Shown here piece after piece: positions 1-41,148 of a DNA stretch of 41,148 nt (its first letter is position 1; each line of letters starts with the position of its first letter). Location: positions 1 through 41,148 of IMG/VR virus record IMGVR_UViG_3300005471_000030. The stretch is one strand, 5' to 3'. Under the pieces are notes generated by a model. That model was not told where the DNA came from, did not search any database, and saw nothing but the letters and a program-made list of their open reading frames with translations. The DNA is from a virus. The translations under genes were made by a program, and so were the position numbers.

Positions 1-194
1 GAGGGAACATAGGCGCGATCCGTATCAATGGCAATTCCAATATCTTCAACAGGGTTGACAACCAACAGATCATCTTTGATTGTCCCTTCCACACGCAACA
101 GGGCAGTAGCCTTTACCTTTGTGCCCGCGGTGACTTCCTTGGCAAGTTGCAAGCGTCTTAGGGATTTGATGCCGGGAGTTGAATCAGTTGCCAT
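1..194 (-). CDS. major tail protein, N-terminal part (cut by window start)
   Basis: The reverse strand opens with ATG at 194 and reads 64 codons to the window edge without a stop. Around residues 40-62 it has an RVEGT-(D/E)D-...-NPVEDIG-...-DRAYVP pattern that I recognise as the N-terminal signature of a common siphophage major tail (tube) protein family. The other half of such a protein is at the opposite end of the window (40157-41148), so I read both as one gene broken by the linear cut. The tube subunit polymerises around the tape measure protein. The start overlaps the TAA stop of the preceding gene (TAATG), so translation is probably coupled. The function comes from remembered family patterns and was not searched. 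Confidence 0.75.
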   Translation of the reverse strand, partial: MATDSTPGIKSLRRLQLAKEVTAGTKVKATALLRVEGTIKDDLLVVNPVEDIGIAIDTDRAYVP

Positions 195-403
195 TATTTA
201 CCTCGCTTCTTTGGTTGCGTTTCTTCAAGTTCAGCAACCACATACTGAGTATCGTTCTTTTGTTCCACGCGTTCATAAAGCCTGCTATCTAGCAGCCGTC
301 CGATACCGTGATATTCTGCCTCTTTTTTTGTCAGATCGCGCGCAGGAACATCGGGAAAAAAACTGCCCGCGCCGATATATCTCAAATAAGGTATATCGTT
401 CAT
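194..403 (-). CDS. small hypothetical protein in the head-tail connector region
   Basis: This is a 69-residue product starting MNDIPYLRYIG and ending in a Lys/Arg-rich tail. An AAGG element 8 nt upstream supports the ATG at 403; the reading frame is open further upstream but without a better ribosome site. It contains a YIGAGSFFPDVPARDL segment of the kind found in small phage proteins between the tail terminator and the major tail protein, which I cannot name further. It overlaps its upstream neighbour by ATGA and its downstream neighbour by TAATG, so it belongs to the continuous late operon. One TACTSAGTA palindrome (243-251) lies inside it, read as DTQY. Confidence 0.7.
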   Translation of the reverse strand: MNDIPYLRYIGAGSFFPDVPARDLTKKEAEYHGIGRLLDSRLYERVEQKNDTQYVVAELEETQPKKRGK

Positions 404-534
404 TGGAACGACCTTATGCACAGGGCAAGCGCACATATTCCCAGGATGACCTCAAGATACGGAAATGCAACTCCGAAAAAGAACAAAGCCAATCCCGCAT
501 AGAATATTATTGTGATTACTTTCCATACGTCCAT
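400..534 (-). CDS. 44-residue membrane protein
   Basis: This short gene has a strong ribosome site (AAGGAG, 6 nt before ATG at 534). The product is almost wholly hydrophobic, with two probable membrane spans (about residues 6-22 and 25-40). The TGA stop overlaps the next start. It lies between the tail terminator gene and a small late gene. No function is recognised. Confidence 0.6.
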   Translation of the reverse strand: MDVWKVITIIFYAGLALFFFGVAFPYLEVILGICALALCIRSFQ

Positions 535-544
535 TTCAGACTCC

Positions 545-988
545 TTATGTGTTACTCAGTATTTTTACTTTACTCATAATGAACCGATACCCAATGCACT
601 GTACGCCGGAATAATCAACCTGCGGAAGAAACTGCATTGTGATTTCATCGAATGTGCTGATGGTATTTCCAAACCTCGCACCCGGTCCACCGGATATATT
701 TGAAACCTGTGCAATCAGCGCCGCGGGAATTGAATCAATGAATGGGTCAATAATTGCTAAATCGTGCGCCAGGTCAATCCTGTTAGTCAGAACATCAATA
801 ACGATGTTATATAAACTTTTCCGCGTACCCTCCGCTCCGGCTCCAAGATTGCCGGTGGATAGATAAATCGCCGCAAATGGAAAATCATTCTGCGTTTCAT
901 TGGGATTGGTAGGTGCCTGATGTATCCCGGATACACCGGCAACCACTGAGGCGATTTGAGTTTTGGCATTTACGAATTCATTAGCCAT
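545..988 (-). CDS. tail terminator / tail completion protein
   Basis: A 147-residue protein located between the head-tail connector and the major tail protein, which is where siphophages encode the protein that caps the tail tube and joins it to the head. The sequence has the alternation of short hydrophobic strands and one helix typical of such proteins, including LYNIVIDVLTNR and FDEITMQFLPQVDYSGVQCIGYRF. The assignment rests on position, size and this pattern. The gene ends within a TACTSAGTA palindrome (553-561; the last residues are ILSNT). The start follows the connector gene by 6 nt. Confidence 0.6.
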   Translation of the reverse strand: MANEFVNAKTQIASVVAGVSGIHQAPTNPNETQNDFPFAAIYLSTGNLGAGAEGTRKSLYNIVIDVLTNRIDLAHDLAIIDPFIDSIPAALIAQVSNISGGPGARFGNTISTFDEITMQFLPQVDYSGVQCIGYRFIMSKVKILSNT

Positions 989-994
989 TGCAAA

Positions 995-1609
995 TTATCC
1001 GATATAAGACAAAACGTATGGTGACAATAAAAACAGCACATCAGGATCCGGCGGCGGTACTTTGGTGGACATCTCACCATGCGCGGTCATTGCACTTACA
1101 CCCAACGGAGTGGCATAGCGTTTATACATTCTCATACTCCAGATAATGCATGCTTCCTTGATTGCTTTTGGCACCGCGGGCCAGCCGCGCTTACCAACAA
1201 CTTTGACATTCTTAGGAGTGTTGGGAAGAAAACCATATCTCCCAGTGGGACGAACAATATCTATCCTCATATATGGTTTTTGCTCTGCTTCCAACAGTGC
1301 GTTATATGGCCATAGCTCATAGTCAGTATCAGCAACCCAATCCACGTATGACCGATTGCCACTATCCACGGAAAGCGTAGTAATGGAAACATAGTCACCA
1401 ATCAAAACGTAATCACTACTCACGGGAGTGAAATATGCCGTTGTATCATTGGTATCTTTCCAGAAGAACCTCGCACATTGATAATCAATTGCACGAGATA
1501 CAGCTTCGATTGCACCCTCGAGCGCGGTGTCATAGGTGGTCACTGAGATATTCAATCTCTCAGCTTCTTTGAGTTCTGCGAGTGTGCAATACGCATTTGT
1601 CAATGTCAT
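995..1609 (-). CDS. head-tail connector (gp6-like adaptor)
   Basis: A 204-residue protein. The N-terminus (TLAELKEAERL...YDTALEGAIEAVSRAIDYQCARFF) is the standard opening of gp6/gp15-type connector proteins, which form a ring beneath the portal. A beta-rich middle (residues 55-150) and a helical end (PKAIKEACIIWSMRMYKRY) follow. It is the first structural gene after the accessory cassette and the oppositely oriented HNH gene. No clear Shine-Dalgarno sequence precedes ATG 1609; the HNH insertion immediately upstream may have displaced the original leader. Confidence 0.75.
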   Translation of the reverse strand: MTLTNAYCTLAELKEAERLNISVTTYDTALEGAIEAVSRAIDYQCARFFWKDTNDTTAYFTPVSSDYVLIGDYVSITTLSVDSGNRSYVDWVADTDYELWPYNALLEAEQKPYMRIDIVRPTGRYGFLPNTPKNVKVVGKRGWPAVPKAIKEACIIWSMRMYKRYATPLGVSAMTAHGEMSTKVPPPDPDVLFLLSPYVLSYIG

Positions 1610-1671
1610 TTCGTAATACTCATTTTTGCGTTACAATAGTAATTGTCATGTGCTGAGCATACAGGAGAAAA

Positions 1672-2232
1672 ATGAAAACTAAAATTTGTATTCATAGCGA
1701 TTGTCCATTTGGCTATATACCTCAACCGATTAGTAATTTTTGTAAAGATAAAACTAAACCAGATGGACATCATACTTATTGCAAAACTTGCAGAACCAGA
1801 ATAGCCAGAATAAGAATGGAAGATAATCCAAGTGCTAAAGAGAAAAATAGACAAGCACAAATCAGATACAGAAATACTGAGCATGGAAATAAAAAACAAA
1901 AGAAATATTATCTTGAACACAAATCTGAATACCGAGAGCGAGAGAAAAGCTATCAACAAAGACCGGATGTAAAAGCTAAACATGCGGAAAAGATGAAAAA
2001 ATATAGGCAAAGAAACAAACCAAAAGAGCGAGCTAGGCAAGTTATTAACTATGCGATTAAAAAAGGATATATAGCTAAACCAAGTATTTGCGATTGGTGC
2101 AAGAAACCCGCCAACGGAATTCTTGAAATTCACCATTGGAAAGGTTATGCTGTGTCTCATTGGTTTGACGTAAAATTTGTTCATTCTAAATGTCATGACC
2201 TCGTAGAAAACTTATCTCCAAAGGACTGGTGA
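1672..2232 (+). CDS. HNH endonuclease, probably a free-standing homing gene
   Basis: A 186-residue protein transcribed against all its neighbours. The N-terminus has a zinc-ribbon-like arrangement (CIHSDC... CKTC). The middle, residues 55-120, is Lys/Arg/Gln-rich and helical. The C-terminus has CDWCKKP, EIHHWKGY and HSKCHDLV, the metal-binding Cys pairs and His residues of an HNH nuclease. The stretch is visibly richer in A/T than the flanking genes. An AGGAG sits 6-7 nt before the ATG. Orientation, composition and family all suggest a mobile homing-type insertion between the accessory cassette and the connector gene. A second member of the same family is at 31262-31684. Confidence 0.8.
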   Translation: MKTKICIHSDCPFGYIPQPISNFCKDKTKPDGHHTYCKTCRTRIARIRMEDNPSAKEKNRQAQIRYRNTEHGNKKQKKYYLEHKSEYREREKSYQQRPDVKAKHAEKMKKYRQRNKPKERARQVINYAIKKGYIAKPSICDWCKKPANGILEIHHWKGYAVSHWFDVKFVHSKCHDLVENLSPKDW

Positions 2233-2235
2233 TCG

Positions 2236-2406
2236 TCATATGTCAATCCCCTTTTCCCATAATTGCTTCACGGTAAATAAAGATGTCCATCTGATGGTTT
2301 TCCAGAAGAACAATAAAAATCTTTTCTGAAGTTTCCATGATTCTCTAGTCATGGTTCCATCGTTCCAGGATATTTCTATAACTCTGTATTTCTTGAAAGT
2401 AAACAT
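2236..2406 (-). CDS. 56-residue hypothetical protein (end of accessory cassette)
   Basis: The open frame starts at ATG 2406, three bases after the radical SAM gene's stop, and ends 4 nt from the HNH stop. The product is basic and rich in aromatic residues (Trp/Phe/Lys), for example FLLFFWKTIRWTS. It may be a small membrane-associated or DNA-binding protein. The ribosome site is weak, so it probably depends on coupling with the gene before it. The region would otherwise be unexplained. No family is recognised. Confidence 0.5.
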   Translation of the reverse strand: MFTFKKYRVIEISWNDGTMTRESWKLQKRFLLFFWKTIRWTSLFTVKQLWEKGIDI

Positions 2407-2409
2407 CTT

Positions 2410-3207
2410 TTATCCGGTCACTACAAAGCAAGACTGACACAAGCGTGGGTATTCTCTGCGCGCAAATGCCAGGCGTCGCGTTTCCATTCGTTCCCATAAT
2501 TCAACGGGTGAATTTTGGTTCACATTGCCAATGATGTCATCAGCTTGCAAATCTTCACAGCACATTGGTACCGAACCGTCTGAAAGGATCGTGAACGTTT
2601 CCATCAGCGCGGTGCAATGGGTCACACCCTCGCGCGCGGGCAGAGGTTCATTTTTCATGCGTGCCCAGGCACGGATTTGAATGCCCTCAAAAATAACATT
2701 AGGGCAATCTGCAAAGTAATCACGAAGATATGGAGCAACAGAATCAGTACCCTTGCGAGCGTTGTAAATCTTGATTATCTTTGGACGGTGCAAAGATAAA
2801 GCCAATAACCTTACTTGCTCCGCGTGTTTTGTAAAATCAGACCCAACACGAATAGAATTATTCTCTTCAAATGTGTCACCATCAAAGCTAACTCGCAATT
2901 CGTCAACTTGCGAAAGGTCACGCTTGTTACTCAGTAGGGAGGCGTTTGTGTTGAAGGCAATCTTTTGCACGCCGCGCATTTTTGCATATTCAATCATGGC
3001 TTCGAGATATTTATTCAATAGTGGCTCACCACCATGATACAAAACCAATACACGCGGAACGAACGGCAACATCTCAAAATATTCCACAAATTTTTCATAG
3101 CGTAGAATCACTCGATGCCCGCCTTCTACGCCAATGGGGCAATGGCGACACTTGAAATTGCAAACGCCTGCGGGTTCGATGCGAACTACATCAGGAAAGT
3201 GTCTCAT
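2410..3207 (-). CDS. radical SAM enzyme with SPASM-like C-terminus
   Basis: A 265-residue protein. Cys16, Cys20 and Cys23 form the CxxxCxxC motif that binds the [4Fe-4S] cluster cleaving S-adenosylmethionine. A C-terminal Cys-rich stretch (MCCEDLQ ... GNVNQNSPVELW ... LCQSCF) matches the short SPASM/twitch region seen in peptide-modifying and some carbohydrate-modifying radical SAM enzymes. It overlaps by 17 nt a 55-residue gene and follows a methyltransferase and a DUF115-like protein. The four look like one accessory cassette inserted between capsid and connector genes. The substrate cannot be read from the sequence; a virion protein, a small peptide or a surface glycan are all possible. 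Confidence 0.85.
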   Translation of the reverse strand: MRHFPDVVRIEPAGVCNFKCRHCPIGVEGGHRVILRYEKFVEYFEMLPFVPRVLVLYHGGEPLLNKYLEAMIEYAKMRGVQKIAFNTNASLLSNKRDLSQVDELRVSFDGDTFEENNSIRVGSDFTKHAEQVRLLALSLHRPKIIKIYNARKGTDSVAPYLRDYFADCPNVIFEGIQIRAWARMKNEPLPAREGVTHCTALMETFTILSDGSVPMCCEDLQADDIIGNVNQNSPVELWERMETRRLAFARREYPRLCQSCFVVTG

Positions 3208-3355
3208 GATATTTTTTCAACAATTCAATTGCTAAATCAACCGCGGAACTTTCTTCAAAAGGTTTCTGAATATTTTCGTCTACTTCCTTTGGAAAAGTTT
3301 CACGCAAAAATTTTGCTAATCGAATAATCTCCAACTCAAAGTAATTTTCGTTCAC
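3191..3355 (-). CDS. 55-residue acidic protein next to the radical SAM gene
   Basis: I start this gene at GTG 3355, which overlaps the methyltransferase stop (GTGA) and has GAGG 5-6 nt upstream; an ATG at 3475 would run through the methyltransferase gene. The product is helical and charged (NENYFELEIIRLAKFLRE ... AIELLKKYHETLS). It lies directly before the radical SAM enzyme and overlaps it. In radical SAM systems a small protein here can be a substrate or a binding partner, but I see no core peptide pattern such as repeated Cys, Gly or Thr, so a role is only a guess. Confidence 0.6.
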   Translation of the reverse strand: MNENYFELEIIRLAKFLRETFPKEVDENIQKPFEESSAVDLAIELLKKYHETLS

Positions 3356-4041
3356 TTTTTCCTCGCGTAAATTTCCATTTGATTTCCGGGAAAGGCAAAC
3401 TTGCGATACCCCTCGACCATACTGAGTAAGAATTTCGAGAAGTCTGCAACTGGCCGCGCGTAGGGTGTGCCCCAATACGGATGCAACACTTCTATATTTT
3501 CAAACTCTAACCTACTGAGTATATTGGACAGAAAACGACTACCAAACAATATCCAATTGCGTGCGGGGTCGAGAGCTGGCAATTGTCCAAATAGTTTGTA
3601 AACCAAGCTGTCAATGTCGGGAGTTGCCAATATAACAAGTAGTCCTCCTGGTTTCAAAACTCGCGTGGCTTGCACAAGCGCGCGCATGGGGAAGTTGATG
3701 TGCTGCAGCGTGCCACGGAAAATCACCACATCGAAAAAAGCAAAATCCGCAGATTGAACATTTCTAAGCATCGTGATCCCCTTTGCGCGTGCTTTCTCCG
3801 CGGCAAAATCAGACGGTTCGAACCCGTACTTTTCCCAACGGTCATCGAAACAGGACAGAAACCCGCCAATACCACAACCAATATCTAGCACTTTGCCAAA
3901 CTGACAACGCTCTACAATGCGCTTATGCTCTTGCAAGTACATCTTTTCGCGTTGCCTGTCCAATAAGTAGTATTGGTCGAAATACTCCCGTTCATACAGG
4001 TTTGCGTCATCGGTAGGATTGAGGTTCGCAATGCTACTCAT
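3352..4041 (-). CDS. class I SAM-dependent methyltransferase
   Basis: Starting at ATG 4041 the product has 229 residues. Motif I, VLDIGCGIGGFL, binds S-adenosylmethionine. VVIFRGTLQHI and the post-motif RVLKPGGLLVILATP are typical of Methyltransf_11/12-type small-molecule or sugar methyltransferases. The first residues, NLYEREYFDQYY, resemble those of methyltransferases found in polysaccharide clusters. The frame is open for 72 more codons upstream, but those overlap the DUF115 gene in another frame, so I reject that extension. Two TACTSAGTA palindromes lie in its C-terminal part (3420-3428 and 3513-3521, read as LLSM and ILSR). Confidence 0.85.
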   Translation of the reverse strand: MSSIANLNPTDDANLYEREYFDQYYLLDRQREKMYLQEHKRIVERCQFGKVLDIGCGIGGFLSCFDDRWEKYGFEPSDFAAEKARAKGITMLRNVQSADFAFFDVVIFRGTLQHINFPMRALVQATRVLKPGGLLVILATPDIDSLVYKLFGQLPALDPARNWILFGSRFLSNILSRLEFENIEVLHPYWGTPYARPVADFSKFLLSMVEGYRKFAFPGNQMEIYARKK

Positions 4042-5056
4042 TGGGCAATGTCCTTCCAGTGAGCGCCAGCTTATCCTCCACGCGGATCCACTTTTCATCG
4101 TTCTGTGCCAGGACCATTTGCGCCATCCCGTTGTATTCCATGACCTTTTCAACACGGGATTGCCAGGAACGGCAATCAATATACTGGCCGTTGACAAACG
4201 CGTGATTGGCAATGGCTTGCTCGTACATGTTCTGGGCTTCTTCGTATTTTTGTGCAATTTTCATCAAATCATCTTGTGGGATGTTTGCCGTTTGTGCGTC
4301 AATGAATTCCTTTTGCACCGCGTCTACAATCCCGCGCGCCCGGTTATATTCTGAGTGGGTTTTGTCCATGAGCTGCTGCAACTCAGATGCACGCGCCTCG
4401 AATGCCTCACGATCCACTTTGGATGCATCCATTTCATAGCCATATAAAGGCGCATAGAAGATCATAGATTGCTCAGGAAGTACAACTTCAATGCCGCGCC
4501 CGATTGCAATGCCAAGCCACAAACCTATGCCGTCCCGCTGGTACACATACTCAGTATTGTTCTCCATTTCGATACCGTACATTTCGATGCGCGTATAGCC
4601 ATGAAAGATTGCCAGTGCAATTGCATAGCAGGGACCAGACGTAAAATATCTGTTGATCTGTTCGCCGCGCCTGAAATTGGGAAGCAGAGAACTAACAACA
4701 TCTTCCAATGGATAAACAATATTTCCCGGACAATCCGGTGTAATGTGCGGCGTGTAAAATTGGATTCCTTTTTTAGAATGTAGCCAAGTTCCAAAGGCTT
4801 TATCCTCTTGCGACCGTCTGAAAATATCCTCAGGAGGATGGATGTCAAATACCGCGTTTGCGCGCGGGCACCAGTCCATTGTGCTTTGTCCGTTGAAGAT
4901 CCAAATATCAACGTTCGGATCATGAAACGGTGCTTTCTCGCGTGTGATTGGATGCGTGCCCACAAGTGCAACAGTTTTATTTTGCATAATAATATTTGTC
5001 ATGATTGCAGGAGGCAGGGAGTAACCCCTACCTCGATTTCTATATCGCTTGCTCAT
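4034..5056 (-). CDS. DUF115 / MptE-like protein with coiled-coil C-terminus
   Basis: A 340-residue protein. Residues 25-190 resemble the DUF115 fold (6-hydroxymethylpterin pyrophosphokinase MptE-like): TVALVGTHPI, DIWIFNG, FTSGPCYAIALAIFHGYTRIEMYGIEM. This fold also occurs in glycosyltransferase-like motility accessory factors. Residues 215-300 are a charged helical coiled coil. ATG 5056 overlaps the preceding stop (ATGA). Together with the methyltransferase and radical SAM genes it suggests synthesis or transfer of a modified sugar or cofactor onto a virion or surface component. That role is inferred from the neighbourhood. Confidence 0.65.
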   Translation of the reverse strand: MSKRYRNRGRGYSLPPAIMTNIIMQNKTVALVGTHPITREKAPFHDPNVDIWIFNGQSTMDWCPRANAVFDIHPPEDIFRRSQEDKAFGTWLHSKKGIQFYTPHITPDCPGNIVYPLEDVVSSLLPNFRRGEQINRYFTSGPCYAIALAIFHGYTRIEMYGIEMENNTEYVYQRDGIGLWLGIAIGRGIEVVLPEQSMIFYAPLYGYEMDASKVDREAFEARASELQQLMDKTHSEYNRARGIVDAVQKEFIDAQTANIPQDDLMKIAQKYEEAQNMYEQAIANHAFVNGQYIDCRSWQSRVEKVMEYNGMAQMVLAQNDEKWIRVEDKLALTGRTLPNE

Positions 5057-5466
5057 GCCGCTCGAACGATTGGGAATGCGGCAACAGCCAGTGCAAAGTT
5101 ACTGCCGGAAGTTGCCTGCCCGGAGTTGTACAAAGCTCTCACATATCGCTTTGTCACAATGCCATATTTCTCAGACAGAGCACTCACACCATCTGTATTA
5201 GTGAATGCAACAGTGGAGCCATCGTAAGCCAGCACGTTGGTAAACGATGCGGTTGCAGTTGAATCACATTCCTGGATTGTCACATTGGCAACGAACCCGG
5301 TTGACGATGAGGGAGATTGCACAGAGGCAATTACGAACTTGATTTCCCGCTTGCCCACTGGAAAATAATTCGCAAGGTCAACCGCTGAACCTGCTGATGT
5401 CGAGGTTGCACTTGAGGCAATACTCAACGCAAGCAAGCTAACCATTAGGGTACTTCTGGAATTCAT
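5053..5466 (-). CDS. virion accessory protein after the capsid gene
   Basis: A 137-residue protein. It carries AVDLANYFPVGKREIKFVI, VANVTIQECDSTATASFTNV and KRYVRALYN, a beta-sandwich pattern I associate with small phage head or decoration proteins encoded next to the major capsid gene. The first 25 residues are Ser/Ala/Leu-rich, but without a good signal-peptide charge pattern I do not call it secreted. AAAGGAAAT lies before ATG 5466. A hairpin (5492-5513) separates it from the capsid gene. Confidence 0.6.
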   Translation of the reverse strand: MNSRSTLMVSLLALSIASSATSTSAGSAVDLANYFPVGKREIKFVIASVQSPSSSTGFVANVTIQECDSTATASFTNVLAYDGSTVAFTNTDGVSALSEKYGIVTKRYVRALYNSGQATSGSNFALAVAAFPIVRAA

Positions 5467-5491
5467 GTTTTATTTCCTTTCAGCATCTCGA

Positions 5492-5513
5492 CGGGTGAGC
5501 CGAAACCCACCCG
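5492..5513 (-). other. short hairpin between capsid and accessory gene
   Basis: CGGGTG (5492-5497) and CACCCG (5508-5513) form a perfect 6-bp stem. No T-run follows on the reverse strand, so it is more likely an RNA processing or stabilising hairpin behind the highly expressed capsid gene than a full terminator. Confidence 0.35.
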
Positions 5514-5535
5514 CCCTAAATCGCGCTGTGAAATA

Positions 5536-6954
5536 TTATGTACTTGAAAGAACCTTCATGCGCCAGTAGTGCACCAGGTCACCGCCAGTGCGCTTACGCA
5601 TATAGACAACCACTTGATCGCGCAACCCGTAGACCTCACGGAACACTTCCACCGAAAGACCAACGCGGTCAATGATGTAGTAACCTTTGAGATCGCCGAG
5701 CGCTGCATACTTGTTGGATGTTGCAGGGTTTGGCATGAACTGATTTTTTGCCAGTCCATAACCAAGCAGAGAGGGGGACATGCCGTTGGAATAGTTGGGG
5801 TACGCATCGCCAAGCGACCACTGAGGCAGAGTGGCAGTGCCAGCGTTGATAGAACGCAACGCGGCAAAGGTGGTTTTATTTGCATACCACTTGGCAAAGG
5901 TTTCGTACTGCATCGGCAGTTGCGCTTCCACGCCGATGATGCCCGTGGTTGTGCCACCCCATGCAATGGTAGTAGTACCGGAAAGGATTTGATTACCCCA
6001 GTAGGTCACACCAGCGACTACTGAGTAGGTGCTGTATGCGATTCCCATTGACGGGTGAGACAGGAAGCCGCGCGGCTGACCTGCGCCCGTTCCATTCGTG
6101 TACGCTGACTCTTCGCCAAGTGCGTAAGCTTCGGAACCCAACTCACTGATATACCCCATGACATCAAAGCTATTATCCTCAAGCTGTTCGCGGGTCATGA
6201 TGATTGCAGCGGTTGCCAGATGCACCGGAATACTGATCTGTCCGGCGATTGGGTTTGTTGCTTCAGAAATATCAGACGTTGACGTATTGGAACCGCGCCA
6301 ACTGAAACGCACACCGCTGGTAAACAAATTCGCGGACGCATCATCAACCGTGGAGCCGTTGTAATTCACACTTGGAAATGTAATGTGATCGGTACCGGTC
6401 GTGTATACACGCGCGTTAGGTCTAACCGTAGACATCGCTCCGATTTTCTTTACCAATTCAGGGCGATAATCAGGAGCAAGCCAGAAACCACCAGACGGGT
6501 CTGAACCTTCATTCAGTACCTTCATCGCGTCGCTCTTCATTGAACGACCTAAACCAGCGGAGCGGATGTAATCAGCCTGGGCATCCTTATATGCACCGGA
6601 TTTCAGCGCATCAAGTTTCTTTTGTCCCATACTTTTAAACTGACCAGGAACGGCATACATTTCACCAGTTTGCGGATCAACAGTTACACCGGGAATATCG
6701 CCTTCACCGGGCAGGGTTTCACGTCCAAAGGTCGCAGCGACTTGGGAGCCTTGCGATTCGTCACCATAACGCTTCAGTTCTTGCGCGGCGTTGTAACGAT
6801 CAATGTCTTTCGCCAATCGTTGACCTTCAGCAAGAAAAGTATCATAACTTTTCGTTTGATCTTCATTTGGAGTTTTATCTCCAATTTCGCCTTCGAGAGT
6901 CTTGATCTTTCCCAAAACATCATCGTAGGCTTTTCTAATTGCTTTTATATCCAT
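5536..6954 (-). CDS. major capsid protein (HK97 fold)
   Basis: A 472-residue protein. Residues 1-60 are a charged coiled coil (KTLEGEIGDK, AEGQRLAKDIDRY), the scaffold-like delta domain removed by the protease in HK97-type phages. The mature part begins near GSDPSGGFWLAPD and contains the usual HK97 capsid pattern (ISIPVHLATAAIIMTREQLEDN, ELGSEAYALGEESAYTNGTG, GQPRGFL). It sits directly after the protease gene, with a 10-nt gap. Its length is a little above the common 300-420 residues because of the delta domain. One TACTSAGTA copy (6019-6027) is read as TYSV. Confidence 0.93.
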   Translation of the reverse strand: MDIKAIRKAYDDVLGKIKTLEGEIGDKTPNEDQTKSYDTFLAEGQRLAKDIDRYNAAQELKRYGDESQGSQVAATFGRETLPGEGDIPGVTVDPQTGEMYAVPGQFKSMGQKKLDALKSGAYKDAQADYIRSAGLGRSMKSDAMKVLNEGSDPSGGFWLAPDYRPELVKKIGAMSTVRPNARVYTTGTDHITFPSVNYNGSTVDDASANLFTSGVRFSWRGSNTSTSDISEATNPIAGQISIPVHLATAAIIMTREQLEDNSFDVMGYISELGSEAYALGEESAYTNGTGAGQPRGFLSHPSMGIAYSTYSVVAGVTYWGNQILSGTTTIAWGGTTTGIIGVEAQLPMQYETFAKWYANKTTFAALRSINAGTATLPQWSLGDAYPNYSNGMSPSLLGYGLAKNQFMPNPATSNKYAALGDLKGYYIIDRVGLSVEVFREVYGLRDQVVVYMRKRTGGDLVHYWRMKVLSST

Positions 6955-6964
6955 TAGAACTTAC

Positions 6965-8080
6965 CTACCTTTCAATGTGATATTTCAATTCGAGTAATTT
7001 TGCTTGTCTCTTTTGATGCTCAAACCGCAAATGATTTTCATTTGCATCTGGTAATTGCACGCCAAGAGATTTCAAAAACTCCAAAGAGCCAATCATGCGC
7101 GGCTCTGCCGGAGTGTTTGTTAATGCGGAGGCAAACCATGGCCATTGTCTCAGCCAAGTAGATTTGCCAGTTTGCTCCCTGATAACATATTGAGGAGCGG
7201 AATCGGAAGATGTACCAAGCACACCTTTTTTAATAAGTTCGTCAATTGCTTGTCTATACTGATGAGATGTATCCAGCTTTGCCACATACCAACGCCCAAT
7301 ATCGTCATCACCAAAATCAGTAATACTGCCAATAATCGGGGAGGCTTTGAAACTTTCATCTTGTGCGTGATCCCATGTTAAAGGTCTGGCAGATTTCCCC
7401 AGTGTGCCATCCCAAAAATCCGTGTCATTGGTAAAGTATTCGATTTCAACATCAGTAAGTTTGGGAGAACCCCACAGGAACGTATACCCTTTGATCTCAT
7501 TCAAGCCGGTAAACTTCACTGCCATTGATTTTGTACTATCCAAGCCGATAGATTTCACATAAGACAGATTCAAGTCTTTGTGTTTTGGAATTGCAAATGA
7601 TTTAGCAGGAACGGATTGAATAGCCTGTTCCATTTCGTCTATTTCAATCTTGATGAAATCAACGATGCCCCGCATGATTACAGCTAGTTTCGATACGTTG
7701 GTTTTTTCGGCATTTTGTATATCCCACATATTAGTAAGCATATTCAAAGCCGCACAAGCATTTGATATATCCCACCCTTCCTGCCTAGCGTACTCAACCC
7801 CTCCCACTTCATACATATCAATAAATTTCAAGGCAGAAATTGACTTTTCACTTTCGCCACATGCCGCGCCCATTTCTACCATTGCATCGTGTGCACCTTG
7901 AATCTTTTTCATGTTCGCCGCAGAAATCGCCGCGCCGATTTTCATATTCTTTGCATCCTCAACATTGGCTTCTAATGCTCCAAGATGCGCTTTAGCCTTT
8001 TCTTTGCTATCATGCTTTTTGACCAATGTTCCATCTTCTTTTAGGACCGATAAGCCATCTTCTGAAAGTTTGTACGGCAT
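6965..8080 (-). CDS. head maturation protease
   Basis: From ATG 8080 (GGAG 8 nt upstream) the product has 371 residues. The second half carries the prohead protease pattern: FLWGSPKLTDVEIEYFTNDTDF, then TWDHAQDES with the likely catalytic His, DDIGRWYVAKLD, LGTSSDSAP with the likely catalytic Ser, and ASALTNTPAEPRM. The first 160 residues are unusual: a short lysine-rich start (MPYKLSEDGLSVLKEDG) and a helical segment that could be an internal scaffold. It precedes the capsid gene as in HK97-like phages. A Rho-independent terminator lies just upstream of its ribosome site, so its expression may depend on read-through. Confidence 0.85.
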   Translation of the reverse strand: MPYKLSEDGLSVLKEDGTLVKKHDSKEKAKAHLGALEANVEDAKNMKIGAAISAANMKKIQGAHDAMVEMGAACGESEKSISALKFIDMYEVGGVEYARQEGWDISNACAALNMLTNMWDIQNAEKTNVSKLAVIMRGIVDFIKIEIDEMEQAIQSVPAKSFAIPKHKDLNLSYVKSIGLDSTKSMAVKFTGLNEIKGYTFLWGSPKLTDVEIEYFTNDTDFWDGTLGKSARPLTWDHAQDESFKASPIIGSITDFGDDDIGRWYVAKLDTSHQYRQAIDELIKKGVLGTSSDSAPQYVIREQTGKSTWLRQWPWFASALTNTPAEPRMIGSLEFLKSLGVQLPDANENHLRFEHQKRQAKLLELKYHIER

Positions 8081-8096
8081 GGCAATTTCTCCAAAT

Positions 8097-8145
8097 AAAA
8101 AACGCCTACGAAGCACAGGCGAAAACCTGTTGCACTCGTAGGCGT
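8097..8145 (-). terminator. Rho-independent terminator upstream of the protease gene
   Basis: The arms ACGCCTACGA (8102-8111) and TCGTAGGCGT (8136-8145) form a perfect 10-bp stem, with an inner ACAGG/CCTGT stem. On the reverse strand the hairpin is followed by six T (8102-8097). It lies 17 nt before the protease ATG, so it either ends the small RNA described next or acts as an attenuator for protease and capsid. Confidence 0.85.
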
Positions 8146-8253
8146 CAATTTCGACAACGAAATTATCTAACGTCTAGCTGAAATATTCAATTTATCGGGA
8201 ACACGTGGTCTATATAGGGCATCTGCCTTGTTAACTAACGCGTGTTCTCTCCA
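8097..8253 (-). ncRNA. candidate structured RNA (about 157 nt) or attenuator leader
   Basis: Between a consensus promoter (8260-8289) and the terminator (8097-8145) there is no gene of normal length. The transcript can form GAACACG/CGTGTTC (8241-8247 with 8199-8205), a second hairpin AATTTCG-TTGT-CGAAATT (8147-8164) and the terminator hairpin. An 11-codon frame starts at ATG 8222 with AAGG close before it, so a leader peptide with attenuation is an alternative. I do not recognise a known riboswitch or small RNA family. The transcription start is estimated from promoter spacing. Confidence 0.5.
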
Positions 8254-8259
8254 AAAAAC

Positions 8260-8289
8260 ATTTTACAGTAGGAATTATAAAATTGTCAA
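8260..8289 (-). promoter_or_regulatory. sigma70-type promoter, leftward
   Basis: On the reverse strand the -35 box is TTGACA (8289-8284), the spacer is 18 bp and the -10 box is TAAAAT (8265-8260). A second TTGACA (8296-8291) lies directly before the first. A TACTSAGTA palindrome (8312-8320) is 15 bp upstream of that outer TTGACA. This is one of the best matches to the consensus in the window. Confidence 0.65.
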
Positions 8290-8326
8290 TTGTCAAATAG
8301 TTACAGAACGATACTCAGTATTGGGG

Positions 8327-8489
8327 TTATAGTCCGTAGGCACATTGGTCATACTCTATTTGTTCGGCTGTAATTCTATTAATAAATTTTTCCTGAATTT
8401 CTTCCATCGTTGCAATAGTGTACTTAATTATTCGCAACGGTTTCTCGACATCCATAACAAAATTTATTTGCACATTACTATCACTCATA
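8327..8489 (-). pseudogene. small gene broken at a homopolymer (53 codons if repaired)
   Basis: ATG 8489 has AAAGG 7 nt upstream and overlaps the end of the previous gene, like its neighbours. The frame stops after 21 codons because of a run of five A on the + strand (8459-8463). With four A it would read 53 codons, beginning MSDSNVQINFVMDVEKP and ending at 8327 with a helical, charged product (ATMEEIQEKFINRITAEQIEYDQ). Either this is a one-base sequencing or assembly error, a recent mutation, or a +1 frameshift site. A downstream ATG (8452) could give a 42-residue protein on its own. Function unknown. Confidence 0.5.
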
Positions 8490-8490
8490 A

Positions 8491-8982
8491 CTATCCTTTC
8501 ATCCTATCCCATGCACCTTTGATGCCGCTTCTGAACCGCTCCATAATTACCGCGCTGTTGTCCACAACAAAAGTATTTACTGGTTTCCAACCGCGCGTGA
8601 GATGTCCGATGATTTGAGTGAAGTTCCCTTGCACCCACTTGAAATAAGGTGCGGCGTTTTGGTAGGCGATATATATAGAGCTATATTGCTTTTTCACAAC
8701 AAAATCACCGGAGCGCGCCAGTTCATATGTTCGTTTGGTTGGGATACCGCGCCCAAACCCATTGGAAGCAAAAAACGCGCGCCTCTGTTTATCCGATGAC
8801 CATAAAAACGGCTCATTGCTCTGTTCTGGGTACATAGACATTTTAATTTGGTCATTATTCAAAAACGTATTGACACTCTCCAAGCCTTCCTGAATTACAA
8901 ACGGAGGGTAATTTTCCAACTTGGTTTTTATCTTCGCAAGTTGGCGGGCATCAGTTTGAATGTCCAGAAGTTTATTAGCCAT
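8491..8982 (-). CDS. small virion morphogenesis protein (gp10-like, tentative)
   Basis: A 163-residue protein encoded after the MuF-like gene. The middle, DKQRRAFFASNGFGRGIPTKRTYELARSGDFVV, followed by YIAYQNAAPYFKWVQG, resembles the core of small phage morphogenesis or neck proteins of the HK97 gp10 type, which also carry a basic, Gly-containing segment and an ABC-like strand pattern. The order is unusual, since gp10-like genes more often follow the connector genes. The start codon touches a TACTSAGTA copy (8982-8990) lying at the junction with the upstream gene. Confidence 0.5.
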   Translation of the reverse strand: MANKLLDIQTDARQLAKIKTKLENYPPFVIQEGLESVNTFLNNDQIKMSMYPEQSNEPFLWSSDKQRRAFFASNGFGRGIPTKRTYELARSGDFVVKKQYSSIYIAYQNAAPYFKWVQGNFTQIIGHLTRGWKPVNTFVVDNSAVIMERFRSGIKGAWDRMKG

Positions 8983-8991
8983 ACTGAGTAC

Positions 8992-9702
8992 CTAGATTGT
9001 AATTACTTCGCCATCATCTGTAGAAAGTTCGCAATCACAATAATATCCACCGCACAACATAGCAGCTCCCGGTTTGCGGGGAATGTAGTCACGATTGATA
9101 AACCAAGAGGCACGGTGACGTTTGCCATCAAGACTTTTGCAAGTGTCACAGTGTTTCTCCGTGCCACCTAAATTCCAGGTTAGCATTTGGTTTTTTTTCG
9201 CAAGCATCAATGCCGCATTATAAACTGACATAACCGCCGCGGTATAACCATCTGCTTTCTGCGATACCCATGAGAAATAATCGAAATCTTCTTCTTTGCG
9301 AAGTTCTTTCGCTTGTTGGAAAAGCTCATCAATAAATCCAAATTCCGCACTCACACGCGCGTTGAACCATTCCAGTGCATCATCGTCCAACGGCAACTCT
9401 TGCCCACCGTCTACCCAGCCGGCATCGGAAGCAGATCCAAATGCCTCTACCATGACTTTTTTGAAATCGTTTTTAGGTCCTGAAATTGCACCACTATTCT
9501 CGAAGTAGTCAGTTAGTATATCTGTGATTGCATCATGATACGTAGCATTAATATCTGAAATATCTTCTGCTTGCTTAGTTGCACGACTGGCAACGAAATT
9601 GCGAAAGCCTTTCATTTCCAATTGCAAAGTAAGTTCTGATGGCAAAGGAATACCGTTGTCGCTCAGGTAATCTAGTGCCCGTTGCACAGCAGCGAAGTTC
9701 AT
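8992..9702 (-). CDS. MuF-like minor head protein
   Basis: A 236-residue protein. The C-terminal third has GGTEKHCDTCKSLDGKRHRASWF, then YIPRKPGAAMLCGGYYCDCEL, the Cys-containing pattern of the Mu protein F-like minor head domain, here with the usual paired cysteines that may bind metal. The N-terminal two thirds are helical. Such proteins are carried in the head and often encoded after the portal, as here, with one small gene between. The start overlaps the 63-residue gene upstream by 4 nt. Confidence 0.8.
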   Translation of the reverse strand: MNFAAVQRALDYLSDNGIPLPSELTLQLEMKGFRNFVASRATKQAEDISDINATYHDAITDILTDYFENSGAISGPKNDFKKVMVEAFGSASDAGWVDGGQELPLDDDALEWFNARVSAEFGFIDELFQQAKELRKEEDFDYFSWVSQKADGYTAAVMSVYNAALMLAKKNQMLTWNLGGTEKHCDTCKSLDGKRHRASWFINRDYIPRKPGAAMLCGGYYCDCELSTDDGEVITI

Positions 9703-9890
9703 TTTTTATCACGCCTCATTTTGTCGTTTTCATCCTCCATTGCATTATGTAGAGCACGTAAATATTTCATTACATCAACCAGATCGATGCCCTTTTTTAT
9801 ACTGGTTGACATATGCCAGTTGTTGTCAAAATCAAAGATTAATTCATAACGTCCGTCATCTTCTATAAGCCTGATTGATTTAAGTTTCAT
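9699..9890 (-). CDS. 63-residue hypothetical protein between portal and MuF
   Basis: The short product has a strand-strand start (KLKSIRLIEDDGRYELIFDFDNNWHMSTS) and a charged helical end (VMKYLRALHNAMEDENDKMRRDKK). It overlaps the portal gene end by 11 nt and the next gene start by 4 nt, so it is part of the same translated unit. No family is recognised. Confidence 0.6.
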   Translation of the reverse strand: MKLKSIRLIEDDGRYELIFDFDNNWHMSTSIKKGIDLVDVMKYLRALHNAMEDENDKMRRDKK

Positions 9891-11409
9891 TTATCGCTTC
9901 TTTCAACGAAACAATCACCGCCTGTCCAACATACTCATGCACTAATTCTTTCTGCCGTTGGGGTGGCAGGTATTTGAATTCATATTCAGGAAGATCGTCA
10001 AACTTGCCTTCCCTGATTCGCCGCTTGGCAAATGAGCGATATTTCTTTTCCTCAGCATCTTGCAAATCAATTTCCTCCTGTGTCTTTTTAGGTTCCGGCA
10101 GCATTGGTGGCACTTCATCACCTTCAACAGTTTCACCATCTGGTAATTCATGTTTTTCCGCCTCCTGATAAAACGCTTCCCCCTCTTCACCTTCAATCGG
10201 GTCAAGTCCTGCTTCCTTGCGCGCCTCATTCATTCGCGCCCATTTGCCACGATACATTTTATCGGCACGGTCTACTTGCGAGGTTCTATCCTCTTGCAAT
10301 GCCTTTACCCCTTTGGTTTCAAAACCGCAGACAAATAATTTTGGTTCACTTTCAAAATCAGGAAGCAACTGATCCGTTGCCACTCCTGAGAGATATTTCC
10401 ATTCGTTTGAAATTGCACCTTCGTAAAATGATTCTCGACTTTCTTTGTAATTTGCAAACGTGCTCCTATCAATCCCCACCTTTGCACCGATAAGGATCGG
10501 AGGTACGCGGAACACCATGCAGATCCGGCTCTCACTACGTGCGTCAACTTCCGGGAAAACCATATCTCGGAAACTGCTGGATGTGGCTTGAAATTTCAAC
10601 CCTTTCCCGATTACCGCAATTTCACCCGCGTTTGCCGCGCCGCCGTGGGATTCCTGCCAACGGCGTTTGTAAACTTCTGCCTCTGCATTCTGCAAAACTT
10701 GGTTTTCAGTACTCAGTATGCCTCCTAAGAAGTTGCCATTTTTCAAAAAGGTTTGCAGCATGATCGTCATATTGTTGTCAGTGTTGATCATTTCCAGTGC
10801 TGACATCGTTGGTGAAAATGGTTTTAGCAATGGGTACAGTGGATCAAAATACTGAAACAACAATATATCTTCAATAGCGATGTCTAGATAAGGCAAGCCG
10901 TAGGGCTGATAGCGAATGGCGCGTATCGGCTTTTGTTGCCCTCGCAGGAAGCTGCACCAGTCGGGACGCATCGGCCATAGTCGAATTGTTTCCCCTCGAT
11001 TGTTGCGCTCTTTCTCCCATGCGCTAAACCCGGCGATACCCAAATACGTTTCAGTGACTTTCCAAAACGTTTGTTCACTTACACCTGGGCATGGGTTAGA
11101 AAGTAATTCACTAATGCGATGATGAGCAATCATTTCTTTGTCATCATCCCTATAAATTTGCAATGGTGCCTCGCTCACCGAATCCGCGCGTACGTTGATG
11201 CAAGTGAATACCAGCTCATTCACCCTATATCCCATTTGCGCGAGGGCGTACGGATTGGGGGTTTGGTATTGCGGTGTGGTCACTTCCCACTCTGGATAGA
11301 AACTAGAATACGCCATGCCGCGCGGCAAACCCACCGATGATTGATTGACAAACATGGATTGCCCGGCGGCTTGCTGTGATTGGACGATTAAATCCTCGAG
11401 GTATGCCAT
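9880..11409 (-). CDS. portal protein
   Basis: Starting at ATG 11409 (AGGAG 7-8 nt upstream) the product has 509 residues. It contains the phage portal pattern: VNELVFTCINVRADSVSEAPLQIY near the N-terminus, WPMRPDWC, DILLFQYFDPLYPL, FRDMVFPEVDARSESRICMVFRVPPILIG and the FANYKESRESFYEGAISNEW segment. The last 100 residues are charged and low in complexity (EEGEAFYQEAEKHELPDGE). Portal rings connect the terminase to the capsid. It follows terminase and three small genes. One TACTSAGTA copy (10710-10718) is read as ILST. Confidence 0.9.
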   Translation of the reverse strand: MAYLEDLIVQSQQAAGQSMFVNQSSVGLPRGMAYSSFYPEWEVTTPQYQTPNPYALAQMGYRVNELVFTCINVRADSVSEAPLQIYRDDDKEMIAHHRISELLSNPCPGVSEQTFWKVTETYLGIAGFSAWEKERNNRGETIRLWPMRPDWCSFLRGQQKPIRAIRYQPYGLPYLDIAIEDILLFQYFDPLYPLLKPFSPTMSALEMINTDNNMTIMLQTFLKNGNFLGGILSTENQVLQNAEAEVYKRRWQESHGGAANAGEIAVIGKGLKFQATSSSFRDMVFPEVDARSESRICMVFRVPPILIGAKVGIDRSTFANYKESRESFYEGAISNEWKYLSGVATDQLLPDFESEPKLFVCGFETKGVKALQEDRTSQVDRADKMYRGKWARMNEARKEAGLDPIEGEEGEAFYQEAEKHELPDGETVEGDEVPPMLPEPKKTQEEIDLQDAEEKKYRSFAKRRIREGKFDDLPEYEFKYLPPQRQKELVHEYVGQAVIVSLKEAINET

Positions 11410-11699
11410 TATGATTTCTCCTTGCCTGCTTTTTGGAGCCACTCTGTATATTCTGTACCCTTTGTAATATCGAATATCTGAACAAGTTTGGAATGAATAT
11501 TGTCAACAAACGTAAAGGCAGTACCCACCATAACCTTTTGACAAACCGGGCACAATAACAAACGGGTATTATCACCAAGCCATAAATTTATATCTACGTT
11601 GTCAATAGATTTATTCTTTAGATGTTCACAAAGCAAAATCTTTTTCCCCTTGATTTCCTCTTTGTGTTCTTTTCTGAATTGTTTCAAGGTTATTATCAT
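11409..11699 (-). CDS. hypothetical protein with a Cys-X2-Cys pair
   Basis: The 96-residue product starts MIITLKQFRKEHKEEIKG at ATG 11699, which has AGGAG 7-8 nt upstream; upstream in-frame codons lack a ribosome site. It holds LLLCEHL and LLLCPVCQKV, which could bind a zinc ion, and ends TEWLQKAGKEKS. It overlaps both neighbours by TAATG. It sits between terminase and portal, where phages often carry unrelated small genes. Function unknown. Confidence 0.65.
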   Translation of the reverse strand: MIITLKQFRKEHKEEIKGKKILLCEHLKNKSIDNVDINLWLGDNTRLLLCPVCQKVMVGTAFTFVDNIHSKLVQIFDITKGTEYTEWLQKAGKEKS

Positions 11700-11956
11700 T
11701 ATGATTTCTCCTTGAACCCGGTCCAAAATCGAAAAGTAAAACTTTTTACACTTTCCTTTTCCGCTTCCAATAGTTTTGCCTCAATATCCACAAGAGAGTT
11801 ATCTATAAAAAATACTTTAGCATTTGCCCCAACGCGCCGCGCGGTTTCCTGTGCAACTGCTTTCTCCGTGAACATCAGTGCCCGCTCACCATCGCCGCGC
11901 AACCAGCCAGTACCAGGTATCCAAATTCCGTAAAAGATTTGCATTTGTTCAGTCAT
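11699..11956 (-). CDS. hypothetical protein, 85 residues
   Basis: The product begins MTEQMQIFYGIWIPGTGWLRGDG and ends in a helix rich in Lys and Glu. The start resembles that of the next gene upstream (MTEQNQGGLWVPEVAYVDMLRDG), so the two may be diverged duplicates. It shares TAATG overlap with its downstream neighbour and overlaps the upstream one by 8 nt. Function unknown. Confidence 0.65.
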   Translation of the reverse strand: MTEQMQIFYGIWIPGTGWLRGDGERALMFTEKAVAQETARRVGANAKVFFIDNSLVDIEAKLLEAEKESVKSFTFRFWTGFKEKS

Positions 11957-12167
11957 TGCGAATTGCCTTTATCTTTTTCATTGCTTCCAACAGGGATTCT
12001 TTTGGATGAATTTCTACCTGATAATAACCAAATGATTTCACCCATGCGCCAAGCAAAATAAACCTATCACCTATAAATCTGATAAATCTATAAATCCATC
12101 CATCCCTAAGCATATCAACATATGCCACTTCCGGCACCCACAAGCCACCTTGATTTTGTTCAGTCAT
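11949..12167 (-). CDS. hypothetical protein, 72 residues
   Basis: The product begins MTEQNQGGLWVPEVAY and has a hydrophobic, aromatic middle (WIYRFIRFIGDRFILLGAW) that may associate with membrane, then a basic helical end. AGGAG lies 9 nt upstream of ATG 12167. It is possibly related to its downstream neighbour through the N-terminal MTEQ...G(I/L)W(I/V)P pattern. Confidence 0.6.
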   Translation of the reverse strand: MTEQNQGGLWVPEVAYVDMLRDGWIYRFIRFIGDRFILLGAWVKSFGYYQVEIHPKESLLEAMKKIKAIRND

Positions 12168-12170
12168 ATT

Positions 12171-12302
12171 CTATGCTCCTGGTTCGCCGCCATCGCAGCG
12201 CACTTTATAGGTTTCTCTCGTAACCATAATGATTCTGTCCAATAAGGTAACCGTGAAGATTACACCAACAATAAAACCAAGAATGAAAAATAGAATAATC
12301 AT
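12171..12302 (-). CDS. 43-residue single-span membrane protein
   Basis: The ATG at 12302 overlaps the terminase stop (TAATG). The first 22 residues form one hydrophobic span (MIILFFILGFIVGVIFTVTLL), followed by a short basic tail (RETYKVRCDGGEPGA). Its 3' end contains the ribosome site of the next gene. It fills the gap between terminase and the small genes before the portal. Confidence 0.55.
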   Translation of the reverse strand: MIILFFILGFIVGVIFTVTLLDRIIMVTRETYKVRCDGGEPGA

Positions 12303-13807
12303 TAGAAAATTTGTATCGGCGTGATCGCAGTTTGCAGTGCAATCAAACCGCCCATAACCGTATCATCGTGTCCATTGCCAGAAGCGGCGAGCCTCCACAC
12401 ACCGGAAGGTAATTGACTAGAAACAAAGTTTGTATATTCCTGTCGTTGCACGGGATAATCCTGCAATTGCCAACCACCTGTATCAAAGGCATCGTATGCA
12501 TCACCCGCCCACTCTGATTTACTTGCGTTGCTTGTAGTAAATTCCATGATTTCAATTCCATCTTCACGCAATGCTTCAATGTTGACACTACCTACATTAT
12601 TGGTTTCAGCCCCTAATCGAGGCTTCCTGATACTCAGTATGGGTGCTTTGCATTGGGGGCAAGCATTGTATATTTTCTTTTCCTCGTGGTTCCAAATTCC
12701 TGCAATGAAATGTCCATTGACACAAATTGCATGTGACCACTTCTCAAATAAAGTGATTCTTATTCTGCGTCTGATTTCTTTCCACGCCATCTTGTTGTCG
12801 TGAAATAAATCTACTTGCCGTTTCGTTGTCTTATCGAAAATCGGCATAGCGGTATAGTCATCTGATTGACCAAAATCTAAACCTGCGAAATATTCATGAT
12901 CGGGATTGTATTTGACATTCATCGGAGCATTGAACATCTTTGCAATGTTCTCGCCAAAGTACGAACTTCCAGAAGTCAGAAAACAAGTAATTGGATCTTC
13001 GGGGTACTCCTGTACAAATAAATGCTTGAGTTCCTTTTTCTTATTTCGCCGCCATTTGATTTGTTCTTGCGTCAATCCATGGGCATCTGCAAGTTTTTGC
13101 TCTTCATCGGTATAGGATAAAACCTCACCATCGGACAATGCCAATGCATACTCTTCATCCCACCACCACGGATAAAAATGGAGTGTCCATACCCCCTCAC
13201 CTCGGTACGCTTCCATGCACAACTCATAAAAATATCCCAGTGCACCGTTAGGAGTGGATTCCAAAATTACATCAGGATTACCACCTTGCATTGCACCGGC
13301 CATGATGCTTTCGGCGTCCGGCCAGAAGGCAACTTCCGAGCCGTGCAAATCAGTATAAGTATCACCACGACCAATAGAAACATGACCCGCTGTACCAATC
13401 GTGCACGAACTATCAAAATCTGGATAAGTTGTTAGAGAGGCATTGGCGTATTTTCTTTGTGGCTGCAAATCCCCAAATTTGCAATTGTCATAAAACCTAT
13501 CCACCATCATACGGATTTTATCGGTCAAATCATTATGGTGAGTAAGGGTTATGCTTGTTGTAGTTTTTGTAACTGCCCGTCTAAATAATTCCCCTTGCAC
13601 ATAGGTTGATGATCCCAACTGCCGAGCCTTCAGAATCAAATCCCGCCCGGTTCGGTGCGCGTGAAAGTGCCGTTGCATTCTGTTCCATCGAAGTGGGACA
13701 AGTTCCTTTTTCTTATCCAGTATCTTCAGGAAGTTGCTTGCAAACCGTTCAGGATTCTTCGTTATCTGTTTCGGTGTCAGGGTCGGTGTCGCTGTTAACA
13801 AAATCAC
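12302..13807 (-). CDS. terL: terminase large subunit
   Basis: A 501-residue DNA-packaging motor. The ATPase part has KARQLGSST (about 60-68, Walker A-like), TDLHGSEVAFW (about 152-162, Walker B region) and ILESTPNG (about 181-188, motif III). The nuclease part begins with LDFGQSDD (about 310-317), whose Asp residues bind metal. A Cys pair (CPQCK, about 400) could bind zinc. The start is uncertain: GTG 13807 overlaps the small terminase gene by 59 nt and has only a close GGA before it. One TACTSAGTA copy (12631-12639) is read as ILSI. Confidence 0.93.
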   Translation of the reverse strand: MILLTATPTLTPKQITKNPERFASNFLKILDKKKELVPLRWNRMQRHFHAHRTGRDLILKARQLGSSTYVQGELFRRAVTKTTTSITLTHHNDLTDKIRMMVDRFYDNCKFGDLQPQRKYANASLTTYPDFDSSCTIGTAGHVSIGRGDTYTDLHGSEVAFWPDAESIMAGAMQGGNPDVILESTPNGALGYFYELCMEAYRGEGVWTLHFYPWWWDEEYALALSDGEVLSYTDEEQKLADAHGLTQEQIKWRRNKKKELKHLFVQEYPEDPITCFLTSGSSYFGENIAKMFNAPMNVKYNPDHEYFAGLDFGQSDDYTAMPIFDKTTKRQVDLFHDNKMAWKEIRRRIRITLFEKWSHAICVNGHFIAGIWNHEEKKIYNACPQCKAPILSIRKPRLGAETNNVGSVNIEALREDGIEIMEFTTSNASKSEWAGDAYDAFDTGGWQLQDYPVQRQEYTNFVSSQLPSGVWRLAASGNGHDDTVMGGLIALQTAITPIQIF

Positions 13808-14099
13808 TCCATTTCATCAGAGTAGCATTGACATTTAATTCATCTCGCAGTAACCCAGGTGCATCTGCTTTCATAATCAATTCGTGATCTCTTGGATTCT
13901 TACTTTTCAACATCCTAATGATCATATCATCGTAAACTGTTTTCCCCTTTAGATTTGTTAATTGACCTGATTCCATTGTGCAAAGTTGCTGAATGCGTGC
14001 ACGGCGTTGTGCTGACATGGCACGGTATTTATTGCCTATCGGTGCCGGGGGTCCGGGTTGCAAATTTGCAAGTGAGTTTGGATTCATCTTTTTTTTCAT
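13749..14099 (-). CDS. terminase small subunit (tentative)
   Basis: The 116-residue protein lies immediately before the large terminase, the standard place for the DNA-recognition subunit. It starts with a basic Pro/Gly-rich segment (MKKKMNPNSLANLQPGPPAPIGNKYRAMSAQRRARI), a pattern of small terminases and related DNA-binding phage proteins, and ends in a very acidic tail (DTDPDTETDNEES). I see no clear HTH. The call rests mainly on position. Confidence 0.55.
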   Translation of the reverse strand: MKKKMNPNSLANLQPGPPAPIGNKYRAMSAQRRARIQQLCTMESGQLTNLKGKTVYDDMIIRMLKSKNPRDHELIMKADAPGLLRDELNVNATLMKWSDFVNSDTDPDTETDNEES

Positions 14100-14707
14100 G
14101 ACATCCTCACCACATGTCGAACCGGAATATAGGCATAGCCTTCAACGGTAATCAAAGGATAGAACACATCCCCGCGCGCAGTGCCAGTGGAGAGGATCCG
14201 TTTGGTGGTTTTGGTTGCAACATCCCAAGTGACGCACGCGAACCTGTGAATAAACTTTGGATCATTTGCAATTGTCCATCCTGTCACATCACTTTGTTTC
14301 AGGGTCTTGAACCTGTACCAATCTCCGATGCGTTCTAAAACCTCGATTTCGTTTCCACACATGCCAACGTACGCCATCTTGGGCCAGCCTGTCGTGTTGA
14401 ACTGCGCACGAGATGAACCGATGAGATAATCAAACTTTTGCACATTGCCATCGTTCATGGCAATGATTGCATCTTTCCAATCATAGGGAGTTGCCAAGTT
14501 CACCCTAAAATCTCCCGCACCTTCACGCATGAATGGGTAAAACCGAATCACTGCCGGCGGGTTTTCGGGACCAATGAAATCAGATGATTGCGTACGACAT
14601 TTGAAATCCCAATCTGGATTTTCATCATCCCATGCAAAGCGATACCGAGAGATGCCCTTTGGAATATATGTTTTCTCAAACGCGGTAACAACATCGGGGA
14701 ATGTCAT
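14096..14707 (-). CDS. hypothetical protein with SH3-like segment, in the lysis/packaging junction
   Basis: A 203-residue protein between the lysozyme and terminase genes, overlapping both by 4 nt. Residues 110-145 (MAYVGMCGNEIEVLERIGDWYRFKTL ... VTGWT) look like one bacterial SH3-like domain, and the lysozyme next door has a similar C-terminus. It may bind cell wall or act with the lysozyme. Many Trp and Tyr residues occur throughout. The rest is not recognised. Confidence 0.55.
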   Translation of the reverse strand: MTFPDVVTAFEKTYIPKGISRYRFAWDDENPDWDFKCRTQSSDFIGPENPPAVIRFYPFMREGAGDFRVNLATPYDWKDAIIAMNDGNVQKFDYLIGSSRAQFNTTGWPKMAYVGMCGNEIEVLERIGDWYRFKTLKQSDVTGWTIANDPKFIHRFACVTWDVATKTTKRILSTGTARGDVFYPLITVEGYAYIPVRHVVRMS

Positions 14708-15708
14708 GGCTTTATAACGTAGGTTTTCGTTTCATTCCCAATTGTGATTCCAATTTCAGGCGGGAATGTTGGCGTCACAACCGGCGGAGGAGAAGGAGGA
14801 AACATTGGTGTCACAACTTCACTGTAAGCAAACCATTCTGCTTTACTCCATCCGACAATAGGTGATGTCAAATGAATATATTTCGTACCTGATACGATTT
14901 TTATGCTATCAGCCTTGATTGCCGCGCCCAACGAAACATCAGGATACACTCTCACATCTCCGGCATCAGCCCAGACTTTCGCGGTAGAAGTACATTTGCC
15001 TGTGTAGTTTGTCATAATAGTTTCTCCTATAATGTTGTTTCCAATTGCATTTAGAAAAAATGGAGTGATAAGGTTCAAATCCACTGCACCTTGAATGCCC
15101 TTTACGACTCCATTTTCTGCATACTGCCATAATCCCGGCGTGCCCCATTTGGATTGGTCTGGAATATATGCACTGGGAATTACAGAATACAGATCCGGCA
15201 GAAATGGATAACCAGCGGTCCACGTGGGAATTTTCTTGAAGTATTCTTTTTCGGCGTTGGTCATGGCAATGGCATCGAGAATATTTTTTCTTGAATAGAG
15301 CATCAACAGGTTTTTAGGAAACGCATGTTTCACGCGTTCAAACCATGCCCACAAGCGCGGCGTCATCAATTGGTTTTCAAGAGTGGATAATGGCTCTTCG
15401 AAATCGAGAATGAGCAAATCGGTACTCAGTATGTCTATCGCTGAAATGATGTTGATGAAGTGCTCTGCTTGTTTGACCGCGTCACATGCTTTCCTGAAGA
15501 AGTGATAAAAGCCACGTATGCAACCAATTTGCATCATGCCCGTGGCAAAGCGCAAGAACTTGTCATCGGTGTGACTATATGCAGCACCGGGATGTGCCTC
15601 CGTGGCCTTAGTGATAAACAATATTGGACGCGGTGCAACGAGTTTGAAATCCGGGATCTCTTTCCAATGGGACACATCATAGACTGGTGGAATCTTAATC
15701 TGTGCCAT
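14704..15708 (-). CDS. endolysin, glycoside hydrolase family 25 lysozyme
   Basis: I start at ATG 15708 (GAGGAAATA before it); the open frame upstream has no support. The 334-residue product has VYDVSHWKEI near the N-terminus, FITKATEA, GFYHFF, LLILDFEEP with the catalytic Asp and Glu, and GLWQYAENG...VDLNL, together the GH25 muramidase barrel. The last 100 residues include a second SH3-like wall-binding part (VWADAGDVRVYPDVSLGAAI) and a Pro-rich linker (PMFPPSPPPVVTPTFPPE). It cuts peptidoglycan at the end of infection. Neighbouring membrane proteins are candidate holins. Confidence 0.9.
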   Translation of the reverse strand: MAQIKIPPVYDVSHWKEIPDFKLVAPRPILFITKATEAHPGAAYSHTDDKFLRFATGMMQIGCIRGFYHFFRKACDAVKQAEHFINIISAIDILSTDLLILDFEEPLSTLENQLMTPRLWAWFERVKHAFPKNLLMLYSRKNILDAIAMTNAEKEYFKKIPTWTAGYPFLPDLYSVIPSAYIPDQSKWGTPGLWQYAENGVVKGIQGAVDLNLITPFFLNAIGNNIIGETIMTNYTGKCTSTAKVWADAGDVRVYPDVSLGAAIKADSIKIVSGTKYIHLTSPIVGWSKAEWFAYSEVVTPMFPPSPPPVVTPTFPPEIGITIGNETKTYVIKP

Positions 15709-15806
15709 TATTTCCTCGGTGGATTGCGAGTGGCAACAATTGTATAAATGACCGCCAACACAAAAACGGCCGTTAAAACACCGTAAGCGATTTGCACAGA
15801 GTTCAT
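15708..15806 (-). CDS. 32-residue membrane protein before the lysozyme
   Basis: ATG 15806 has GGAGGG 8-9 nt upstream. The product has one hydrophobic span (YGVLTAVFVLAVIYTIVA) and a basic end (TRNPPRK). It overlaps the lysozyme start (TAATG). Size, topology and place fit a small holin-like or spanin-like lysis protein, but this is inference. Confidence 0.6.
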   Translation of the reverse strand: MNSVQIAYGVLTAVFVLAVIYTIVATRNPPRK

Positions 15807-16159
15807 GGAATTTTCCCTCCGAAAGCTGAATACAAAATATACAAGATAATAATTGTGTGAACTGCCGATAGTGTTGGAGCAAGTACCTTATCTCGATACC
15901 AAATCCAACCCGCGTTCTTTTTCGTAATAAGCACATCTATTTTCTGCGAAGTCGTTAGAGATGGATTGATATTGTTGCGCCGACCAATGCCCTGAATTTC
16001 ACCCTTCAGAAGGTTTATCTCTTTCTTGATTCCATCGTGTTCTCTTATGTCCTTAGCCTGGCGCGAGGTATTAGATTGACACCACTCAAACAACGTGCCT
16101 AGTTGCTCCTCGCGTGTAAGGGATTTTAGAAAGACGTTTTTAGAAGTAGTTGTTTCCAT
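15803..16159 (-). CDS. membrane-anchored lysis-cassette protein (possible holin partner)
   Basis: A 118-residue protein with a charged, helical N-terminal 85 residues and one C-terminal hydrophobic span (LSAVHTIIILYILYSAF). It overlaps the 32-residue membrane protein by 4 nt and lies two genes upstream of the lysozyme. The tail-anchored form resembles phage holin-associated proteins of the XhlA kind, though I see no sequence match that proves it. Confidence 0.55.
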   Translation of the reverse strand: METTTSKNVFLKSLTREEQLGTLFEWCQSNTSRQAKDIREHDGIKKEINLLKGEIQGIGRRNNINPSLTTSQKIDVLITKKNAGWIWYRDKVLAPTLSAVHTIIILYILYSAFGGKIP

Positions 16160-16161
16160 AA

Positions 16162-16386
16162 CTAAATCGTCATGTGTCCCTTGAGTTGCACAACAATCGA
16201 ACCGGGAGAATCCTGTGCAAGCCGCGCGTCCAATTGATCTCGTAACTTAATCGCCTGCTGCTTGCTCATCTCCAGACGCACATTGCGCCGCGGTTGTCCA
16301 AATGATTCGGTAATATCTGGGATGGTTGTTAGCACCTCGTCCACATATAAAACAATCGCGCGACGAATTTCTTTTTTCTCATCCAT
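16162..16386 (-). CDS. hypothetical protein, 74 residues
   Basis: A helical, charged product (MDEKKEIRRAIVLYVDEVLTTIPDI ... QQAIKLRDQLDARLAQDS) that ends in a strand (SIVVQLKGHMTI). It lies between two membrane proteins of the lysis cassette, two nt from each. No signal or membrane span is visible. Function unknown. Confidence 0.6.
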   Translation of the reverse strand: MDEKKEIRRAIVLYVDEVLTTIPDITESFGQPRRNVRLEMSKQQAIKLRDQLDARLAQDSPGSIVVQLKGHMTI

Positions 16387-16389
16387 CGG

Positions 16390-16752
16390 TCATAGCAAAC
16401 TTGGAGCTTTGCGCTTGAACAAAAAGAACGTGCCCACGGAACCAACGAGTAAAACAAGCAAGTGGATAATACTGAGTACCAGATTATCGAATACCGATGG
16501 AATGAGCCGGAGATATATTTCAATTACAACCACGATGATCGGTGCAAGTGTGGCGGCAATTACGTTGGCGTATCCAGACAGATCAACATGAAAAGCAAAA
16601 CTTAGTTTCAGCAGCGCCCAAGTCACACCCGCAGTCACTAACATGAGAACAAGTAACCGTCCTTCGTCTGGCAATTGCGCCAAACCCTGTGCGGTTGGCG
16701 CACAGGCAACGAGCAAAACCATACCAAGTGCAAATACAAGAATTCGTTTCAT
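16390..16752 (-). CDS. multi-span membrane lipoprotein-like protein (candidate holin)
   Basis: From ATG 16752 (GGAGG 5-6 nt upstream) the product has 120 residues. It starts with a signal-like segment ending in LLVACA, a lipobox pattern. Three further hydrophobic spans follow (LLVLMLVTAGVTWALLKL, VIAATLAPIIVVVIEIYL, LVLSIIHLLVLLVGSVGTFFLF) and the C-terminus is basic. Its place at the head of the lysis cassette suggests a holin. The lipobox may be fortuitous. One TACTSAGTA copy (16470-16478) is read as VLSI. Confidence 0.6.
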   Translation of the reverse strand: MKRILVFALGMVLLVACAPTAQGLAQLPDEGRLLVLMLVTAGVTWALLKLSFAFHVDLSGYANVIAATLAPIIVVVIEIYLRLIPSVFDNLVLSIIHLLVLLVGSVGTFFLFKRKAPSLL

Positions 16753-16838
16753 AGCAACCTCCATTAGTCTGATTAAATGCAACGTCCCTCTAATCATAGA
16801 GGGACTTACCACTTTAGGGGAATACCTAAAGGTGTAGT

Positions 16839-17072
16839 TTATCCTGAGGGAAAAGTTACAGGGTTGCTAATAAAAACACTTCCACTTGTTGTCGCAAACC
16901 TCCATAATAAACCCTGCTCTTTAGAAAGATTATATAATTTCTTGCGAAGTCGAAAAGCGTTATCCGTTTTGATTTCTACAAGTTTTGCACCGGCATCAAA
17001 TTCATTTTTTATAGATTCAATCATCATTTGATTTTTGCCGGGCGCACGTGGTCTATAGTGAATTGCTCCCAT
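16839..17072 (-). CDS. hypothetical protein, 77 residues
   Basis: Starting at ATG 17072 (GAGG 6-7 nt upstream) the product is basic and helical (SIKNEFDAGAKLVEIKTDNAFRLRKKLYNLSKEQG) with a strand-rich end (GSVFISNPVTFPSG). It overlaps the end of the LuxR-type gene by 20 nt. A small DNA-binding role is possible but no motif proves it. Confidence 0.55.
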   Translation of the reverse strand: MGAIHYRPRAPGKNQMMIESIKNEFDAGAKLVEIKTDNAFRLRKKLYNLSKEQGLLWRFATTSGSVFISNPVTFPSG

Positions 17073-17301
17073 TATTTACCTCTTGTTTCATTTGCCATCG
17101 TGCAAACGTTACAATCAACTGGATTCTATTCTCTAAATCCATTTTTTGACACGCGCGTTGCACATGCCATTTCACCGTTTCATGACTGATACTCAGTATT
17201 GTTGCAACCTGTTCGTAACTTTTTCCTTGTACAAGAAGCGCGGCGATTTCCATTTGCCGCGGAGATAACTTTGCAATGGGATCTGCAGCGGGTGAGTTCA
17301 T
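17053..17301 (-). CDS. LuxR/GerE-type helix-turn-helix regulator
   Basis: The 82-residue protein is a bare GerE domain: LSPRQMEIAALLVQGKSYEQVATILSISHETVKWHVQRACQKM, with the four helices and the TVKWHV recognition helix typical of the family. There is no receiver or ligand domain. It stands at the start of the lysis and packaging genes, where many phages place a late-gene activator. One TACTSAGTA copy (17190-17198) lies in the helix-turn-helix coding sequence, read as ILSI. Confidence 0.85.
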   Translation of the reverse strand: MNSPAADPIAKLSPRQMEIAALLVQGKSYEQVATILSISHETVKWHVQRACQKMDLENRIQLIVTFARWQMKQEVNNGSNSL

Positions 17302-17325
17302 TGTAATAACGGAATCCGTTACCAG

Positions 17326-17481
17326 TTAGAAACTCCAAAGCCCGGCATAATAAGACATTCCGAGTATGCCGATTATGCTAAACAACAACCCTAAAAACTT
17401 ACTAACCGGGTTGTTTTGTTCGACTGCATTTTTCGATTCTGCCAGACCAAAAATCGCTATAAAAAGAAAAATCCAAAACAT
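17326..17481 (-). CDS. 51-residue two-span membrane protein
   Basis: ATG 17481 has AAAGGT 7 nt upstream. The product has two hydrophobic spans (MFWIFLFIAIFGLA and FLGLLFSIIGILGMSYYAGLW) separated by a short polar loop (ESKNAVEQNNPVSK). It precedes the LuxR-type gene. Function unknown. Confidence 0.55.
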   Translation of the reverse strand: MFWIFLFIAIFGLAESKNAVEQNNPVSKFLGLLFSIIGILGMSYYAGLWSF

Positions 17482-17509
17482 ATCATTACCTTTCTAAAGC
17501 AATAGTTTA

Positions 17510-17908
17510 TTAACTTACAATTTTACCGCGCGCCTGTATAACTGCATCCGCGATAAACTTCCGTTCCTTGCGTGACAACATGCGCCACATGGCATCGGAC
17601 CGGAACGTTTGACATAGCGCAGCAAAGTCCTTATGCTTGGATAAGACGCGCTCAGGACTCCAATTCAAAGTGAGTTCGGCATAGAGTTTTATATTGCGCC
17701 TGTGTATGTTCAATGCAGCCTGATATTCAGTGTGGGACCATTCAATCAGTCGTTGCGCCTGCTTGATCGCCATAGCTTTTTTGCGCTCTTCCTGTTCAAT
17801 CTTTTCCCATTCTCTTTGGCTTCTCATGGATAATCTATATCCTAATCCAAGTCTCAAGCTTTTGATAACTTGCAAATTCTGTCTGACAACTGTTAGAGGT
17901 GGTAGCAT
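17510..17908 (-). CDS. hypothetical helical protein, 132 residues
   Basis: The product is basic and mainly helical (QREWEKIEQEERKKAMAIKQAQRLIEWSHTEYQAALNIHRRN ...). GAAAGGAAAA lies before ATG 17908. It follows a 145-nt stretch (17909-18053) in which I see only a doubtful 26-codon frame. No family is recognised. Confidence 0.6.
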   Translation of the reverse strand: MLPPLTVVRQNLQVIKSLRLGLGYRLSMRSQREWEKIEQEERKKAMAIKQAQRLIEWSHTEYQAALNIHRRNIKLYAELTLNWSPERVLSKHKDFAALCQTFRSDAMWRMLSRKERKFIADAVIQARGKIVS

Positions 17909-18053
17909 TTTATTTTCCTTTCACGTGTGAGAGGGCCCCTGCCCCAGTCTTTCGTTTGCCATGATTTGTACCCAAAAGCCGGGAATATCCATCATAACCA
18001 TGTTAAAACATGCGCATGATAGCGGAGGGGGAGGTAGCAGAGGAGGTTTGATT

Positions 18054-18341
18054 TCACTTTTGCAATCCCAAATCCAGCCGGGTTTGTCTCGCCATTGCCG
18101 CGATTTTCTTCTTGATTGGCTTTGGTTTTGGTACGTGTGGCTTTTTCAATTCAAGCACAATCAGAATTGAATCATCTTTCGGTATCCATGTACCTTTGCT
18201 TTTCGCAAATCTATTGAGTGTTGCGTAATTGATTTGATCGGCATAAACCTCATGAGCAATTACTCGCCAGGATGCCCCATGCCGATTCTTGCGTAGAAGC
18301 TCTCTAGCAAGTTTTCTTGCTTTACCTGTAATTTGTGCCAT
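18054..18341 (-). CDS. small HTH-like DNA-binding protein
   Basis: From ATG 18341 (AGGAG 10 nt upstream) the product has 95 residues. ARKLARELLRKNRHGASWRVIAHEVYADQINYATLNRFAKSKG fits a helix-turn-helix of the homeodomain-like kind found in small phage regulators; the rest is basic and Pro/Lys-rich (KKPHVPKPKPIKKKI). The open frame upstream overlaps the next gene and is not used. An inverted repeat (18362-18395) lies just upstream and could be its own control site. Confidence 0.6.
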   Translation of the reverse strand: MAQITGKARKLARELLRKNRHGASWRVIAHEVYADQINYATLNRFAKSKGTWIPKDDSILIVLELKKPHVPKPKPIKKKIAAMARQTRLDLGLQK

Positions 18342-18361
18342 AGTCGCTAATCTCCTAAATT

Positions 18362-18395
18362 CTGTGTGCTGTAACAAGTCGTTACAAAGACACAG
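18362..18395. repeat. inverted repeat with GTAAC/GTTAC core
   Basis: CTGTGT (18362-18367) pairs with ACACAG (18390-18395), and inside it GTAAC pairs with GTTAC. The core resembles the 9-bp iteron CTGTTACAT at the candidate origin. It overlaps the end of one gene and the leader of the next, so it may be an operator, an RNA hairpin, or a secondary site for the origin-binding protein. Confidence 0.45.
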
Positions 18396-19374
18396 GTTCA
18401 CTATCGGCAACCTGATTTTCAGGTTTTGCCGTTTCTGCCTCTGTAAACTCGTATTCATCGGGCAATTGATGACTTTCAAACCAACCCGCAAGAAACGCCT
18501 CGCCATCGGCATTAAGTGTCACTGTGCCATTTGCGTCAGGGATAACCATTTTGTTTTCAACGAAAAACTGCCGTACCAAGATGAGGGTTTCGCGTTGGCT
18601 GCGAAACGTGCGGCTGGTTTGCTCTAATCTGTTTATGCCAAACTTCTTTTCTCCATTGGCGGCAAGTTCGGCAAGTTCGGTTAGTTGCTCTGCGGTGCAA
18701 GGGACGGTCAAGAGTGTTGACTTTGCCCCATTGTCTTTTTCGCTGCGTATCCATACCTCAGTTGCAACAGGTTCAACTTGTTCTACTTCCTCGCGCGGCG
18801 CATGACGCACAAAGTAGGAGATCCCGGCGAGCAAGAATACACACGTTAGTATCATCGCTATGATTTTTATAATCTCGTTGATCGTGGCAAATTGCGCGGT
18901 CGCTTGCCCTTGTACCATCGCCGCATACTCAGTAGGGGCGTAAGCTTGCTGTGTGTATCCAGCGGCAACTATATTTTGCGCGGCTGCAATTTGCGTGCGC
19001 TCAACAACTGCCGCGGTTGCTGTAAGCGGTATCACTGTGGCACCTGCAATCTGTGTCCACATGGCAACCTCATGGGCGCGCGCATCAGCATCAGCAGTGA
19101 GTTGAGCATAACTTAGTAATCTTTGCTCCGCTTCGCTTGTCACTTGTGCATTGATTCTTCTTGCTTCATCAGCTGTTGACTGTGCAATGGCGAGAGTGGA
19201 CTCGTAGCCAATCGTTGTCGTTGGAATAATGGTTCGCGTAGGGATGAACGTAGGACTAACAGCGGCATACTCAGTAGGTTGCTGTTGTGCAAATGCCGGC
19301 GCATTAGATTTGTGCATGATGTAATTGAGTAAGAGCGCCGATGCAATGATGAGGACAAAGATAACTTTTTTCAT
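18382..19374 (-). CDS. membrane protein with Thr/Pro linker and winged-helix-like C-terminus
   Basis: From ATG 19374 (overlapping the previous stop, ATGA) the product has 330 residues: a signal anchor (VIFVLIIASALLLNYIM), a Thr/Pro-rich outside linker (TFIPTRTIIPTTT), an Ala/Gln/Thr-rich helical region (30-170), a second span (IIKIIAMILTCVFLLAGISYFV) and a cytoplasmic part. The cytoplasmic part (TAEQLTELAELAANG ... QRETLILVRQFFVENKMVIPDANGTVTLNADGEAFL) resembles a winged helix. Linkers of this type are common in Chloroflexota exported proteins. Two TACTSAGTA copies, both read as PTEY, lie here. Function unknown; sensing or exclusion at the membrane are guesses. Confidence 0.6.
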   Translation of the reverse strand: MKKVIFVLIIASALLLNYIMHKSNAPAFAQQQPTEYAAVSPTFIPTRTIIPTTTIGYESTLAIAQSTADEARRINAQVTSEAEQRLLSYAQLTADADARAHEVAMWTQIAGATVIPLTATAAVVERTQIAAAQNIVAAGYTQQAYAPTEYAAMVQGQATAQFATINEIIKIIAMILTCVFLLAGISYFVRHAPREEVEQVEPVATEVWIRSEKDNGAKSTLLTVPCTAEQLTELAELAANGEKKFGINRLEQTSRTFRSQRETLILVRQFFVENKMVIPDANGTVTLNADGEAFLAGWFESHQLPDEYEFTEAETAKPENQVADSEPVSL

Positions 19375-19637
19375 CGTTCCACACTCACCCAATCCCCATG
19401 GCGACCTTTCCAACTTGGATACAGCAAATGCGTACCTTCGTTGCAAATATCTTCGATGATGTTTGCTGCTAATCCATGTTCATGGCAATTAGATGTCTTA
19501 ACTTGCAACGCATCTAACCAATTGAGTTTTTGCCATTTGCAAAGAGTTGGATGATTGACAATTTCATACAATAACTTTCTCACGTCATCATCCGTGAGTG
19601 AGCCGCGCGTACCAGTGAGGATTAAAGAATTATTCAT
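19371..19637 (-). CDS. hypothetical protein, 88 residues
   Basis: The product (MNNSLILTGTRGSLTDDDVRKLLYEIVNHPTLCKWQKLNWLDAL ...) has no recognised domain. It overlaps its neighbours by ATGA at both ends. Two Cys and several His residues occur, but without a clear metal site. Confidence 0.6.
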   Translation of the reverse strand: MNNSLILTGTRGSLTDDDVRKLLYEIVNHPTLCKWQKLNWLDALQVKTSNCHEHGLAANIIEDICNEGTHLLYPSWKGRHGDWVSVER

Positions 19638-19882
19638 CGTTGCAACTCCATGTGCAAGAACCAGGCTAATATCTCTCCCTTCTCAGTGAGAAGATAAGCC
19701 GGGGATTTCGGATGTTGATTGATTGTGTAACCCAAATGAATCAACTTAGAGACATTGCGAATGAATGACATTCTGTTTAGGTTTTCTTGCCCATCTTTTG
19801 TATCCATACCTGGACATCCATTCTCTACCCAAAAGAGTAAATCAATTTGCTGTCCTGAAAAATGCAGCGTGTAATTTATCAT
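19634..19882 (-). CDS. hypothetical protein, 82 residues
   Basis: I start at ATG 19882, which overlaps the stop of a 22-residue membrane frame (ATGA). The product (MINYTLHFSGQQIDLLFWVENG ... FIRNVSKLIHLGYTINQHPKSPAYLLTEKGEILAWFLHM) has a C-terminal part like a small winged helix (YLLTEKGEIL). It may be a regulator, but this is weak. Confidence 0.55.
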   Translation of the reverse strand: MINYTLHFSGQQIDLLFWVENGCPGMDTKDGQENLNRMSFIRNVSKLIHLGYTINQHPKSPAYLLTEKGEILAWFLHMELQR

Positions 19883-19947
19883 CGGAACACCAGCCACAAC
19901 ACGATCACCCAAGCAACTAGATACGCCCATTCAGGATTGATTTTCAT
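19879..19947 (-). CDS. 22-residue membrane peptide
   Basis: ATG 19947 has AGG 5 nt upstream. The product is one hydrophobic span (WAYLVAWVIVLWLVF) with a charged start. It overlaps the next start by ATGA. The clear ribosome site and tight packing make it plausible as a gene. Confidence 0.45.
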   Translation of the reverse strand: MKINPEWAYLVAWVIVLWLVFR

Positions 19948-19953
19948 TTTGAC

Positions 19954-20025
19954 CTATCTCACTATCAACACAACCAACGTGCCAATTGCAACCAACATCA
20001 ACAGGAAGCCGGATAATTGTTTCAT
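19954..20025 (-). CDS. 23-residue membrane peptide
   Basis: ATG 20025 has AGGAG 8 nt upstream and overlaps the stop of the zinc-finger gene. The product is a single span (GFLLMLVAIGTLVVLIV) with Lys at the start and Arg at the end. It forms a pair with the 22-residue peptide that follows. Confidence 0.45.
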   Translation of the reverse strand: MKQLSGFLLMLVAIGTLVVLIVR

Positions 20026-20225
20026 CGTTGCACTCCTAGTTCTTCCACGGGGATTTCGCCGGTAATATTGCATCTATAACAGGCATGACAATAACGACAC
20101 TCAAACACTTCATAGCCTAATGCGCCTTGCTCAATATCCGTTACCTGTGCAAATCGCATGCCTCCACAATCACAACGGAAAAGCCCGCCCCATTCATCAT
20201 GTAAACAAATGTTGTATATTTTCAT
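20022..20225 (-). CDS. zinc-finger protein, 67 residues
   Basis: ATG 20225 overlaps the primase stop (ATGA). The product has CDCGGM and CRYCHACYRC, two Cys groups that could bind one or two zinc ions. Being translated directly after the primase it may act in replication, but this is not shown. Confidence 0.6.
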   Translation of the reverse strand: MKIYNICLHDEWGGLFRCDCGGMRFAQVTDIEQGALGYEVFECRYCHACYRCNITGEIPVEELGVQR

Positions 20226-21130
20226 CGCCATACTCCGCACTCTTCTGCGAGCTGCGACACTGCCACAGACTCATTTACATTGTGCATTCGTGCATATAGG
20301 TTTATCGCGTCCATGGGTTTCATCCCGCAAACTTGACATCCTGCAAGTTGTCGTTGAACATCTATCCAGGCTGATTGATGCGCATCGGCGTGAAAGGGAC
20401 ATAAGGCTTTCAACCATCGGCCATCGGCACTGGAACGTTGCACGCCGGCAAAAAGTGTCTCAATTCGTACTCTGGATTTGACTTTTGCAATCAGATCCAT
20501 TGCACTTGGGAACATCGCCGCTTGGTAAGCATCAAACGTCTGATACTCAGTATTGGTTGTTGCAAATTCAGGTGCAACGCCGTTGAAAACCGTCTGCTCA
20601 TGTGCCACCCGTGGAAACAAATCAAGTGGTAGGATTGTCTCAATGTTTGCAACGACAGGAAATACCAACTCACCAATTGGTGCATACACGTGTCCGCTGG
20701 GATGAGTTGATAAAGGTCCAACCACATACTTTCCTTGCGCCTGTACGTCTATACCACCTTTGATACTGATGCGCTTATCATTGCACGCCGGCGTTTCAGT
20801 GCAAACATAAACATGCATTCCTTGCCGTGTGCGCACCTGGAATGCTTGAGAGAGATACTGAGTATCAGATGACATGCCGCACCACTCGCGCCAAATGTCA
20901 AAGTAAAACATGTTGTCAAAATCAATCACTACCAAATTGCACCACCCGCAGATCACTGCATAGTTGCACCAGTCAGTTGCAAACCACTGTACAAGGTACT
21001 CAGTATCAGGTTGTTGGGTTTGGAGATGACCCCACGCAGGTAACATTGGTTCCTTGCTCCGATGGTACAAAGGCATGACACTGATACCTAACTCTATAAA
21101 CTGTTTTGCAAAATTATATATAATGTTCAT
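20222..21130 (-). CDS. prim-pol type primase with C-terminal CHC2-like zinc domain
   Basis: A 302-residue protein. The N-terminal 190 residues are a bifunctional primase-polymerase domain: FIELGISVMPLYHRSKEPMLPAWG, VICGWCNLVVIDFDN with the metal-binding Asp residues, VRTRQGMHVYV, and the substrate strand KGGIDVQAQGKYVVGPLS. The last 80 residues (CPFHADAHQSAWIDVQRQLAGCQVCGMKPMDAINLYARM) look like the CHC2 zinc domain of DnaG-type primases, here placed behind instead of before the catalytic domain. It makes primers for replication, with the ATPase upstream. Three TACTSAGTA copies lie within 460 nt, read as NTEY, DTQY and DTEY. Confidence 0.85.
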   Translation of the reverse strand: MNIIYNFAKQFIELGISVMPLYHRSKEPMLPAWGHLQTQQPDTEYLVQWFATDWCNYAVICGWCNLVVIDFDNMFYFDIWREWCGMSSDTQYLSQAFQVRTRQGMHVYVCTETPACNDKRISIKGGIDVQAQGKYVVGPLSTHPSGHVYAPIGELVFPVVANIETILPLDLFPRVAHEQTVFNGVAPEFATTNTEYQTFDAYQAAMFPSAMDLIAKVKSRVRIETLFAGVQRSSADGRWLKALCPFHADAHQSAWIDVQRQLAGCQVCGMKPMDAINLYARMHNVNESVAVSQLAEECGVWR

Positions 21131-21203
21131 GAGTAATAATCCTTATGCGAAATTGCTTAATAAAATGAATATGCGAAAATGTCTTACAAATAATTTAATT
21201 TCT

Positions 21204-21349
21204 ATCTGTTACACTTTTTATGAAAAGTAGAGTAAAAGTCGTTTTTGTAACAGATGTAACGGATACAGCTTAAGGACTTTTCAAAAAAATAAAATAATTA
21301 AATGGTATTTAATGTAAAATACCTGTTACATCTGTTACATCTGTTACAC
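21204..21349. repeat. iteron cluster, candidate replication origin
   Basis: In this A/T-rich gap between primase and ATPase genes the 9-mer CTGTTACAT/C occurs three times in tandem (21323-21349), once at 21206-21214, and twice in the opposite direction (21245-21262, one with a mismatch). AT-rich DNA with A-runs lies between. Directly repeated 9-mers next to replication genes are typical for origins bound by an initiator. No DnaA box search was done. Confidence 0.65.
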
Positions 21350-21528
21350 TACAAATCATTGAGTTGATATAAAACAGTGACAACCATCACTTGAGATTCG
21401 CCTTGCAGGGACTGTGAAATTGATATGATTTCAATTCCGTTCTCTTTATTCTGCGCAACCCATTGGTCAATTGCTGTTTCTACTTCATGAGGCGATCCAA
21501 CAAAAATCTTCACAGTTCTTTCAGTCAT
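21349..21528 (-). CDS. hypothetical protein, 59 residues
   Basis: From ATG 21528 (AAGGAG 8 nt upstream) the product (MTERTVKIFVGSPHEVETAIDQWVAQNKENGIEIISISQSLQGESQVMVVTVLYQL) has a strand-helix-strand-strand order, resembling small ferredoxin-like proteins. It sits between the ATPase and the iterons. An initiator or accessory role is possible but unsupported. Confidence 0.6.
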   Translation of the reverse strand: MTERTVKIFVGSPHEVETAIDQWVAQNKENGIEIISISQSLQGESQVMVVTVLYQLNDL

Positions 21529-21538
21529 TTTTTTCTCC

Positions 21539-23053
21539 TTATGGCAAATGTTCAATTCCGTAATATCCACGTATCAAATCTGTTCCTGTGCGCTTCTGTT
21601 TGGGTTTATCCAATCCAAGTTTTGTGAGTGCGCGCGATAGTTTCCGCATGTCAATTTCAGAACCCACGCGCAAATTTCCTTTCAGTGGGTCTTTTAAAAC
21701 GCTCATGATTTCCAGTGATGACAACCACCAGTTTTGATTTTTAGCGTCAATCTTGAAAAACTTTTTAATTGTTTCTTCAACAGGATCAATAACCCGGTAC
21801 TCTTCGTTGATAATATCAATCTGCTTGCGCTCATCTTCTGTAGTTGGTTGCCAGCTTTCACCGGATAAATAAAGCATCATGGCTTGCGCCCAAATTTGAT
21901 GTATATCTAGCTTCGTATACTCCCAATCAATACTCAGTATGCGCTCCACAAAATATCGCCTGTCGCTTGTTGGCATAAATCCCTCTTCGTTATTGATCGT
22001 GCCAATGAAAGAAGCAAGCGCGGGTTGAATGGTATCTACCTTGTCATACTTGCGGCGAAACGCAATCGTGCGTTGTGTGAGAAATCCCTTCATGGATTCC
22101 CAATCACTTTTTCGCATGGATGAACCAAGTTCTTTTACTTCCCAAATCCAGAATTCAGCCAAGCGGCGTTTATTATCTTCGTCGCGGGTATCTAGCTCCT
22201 CTTCGATGTGATAGGCGGGTAGAGGCGATGCAAGCCATAAAGCAAAGTGGCTTTTCCCGATTCCTTTTGGACCATCCAAAACCAACATTCGATTTTGTTC
22301 AGCCGCCATAACTTTTGCGCACGCGCCAATTAGCCACCGGCGCAAAAACATTGGAAACATGCCATACTCACTATAAAAATAACCTGCCAGTTCTCCAATG
22401 GGATCGCCGCCATTGAACGTCAGAGCGTTTAGATAATCCTGTACCGGGTGGTATGCGTTCTTCTGTGCAGTTGCTAAAATTACATCTGAAACGTGATCCA
22501 TACCTTTTACTTTTAAATCTCTCATTTCGTTTCTAATGTCTGCATAATCCCCATTTGACATAATGCGCCCGTTATCTTCGATGCCACGGCAGAGATTCAA
22601 TCGAATCGAGTGCCCGCGGCTTTGGATAAGCTGGAGGATTTCATACGTCTTGATATGTTTCGATGCTTTGATCTGTGTTTGGGTTTGTGCGGCGCGGTGA
22701 GCGTTTCCACATTGTACAATAGCGCGCTCAATGGTGCTGCGTAGAGATTGCTCATAAATATTGAGTGCATCCCGATACGCTTTATCAATATCGGGGATTC
22801 CAATGATGTCTATCCAAATCCGGGTCCAGGGTTGCGCGGCTGGTATCCCGTAGCTGGTTGCCTCCCGCGTGACACTGAGGGCATGAGATAGCTTTTCCAT
22901 GCCATCAATAAACAGGCTTGGATTTTCATCAGCAAACGCATCTGCAAGAGTGCGCGCATCAGGATCACTGATTCCTTGTAAAATCAAATCCGAATGTAAA
23001 GTTGAGGGTGTTTTAACTTTCGCGGTGAATGTTGATTTAGTTGTCATGGTCAT
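21539..23053 (-). CDS. VapE/VirE-like P-loop ATPase (replicative helicase candidate)
   Basis: A 504-residue protein. Residues 235-400 form a P-loop ATPase: GPKGIGKSHF (about 261-270, Walker A), FWIWEVKELGSS (Walker B region), KGFLTQRTIAFRRKYDK, ASFIGTINNEEGFMPTSDRRYFV. This is the virulence-associated protein E domain, which in phages and satellites pairs with a prim-pol primase, as it does here. The N-terminal 200 residues are helical and less typical. The C-terminal 80 residues (LSSLEIMSVLKDPLKG ... MRKLSRALTKLGL) look like a winged-helix. It likely unwinds DNA from the iteron region. One TACTSAGTA copy is read as ILSI. Confidence 0.85.
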   Translation of the reverse strand: MTMTTKSTFTAKVKTPSTLHSDLILQGISDPDARTLADAFADENPSLFIDGMEKLSHALSVTREATSYGIPAAQPWTRIWIDIIGIPDIDKAYRDALNIYEQSLRSTIERAIVQCGNAHRAAQTQTQIKASKHIKTYEILQLIQSRGHSIRLNLCRGIEDNGRIMSNGDYADIRNEMRDLKVKGMDHVSDVILATAQKNAYHPVQDYLNALTFNGGDPIGELAGYFYSEYGMFPMFLRRWLIGACAKVMAAEQNRMLVLDGPKGIGKSHFALWLASPLPAYHIEEELDTRDEDNKRRLAEFWIWEVKELGSSMRKSDWESMKGFLTQRTIAFRRKYDKVDTIQPALASFIGTINNEEGFMPTSDRRYFVERILSIDWEYTKLDIHQIWAQAMMLYLSGESWQPTTEDERKQIDIINEEYRVIDPVEETIKKFFKIDAKNQNWWLSSLEIMSVLKDPLKGNLRVGSEIDMRKLSRALTKLGLDKPKQKRTGTDLIRGYYGIEHLP

Positions 23054-23203
23054 TTATAGATTCCCATACAAAATGCCGCTACCTACGTTTGCCATCGCCT
23101 TGCTGAGGGGTTCGGGCTTTCCGTAAATAGCGGCAGTTTGTTGGCAAAAATAAAAAGCACGAACACCCTCAGCAAAGCCAATTTTACCACACTGCCGTGT
23201 CAT
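23054..23203 (-). CDS. 49-residue hypothetical protein
   Basis: The frame starts at ATG 23203, overlapping the methyltransferase stop (ATGA), and ends directly before the ATPase start. The product (MTRQCGKIGFAEGVRAFYFC...) ends in a mixed segment (KAMANVGSGILYGNL). Inverted repeats seen here at DNA level (TGCCGCTA/TAGCGGCA and a CCCTCAGCAA pair) lie inside the coding frame. Function unknown. Confidence 0.6.
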   Translation of the reverse strand: MTRQCGKIGFAEGVRAFYFCQQTAAIYGKPEPLSKAMANVGSGILYGNL

Positions 23204-24642
23204 GGGTTCGCCTCGAACAAGACATACTGGACGCGGGATAAGCGGCGTTTTGTTAATTCGATATATTCAGGGTTCAATTCGCAACCGATATAGTTTCTAT
23301 GATGCTTGATTGCGACTGCGCCAGTGGTGCCACTGCCGTTGAAGGGATCTAAGACCGTTTGCGGTACGGGTTCATAAGGTTGCTTGAATCCAACACCATC
23401 AATAATCGGTAGGTCAGGCGCATACTCCCAACAACCACACTGAGGTTGCCAGCCAAGCGTTTTATTCCTCTTGTACACATCGGCGTTTATTCCAAGATTG
23501 TGATTTATAGATGGGTATTTCTTGCTACCACTCATTTTGGTTTTTGGTTCATCATAAGTTTCAGTTGCGCGCACCCACGCGCGCCCACACTTGGGACATT
23601 CTCCCTTTTCGCTTGTTCCTGCCAGTATGCAGGGTTCAATTAAGTCGGGCGGGAATGTGGCGAAATGAGCTTCTTTGTATGGCTTTGTGGATATGGTCCA
23701 AACGCTGCGCTTGTTGCGAGCGGGATACTCAGTATCGGGTAATCCATCCGCGCGGCGTAGGTGCATTGTGTTTGGCTGTTGGCCGTCGGGTTGCAAGTTC
23801 TTCATAGTCCTTGACCATCGCTCATGACCTTGCTTTGCGAACGTCTGGCCACTATCTTTATACTTTTCAGATCCTTTGAATTTTGTATCCTTGCTCCCGT
23901 CATAATTAGCAGGTTCTAAAATCGCCTCCGCGTCATAAAAATAATTTGAGCTCTTACTCAGTAGGAAAATATACTCATGGCTTTTTGTGGGTCGGTCCGT
24001 CACGCTTTCCGGCATGGGATTCGGCTTGTGCCAAATGCAATCACTTCGCAGATACCAGCCATCGGCCTGTAAAGCAATCGCAACGCGGGCAGGGATCATC
24101 AATAAATCTTTTGGCTTGTAGCCGATCGGTGGAGTTACGCCGCTTGTGTGACCACTCTCACCATGCACAGAGCCGATCTTCACACCACGCGAAGCACCGT
24201 TGCTTTTATTATTCGATTTAGTGTCGCCAGTTCCTTTTCCGCTTCCCGCATAACTATCTCCAATTACAATCCATAGCGTCCCGTCATCTTTCAGCACGCG
24301 CCGCACTTCGCGGAACACCTGTACAAGTTTTTCAACATAAATTTCGGGTGTTTCCTCGAGTCCTATTTGGTCATCAACACGAAGCGCGCCACAACGTTTG
24401 CAAACCTTTTCATACTGGCTGTAAGTTGTGCCAGCATTAGAAACCTGCTTTGCCGATGTTTCAGGATTACGCCCACCCTTTTGATAAGTGTGGTCGCATT
24501 CAGGATCACCGCCTTCCCAAGTTGCAGTTTGATAATCCCTCAATCCGAAATAAGGAGGAGAGGTTACGCATGTTTGCACACTGCCTGCCTCCAGTGTTTT
24601 CAATGTTTCCAGACAATCACCTTGCAAGAGTTTATAGGTCAC
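23200..24642 (-). CDS. DNA methyltransferase (N6-adenine or N4-cytosine), beta class
   Basis: A 480-residue protein. The catalytic motif TSPPYFGLRDY is near residue 27 and the SAM-binding motif DPFNGSGTTGAVA near residue 430, the order of beta-class amino-methyltransferases. Two inserts with Cys pairs (ECDH...CKRCG and ECPKCGRA ... CGCWEY) could bind zinc. LLSKSSNYFYDAEAI and KRSVWTISTKPYKEAHFATFPPDLIEPCILAGT are typical of phage orphan enzymes. No restriction partner is encoded nearby. It may shield the genome from host restriction. Two TACTSAGTA copies are read as DTEY and LLSK. Confidence 0.9.
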   Translation of the reverse strand: MTYKLLQGDCLETLKTLEAGSVQTCVTSPPYFGLRDYQTATWEGGDPECDHTYQKGGRNPETSAKQVSNAGTTYSQYEKVCKRCGALRVDDQIGLEETPEIYVEKLVQVFREVRRVLKDDGTLWIVIGDSYAGSGKGTGDTKSNNKSNGASRGVKIGSVHGESGHTSGVTPPIGYKPKDLLMIPARVAIALQADGWYLRSDCIWHKPNPMPESVTDRPTKSHEYIFLLSKSSNYFYDAEAILEPANYDGSKDTKFKGSEKYKDSGQTFAKQGHERWSRTMKNLQPDGQQPNTMHLRRADGLPDTEYPARNKRSVWTISTKPYKEAHFATFPPDLIEPCILAGTSEKGECPKCGRAWVRATETYDEPKTKMSGSKKYPSINHNLGINADVYKRNKTLGWQPQCGCWEYAPDLPIIDGVGFKQPYEPVPQTVLDPFNGSGTTGAVAIKHHRNYIGCELNPEYIELTKRRLSRVQYVLFEANP

Positions 24643-25271
24643 TTGGCTTTTCCCATTGCGAGATCGTATGCCTTTTGCACTTGGTCAAAAAGAATTGCAT
24701 CCCCGCCATGATCGGGATGATATTGCCTCACCAACTGAAGGTAAGCATTTCGGATTTCTTGATTGTTGGCATTGGGAGAAACATTTAAAACTTCAAACCA
24801 TTGCTTTGCATCTGGGTCCGGCAATGCGGCATATCCTGCAAACGCCTGGTCAAGCGAACCCACGCCCCAACGCTCCTGCCCGCGCAAGGCCTCTATGTGT
24901 TTCACAATCGCCCAAAGGTTATCTTCAATCGAAAGCCACTTGTCACACGCAAAAACCAAATCACGATCATGCCAGTGGAAATACACAGCAACGCCGGGAT
25001 CATCAGGAGTACGTTGCCCGGAGTAAGGCAATCCGTTTGCCTTTACTCTCAGATTGGATGAAATCACCATATCGCCTCCACCCATGCGGCGAATCTCCTG
25101 TTCTAATTCGCGGGCACTTTCGGAGATAGTGTGCTTGCGACCTGAAACATAATTGCCAGCATAACCAATACCGCCGCGGGTTCCGAATCTTGCGCGTTCC
25201 CGATCTTGTGGTTTCGTTCGTGGCTGATTGACCGGCCATGACAATGGAAAGTTAGTAATATCTTCGTTCAT
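24639..25271 (-). CDS. protein with C-terminal J-domain
   Basis: A 210-residue protein. The last 58 residues (WFEVLNVSPNANNQEIRNAYLQLVRQYHPDHGGDAILFDQVQKAYDLAMG) are a J-domain with the HPD motif that stimulates DnaK-type chaperones. The first 150 residues (NFPLSWPVNQPRTKPQDRERARFG ... YFHWHDRDLVFACDKWLSIEDNLWAIVKHIEALRGQERWGVGSLDQAF) are a domain often found in phages before such a J-domain. It may recruit host Hsp70 to replication complexes. GAGGATGAG lies before the start; it overlaps the methyltransferase start by ATGA. Confidence 0.85.
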   Translation of the reverse strand: MNEDITNFPLSWPVNQPRTKPQDRERARFGTRGGIGYAGNYVSGRKHTISESARELEQEIRRMGGGDMVISSNLRVKANGLPYSGQRTPDDPGVAVYFHWHDRDLVFACDKWLSIEDNLWAIVKHIEALRGQERWGVGSLDQAFAGYAALPDPDAKQWFEVLNVSPNANNQEIRNAYLQLVRQYHPDHGGDAILFDQVQKAYDLAMGKAK

Positions 25272-25278
25272 CTCATCC

Positions 25279-25368
25279 TCACGATGTCAACAATAATTTT
25301 TCAACACTTTGCGCAAGTTGTTGCACAGCGATTGCGCCACTATCAGCGGATAATTTGCATTTGGTCAT
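25279..25368 (-). CDS. 29-residue hypothetical peptide
   Basis: A short frame between two clear genes, starting at ATG 25368 three bases after the previous stop region (GGATGA 6 nt upstream) and ending just before the J-domain ribosome site. The product (MTKCKLSADSGAIAVQQLAQSVEKLLLTS) is plausible as a small helical peptide. Confidence 0.4.
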   Translation of the reverse strand: MTKCKLSADSGAIAVQQLAQSVEKLLLTS

Positions 25369-25370
25369 GG

Positions 25371-25574
25371 TTATTCATCCGATACATCTGTATTTTTGGT
25401 TTCCCATTCAGCCATTTCAATCAATGCATCAGTCAAACCGTATTCTTCTGCAACGGCGAAAAATGCACCGTCTGGTAATTCGTCGTAATCATCCCGAAAA
25501 ACACAAGCTGCCATGATTCCATCAGGATAATTTCTGTAATCACGAAATTTGATTTTCTTTTGTTTGCTTGCCAT
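25371..25574 (-). CDS. hypothetical acidic protein, 67 residues
   Basis: ATG 25574 has GAGGAA 9 nt upstream. The basic start (MASKQKKIKFRDYRNYPDG) is followed by an acidic body (VFRDDYDELPDGAFFAVAEEYGLTDALIEMAEWETKNTD). No domain is recognised. It follows a 276-nt stretch with only very short frames. Confidence 0.55.
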   Translation of the reverse strand: MASKQKKIKFRDYRNYPDGIMAACVFRDDYDELPDGAFFAVAEEYGLTDALIEMAEWETKNTDVSDE

Positions 25575-25609
25575 AATAAAAGTTCCTCAATAATTCCTGC
25601 CAACAGTCT

Positions 25610-25708
25610 CTACGTTTTGAAAGTCTCACCGCGCACCTGTTGGCACATGCGCGGAGGTGGATATGATTTCCGCTTACGGTTGCGGAGGCGACTTTTGCAA
25701 ATGCTCAT
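25610..25708 (-). CDS. doubtful 32-residue basic peptide
   Basis: Within the 276-nt gap between the RecT-like gene and the 67-residue gene, ATG 25708 overlaps an upstream stop (ATGA) and reads 32 codons of Arg/Lys/Pro-rich protein (MSICKSRLRNRKRKSYPPP...). No convincing ribosome site is present. I list it because the gap is otherwise empty of genes. Confidence 0.3.
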   Translation of the reverse strand: MSICKSRLRNRKRKSYPPPRMCQQVRGETFKT

Positions 25709-25850
25709 GATTTCACCGTAGGACGACTCAACGGGTTGCAAGAAATCGCTTGCCCGATAACCACTTATAGGAGTTCACAAAGGTCTTGGTTACTATCTGC
25801 TTTTTGCTCATCGTCCGAATCTGTAACGGGGCCAGTTCCCGATACATTCA

Positions 25851-26609
25851 CTACTGAGTAACTTTCTCCGCTTCCAATTTCGCGCGGACTTCTGCAACCT
25901 GCCCATTGGTGGGAATTTGTCCATCGTTGGCAGCCATGACTGCCTCAGCACCATACTGAGTAACCAGCTCCTGAAGCGGATCAATCACGGGAGTAGATGC
26001 AACATCCACCACATCGCCGCCTTCAGTAAGCGCAACGCCATACATTTCAGGTGCTTTCATAAGCGTTGTCATGCCCGCGGTGACATCCGGGAACACAACA
26101 TCAGCGGCAAAGCCTACCGCGCGCCACATGCACATATTTTCGGGATACTTTGCCCAACCGGAATCAGGTTTCACAAGTCCAGCCCGTTTTGCATCCTCAA
26201 GAGTAAATGCACCAACAAAACTGAAACCATTTTTGCGTGTCATGTGACAGCGATAACCAAGAAAGTTTTTCTTTTCATCGGTCATGCGTTCGACTTTGAT
26301 TTCCTCAACAAGAGGGCTACTGAGTAGGATTGCCATTGCGCCGCGCGGTGAAAGTGCGGGCTTCCCCTGAATGACTTGCACAAGTTCAAAACTTGCAGTC
26401 ATGGATAACCCTAATTCGTATCCCTTCAGCATAATTGCCTCTGCCTGTTCGATGCTGGTTACACCGAACAAATGGGATCGGTACATGGCCGGTGCCATCT
26501 TTTCAATCATGGCCCAAATGCCAGGGGTGAGTTCACGTGTGGCCGCGGTTGCGATTGCCAGTGGTGCGGCAATAGGTTCAATTGCAGTTGATTTATTTTT
26601 GGTTGCCAT
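25851..26609 (-). CDS. RecT-like single-strand annealing protein
   Basis: A 252-residue protein. IEQAEAIMLKGYELGLSMTASFELVQVIQGKPALSPRGAMAIL, followed by MTRKNGFSFVGAFTLEDAKRAGLVKPDSGWAKYPENMCMWRAVGFAADVVFPDV, is the core of a RecT-type recombinase family common in phages. It pairs homologous single strands during recombination and replication repair. An ERCC4-type nuclease gene precedes it, so the two may form the recombination module. Three TACTSAGTA copies lie in it; one (25852-25860) contains the stop codon. Confidence 0.8.
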   Translation of the reverse strand: MATKNKSTAIEPIAAPLAIATAATRELTPGIWAMIEKMAPAMYRSHLFGVTSIEQAEAIMLKGYELGLSMTASFELVQVIQGKPALSPRGAMAILLSSPLVEEIKVERMTDEKKNFLGYRCHMTRKNGFSFVGAFTLEDAKRAGLVKPDSGWAKYPENMCMWRAVGFAADVVFPDVTAGMTTLMKAPEMYGVALTEGGDVVDVASTPVIDPLQELVTQYGAEAVMAANDGQIPTNGQVAEVRAKLEAEKVTQ

Positions 26610-27369
26610 TTACTTTTTCTCCTTGTGTAATAGGTTCTATTATTTGCGTTCCAATGATTTCTAAATTCTCACCGTCGCACAGGCCAAGCAAATCACGGAT
26701 GCGGCGACGTAAAGCCAAGCCAACAGGTGATTTGATGTCCATATCCGTGAGCCCGGTTAGTGCATGGCCAAGATTGTTGTTGGACCAATCGAGGATTTTC
26801 TGCGCGTGTTCGATTCCAATACCAGAGATTCCGGTAAGAAAATCTATCTTAGGCCCCAACATGCGGGCGGTACGTGGTGCAAGGATTTGCATTTCCGGTG
26901 ATCGGTTGCGCCGTCCGATACGCAAGATACAATCTTCATAGTCAAGTTGGCCGTTGGCAAAACAGACAAACACTCCCAACTCTTGAATACTCAGTATGGT
27001 CCCCATGACACTTGCAAATGACCATCCAGTCACGCCGCGCTCTGCAATTACTTTGCCGTTGTGATCGGCGGTGATTGGGTCGGTGATGATGAGACAGCAA
27101 TACTGAGTAACAGGTTCATCTGCAACACGTTGGGCATTGGCAATTTCAGTCATTCTTGCAAGCTGAGGAAAAAGCCTATCCTCTGCAAGAGTGTTCAAAA
27201 AGTCAGAGAGAGTCTTGCGCTCAAAAACCAGCGTGCAACCATCGCTAGTTACAGCCTGTATATCGCCAGTGTCTAAGAGTGCAACCATCGTAGGCACGCC
27301 ACCAAACTTTAGGTTTTGGAAGTATGCGGGTTCGCGGGAGTCGATTATGACTGCGGTAATTTGCGCCAT
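26593..27369 (-). CDS. ERCC4/XPF-type nuclease with helix-hairpin-helix
   Basis: From ATG 27369 the product has 258 residues. VIIDSREP (Asp10), LLDTGDIQ (Asp36) and VFERKTLSDFL (ERK 50-52 with Asp56) form the GDxnERKxxxD active site of XPF-type nucleases. LTGISGIGIEHAQKILDW near residue 190 is a helix-hairpin-helix that binds branched DNA. Such phage proteins cut flaps or junctions during recombination. It overlaps the RecT-like gene by 17 nt. Two TACTSAGTA copies are read as VTQY and ILSI. Confidence 0.85.
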   Translation of the reverse strand: MAQITAVIIDSREPAYFQNLKFGGVPTMVALLDTGDIQAVTSDGCTLVFERKTLSDFLNTLAEDRLFPQLARMTEIANAQRVADEPVTQYCCLIITDPITADHNGKVIAERGVTGWSFASVMGTILSIQELGVFVCFANGQLDYEDCILRIGRRNRSPEMQILAPRTARMLGPKIDFLTGISGIGIEHAQKILDWSNNNLGHALTGLTDMDIKSPVGLALRRRIRDLLGLCDGENLEIIGTQIIEPITQGEKVNGNQK

Positions 27370-27370
27370 A

Positions 27371-27574
27371 TTATTTTTTCTTTCCTTTATGCAAATGGCG
27401 ATAGCGCGCGGGTGAGATATTGACCACGCCGGGCAACCAAACTGGTTTGACTTGGTGACGGTGATTCTTTTGAGTTGCATGAGAACGAATCACTTTGCCG
27501 TTTCGGTCTGGTTTTTCGTGCGGAGATGGAGGGGGGAACATATTTTTCAAATCCTGCAAAGTCATTTTTGTCAT
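27371..27574 (-). CDS. basic hypothetical protein, 67 residues
   Basis: I choose ATG 27574 (AAGGAA 8 nt upstream; a second ATG follows three codons later). The product (MTKMTLQDLKNMFPPPSPHEKPDRNG...) is Pro/His/Lys-rich, probably disordered, and could bind nucleic acid or a partner such as the nuclease that follows. No family is recognised. Confidence 0.55.
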   Translation of the reverse strand: MTKMTLQDLKNMFPPPSPHEKPDRNGKVIRSHATQKNHRHQVKPVWLPGVVNISPARYRHLHKGKKK

Positions 27575-27576
27575 TT

Positions 27577-27765
27577 TCAGTTTCCTTGAATTACAGTTCT
27601 GCAAGTAGGACATACACTTAGAGGCATAGATAAAAATGCCGTCACAATAACTTCCGGGTAAACATTCTTATGGCAGTGATAGCAGTAGGCACTCACTATC
27701 GAAACGATGATTTTGATTTGTGTTCGGTCTGCAATCCAGACTTGATGATTCTTTGTGGTGCTCAT
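27577..27765 (-). CDS. hypothetical zinc-ribbon-like protein, 62 residues
   Basis: CYHCHK and CPTCRT, about 25 residues apart, could bind zinc. Hydrophobic strands lie between (EVIVTAFLSMPLSV). AGGAT lies before ATG 27765. It is one of several small Cys-rich proteins in the early region. Confidence 0.55.
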   Translation of the reverse strand: MSTTKNHQVWIADRTQIKIIVSIVSAYCYHCHKNVYPEVIVTAFLSMPLSVCPTCRTVIQGN

Positions 27766-27825
27766 AAATAAATCCTGAATAATTGCTTGCGGTGGGTAGG
27801 CTTCCGAACCTACCCACCTCGAAAA

Positions 27826-28023
27826 CTAATACGGATATGGCACATCCAGGCGGTTGTACCCGCAGCCTTCGTCACCCACTACTGAGTAGGGGTCTGAGGG
27901 TTCTTCTACTTCGCAAGCATCACAGTAATAAGGTTCTGTGATTGCAATGGATTCAGGATCGGGACATAGCTCAGCAGGGATTTCCACGATTTCACCGCAA
28001 CCGTCACATTTTATGTAAGCCAT
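27826..28023 (-). CDS. zinc-ribbon protein, 65 residues
   Basis: From ATG 28023 (AGGTG 6 nt upstream). CDGCGE near the N-terminus and YYCDACEVEEP about 25 residues later form a probable zinc ribbon. The tail is acidic and Tyr/Pro-rich. One TACTSAGTA copy (27880-27888) is read as YSV. Confidence 0.6.
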   Translation of the reverse strand: MAYIKCDGCGEIVEIPAELCPDPESIAITEPYYCDACEVEEPSDPYSVVGDEGCGYNRLDVPYPY

Positions 28024-28032
28024 GATGCGCAC

Positions 28033-28773
28033 CTAGAAAGGCAAATGCCCGGTGAGTTCTGTGATGAGTTCTCTGGTTTCAACACTATCAACCGTGTACC
28101 ACTTCTCTACGTGCGGATAGAAAACATGTGCCTTGATCGCCTCTTCCACTTCCGCGAAATTCAATTTACCGGGAGCAACGTTGTTGATAACAACTCTGAG
28201 GATATTGAGCGCCTGAATTCTTTCAGCATCTTCAGGTGTAACTGATGTGAAAGTAGGATTGTTGTGTCCATTGCCACTGGGTTGCCCACCAGCGGCTAGG
28301 TATGCAGATCGGCAAGCATCCTCGGTATCGAAAAACTGGACAAACTTGAACGTCGTTTCGTCCTTCATTTCACCCGTGGGATTGCCCTGCGTGTCTTTGG
28401 CGGGATATTGCCTGCCGTTAGGAACACGCGCCACGCGTGCCCACTTGCCATTGATCTCTCGGACGTTATCAATTCCCAAGGCCTTAATCGAAGGCAGAGT
28501 AAATTTCGACCAAGAGACAGACCATGTAACATCGTGGAATTCAAGGGACTTGGGATACTTGACGTTGATCTCAGGCAATGGTTGAATGAAGATGTCAATC
28601 ATGGTATGGCGCTTTTCGTGTACCGCGGGATCGTAAGGTACGCCGCCCTTTACACCTTTTTGAAACGCACAAGCCCAAGCGTTGATTTCAACCATTCCGA
28701 AAAGATCGTAGGTCTGTTCAGGTGGATTGCTTGCCTCTTCAAAGGGGTCGAATTCTTTTGTTTCTTGTAACAT
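28033..28773 (-). CDS. hypothetical early protein, 246 residues
   Basis: From ATG 28773 (AGGAG 8 nt upstream; the longer upstream frame overlaps another gene). The product has TYDLFGMVEINAWACAFQKGVKGGVPYDPAVHEKRHTMIDIFIQPL, a beta-rich section and KFVQFFDTEDACRSAYLAAGG. The form is like phage single-strand-binding-type or recombination-associated proteins located beside RecT and nucleases, but I cannot identify a family. Its place right upstream of the nuclease/RecT module is the main clue. Confidence 0.6.
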   Translation of the reverse strand: MLQETKEFDPFEEASNPPEQTYDLFGMVEINAWACAFQKGVKGGVPYDPAVHEKRHTMIDIFIQPLPEINVKYPKSLEFHDVTWSVSWSKFTLPSIKALGIDNVREINGKWARVARVPNGRQYPAKDTQGNPTGEMKDETTFKFVQFFDTEDACRSAYLAAGGQPSGNGHNNPTFTSVTPEDAERIQALNILRVVINNVAPGKLNFAEVEEAIKAHVFYPHVEKWYTVDSVETRELITELTGHLPF

Positions 28774-28862
28774 TTTGGTTTCTCCTAGTTTTTGATTTGA
28801 AAGTTTGAATAATTTTTGTGGAGAGACAGTTATAGATAGTTCGATAGATACCTCCGTGTGAT

Positions 28863-29147
28863 TTAGTTGAGTAAGAGCAATAATTCTGCTTTGGCTTTTT
28901 GCCACTCACCCCATGCTTCACGTGCAATCGCATCAAACAGTTGCGCCATAATGAACCACTGTTCAATTTCATCCTGTGGCATTTCTTCATCAATAGCCTC
29001 ACCGTACATGCGCCAGGCTTGCTCTTTTTGTGATCCAGCTTGTGCGTATTGGATCTGCCAATTCTCAATTTGCCATTGCAAAAACTTTGCCTGAGAGGTG
29101 TATTCAGGGAGGGTGGTTACGTAAGAGAGTGCAAGAGTGTTGCTCAT
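28863..29147 (-). CDS. hypothetical helical protein, 94 residues
   Basis: ATG 29147 overlaps the stop of the pentapeptide-repeat gene (ATGA). The product is Trp/Gln/Ala/Glu-rich and helical (SQAKFLQWQIENWQIQYAQAGSQKEQAWRMYGEAI ... AREAWGEWQKAKAELLLLLN), probably a two- or three-helix bundle. An 89-nt gap without a gene follows. Function unknown. Confidence 0.6.
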   Translation of the reverse strand: MSNTLALSYVTTLPEYTSQAKFLQWQIENWQIQYAQAGSQKEQAWRMYGEAIDEEMPQDEIEQWFIMAQLFDAIAREAWGEWQKAKAELLLLLN

Positions 29148-29776
29148 GAGTTGTAATTCTCCGCTTCGTACCGGGTGATGAAAAAATGCACACCAGATGA
29201 ACATTCTGCCCAACGGTTCTCGTCCCATTCGTTTGGTTTGATCGTCCCGCCGACTTTGTAGACAAAACTACTGTCGTAAGTGCTTGTGAAATCCTTGCGC
29301 GTGCGTTTGCCGTCGAAATCGAAATGACCTTTGTCGATGGCGTACTCGGCCCGGCACTTGCGGCCTGTGGCGTTGGAGCGTTTCGCTTTGGCAGGGATGA
29401 TGAGTTTTACGATCCCCTCGTTGCATTTCTTCCAGCCGATAATGTCGCCGTCTGGAATGATGCGCGTGATAGCGTCGGCTTGTTCAATGTTTTTGGCGTT
29501 GCTGAGATTGGCGCTTCTGAGATCGGCGTTGCTGAGATCGGCGCTTCTGAGATCGGCGCTTCTGAGATTGGCGCTTCTGAGATCGGCGTTGCTGAGATCG
29601 GCGCTTCTGAGATTGGCGCTTCTGAGATCGGCGTTGCTGAGATCGGCGCTTCTGAGATCGGCGTTGCTGAGATCGGCGCGCTCGCCGCCCTCCTCGCTGT
29701 ACAGCCATTTTCGATGTGCTTCTAAAATCTCGGATAATTGCTTACCGTTGATCGTGATGTCTTTAGGGTTTCTCAT
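29144..29776 (-). CDS. pentapeptide-repeat protein with DUF5758-like C-terminus
   Basis: From ATG 29776 (AAAGGTG 6 nt upstream) the product has 210 residues. Residues 34-95 are about twelve A(D/N)L(S/R)(N/S) pentapeptides that build a right-handed beta-helix. The C-terminal 100 residues (IIGWKKCNEGIVKLIIPAKAKRSNATGRKCRAEYA ... DSSFVYKVGGTIKPNEWDENRWAECSSGVHFFITRYEAE) match the domain I know as DUF5758 in phage proteins. Some repeat proteins mimic DNA and block gyrase, but this one is short and its function is open. Confidence 0.85.
   Translation of the reverse strand: MRNPKDITINGKQLSEILEAHRKWLYSEEGGERADLSNADLRSADLSNADLRSANLRSADLSNADLRSANLRSADLRSADLSNADLRSANLSNAKNIEQADAITRIIPDGDIIGWKKCNEGIVKLIIPAKAKRSNATGRKCRAEYAIDKGHFDFDGKRTRKDFTSTYDSSFVYKVGGTIKPNEWDENRWAECSSGVHFFITRYEAENYNS
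29496..29680. repeat. 15-bp tandem repeats coding pentapeptides
   Basis: Units of the type GCGCTTCTGAGATCG and GCGTTGCTGAGATCG alternate about twelve times with very few changes. Near-identity at the DNA level suggests recent expansion or contraction by slippage, so copy number may vary among relatives. Confidence 0.85.
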
Positions 29777-29821
29777 AATTGCACCTTTATTTTGGTAATC
29801 ATATACTTGACACACAAAGCA

Positions 29822-30049
29822 TCATCTTTGAAGCCTAAAAACTTTGCCGTCAGCCTTCGTGTGAGGCCATTTGTCTATTAACAATCCCTGTACCCTTAGA
29901 TGGTCAATTACCGATTCTGGTATTATTCTGCGGCGCGCTTCTTGTGGAGGGTCACTGATGTACCACTGCCTATCATCGCTCAGATAGACGTACCTATTGG
30001 GGTTCTCGGATAGCCATCCAACTAACTCCTCACCTGTTATGGGTTTCAT
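29822..30049 (-). CDS. hypothetical protein, 75 residues
   Basis: I start at ATG 30049, overlapping the previous stop (ATGA). The product (MKPITGEELVGWLSENPNRYVYLSDDRQWYISDPPQEARRRIIPESVIDHLRVQGLLIDKWPHTKADGKVFRL) looks like a small winged-helix-type protein at its end (ESVIDHLRVQGLLI ... KVFRL). Function unknown. Confidence 0.55.
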   Translation of the reverse strand: MKPITGEELVGWLSENPNRYVYLSDDRQWYISDPPQEARRRIIPESVIDHLRVQGLLIDKWPHTKADGKVFRLQR

Positions 30050-30249
30050 TCTACATTCCTTTCGATGGTCGCTTTCACAACTATTGCGGCCGGTAGTTTG
30101 GACGCACGTTTTACAATGCAACTAGCACACAATAAGCCATCCTTTTCGGGATGTATCATCAACCATTGCTCATCTGGTAGCAACATATCCAAGCCAAACT
30201 CACTATACGGCTTCCCGCAATCAAGGCACTCAGCTTTTAGGTGCGTCAT
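30046..30249 (-). CDS. zinc-finger-like protein, 67 residues
   Basis: CLDCGKPY near the N-terminus and CASCIVKR about 30 residues later could bind zinc. The rest is mixed. It overlaps the next gene by ATGA. It is one of several small Cys-rich early proteins. Confidence 0.6.
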   Translation of the reverse strand: MTHLKAECLDCGKPYSEFGLDMLLPDEQWLMIHPEKDGLLCASCIVKRASKLPAAIVVKATIERNVE

Positions 30250-30263
30250 GTATGTTGTTACCT

Positions 30264-30722
30264 TTATTTTCGTCCTATCTTTTGCAGTTGCACATTAGTT
30301 GAGGCAATATCAATGGCTATGTCAACATCACCGTTGACAATTTGCGAACCTGCCAACGTAATGCCCATGCCGTGAGCCTGGAATGAATTTCGTACACGTT
30401 CGACAAAGCCGTCTGCATCACCGCGGATAATAAAAACAATTTCATCGCCAGAAAACCATAAACCAGTGAGCAACAGATCATCAGAACGAACCTGCAAAGC
30501 AGTGCGAATCTTCTCGTTGACGGTCTCGTAACCATACTGAGTATTGAGCTGGTGCATGTTATCAATGTCACCGAACACAACAAACTGTCCGTCGGTGGAT
30601 TTACGTTTCTCGATTTCAAATGCCGCACGTGTCAAAATTCCATACGGTGCATGGGTTTTGAGTTGTGCGTTTTCAGCACGCAACTTTTCATTTTCGGCTT
30701 GGAGTTGTTCGATAGTGGTCAT
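30264..30722 (-). CDS. GGDEF-like domain protein with N-terminal coiled coil
   Basis: A 152-residue protein. Residues 1-24 are a leucine-zipper-like coil (EQLQAENEKLRAENAQLKTH). Residues 26-135 follow the GGDEF pattern: PYGILTRAAFE as in DxLTGLxNRRxF, VVFGDIDNMHQLNTQYGYE as in the metal-binding DxDxFKxINDxxGH, and FSGDEIVFII (91-95) in place of GGDEF. Canonical enzymes make cyclic di-GMP as dimers. Here the first Gly is Ser and the Asp normally after GHxxG is Asn, so activity or base preference may differ. A phage-encoded signal nucleotide enzyme or a binding decoy are both possible. Confidence 0.75.
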   Translation of the reverse strand: MTTIEQLQAENEKLRAENAQLKTHAPYGILTRAAFEIEKRKSTDGQFVVFGDIDNMHQLNTQYGYETVNEKIRTALQVRSDDLLLTGLWFSGDEIVFIIRGDADGFVERVRNSFQAHGMGITLAGSQIVNGDVDIAIDIASTNVQLQKIGRK

Positions 30723-30931
30723 TTGGATTTTCCTAAATCGGGACGTACGAAAGCAAAATATGCTTTACCTAAAGTGGTTTCGGTAATGTCGTTTATAGGT
30801 GTGCCACATTCGGGACATTCAAGTTTCCCCACTCGCAATAATTCTTTGCCCGGAAAGACGTGTACTTGTGATCCTGTGCAAGCAAATACGTGTTTGACTT
30901 TTTGAGAGGTATTGAAGTTTTTTGGTTTCAT
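30719..30931 (-). CDS. hypothetical protein, 70 residues
   Basis: The product (MKPKNFNTSQKVKHVFACTGSQVHVFPGKELLRVGKLECPECGTPINDITETTLGKAYFAFVRPDLGKSK) has FACTGS and ECPECGTPI; three Cys may form part of a zinc ribbon. It overlaps both neighbours by 1-4 nt. Early region. Confidence 0.6.
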   Translation of the reverse strand: MKPKNFNTSQKVKHVFACTGSQVHVFPGKELLRVGKLECPECGTPINDITETTLGKAYFAFVRPDLGKSK

Positions 30932-31233
30932 TATTTCGTCTCACGTTTCGTACCCGCCGCCATTGCTTTTGTAAAGTGGGCTTTGGCATTGGCTATTACA
31001 TCCTGCTTGAAATTTGCCTCACGTTCTAAGATTTCTAATGCCGCCATACCATTCAGGATTTCATCAAAACTTTTGTACGGCAGTCTCAGCAGGTTTGCTT
31101 TCTCCAAATCTCGGACCCGGCGGGTTAGTTCCGAGATTTGTTTCTCTCGTCTATTCCATTCGTGCGAGAGGAGGAAAAGACAGGCGATTGAGAGAGCCAC
31201 GATAACGACAATTAGGAGTGAATTGCTAGCCAT
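30931..31233 (-). CDS. membrane-anchored coiled-coil protein, 100 residues
   Basis: From ATG 31233 the product starts with a span (SNSLLIVVIVALSIACLFLL), then a basic coiled coil (EWNRREKQISELTRRVRDLEKANLLRL) and a helical end. An upstream TTG at 31272 could extend it by 13 residues. The ribosome site is weak. Type II membrane proteins in the early region can mediate superinfection exclusion, but nothing here proves it. Confidence 0.55.
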   Translation of the reverse strand: MASNSLLIVVIVALSIACLFLLSHEWNRREKQISELTRRVRDLEKANLLRLPYKSFDEILNGMAALEILEREANFKQDVIANAKAHFTKAMAAGTKRETK

Positions 31234-31261
31234 AGGATTAGGAGCATCAGAATAAATAAGA

Positions 31262-31684
31262 TTACGATCCAAACCATTTTGTACCTACTTCATCACGTGT
31301 TACGTGCACACGATGATGACAACTTGAGCAAAGCCACTTCACGTCGAGACTATATTTTTTTTCATATCCTTTGTGATGATGTGCTTGCAACCTTGCTTTT
31401 CTTCCGCAGGTTTCGCAATATTCTGGTCTGGTTAGAATTCCTTTTTGAACTGCTTGACGAACTTGGACGTGAGCATTCTTTACATTAGGATTATTTTTTT
31501 GATATTGAATAACGTGTTTGATAATCCGTTCTCGATTCTCTTTGTATTGTTTTCTGCCGTGACTTGCTCTACATTCCTTGCAGTAAGACGCATAGTAGGA
31601 CTTTCCAAAAGCTCTCTGATAGGTTGTACTGAAACAGTCAATCGGTAAAAGTCTTTTGCACTTTCGGCAGGTTTTTTCGCTCAT
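31262..31684 (-). CDS. HNH endonuclease with zinc ribbon
   Basis: A 140-residue protein. CRKCKRLLP and YCKECRASHGRKQYKENRER form an N-terminal zinc-ribbon-like region; YCETCGRK, QAHHHKGYEKKYSLDVKWLCSSCHHRVH is the HNH core with paired Cys and His residues. It shares this order with the gene at 1672-2232 (also zinc-ribbon, basic helical middle, HNH), so both appear to come from one family of mobile HNH genes. It lies in the early operon, after the regulator. Confidence 0.8.
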   Translation of the reverse strand: MSEKTCRKCKRLLPIDCFSTTYQRAFGKSYYASYCKECRASHGRKQYKENRERIIKHVIQYQKNNPNVKNAHVQVRQAVQKGILTRPEYCETCGRKARLQAHHHKGYEKKYSLDVKWLCSSCHHRVHVTRDEVGTKWFGS

Positions 31685-31731
31685 TTTGGTTTCACAATTT
31701 CGGACAGGATCAAACTCTTGATGTAGAAATG

Positions 31732-31765
31732 GGACTAATTCGCAATAACTGCATTAGTCCTTTTT
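31732..31765 (+). terminator. hairpin with T-run at the end of the regulator gene
   Basis: GGACTAAT (31732-31739) and ATTAGTCC (31753-31760) form a perfect 8-bp stem, followed on the + strand by five T (31761-31765). On the + strand it could stop antisense transcription; on the reverse strand it overlaps the stop codon of the regulator gene and lacks a good T-run. Confidence 0.45.
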
Positions 31766-31980
31766 GTAGTTCTTGATTTGCTTGAGAAGTTTTTTTTTCC
31801 TACTTCAAGCCGCTTATCTTCCAACATCGCGGCCGTAAGAATGTCGTTCACCACCTTGCTATCACTTGCGCGTTCCCCGTCGCTTTCAATGGTCATTCTG
31901 GCAGCCTTTTGCGTAACCCAAGCAATCACAACAGGGTCGAGGCTGTACGTACGGGTTACTTTAATTTCGGGTTTTTCCAT
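31735..31980 (-). CDS. ribbon-helix-helix-like regulator, first gene of the leftward operon
   Basis: An 81-residue protein with AAGGAG 9 nt before ATG 31980. VTRTYSLDPVVIAWVTQKAARM ... ASDSKVVNDILTAAMLED follows the ribbon-helix-helix order: one strand, helix A, a turn and a helix with the SxVVNxIL pattern. The basic tail (KKNFSSKSRTTKRTN) may touch DNA. As the first gene under the leftward promoter, and divergent from the repressor, it holds the place of a Cro-type or early regulator. It is one candidate to bind the TACTSAGTA palindrome, since these proteins favour short dyads; that is a guess. Confidence 0.65.
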   Translation of the reverse strand: MEKPEIKVTRTYSLDPVVIAWVTQKAARMTIESDGERASDSKVVNDILTAAMLEDKRLEVGKKNFSSKSRTTKRTNAVIAN

Positions 31981-32017
31981 TCTCTTTACTCCTTCGTGTA
32001 GTTTTTCATCTACCGTT

Positions 32018-32092
32018 TGTTGTCAGGTTCTTACAACCACAACTTTACTACAAGGTTTGTAACTTGTCAAGGGCTGACAACAGATTGTTGTC
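32018..32092. promoter_or_regulatory. operator region of the lysogeny switch
   Basis: The half-site TGTTGTC (or TTGTCA) recurs: TGTTGTC at 32018-32024, a dyad TTGTCA (32064-32069) with TGACAA (32075-32080), and a perfect 7-bp dyad GACAACA-GAT-TGTTGTC (32076-32092). These flank and cover the leftward -35 box and lie just before the repressor gene, as in cI/cro switches. TACTSAGTA does not occur here. Confidence 0.6.
32042..32070 (-). promoter_or_regulatory. early leftward promoter
   Basis: On the reverse strand the -35 box is TTGACA (32070-32065), the spacer 17 bp and the -10 box TAAAGT (32047-32042). It would drive the early operon beginning at 31980. The -35 box lies inside operator-like dyads, so repressor bound there would silence it. 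Confidence 0.65.
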
Positions 32093-32117
32093 CATCATTT
32101 CAGAAGATTATGACAAA

Positions 32118-32495
32118 ATGTTCGTAATTATGAACAATACGAAAGATAAGTTTTTATGGGTCGATTGGATAATTAAAGAACGTGAAAAACGGGGGATGAC
32201 ACAAGCGGACTTAGCGCGTGCAACAGGGCTACAACGTTCAACCGTATCTGATTACGAAAAACGGTTAAGAACAAAACCAGATGTTGAGGCTTTAGCAAAA
32301 ATATCAGAAGCACTTGGATACCCCGCTGAATATTTGCCCCGATTAGCTAATCAATTTCCTTATGCAATTGAAGTAGATGATGATACACAACAACTCATTT
32401 ACGAGACAAATGATCTAACGCCCCAAGAAAAAGAAGAAATCTTAGCTTTCATTCGCATGAAGAAAAACCTAAGGCAACGCAATGCACATAGATGA
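32118..32495 (+). CDS. XRE-family (cI-like) repressor
   Basis: From ATG 32118 (AGAAG 11 nt upstream) the product has 125 residues. Residues 27-48 (MTQADLARATGLQRSTVSDYEK) are the helix-turn-helix; the KISEALGYPAEYLPRL continuation is typical of XRE domains. A short acidic helical tail (TPQEKEEILAFIRMKKNL) may dimerise; there is no S24 peptidase part, so RecA-dependent self-cleavage is not expected. The gene is divergent to the early operon across the operator region. ATG 32130 is another possible start. Confidence 0.85.
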   Translation: MFVIMNNTKDKFLWVDWIIKEREKRGMTQADLARATGLQRSTVSDYEKRLRTKPDVEALAKISEALGYPAEYLPRLANQFPYAIEVDDDTQQLIYETNDLTPQEKEEILAFIRMKKNLRQRNAHR

Positions 32496-32661
32496 GCAAC
32501 TTGCACAAGCAATATTTGAATCTGACAAATTGGATTTGCCTACCATTCGCCACTATATTGCATGGGTGAAATTCAGGAGAAAGATACATCATGGTTTTTA
32601 TAACTTACCCCATTGGATACAACCGAAGCCACAGCCTAAGGTGCATTGGGTAGGGAGGTAG
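32482..32661 (+). CDS. 59-residue hypothetical protein in the repressor operon
   Basis: ATG 32482 overlaps the repressor end by 14 nt and has AAGG 8 nt upstream. The product (MHIDEQLAQAIFESDKLDLPTIRHYIAWVKFRRKIHHGF...) has a helical start and a basic, Trp/Pro-rich end. It lies between the repressor and the lipoprotein and is probably made in lysogens. Its shape could suit an induction regulator (antirepressor-like), without proof. Confidence 0.55.
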   Translation: MHIDEQLAQAIFESDKLDLPTIRHYIAWVKFRRKIHHGFYNLPHWIQPKPQPKVHWVGR

Positions 32662-32669
32662 TTTAGGGG

Positions 32670-33215
32670 ATGAGAAAATTATTGTTGATTGGGTTATTTG
32701 TTATTGTTCTTTTAGCTTGTGGAGGCACACCAACAATAGAATCAACGTCTACACCGGAACCAACTTCAACACCGGTGATTACAGGGAAGTGGCAAAGCGA
32801 TATAGAGCCATCATCATTTGATGATTCGACGAACGTATATCTTCTTCTTGACGCAGAAAACAGAATACAAGGCTGGCTTGATACTTTTTTACCAACACTA
32901 GTTGTTCGATGCAAAGAACATGAAGTCAATGTTTACATCAACGTAGGCACACAAACGGCAGTTGAATACAACAGCGATTTATCTACTGCCCGGATTCGTT
33001 TTGACCAGGACGAAGCGCAAACCATATCTATGAGCGGATCAACAGATGGAGATTCACTATTCTTTCCAGATCCAAATCAAGCTTTGCAACAAATTCTTTC
33101 TCACGAAATACTGTTGTTTGGCTTTACACCGTTCAACGCTAACCCTGTTGAAACAAAATTTGATTTACGTGGTGTGAATGAAGTAATAAAACCCTTGAAA
33201 GAGGCGTGTCCCTAA
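32670..33215 (+). CDS. lipoprotein with TagO/VasI-like domain, candidate lysogenic conversion gene
   Basis: A 181-residue protein. The signal peptide ends in the lipobox LLAC (Cys17), followed by a Thr/Pro/Glu linker (STSTPEPTSTP) common in Chloroflexota lipoproteins. The C-terminal 140 residues (ARIRFDQDEAQTISMSGSTDGDSLFFPDP ... LLFGFTPFNANPVETKFDLRGVNEVIKPLKEAC) match the pattern I recall for the TagO/VasI family linked to type VI secretion and also found elsewhere. GGAGG is 11 nt before the ATG. As the third gene of the repressor operon it is expected to be expressed by the prophage and displayed on the host surface. Confidence 0.75.
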   Translation: MRKLLLIGLFVIVLLACGGTPTIESTSTPEPTSTPVITGKWQSDIEPSSFDDSTNVYLLLDAENRIQGWLDTFLPTLVVRCKEHEVNVYINVGTQTAVEYNSDLSTARIRFDQDEAQTISMSGSTDGDSLFFPDPNQALQQILSHEILLFGFTPFNANPVETKFDLRGVNEVIKPLKEACP

Positions 33216-33337
33216 ATGTCCGATACTCAGTATTAGTCTATCAGTCCTTTGCCAATTTTATAAAGCAGCCCTGTGCACGGTCCTTTCCAATAAATTGTAG
33301 GATTACAAACATTCTTTGAAGTTGCGTACCCCTGCAC

Positions 33338-33378
33338 CTCCGGAGCCGAAGAGCACAGTTCGAGTCTGTGCAGGGGCG
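33338..33378 (+). other. candidate attP: 3' half of tRNA-Arg(CCG)
   Basis: CTCCGGA (33338-33344) has the form of an anticodon loop with anticodon CCG. It is followed by a 5-nt stem strand, a 4-nt variable region, a perfect T-arm (CACAG-TTCGAGT-CTGTG, 33354-33370) and an acceptor strand CAGGGGC with G at 33378. The 5' half (D-arm) is missing. Such tRNA 3' halves in phages restore the host gene after integration. It lies 85 nt before the integrase start. The mirrored CCCCTGCAC (33329-33337) on its left can pair with the acceptor strand region. Confidence 0.7.
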
Positions 33379-33463
33379 CACGTTGCACGGAATTCCTACC
33401 CCCATGTGGCAAATAAATGTATCAGGGTTGCACCAATTTCAAACGAAAGGTGTGTGCAATCTT

Positions 33464-34414
33464 ATGCAACTCGATAAAGCTATTGAAGGGTTTATTTTGG
33501 AAGCGCGCAGCGGAGCATATTCACCGGCATACATTCCTACAATTGAAAGCCAGTGCAAGCGCATTTGCAAATTTTTTGGCGAGAGAAATCTAGATGCACT
33601 CACGCTTGAAGATTGGAAGTCTTATTTTCGATACTTGCGCTTTGAATATGTGCCAGTGCGTTTCAATGGTGACACATCGCCATTGAGCGAAGCAACCATT
33701 GACAACCATTGGAAGATGATCAGAGCGTTTTACAACTGGGCGGTTGACACAACCATACTGAGTACCGAACGCCCAGATAAAAAGCTACCCCGTCCCAAGT
33801 ATCAATCTCCCGAAATCGTACCATTCACTACCGATGAAGTAAAACGCCTTATAGATGCCAGTCAAAGCACCTTGGTAGAAAAAGCCAACGGACGGAAATA
33901 CAAAATCCGCCGCCCTAATGCGGACCGAGATAAAAGCCTGTTGCTGATGTTGCTTGATACTGGTTTGCGAATTGGTGAGTTGCACCGATTGCGAATAGGA
34001 GATGTGAACCTTGAAAACGGGGAAGTGTATGTGCGAACTTTGCGCGATGGTAGGAAATCAGCCGCGCGGACAGTGTACCTTGGAGCACGGACCAAGCAAA
34101 TCATTTGGAAGTTTATTGCAAAACAACAAAGTGCCCCGGACCAATCACGGAAGCTGTTTGATTATAAATATACTTACTTGCGACATATTATTCGCCGCAT
34201 CGGTGCAAATGCCAACGTGCCACGAACCTACCCACATAGGTTTCGCCACACGTTTGCAATCTTCTATCTTCGCAATGGGGGAGATGTGTTTACGTTGCAA
34301 AGGTTACTAGGACACACCACTTTGGTAATGACGTTGAAGTATGTAAACTTCGTCAAAGCTGATTTAGAGCACGCTCATCGCCGCGCCTCGCCGGTGGATA
34401 TGTGGAAACTATAA
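33464..34414 (+). CDS. int: tyrosine-family integrase
   Basis: From ATG 33464 (GAAAGG about 13 nt upstream) the product has 316 residues; the longer frame from GTG 33368 would run through attP. The N-terminal part is a SAM-like core-binding domain (FGERNLDALTLEDWKSYFRYL). The catalytic part has LLDTGLRIGELHRLRIGDVNL (first Arg), PHRFRHTFAIFYLRNGG (HxxR and His), LLGHTTLVMTLKYVNF (His and Tyr). It integrates the phage into the host tRNA gene. It faces the tail fibre gene, with the two stop codons adjacent. One TACTSAGTA copy is read as ILST. Confidence 0.93.
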   Translation: MQLDKAIEGFILEARSGAYSPAYIPTIESQCKRICKFFGERNLDALTLEDWKSYFRYLRFEYVPVRFNGDTSPLSEATIDNHWKMIRAFYNWAVDTTILSTERPDKKLPRPKYQSPEIVPFTTDEVKRLIDASQSTLVEKANGRKYKIRRPNADRDKSLLLMLLDTGLRIGELHRLRIGDVNLENGEVYVRTLRDGRKSAARTVYLGARTKQIIWKFIAKQQSAPDQSRKLFDYKYTYLRHIIRRIGANANVPRTYPHRFRHTFAIFYLRNGGDVFTLQRLLGHTTLVMTLKYVNFVKADLEHAHRRASPVDMWKL

Positions 34415-35401
34415 TACAATTGGGTAAGTTAGTTCGTAGTACCCAACGCGTTTCCCGTTGGCATTTGTCCATGCGGCACTAGAGGCGTCTTTGAAAACGC
34501 TAATGACATTTGATGCACTTGTGATTTGAACAAATCCCGGCGTTGCTGATGCACCTGCGCCATTATCAATTACGGGAATGGCAATGGATTGCCATGCGCC
34601 ATTTGTAATACTCAAAGCCGTAAATGGGGTTGACATCGTGAAGTTGGTTGCATTAGATGTACCGTTGGCGCTTTGTCTTGATCTGACGGTACAATTTTTC
34701 ACGTCCAATCTATATTGATAAATCACGTTGGTCGGATTGACTGAAAACCCTACAAGCGTAGGGAGCCAGGTTAAATACTCAGTGGCAAAGATTGGATAGT
34801 TGATGACCAGCGCCGATGCAATAGACCAATTGAATCCCGCGCTTGCAGAGAGTTGCGCGCGAAATCTTCCAATATTTGTAACCACGTCGGTGGCATTAAA
34901 GTTCGTCCAATTGCCAGCGATATACTTTTCACTGGTGGTTGTGTTGACGAAATCATTCATTGTCAAAGCATAAGGTATGCGACTATGCCCAAACTTCAAT
35001 CCCGCTGATGCGCCAGTCTCACCAATGGCATACATAAAAAAGTCAATTGGAAGTGCTGCCAGTTCCGCGGCACCGGCGTTATGCCAGTTGGTGCCATGAA
35101 CTTTGGTATAAGATGCAGAGGTATCCAAAGTATAAACAACATTGCCAACTTTAAAGCGGATGGGATTGGTAGCAGATGCATCCGTAGTTGCAACAGATTT
35201 AATTGCAACTGTAAGATCATTAGTTGCAATGGACGGAGTAATAATGTAATTGAAATTGGAAACATTTAGAGAATTCAGCAGGTACGTTTCAATTGCTGTG
35301 ATCTCCAATGCTCTATCGTTTTGATGTGCGGCAAGAACATCGTCAACGCCATCGGTAAGAGATGCAAATGAATGAACTGATGCAGGAAAAGATGCAGCCA
35401 T
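34409..35401 (-). CDS. tail fibre / receptor-binding-like protein
   Basis: A 330-residue protein at the end of the tail operon. It starts with ASLTDGVDDVLAAHQNDRALEITAIETYLLNSLN, a helical trimer-type start frequent in phage fibre proteins, and continues with Ser/Thr/Asn/Ala-rich beta sequence without Cys except one. The last part (GAWQSIAIPVIDNGAGASATPGFVQITSASNVISVFKDA) resembles a fibre tip or carbohydrate-binding fold. AAGGTG lies before ATG 35401. It may define host range. Confidence 0.65.
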   Translation of the reverse strand: MAASFPASVHSFASLTDGVDDVLAAHQNDRALEITAIETYLLNSLNVSNFNYIITPSIATNDLTVAIKSVATTDASATNPIRFKVGNVVYTLDTSASYTKVHGTNWHNAGAAELAALPIDFFMYAIGETGASAGLKFGHSRIPYALTMNDFVNTTTSEKYIAGNWTNFNATDVVTNIGRFRAQLSASAGFNWSIASALVINYPIFATEYLTWLPTLVGFSVNPTNVIYQYRLDVKNCTVRSRQSANGTSNATNFTMSTPFTALSITNGAWQSIAIPVIDNGAGASATPGFVQITSASNVISVFKDASSAAWTNANGKRVGYYELTYPIVL

Positions 35402-35408
35402 ATTATCA

Positions 35409-36053
35409 TCACCTTATCATGAATAAACCAAGTTTAACTTCGTTGACATTTAGATTTCCACCTGAATTTTGTTGTACCCAAACTTCAATGTAACCGGCGG
35501 CGGCCAGTGTCACAATCGAAGATGTGGTTAGATAAATACTGTTGGTTGCATCATCACCAACAGATGAGTTACCAGAATAGTAAGTTACACCACTAACTTT
35601 GATGTAGATGGATCTGAACTTGTTTGTAGTCCCGGTCGCGCTAAAGAATCCGTTGGCTACACAAAAATAATCTCTAGATGGAAATCCCACGGGAATAGTA
35701 ATCCTGTTGTTGACAGTATCCACCATGGAGTAGGGGTCAATAGAGGAGGCAAGGCCGGTGACTTTTGAAAGTGTTGCCGTGGCAATTGCCAGAGGGCCGC
35801 CAGTGGCAAGAGCGCGCACCCCGCTACCATACTGAACGCCAAGCGTCGCAGATGCAAGACTTTCCAACACCTGATAATCACTGCCAACTGCCAAACGTGT
35901 TGCAGCATCCGCGCCAGATGCCGCCGCAATATCACCTTTGGTTGTAAAAATATCAGGAACACCCGCGGCAAAGTTGTCTCTGATGTACGTATTCGCGTAC
36001 GCTGATTCAATCGTTCCACCCACACTAACTGAAGGAACAGGAGTGTATCCCAT
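35409..36053 (-). CDS. tail fibre-like protein, 214 residues
   Basis: I use ATG 36053, two bases after the previous stop, not the longer frame. PDIFTTKGDIAAASGADAATRLAVGSDYQVLESLA is a pattern widely seen in phage tail fibres and baseplate-associated proteins, where TKGDI(L/A)...A(D)AATRLAVGS(D)GQVL recurs. The rest is beta-rich (VTYYSGNSSVGDDATNSIYLTTSS). It follows the tail tip protein. Confidence 0.75.
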   Translation of the reverse strand: MGYTPVPSVSVGGTIESAYANTYIRDNFAAGVPDIFTTKGDIAAASGADAATRLAVGSDYQVLESLASATLGVQYGSGVRALATGGPLAIATATLSKVTGLASSIDPYSMVDTVNNRITIPVGFPSRDYFCVANGFFSATGTTNKFRSIYIKVSGVTYYSGNSSVGDDATNSIYLTTSSIVTLAAAGYIEVWVQQNSGGNLNVNEVKLGLFMIR

Positions 36054-36055
36054 GA

Positions 36056-37660
36056 TCACCATCCATAAACTGAGGTATCCCAAATGCCGCTATCCCACAA
36101 ACCAGCATCGGCGTCCGGGGTGATAAACGGCTCTAAATACAATGTGGTTCTTACTGCCTGTGTGTTGCTTCCTACAGGTTCATCTTCGATAAATCCCACT
36201 CGGAACTCTTCTGTTGAAATTCCAAGCGCGGGAATATCGGCGGTAATTACATCGAACAAATCCGGAGCAAACTGTTTGCTGAATCTGTTTTCCAACTGAA
36301 TAATTGGCGTCTTTTGCCCCGCGGAAATAAAAGGCTGATACTGGTCAACCAGGTCATACGCTTGATTTCGGTCCTGATACCAGAGACTATCCAATACCAA
36401 CTGCCTTTGATTCACTGCGTCCGCGGGATTGCGCGGGTTGGAAATTGTATCTGTGCGTTCGGTCCACGTAATGTCACCCTTGATCCATGTGCCGTATGTC
36501 GCCGGTGGCACGGTATCAGGATATTCTACTGGTCCCGGAAATAAGTACAATGTATCCAAACTCACATTGTTTATTTCAATAAAGGCTCTCACACCATAAT
36601 CTGTAATCGTAAGGTACGGCGCAATTCCATCAGCCGAAACCGAAAACGAAAGATAAGGGACATAGGGGGAAAGAGAGAAGGTATAGCTATTGTCAATGCT
36701 TTCCAGATAAACAGGGTATCCATTGTAGTTGTAATCAACTAATACAGACCTTGTTTCCCCTGACGCCAGCGGAGGATCTGTTTCAAGCGGTTGCCATACA
36801 ATTGCATCCGTGAGAGATTTTCGCACGTGAAACTTTAGTTTGACCACGTTCCGGCGAATGATCCACGGCTGCGGGTTGCCAATATCCTTAAGCATTTCGC
36901 TTTGAGAAATAGATGCGACAGAACTTGTATTCCCAAACCTAGGGATAAATGCCAACTGCCCCAAATTATTTATAAACACATAACCAAAAAAGGAAAGCGC
37001 CAAATCTTCCAGTTCCGCGGCAACGTTGCGGTCTCCACTGGAATACCAGTATCTTATAAAGTCGGAAGATGTGCCAATATCGCGCCCCCACTCTACGGGC
37101 CACTGCATGACATCTAAAAGAACGTTGATGTTATCATCTACTGAAGTAGGTGAGAGTGTGCCATCGGTATACGTTCGTTGTGCGGTGACGGAGGTATCCC
37201 GCAGCACTCGCAAGCCATCTTCACAACGCAAAATTACTTTTGCATCCGCGCCGTAGCCAATAGGGTTTATGTCTTGAATAATACCAGTGAAACGAATATA
37301 TTTTGTGTTTGTTGATTTATCTTTTACCGAAACCCTGACTATCTTGCCAGCCTCGACATCCGGGTAGAGAGGGGAGGAGGTATTCCAAGCATCAAACCTG
37401 CCATCGTGATTGGATAATGTGATTGTCGCTGTACCAGTTTGTACAACTTCAAACCCCTGCCCACTCGGACGAAGCATGACTCTTCTGCCGCGGGATATCC
37501 TCGGAGCAATGGTTAGATAAGAACTCTCATTTGCACCATCGAAAACATTATCACCATCCCAATCTACTTCGATACCCCAAGCCAAACTATCTTCAACAGT
37601 AGACGCACCATACTTGTGCGAAGTGCCATACTTGAATACTGAGTATCGGTTATCGGTCAC
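36056..37660 (-). CDS. tail tip / minor tail protein
   Basis: A 534-residue protein just after the tape measure, the place of distal tail and tip proteins. GTG 37660 overlaps the tape measure stop and has AAGGTGG close upstream. SYLTIAPRISRGRRVMLRPSGQGFEVVQTGTATITLSNHDGRFDAWNTSSPLYPDVEAGKIVRVSV resembles the ring domain of distal tail proteins with a minimal-strand OB-like part (FTGIIQDINP). The middle and end are beta-rich. The TACTSAGTA copy at 37637-37645 is at residues 6-8 (YSV). Confidence 0.7.
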   Translation of the reverse strand: MTDNRYSVFKYGTSHKYGASTVEDSLAWGIEVDWDGDNVFDGANESSYLTIAPRISRGRRVMLRPSGQGFEVVQTGTATITLSNHDGRFDAWNTSSPLYPDVEAGKIVRVSVKDKSTNTKYIRFTGIIQDINPIGYGADAKVILRCEDGLRVLRDTSVTAQRTYTDGTLSPTSVDDNINVLLDVMQWPVEWGRDIGTSSDFIRYWYSSGDRNVAAELEDLALSFFGYVFINNLGQLAFIPRFGNTSSVASISQSEMLKDIGNPQPWIIRRNVVKLKFHVRKSLTDAIVWQPLETDPPLASGETRSVLVDYNYNGYPVYLESIDNSYTFSLSPYVPYLSFSVSADGIAPYLTITDYGVRAFIEINNVSLDTLYLFPGPVEYPDTVPPATYGTWIKGDITWTERTDTISNPRNPADAVNQRQLVLDSLWYQDRNQAYDLVDQYQPFISAGQKTPIIQLENRFSKQFAPDLFDVITADIPALGISTEEFRVGFIEDEPVGSNTQAVRTTLYLEPFITPDADAGLWDSGIWDTSVYGW

Positions 37661-39387
37661 AATGCCACCTTGCCATCGGATTGCATCCGTCTAACTGCTT
37701 GTTCGACAAACGGTGCAATAATTGTTTGCGCTTCACTGGCATTGCCCAAGGACACCTGCGGGGAATAGATAAACGTTATTCCTTGCCCACTTGAACCATT
37801 GCCACCACCTAAGGGTAACACTGTGCCACTCATGGAAGGTCGGAAATATTCTTGTCTGGTTTCGTTGACGCGGTATAGCATCCCCGCGGAAATATCACCA
37901 CCGCCCGCATGAGTGCCGGCGCGAATCAAACCACCACTTGGCAAATACTGCGGACCTTGATTTGCAAAGTTGGAAGTGTAATTGGCAATGACATCAATCG
38001 TTGATGTCTTATGTTCCGGGATACTGGCAATAATCCGTTGCAATTCCGCGGCGTCTACTTTTCCATCTTTCATAGAGTGTTTCAAAATCTCGCCATACTC
38101 ATACACGGATATTTTGCCGGCGGCAACTTTATCCGTTAGATTGTTCATGGCAATTGCGGCGTCCGCGGAGCCTTGATCAAACACGCCGAACATCACACCC
38201 GCTTGCGTTGCCATTTGGAATTCCGCAGTGGTAAGACCACCTACAGATAGTTTTGTTACCAGCAGGTCATATTGCATTTTCCCCATGGCTTCCGTGTGCT
38301 TATCTTCGACTTCCTGAATTTTGTCCTTCACTTCATCGTACGCTTGCAAATTCTCTTCTAATTTTTCTTTGTTCTTATCCCAACCTTCAGCGGAAAGGGA
38401 TTCGTATTCAGCTTCGAGTTTGGATTTCTCTTTGAGAAGAGATTTCAAATCCTTATCATAGCTTTTTTGTTCACTATAAATATTCGAGGCTAAATCCAAA
38501 TAACTTTTGTATTGCTCAGTGAGAGCCTTAATTGCATCTTCTTGCGCTTTGATTTCTTCTTTTGTTTTTTCGGTTTCAACGCCAAGTTTTGCAGTAGCAT
38601 CGGCGTTTTTTATCATCGCTTCTGTAGAGGCGTCCTGCTCTTTTTTGGCTTGTGCCAGTGCATTATTCCATTTGTCCGTGCCGATAACAGTAGCGTTGAA
38701 TTCATCGCCCAAAATTTCCTGTGCCCGTTGCGCGGCGTTCATGTCGTTTGTCATTGCAGTAAGAACAGGTAATAACTGCTGACCAATTGAAACTTTCAAT
38801 CCTTGCACACTATCATTCCAGTTATCCAAAGCAATTTCATAACGCCGCGCGTCGTCAACTGCCTTTTGCGTGAGTATCAGACTTTCATCAATCGCCGCAC
38901 CTTGTTCCAACAATGCCTTACTGCCTTTATTGAGAACGTCAACCCACTGCAATCCGGCGCGTCCCAAGTTTTTGATAATAAATTCGTTCTGCTTTTGCTT
39001 ATCGTTGATGGACAAATATTGATCTGATAGTTTCGCAAGAGTTTCAAGGTTAGGTGTCAATCCCTGTTTTGTCAATGTGCGTGTGGCTGTCATTGCATCT
39101 TCGGCGCTAAGTTTGTAATCATCCAAGACCTGTAAAAACCTGCTGGTGTTTTCGGTACTTTGCCCACTGACAAGGGATAAGTTTCTGACCTCATTGGCGT
39201 ACTTGACAGTTGAATCAACAGCATCTTTCCCAAACGCAACAACACTGGACGCTAACTGTTCAAAGGCTCTGCTAGCCGTAAACGATTGAACCATAGTACC
39301 AAGTTGCCCAAAGGAAGATGTCACGCCTCGCAATACCTGCGAGGCAGCATCCGTTGCAACGACCATGATTTCGACTCTCTCGGCCAT
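37657..39387 (-). CDS. tape measure protein
   Basis: A 576-residue protein. The start MAERVEIMVVATDAASQVLRGVTSSFGQLGTMVQSF is a typical tape measure beginning. Residues 60-230 follow with the TMP core (KYANEVRNLSLVSGQSTENTSRFLQVLDDYKLSAEDAMTATRTLTKQGL), residues 250-370 are a long charged coiled coil, and a Gly-rich segment is near the end. At about 0.15 nm per residue it predicts a tail near 85 nm. It follows the assembly chaperone genes and starts by overlapping their end (TAATG). Confidence 0.92.
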   Translation of the reverse strand: MAERVEIMVVATDAASQVLRGVTSSFGQLGTMVQSFTASRAFEQLASSVVAFGKDAVDSTVKYANEVRNLSLVSGQSTENTSRFLQVLDDYKLSAEDAMTATRTLTKQGLTPNLETLAKLSDQYLSINDKQKQNEFIIKNLGRAGLQWVDVLNKGSKALLEQGAAIDESLILTQKAVDDARRYEIALDNWNDSVQGLKVSIGQQLLPVLTAMTNDMNAAQRAQEILGDEFNATVIGTDKWNNALAQAKKEQDASTEAMIKNADATAKLGVETEKTKEEIKAQEDAIKALTEQYKSYLDLASNIYSEQKSYDKDLKSLLKEKSKLEAEYESLSAEGWDKNKEKLEENLQAYDEVKDKIQEVEDKHTEAMGKMQYDLLVTKLSVGGLTTAEFQMATQAGVMFGVFDQGSADAAIAMNNLTDKVAAGKISVYEYGEILKHSMKDGKVDAAELQRIIASIPEHKTSTIDVIANYTSNFANQGPQYLPSGGLIRAGTHAGGGDISAGMLYRVNETRQEYFRPSMSGTVLPLGGGNGSSGQGITFIYSPQVSLGNASEAQTIIAPFVEQAVRRMQSDGKVAL

Positions 39388-39540
39388 TATGTATTCATCT
39401 CTTTTAGTTTCAACATTACATCACGTCGCGCCTCATACCGATACCACCAAAGCAACCGGGAACCACCGCCAATTTCCCACGGAGGGATGCCCCAATCCGA
39501 CGCAGCATCTAATGCCACTACCCACCACGGGGCTATTTTT
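39387..39540 (-). CDS. frameshifted C-terminal part of the tail assembly chaperone
   Basis: In the -1 frame relative to the chaperone gene, translation continues past its stop for about 50 codons (KIAPWWVVALDAASDWGIPPWEI... ending LKLKEMNT) up to the tape measure start. It has no good start codon of its own. The chaperone ends GAG-CAA-AAA-TAG, where a Lys tRNA on AAA can slip back one base on the run of five A. Such a -1 product (as gpGT in lambda) is standard in siphophages. The Trp/Pro-rich sequence is typical of the T part. Confidence 0.65.
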
Positions 39541-39844
39541 GCTCCTGAGATTGCTGAGTCTCGGATTGATTTTCTTTCACTAAAGGGACGGACTGCTCTT
39601 GTAGTTTCTTAAGAAACTCGCTCCTTATGCTTTTTATTTCTCTGAGAGTGTAAGTGGATTTCAACCATGCAAGCGCGTCATCAGAGGACAGATACTCAGT
39701 ATGTTTGTTGCCATTTTGAGAATCCGCTAGCACGAAATGAGACAAGGCTTTATAAAGCCATATCGGATTCCCTTCAAAGAACCCAAAGAATTCATCACCT
39801 AGCAGATCGTCAAAGCGGTCCGGGTCAATCTGGATTTTTGGCAT
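39533..39844 (-). CDS. tail assembly chaperone (G-like)
   Basis: A 103-residue protein upstream of the tape measure gene. IDPDRFDDLLGDEFFGFFEGNPIWLYKALSHFVLADS is like small G-type chaperone proteins; the end (QSETQQSQEQK) is polar and unstructured as expected before a frameshift. The chaperone holds the tape measure during tail assembly. It overlaps the gene before it by one base. One TACTSAGTA copy (39693-39701) is read as TEY. Confidence 0.7.
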   Translation of the reverse strand: MPKIQIDPDRFDDLLGDEFFGFFEGNPIWLYKALSHFVLADSQNGNKHTEYLSSDDALAWLKSTYTLREIKSIRSEFLKKLQEQSVPLVKENQSETQQSQEQK

Positions 39845-40146
39845 TATTTCTTTTCAATGAAGTGCCATGTGCCCGTTGCACCTTCGTCTGAATAGGCAAC
39901 GGAGGTTTCAAAGTGATAATCCCGTACAACATCATCACGGATGACAAAGAGGTTCACTACTCCCGTTTCTTCATCATGTACGCGCGTAATGAAGGCCAGA
40001 GAATTCACGCCGCCGGATGAAACGAAATGAACGTTACGCCCAACTGCAACACCTTGCAATTTTTTAGCCTTTACACTTTCAGGTTTGGCTTCTGCTTTCG
40101 CTTCTGCCTTCTCTTCTTCTTTTGTTTCTTTCTTTTTTTCAGTCAT
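39844..40146 (-). CDS. hypothetical protein after the major tail protein, 100 residues
   Basis: The first 30 residues are a Lys/Glu/Ala-rich charged helix (TEKKKETKEEEKAEAKAEAKPESV). The rest (GVAVGRNVHFVSSGGVNSLAFITRVHDEETGVVNLFVIRDDVVRDYHFETSVAYSDEGATGTWHFIEKK) is a small beta domain I have seen in phage proteins ending in GTWH(F/W). It may be virion-associated because of its place between tail genes. Function unknown. Confidence 0.65.
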   Translation of the reverse strand: MTEKKKETKEEEKAEAKAEAKPESVKAKKLQGVAVGRNVHFVSSGGVNSLAFITRVHDEETGVVNLFVIRDDVVRDYHFETSVAYSDEGATGTWHFIEKK

Positions 40147-40156
40147 TGCAAACTCC

Positions 40157-41148
40157 TTATGTTAAAGCTGATAACGCATTTACTACAATAATCTGCCCAC
40201 CCAACGCGGCAGTTGGATCGTATCCACCCTTGAGCGTTCCTGTCACTGTATCGTTGCCATCATCGTTTTCCAGCGCGGTAAATTCTGTCCAAACACCAGG
40301 GACATCAATGATCAACGTCTTATAAGTGTACACACTACCTGCCACTGTGAACGCCGAGCCTTCGATTTTGATCCGAACAAGCCGAGCCGTCTTGGAACGC
40401 TTCTTCGCTTGTTCAGCGGTTGCAGTTCCATCGTGTTCAAAGGTGACTTTCAGCGTCCAGGTAGCTTTTGTATATTTGGCGAAAGAGAAATCTAACCTGC
40501 CGTCACCTGTGGGTTGACCTTTCCATCCGGTTTGCAGATCCAGATCAAATGACAAGAATGTATTGCTCTTTTGCGTTGTGCCAATCGTGCCTGTGGTGTC
40601 ATCGATGTATAGTTTCGCGTTGCCAAAGATAATCTCTTCCACCGACGGCACGGAAATATTTGGCGTGAAAGTCTGGGTAACTGTCACCGTGGAGCCAGAC
40701 GACTCTTGCACAAATGTGCCAGTGGAGAGGGTGAGCGTATTTGTTGAACCTGTCACCATCGAATACACGCCATCATTGGAAGATGAACCGATAACCCGTA
40801 CTCCGAACGTAGTTGTTGGGAAGATTGCAAACCCACTTGCACTATCTACAATCGTGCCTCCTGTGGAGTTGAAAGTAAGCGTTGCACCGCTAAAATTGAC
40901 CGGTGCCACTGTGCGCGTTTTCAATACCGCGCTCATCATGACGGCTTCTTTGTACTTACCGCTGAGCCGTAAGCTCTCGCAGAACGCATATGCACCAAAT
41001 TGTACTTCCCGATCATCGCCCGCTTCCGCGGAATAGGTTTGGATAGAATTTTTGGAGGTGGTAGGCAATGGGTATATGTACACAAATCCGCTACCAGTTG
41101 AATCACTTGTGCCCGCGGTTACATTCTTGATGCCCATTGCCAGCGGAT
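40157..41148 (-). CDS. major tail protein, C-terminal part (cut by window end)
   Basis: The frame is open from the window edge (CCG CTG GCA ATG ...) to the stop at 40157. I do not take ATG 41137 as the start, because MGIKNVTAGTSDSTGSGFVYIYPLPTTSKNSIQTYSAEAGDD, then FCESLRLSGKYKEAVMMSAVL, is the middle of a known major tail protein layout whose N-terminal part is found at 1-194. The end includes an Ig-like or beta-rich segment (FSGATLTFNSTGGTIVDSASGFAIF). Joined, the protein would have about 420 residues. In-frame joining needs a missing piece of length 3n+2 nt. Confidence 0.8.
   Translation of the reverse strand, partial: PLAMGIKNVTAGTSDSTGSGFVYIYPLPTTSKNSIQTYSAEAGDDREVQFGAYAFCESLRLSGKYKEAVMMSAVLKTRTVAPVNFSGATLTFNSTGGTIVDSASGFAIFPTTTFGVRVIGSSSNDGVYSMVTGSTNTLTLSTGTFVQESSGSTVTVTQTFTPNISVPSVEEIIFGNAKLYIDDTTGTIGTTQKSNTFLSFDLDLQTGWKGQPTGDGRLDFSFAKYTKATWTLKVTFEHDGTATAEQAKKRSKTARLVRIKIEGSAFTVAGSVYTYKTLIIDVPGVWTEFTALENDDGNDTVTGTLKGGYDPTAALGGQIIVVNALSALT

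Follow-up and report, generated by a model that had tools for sequence, protein, structure and literature searches.

The late-gene switch of phage lambda consists of the promoter pR', a 6S RNA ended by the terminator tR' and the structural genes behind it, with Q as the antiterminator. The loading of lambda Q has been described (PMC7171158). The put RNA of phage HK022 is about 70 nt long and acts on early genes; sequence and two stem-loops are common to its copies (PMC9378689). Phage genomes also hold non-coding RNA units, among them mini-CRISPR arrays and RNA anti-CRISPRs (Racr) (PMC11656645, PMC10651486). Here we compare these systems with a promoter-leader-terminator unit in the linear virus record IMGVR_UViG_3300005471_000030, the whole of which (41,148 bases, hereafter the window) was analysed. 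We read this unit as a candidate transcription gate ahead of head genes, laid out like lambda pR'-6S-tR', and give this reading a probability of roughly 55%.

Genomic setting

On the minus strand of the window the head genes run in the order portal, two small head proteins, a 53-aa ORF, the promoter-leader-terminator unit, prohead protease and HK97-type capsid (Table 1), and no ordinary gene occupies positions 8081-8326; an earlier reading of the letters alone (the sequence-only reading) had noted none within the unit. The 371-aa protease had no match in Pfam or PHROG and owes its name to its position ahead of the capsid gene and to its relatives. The phage is probably temperate, since the plus strand carries an integrase gene. 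The sole relative in a bacterial genome, itself distant, came from a Chloroflexota bin, and a capsid search covering about 400 genomes from the class to which that match belongs returned distant capsids only.

A radical SAM/SPASM protein is encoded among the head and tail genes at 2413-3207 (-). In many relatives a gene that we call ferritin-like, from the appearance of its sequence, occupies the interval from the small head protein to the protease, where the window has the 53-aa ORF (L003:1-498, L004:4232-4714, L036:2600-3121, L037 about 2600-3099, L043:1848-2351, L069:2293-2763 and, in L055, before 1310); in several relatives it stands directly ahead of the cassette.

Table 1 Features of the unit and its flanking genes, in the direction of transcription.
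Feature	Position in window	Strand	Details
53-aa ORF	8327..8488	(-)	Upstream of the promoter-leader-terminator unit
-35 element	8284..8289	(-)	TTGACA (6/6)
-10 element	8260..8265	(-)	TAAAAT (5/6), 18-nt spacer; predicted RNA start ~8253
Leader RNA upstream of the terminator hairpin	8147..8253	(-)	Predicted; fold z -1.0
Hairpin 1	8199..8247	(-)	GAACACG/CGUGUUC; z -1.9, 7/200 shuffles, marginal
11-codon frame	8187..8222	(-)	MPYIDHVFPIN + stop, ATG 8222; read directly from the sequence
Intrinsic terminator hairpin	8101..8146	(-)	-29.8 kcal/mol
U-tract	8093..8100	(-)	TTTTATTT, following a stem whose last two bases are UU
Shine-Dalgarno of protease gene	8089..8092	(-)	GGAG, immediately 3' of the U-tract
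Prohead-protease gene	6965..8080	(-)	371 aa, ATG 8080
Major capsid protein	5536..6954	(-)	Phage_capsid, HK97 type

Promoter, leader and terminator of the window

The near-consensus promoter and the strong Rho-independent terminator described in the sequence-only reading both held up. The promoter (TTGACA-18-TAAAAT at 8289-8260 (-), 11/12) is a sigma-70-type match and was the top-scoring match on either strand of the scanned window (positions 1-20000 and 21149-41148); it has no extended -10, and the perfect -35 carries the match. By itself its score is not exceptional for the AT content of the window, being reached by 3.7% of random stretches of the same length and AT content. Weaker matches (9/12) are present at 8190 and 8882, and no other minus-strand match of at least 9/12 was found between the terminator (8101) and position 4848, downstream of the capsid gene. 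The terminator, ranked strongest in the window by an energy scan, has a z of -6.9 for its hairpin with TTTTATTT (0/200 shuffles equally stable) and lies 20 nt upstream of the protease ATG.

The predicted RNA runs from about 8253 to about 8093 (-), or approximately 161 nt. Folding of the whole predicted transcript gave a z of -4.7, nearly all of it due to the terminator; taken alone, the leader is unremarkable. Both hairpins proposed earlier for this region are found where they had been placed, the first being of marginal stability and the second lying in a middle leader segment that folds like its shuffles (z -0.8). Searches of Rfam at gathering and permissive thresholds, and of phages with the region of the unit by BLASTN, returned no matches; the sequence-only reading had recognised no known family.

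Terminators and promoters in relatives

The unit was compared across 25 loci, comprising the window, one Salinibacter phage and 23 loci from protease and capsid searches of viral contigs together with one scan of bacterial genomes. Several of the contigs are fragments; protease starts were chosen by eye, and those of L070 and L067 were set by reading the sequence. Under fixed rules (stem of at least 8 pairs, loop of at most 10, at least 6 T in 9 and at most -14 kcal/mol), terminators ending 16-47 nt ahead of the protease start were found in 12 loci, and L070, with its start codon taken as ATG 4043, is the thirteenth (13/25, the loci being related by descent and so not 25 independent trials). 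About 0.1 terminators would be expected in 25 stretches of 60 nt, and 27 occurred elsewhere in the 437 kb of strand. Because hairpins were required for detection, we caution against reading kept pairing as evidence; the position of the terminators is the clean evidence. The stem sequences are unrelated between loci, long U-tracts follow the stem directly in all 13, and stems are as stable as -43.7 kcal/mol. In L069, the closest relative (72% protease identity), a terminator (2834-2880) occupies the same slot after the ferritin-like gene, and two small genes lie between it and the protease.

The terminator is not essential to these phages, being absent from L037, L042, L043, L083, L003, L004 and L005. 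In L038 and L049 the protease is preceded by a strong hairpin that has no clear U-tract. A tree placed 14 loci, including the window, in one supported clade, and on this tree the terminator label must change about five times. Among nine HK97-type phages of other groups, in which the protease overlaps the preceding gene or lies within 46 nt of it, eight have no terminator within 120 nt of the protease; the exception, Blautia phage L103, has a terminator of -18.6 kcal/mol some 40 nt ahead of the protease. A tenth comparison region was left out, having no annotated protease.

Promoters could be aligned at this position in 15 of the 25 loci (chosen by eye), and no clear sigma-70 promoter was seen in the high-GC members (L002, L046, L085 and Salinibacter). 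The 437 kb of strand contain 10 copies of the extended -10 TGNTATAAT, and 6 of these fall in the 120 nt ahead of a protease gene (expected 0.14). At or right after the -10, L036, L039 and L070 carry ATTGAC or ATTGTC, a possible operator or a chance resemblance.

The sister phages L055 and L037 (support 100/100) share an identical TGTTATAAT after the ferritin-like gene. In L055 it is followed by a leader and terminator; in L037 it directly abuts the RBS of the protease gene. The occurrence of the same promoter with and without the leader and terminator suggests that it is the promoter of protease and capsid, with the terminator as an optional gate.

A candidate transcription gate

From this arrangement we infer that protease and capsid are transcribed from the promoter of the window and that read-through is conditional and under the control of a phage factor. 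Host RNA polymerase would start at the strong sigma-70-type promoter (constitutive initiation), make a leader of about 160 nt and halt at the intrinsic terminator just ahead of the start codon of the protease gene; this gene, the capsid gene and those behind them would be expressed from this promoter only upon read-through. The most likely cause of read-through would be a phage-controlled change of the polymerase in lytic growth, and in a lysogen the terminator would keep the head genes silent.

Proteins of the lambda-Q and Q21 families (PF06530 and PF03589) were found in none of nine records, namely the window and eight related contigs, several of which are fragments; control genomes gave matches in the same search. 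A Pfam scan of about 40 window proteins, the general scan by which the Q82 family (PF06323) was covered, likewise returned no antiterminator match. As lambda-Q and Q21 proteins were not found, our claim is that the unit would work like the lambda switch, not that it is one. Tentatively, we raise the possibility of a processive late antitermination unrelated to Q, N or put that acts on a gate midway through the head operon, with the sequence of the leader irrelevant and the gate doubling as a slot for non-coding RNA cargo, including CRISPR-like arrays.

The window also encodes, at 17056-17301 (-), an 82-aa protein with matches to LuxR/GerE and sigma-70 region 4, a possible late regulator. It was not found in the eight related contigs and is thus a weak candidate.

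Alternative explanations

CRISPR-like arrays are found in the same slot of some relatives. In Salinibacter phage 5_12 (OR896296, L065:541-1145) and in L066, an array stands ahead of the protease terminator; the Salinibacter array has seven 30-nt repeats (GTCGAACTATACCCTTTGGGGTGCTGAAAG, the first copies degenerate) with spacers of 30-37 nt, and its DNA is present in 183 Salinibacter ruber M8 phage records, where it is partly annotated as a hypothetical protein. The array in L046:1-250 has a 38-nt repeat, the last copy degenerate, with spacers of 33-38 nt, and is truncated by the contig end. Such arrays just upstream of the terminator indicate that the slot accepts non-coding cargo, and for the slot in general they keep alive the explanation that the unit is a standalone RNA gene (an 'RNA moron'), whose insulated small RNA would be produced during lysogeny or infection and whose terminator would mainly shield the head genes. 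The promoter-RNA-terminator unit is self-contained, as such a gene would be, and its leader is the longest among ten loci measured (predicted RNAs of 66-161 nt, mostly 89-110 nt). We nevertheless regard a standalone RNA as somewhat unlikely, because in most relatives the interval between promoter and terminator is short, with only about 20 nt in L036, and is without conserved sequence or fold; because the leader of the window contains no CRISPR-like or other repeat unit and has no Rfam match; and because L037 has the promoter that it shares with L055 but no RNA cargo at all.

It is improbable that the terminator is instead a leaky stop that sets a fixed read-through ratio, or that its hairpin only stabilises the capsid mRNA at its 5' end. 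The hairpins of L038 and L049, which have no clear U-tract, and the failure to find an antiterminator gene would fit these functions, but the long U-tracts right after the stem in 13 loci would be needless for a stabiliser, and such tracts behind very stable stems predict efficient termination.

Leader-mediated attenuation or RNA antitermination acting on the terminator, through a riboswitch, a leader peptide or a put-like RNA, is very unlikely, because the leader, although it stands ahead of a terminator and includes a marginal hairpin and an 11-codon frame, resembles no other leader in the set and cannot be aligned with them, not even with that of L069, shows pairing with the terminator arms (an alternative antiterminator) that is no better than in shuffles at five loci, and holds a frame for which the leaders of relatives, read directly, showed no counterpart. 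Leader sequence, length and fold all vary among relatives, which together with the pairing result argues against put RNA, riboswitch and leader-peptide attenuator alike and leaves the terminator as the part that is kept. The sequence-only reading had suggested a phage small RNA of about 157 nt, which is the standalone RNA considered above, an attenuator controlling protease and capsid synthesis, an antitermination leader comparable to put RNA and a leader peptide from ATG 8222. A unit that would control entry into the protease and capsid genes survives from this, its position being recurrent in relatives; attenuation is not supported, nor is a put-like RNA, the leader being weakly folded, non-conserved and unmatched in Rfam, and the peptide frame exists but has no parallel in relatives.

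Comparison with known systems

Like HK022 put, the window has an untranslated leader just after a promoter, with hairpins ahead of a terminator, but put is conserved and forms two long stem-loops, whereas this leader is not conserved and is weakly folded (z -1.0). Like a phage moron, an extra gene with its own promoter and terminator, the unit is self-contained between two structural genes, and the cargo of its slot varies among relatives; it differs in that the unit of the window holds no protein gene and that the promoter shared by L055 and L037 directly precedes the protease in the latter. Mini-CRISPR arrays and Racr are likewise non-coding RNA units of phages, and arrays occupy this slot in two lineages, L046 and the Salinibacter phages, where they would link late control to RNA cargo; no repeat unit was seen in the leader of the window. 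The Salinibacter ruber M8 phages, distant relatives with the terminator part (ahead of the protease at L065:1082-1129), are in culture, which makes that part testable.

The lambda switch differs from the candidate gate in several respects. It stands before the lysis and packaging genes, whereas the unit described here precedes protease and capsid within the head operon; it is operated by Q, whereas lambda-Q and Q21 proteins were not found in the window and the eight related contigs; and, set against 6S RNA, the predicted leader RNA is about 160 nt in the window and 66-110 nt in relatives. By eye, no -10-like element (sigma-dependent pause) was recognised immediately downstream of the predicted RNA start of the window. 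A terminator gate in these phages would point to a different antiterminator. The layout itself, with a promoter, a short untranslated leader, an intrinsic terminator and structural genes behind, is that of lambda pR'-6S-tR', and if a terminator gates the head genes of this unstudied phage group, lambda-style late control would reach further than the lambdoid phages.

Follow-up and report, generated by a model that had tools for sequence, protein, structure and literature searches.

A compact, zipper-bearing GGDEF protein of a temperate phage as a candidate minimal cyclic-dinucleotide cyclase

The window analysed here (the whole stretch of DNA, a 41,148-bp tailed-phage record) encodes a compact protein, P0001, which belongs to the GGDEF superfamily both by fold and by homology. 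P0001 is one of a family of 26 sequences that further comprises nine other phage sequences, one cyanobacterial plasmid copy and 15 bacterial copies. With confidence just above even, we read it as a constitutive, dimeric, feedback-free minimal cyclic-dinucleotide cyclase that would most likely make c-di-GMP. We file it in the GGDEF superfamily and not as a diguanylate cyclase, because it departs from the GG(D/E)EF motif and at one guanine contact, and because its activity is a prediction.

Results

P0001 lies in the putative early region of a temperate phage

The P0001 gene (30264..30722, minus strand) encodes 152 aa from an ATG at 30722 to a stop codon ending at 30264, and its assignment draws on the ORF together with family and fold evidence. 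Its start codon overlaps, in an ATGA, the stop of the gene directly upstream, which encodes a 70-aa Cys-containing protein (30719..30931, minus strand; zinc-ribbon-like by eye, sub-threshold match to PF22747, E 0.0064), so that the two genes are probably translationally coupled. The same run holds a 113-aa protein in which a single hydrophobic N-terminal stretch and a coil can be recognised by eye (30931..31272, minus strand; no match in Pfam or PHROG searches), and an HNH/endonuclease VII-like protein is encoded further upstream (31262..31684, minus strand; PHROG 2340, E 1.1e-20). A divergent HTH repressor-like gene (32064..32495, plus strand; PHROG 8, E 1.7e-16) is followed by a tyrosine integrase gene (33368..34414, plus strand; PHROG 1, E 1.1e-44), which indicates a temperate phage. 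A RecT-like annealing protein lies further down the strand that carries P0001, in the early/recombination region (25851..26609, minus strand; PHROG 4171, E 1.3e-10). Since a minus-strand run near the repressor is a usual location of early genes, P0001 is putatively expressed early. PADLOC left it unmatched. Relatives of the window's terminase were present in 39 viral loci, and none of these matched P0001 (0/39) or PF00990 (0/39), which is weak evidence because many of the loci are short fragments. Distant terminase matches occurred in 2 of 396 genomes of the class of the Anaerolineae family member.

Elsewhere in the window, a radical SAM/SPASM gene (2410-3207, minus strand) shares 33% identity over 104 aa with a huge-phage fusion protein described below (L081). 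Along with a methyltransferase and an unmatched 340-aa ORF it occupies positions 2410-5056 (minus strand), near ORFs that look virion-like by eye, and these genes are possible modification cargo. Pentapeptide-repeat-like proteins are encoded near the GGDEF gene in two phages (window 29144-29815 and L090:7349-7747, both minus strand; 39% over 106 aa), a similarity that may be due to chance because such repeats are alike everywhere.

P0001 has a predicted GGDEF fold and belongs to a divergent subfamily

Taken alone, P0001 scores below the curated cut-offs of PF00990 (E 0.047, 13.9 bits, cut-off 23.8) and TIGR00254 (E 4.8e-4, 19.9 bits, cut-off 37.4), which are database thresholds and not biological traits. 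Searched against the PDB, the family profile matched 28 sequences at E <= 1, all of them named as GGDEF, diguanylate-cyclase, response-regulator, motility-regulator or uncharacterised proteins, with SadC as the best match (4wxo, 9e-8). Comparison of the family with seven canonical GGDEFs by hhalign gave a probability of 99.4 (E 1.2e-21), and 16 of the 17 members in alignment A3 matched PF00990, as did 16 of 17 for TIGR00254 (E <= 1). The AlphaFold2 model, built with 16 relatives in the alignment, is a GGDEF fold (pLDDT 91.3, pTM 0.83) with helices at residues 4-22, 32-39, 56-63, 65-75, 103-116 and 133-151 and strands at 47-53, 83-88, 94-99 and 121-127. Foldseek returned GGDEF/cyclase entries for 50 of 50 PDB matches listed, the best among them being 3i5c, a GCN4 zipper-WspR GGDEF fusion (E 1.0e-9); VIA-align aligned up to 151 residues, N-terminal helix included, at Z of about 14-16.6. 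Among BFVD models the best fold matches were phage GGDEF proteins, with those of SP-15, phage G and CN1 within the first five, matched by fold only at 14-17% identity. Profile, hhalign and model thus all agree with the initial annotation, which had proposed a GGDEF-like core and had named a predicted fold other than palm/GGDEF as grounds for giving it up.

The same annotation had pointed to Cas10-type polymerases as relatives, and this part is not supported. The Cas10 palm PF22335 matched one of ten phage members, weakly (E 0.0027), versus nine of ten for PF00990. No mCpol-named sequence occurred among the PDB matches of the family profile, and there was no Cas10 or mCpol entry among the 50 PDB fold matches listed, which excludes nothing. 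Kinship of P0001 with Cas10 or mCpol is not supported.

A single genome-contig scan returned eight loci, seven of them true relatives, from MAGs titled Gemmatimonas, Latescibacterota (two), Handelsmanbacteria, Planctomycetota (two, from one MAG) and Anaerolineae. The eighth, L049, shared only a coiled coil, looked MreC-like by eye and was dropped. The title Gemmatimonas phototrophica of the L042 record seems wrong; its genome falls in the phylum group of the Latescibacterota members, with synteny at about 80-90% protein identity. When profiles of these relatives were searched in the phylum of the Latescibacterota member, 12 of 64 genomes carried the family (the MAG titled Gemmatimonas included). 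In the phylum of the planctomycete member it was 1 of 392, which has three copies; in the class of the Anaerolineae member two of 396 were matched, one of them through a canonical PAS-GGDEF-like protein (E 5e-13).

Profile scans of viral sequences recovered family members in L050, L085 and L088-L094; counted with the huge-phage module described below, the search for phage homologues suggested at the outset ended with nine other phage sequences of the same subfamily. The first viral match recurred as L080, L084 and L087, L086 is the same as L085 and L091 repeats L090; each was counted once. Other queries added no relatives: P0001 alone had no match in viral contigs, its single weak match in 50,697 phage records (E 0.9) was an ordinary multidomain GGDEF and was rejected, and no relatives emerged from viral scans with the Latescibacterota form or with a huge-phage domain (LR756501.1), or from tblastn of two phage family members against the phage collection. 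The A3 profile matched the bacterial members, the window copy and L050 at E 1e-50 or better and the later phage members at 5e-64 to 2e-23. For the partly masked copy L077, which entered neither the tree nor the residue counts, the value was 4e-25, and for the huge-phage domain 2e-22; canonical GGDEFs reached no better than 7e-13. Across alignment A8, identity to the window copy is 22-41%. The huge-phage domain stands at the start of a 488-aa protein of the 735-kb phage LR756501.1, where a single ORF (L081:1971-3437) joins it to a radical SAM domain (PF04055, E 6.1e-23); LR756503.1 has the same length and the same match. The plasmid member is WP_017286805.1 of Leptolyngbya boryana pLBA (35% identity to phage L089, E 6e-23).

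The surroundings of the relatives are varied. In a planctomycete MAG, a degenerate copy directly precedes an intact one (L046:5377-6522). The Anaerolineae member lies a few bases from a canonical GGDEF with a ribbon-helix-helix tail (L048:5986-7166; PF12651, E 1.4e-6), possibly a cyclase with a DNA-binding end. Another Planctomycetota member sits among HTH, IrrE-type peptidase, ParB, DnaN and reverse-transcriptase genes (L047:1359-7271), a region that is likely a mobile element. On a 112-kb viral contig, a eukaryotic-type topoisomerase I gene (L086:1785-3503; PF02919, E 4e-63) lies just upstream of the GGDEF gene, with an array of small genes following. In L089 (7803-9394) the end of the GGDEF gene and the first 4 bases of a Rad52/22-like gene coincide, again a link to recombination genes. 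The terminase large subunit of L094 (4098-6788, minus strand) contains an intein-like LAGLIDADG homing-endonuclease insert.

The gene looks like a single travelling gene, with purifying selection in relatives

In a tree of 33 rows (the 26 family rows and seven canonical GGDEFs), the canonical sequences split from the family with support 100/98, and L050 is the partner of the window copy (98/95). L085 is placed among bacterial copies and L088-L094 group with the Leptolyngbya plasmid copy (91/89); deeper branching is unsure because several branches are long. When gene content was compared among L050, L086, L088-L090, L092-L094, L081 and the window, the GGDEF gene was the only one common to most pairs, with as exceptions the near-syntenic L092/L093, one gene of L090/L094, the pentapeptide-repeat similarity and the radical SAM similarity. 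This pattern suggests a single gene that travels by itself and not a component of one phage lineage. Purifying selection acts on family members: the phage pair L092/L093 has dN 0.083 and dS 0.444, and the six pairs among L042-L045 have dN 0.065-0.115 and dS 0.36-0.82.

Most catalytic residues are kept in an altered active site

Residue counts were taken on the 26 family rows (two of the seven canonical rows in that alignment went unscored) and on canonical GGDEFs from the Anaerolineae member's class. The latter set came from 30 loci and gave 25 GGDEFs (24 loci) for coil counts and 21 for residue counts, four being omitted because of what stands at the catalytic Asp (Glu in three, Asp-Ile-Asn in one). 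The catalytic Asp of strand 1 is kept in 25 of 26 family rows and is Ser in the degenerate planctomycete copy; in P0001 it is D52, at the start of DIDNMHQLN (residues 52-60, 30543..30569, minus strand), placed by alignment and hhalign. The base-contact position at +8 is Asn in 21 rows (N60 in P0001), Asp in four and Arg in the degenerate copy. The second base contact, at +17, is Asn in 12 rows, Asp in 13 and Ser in one; P0001 has N69, at the end of the segment G64-N69 (30516..30533, minus strand). In the canonical enzymes the same three positions read Asp, Asn and Asp in 21 of 21. The altered guanine-contact position noticed in the initial annotation is thus real, and since 25 of the 26 members have either Asn or Asp there, it is a feature of the family and not a lesion. 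MAFFT and HMMER alignments placed a 3-residue gap at GHxxGD, as though the base-contact Asp had been lost by deletion. We rejected this, for hhalign, the +17 spacing and the point where the helix begins in a canonical model all put N69 at the position; the shortening falls later in helix 2, beyond N69.

The hairpin WFSGDE (residues 89-94, 30441..30458, minus strand; loop 89-93 in the model) carries the acids D93 and E94. SGDE is found in 25 of 26 family rows, and the SGDEI signature originally reported is present as S91-I95. D52 and D93 supply the metal-binding acids of P0001. The two catalytic acids are 41 residues apart in P0001, 40-43 in the family and 43-44 in the canonical rows. Lys148 (30279..30281, minus strand) shows conservation of at least 90% over 25 members and is paired by hhalign with a Lys that canonical enzymes conserve in their last helix, and YGILTR (residues 27-32, 30627..30644, minus strand) aligns with canonical DxLTxLxNR, its R32 being invariant in 25 aligned members. 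In PleD numbering the matching positions are D327, N335, D344, K332 and K442, with N69 standing at D344 and Lys148 at K442.

Several features set P0001 apart from canonical enzymes. His57 (+5) replaces a Lys found in all 21 scored canonical enzymes, Leu88 stands at a position that is Arg in at least 90% of 25 members, H24 replaces the hinge Asp and S91 the first Gly of the motif. The family hairpin is one residue longer (R-W-F-SGDE versus R-x-GGDE in the MAFFT and HMMER alignments), and helix 2 has 11 residues in the P0001 model versus 16 in the canonical one. The longer hairpin and shorter helix could alter or abolish the reaction. As to S91, PMC3974145 reports the SGDEF enzyme ECA3270 as active and shows activity for the AGDEF enzyme VCA0965, where Ser at the first motif position abolished it; of these two enzymes, one thus tolerates a first-position Ser and the other does not.

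The coil core occupies an activated position and P0001 has no RxxD site

The leucine zipper first proposed from the letters of the gene (residues 4-22, 30657..30713, minus strand) was recovered in the model as a helix over 4-22; it is GCN4-like, with a/d residues at 4-21 (a = I4, N11, N18; d = L7, L14, L21). Relative to H24, the counterpart of the Asp in DxLT, this core occupies positions -20, -17, -13, -10, -6 and -3, and the offset recurs across the 26 family rows: L/I/V/M/F is found at -3 in 25 of 26 and at -6 in 24, versus one at -4 and three at -7. The 25 canonical GGDEFs use the other phase, with L/I/V/M/F at -7 in 23, -11 in 16, -4 in 13 and -3 in two. Work on DgcR (PMC8041772) distinguishes two coil registers, the native one using d and the activated one e, with e at -3 before DxLT in WspR; it also reports high activity for a GCN4-GGDEF WspR whose interface adopts the active register. 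The family coil therefore uses a position specific to the activated state and not the inactive one, and we infer that it is fixed on the active side. Its agreement with the active state is incomplete, since -3, -10 and -17 are in common but -6 and -13 replace -7 and -14. In L089, L090 and L094 a hydrophobic N-terminal stretch, seen by eye, takes the place of the zipper.

The RxxD inhibitory site is missing from P0001 (DDLL) and from nine of ten phage members, the window copy included. It is kept in 15 of 26 family members, versus 18 of 21 canonical enzymes, and lack of feedback is therefore not a family trait.

Discussion

A proposed minimal cyclase and its alternatives

Building on the gene, fold, family, conserved residues, coil phase and missing RxxD established with the tools above, we propose that a short parallel leucine zipper would hold two copies of P0001 together, that each GGDEF module would bind one purine nucleoside triphosphate through D52, D93, N60, N69 and K148, and that the two modules would link these into a cyclic dinucleotide, with c-di-GMP as the most likely product. 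With its zipper core on the activated position and RxxD absent, such an enzyme would be on whenever expressed and would not be limited by its product. Presumably made with the early phage genes, it may raise the level of the host signal during infection or after prophage induction. The cyclase reading draws on the GGDEF fold, 3i5c as top match, the -3 coil core, the kept catalytic residues, purifying selection, the existence of active SGDEF and AGDEF enzymes and the early-gene position. Counting against it are the departures at 24, 57, 69, 88 and 91 and the altered hairpin, as well as the partial register match and the inactivity of VCA0965 with Ser at the motif's first position (PMC3974145).

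The departures N69, H57, L88 and H24 would be at home in a non-catalytic GGDEF that binds a nucleotide or cyclic dinucleotide, or that partners a host cyclase through its zipper and domain face, acting as receptor, sponge or dominant-negative. Two bacterial arrangements speak for a partner model in those bacteria: in L046 the degenerate copy (5377-5946; ANDG hairpin, catalytic Asp to Ser) adjoins the intact copy (5962-6522), and in L048 the family member lies, as partners might, just before the canonical GGDEF. However, both the window copy and nearly all its relatives retain the metal acids, the base-contact Asn and the C-terminal Lys, none of which a pure binder would need, and the window copy lacks RxxD, the c-di-GMP-binding site of many degenerate GGDEFs. 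We hold a non-catalytic role for P0001 to be unlikely, while giving it real weight.

That P0001 makes a different product, be it cGAMP, c-di-AMP or some further dinucleotide, and serves phage-defence conflict and not c-di-GMP lifestyle control, strikes us as rather improbable. The appeal of this reading lies in the Asn/Asp/Ser variation at the second base contact. In PMC6456294, Asn339 and Ser348 of a Hypr enzyme contact the base where canonical enzymes have Asp at 348, Ser at 348 is linked to purine promiscuity and S348D drives GTP specificity; the nine-residue spacing of N60 and N69 equals that of Asn339 and Ser348. PMC12657218 further describes mCpol enzymes that select the base through Ser/Asn. 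Set against this, P0001 keeps the other guanine contact, Asn60, and has neither Ser nor Thr at 69, and Pfam and PHROG searches recognised no defence-type effector among its neighbours. The caution of the initial annotation, which had left the choice of nucleotide open, seems well placed.

A broader version, which we consider a long shot, would see phage-dispersed, always-on minimal cyclases with products that differ by member according to the base-contact Asn, Asp or Ser. These might flood or replace the host cyclic-dinucleotide pool, for example quieting signal-guarded defences such as Panoptes while phage sponges deplete defence signals, in addition to a push towards sessility. That the fold serves protein contacts only, as scaffold or regulator with relic catalytic residues, would suit a small, free-standing protein beside other small phage proteins, but is very improbable given that, across such divergent members, few positions are as conserved as the catalytic ones. 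Finally, the low scores of P0001 taken alone against curated models might suggest a chance ORF, an idea already refuted by the family, with a phage relative at 41% identity, a coherent profile, a confident fold and purifying selection in relatives.

As a rule, GGDEF cyclases are joined to sensor or receiver domains, which keep them inactive until a signal arrives. The subfamily of P0001 appears to have dropped these domains, with a short zipper or membrane helix attached to the catalytic module instead, much like the engineered hyperactive WspR, and it has spread through phages that have little else in common in the stretches compared. If the preferred cyclase reading is right and the proteins are active, phages carry ready-made signal generators, P0001 would offer a very small natural scaffold for coil-phase switching of a GGDEF module, and the natural Asn/Asp/Ser variation would permit a clean test of how the product is set by the base-contact residue. 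The radical SAM fusion of the 735-kb phage hints at further uses.

Comparison with known systems

GGDEF proteins are already known in phages and mobile elements, and the compact zipper-fused subfamily is little described: we found no description of it in the open-access literature, the available part of PMC7824862 included. The view that P0001 is unusual in a phage needs correcting, as it is no one-off, considering its phage relatives, the GGDEF-type proteins of Bacillus phages SP-15 and G (gp350) and Bordetella phage CN1, which were matched to P0001 by fold, and the Mu-like virus carrying a DGC in PMC7785012. On mobile elements more generally, dgcK/dgcL of SXT/R391 (PMC10672970) likewise make a c-di-GMP enzyme the cargo, there of Vibrio elements and genomic islands. 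The Leptolyngbya boryana pLBA 'diguanylate cyclase' is of the same subfamily, plasmid-borne and with Ser at the base contact.

Among small stand-alone palm-domain cyclases, mCpol/OptS of Panoptes resembles P0001 in format, and PMC12657218 and PMC12657230 show that such enzymes can be defence parts. By their description mCpol is set apart from P0001 by a nearly absent GGDEF linear motif, a D6-D57 spacing and pairing with a 2TM-beta effector. Pfam and PHROG gave no match to such an effector among the neighbours of P0001, one of which has, by eye, a single hydrophobic stretch. The Hypr GGDEF GacA (PMC6456294) shares with P0001 an altered Watson-Crick base contact and a kept sugar-face Asn, but it has Ser at that contact in a Rec-GGDEF architecture, while P0001 has N69 where the Hypr class has Ser/Thr. 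With PleD, WspR, SadC, DgcR and DosC, P0001 has in common the fold, the catalytic Asp, the hairpin acids, the Asn and the C-terminal Lys; relative to these canonical cyclases it has an extra hairpin residue, a shorter helix 2 and a coil core one residue closer to the domain. The engineered diguanylate cyclase 3i5c, the GCN4-WspR fusion, has its zipper helix directly before the GGDEF module, as P0001 does; P0001 differs from it in being natural, 152 aa long and of SGDEI signature, with a shorter domain, Asn for the base-contact Asp and no RxxD.
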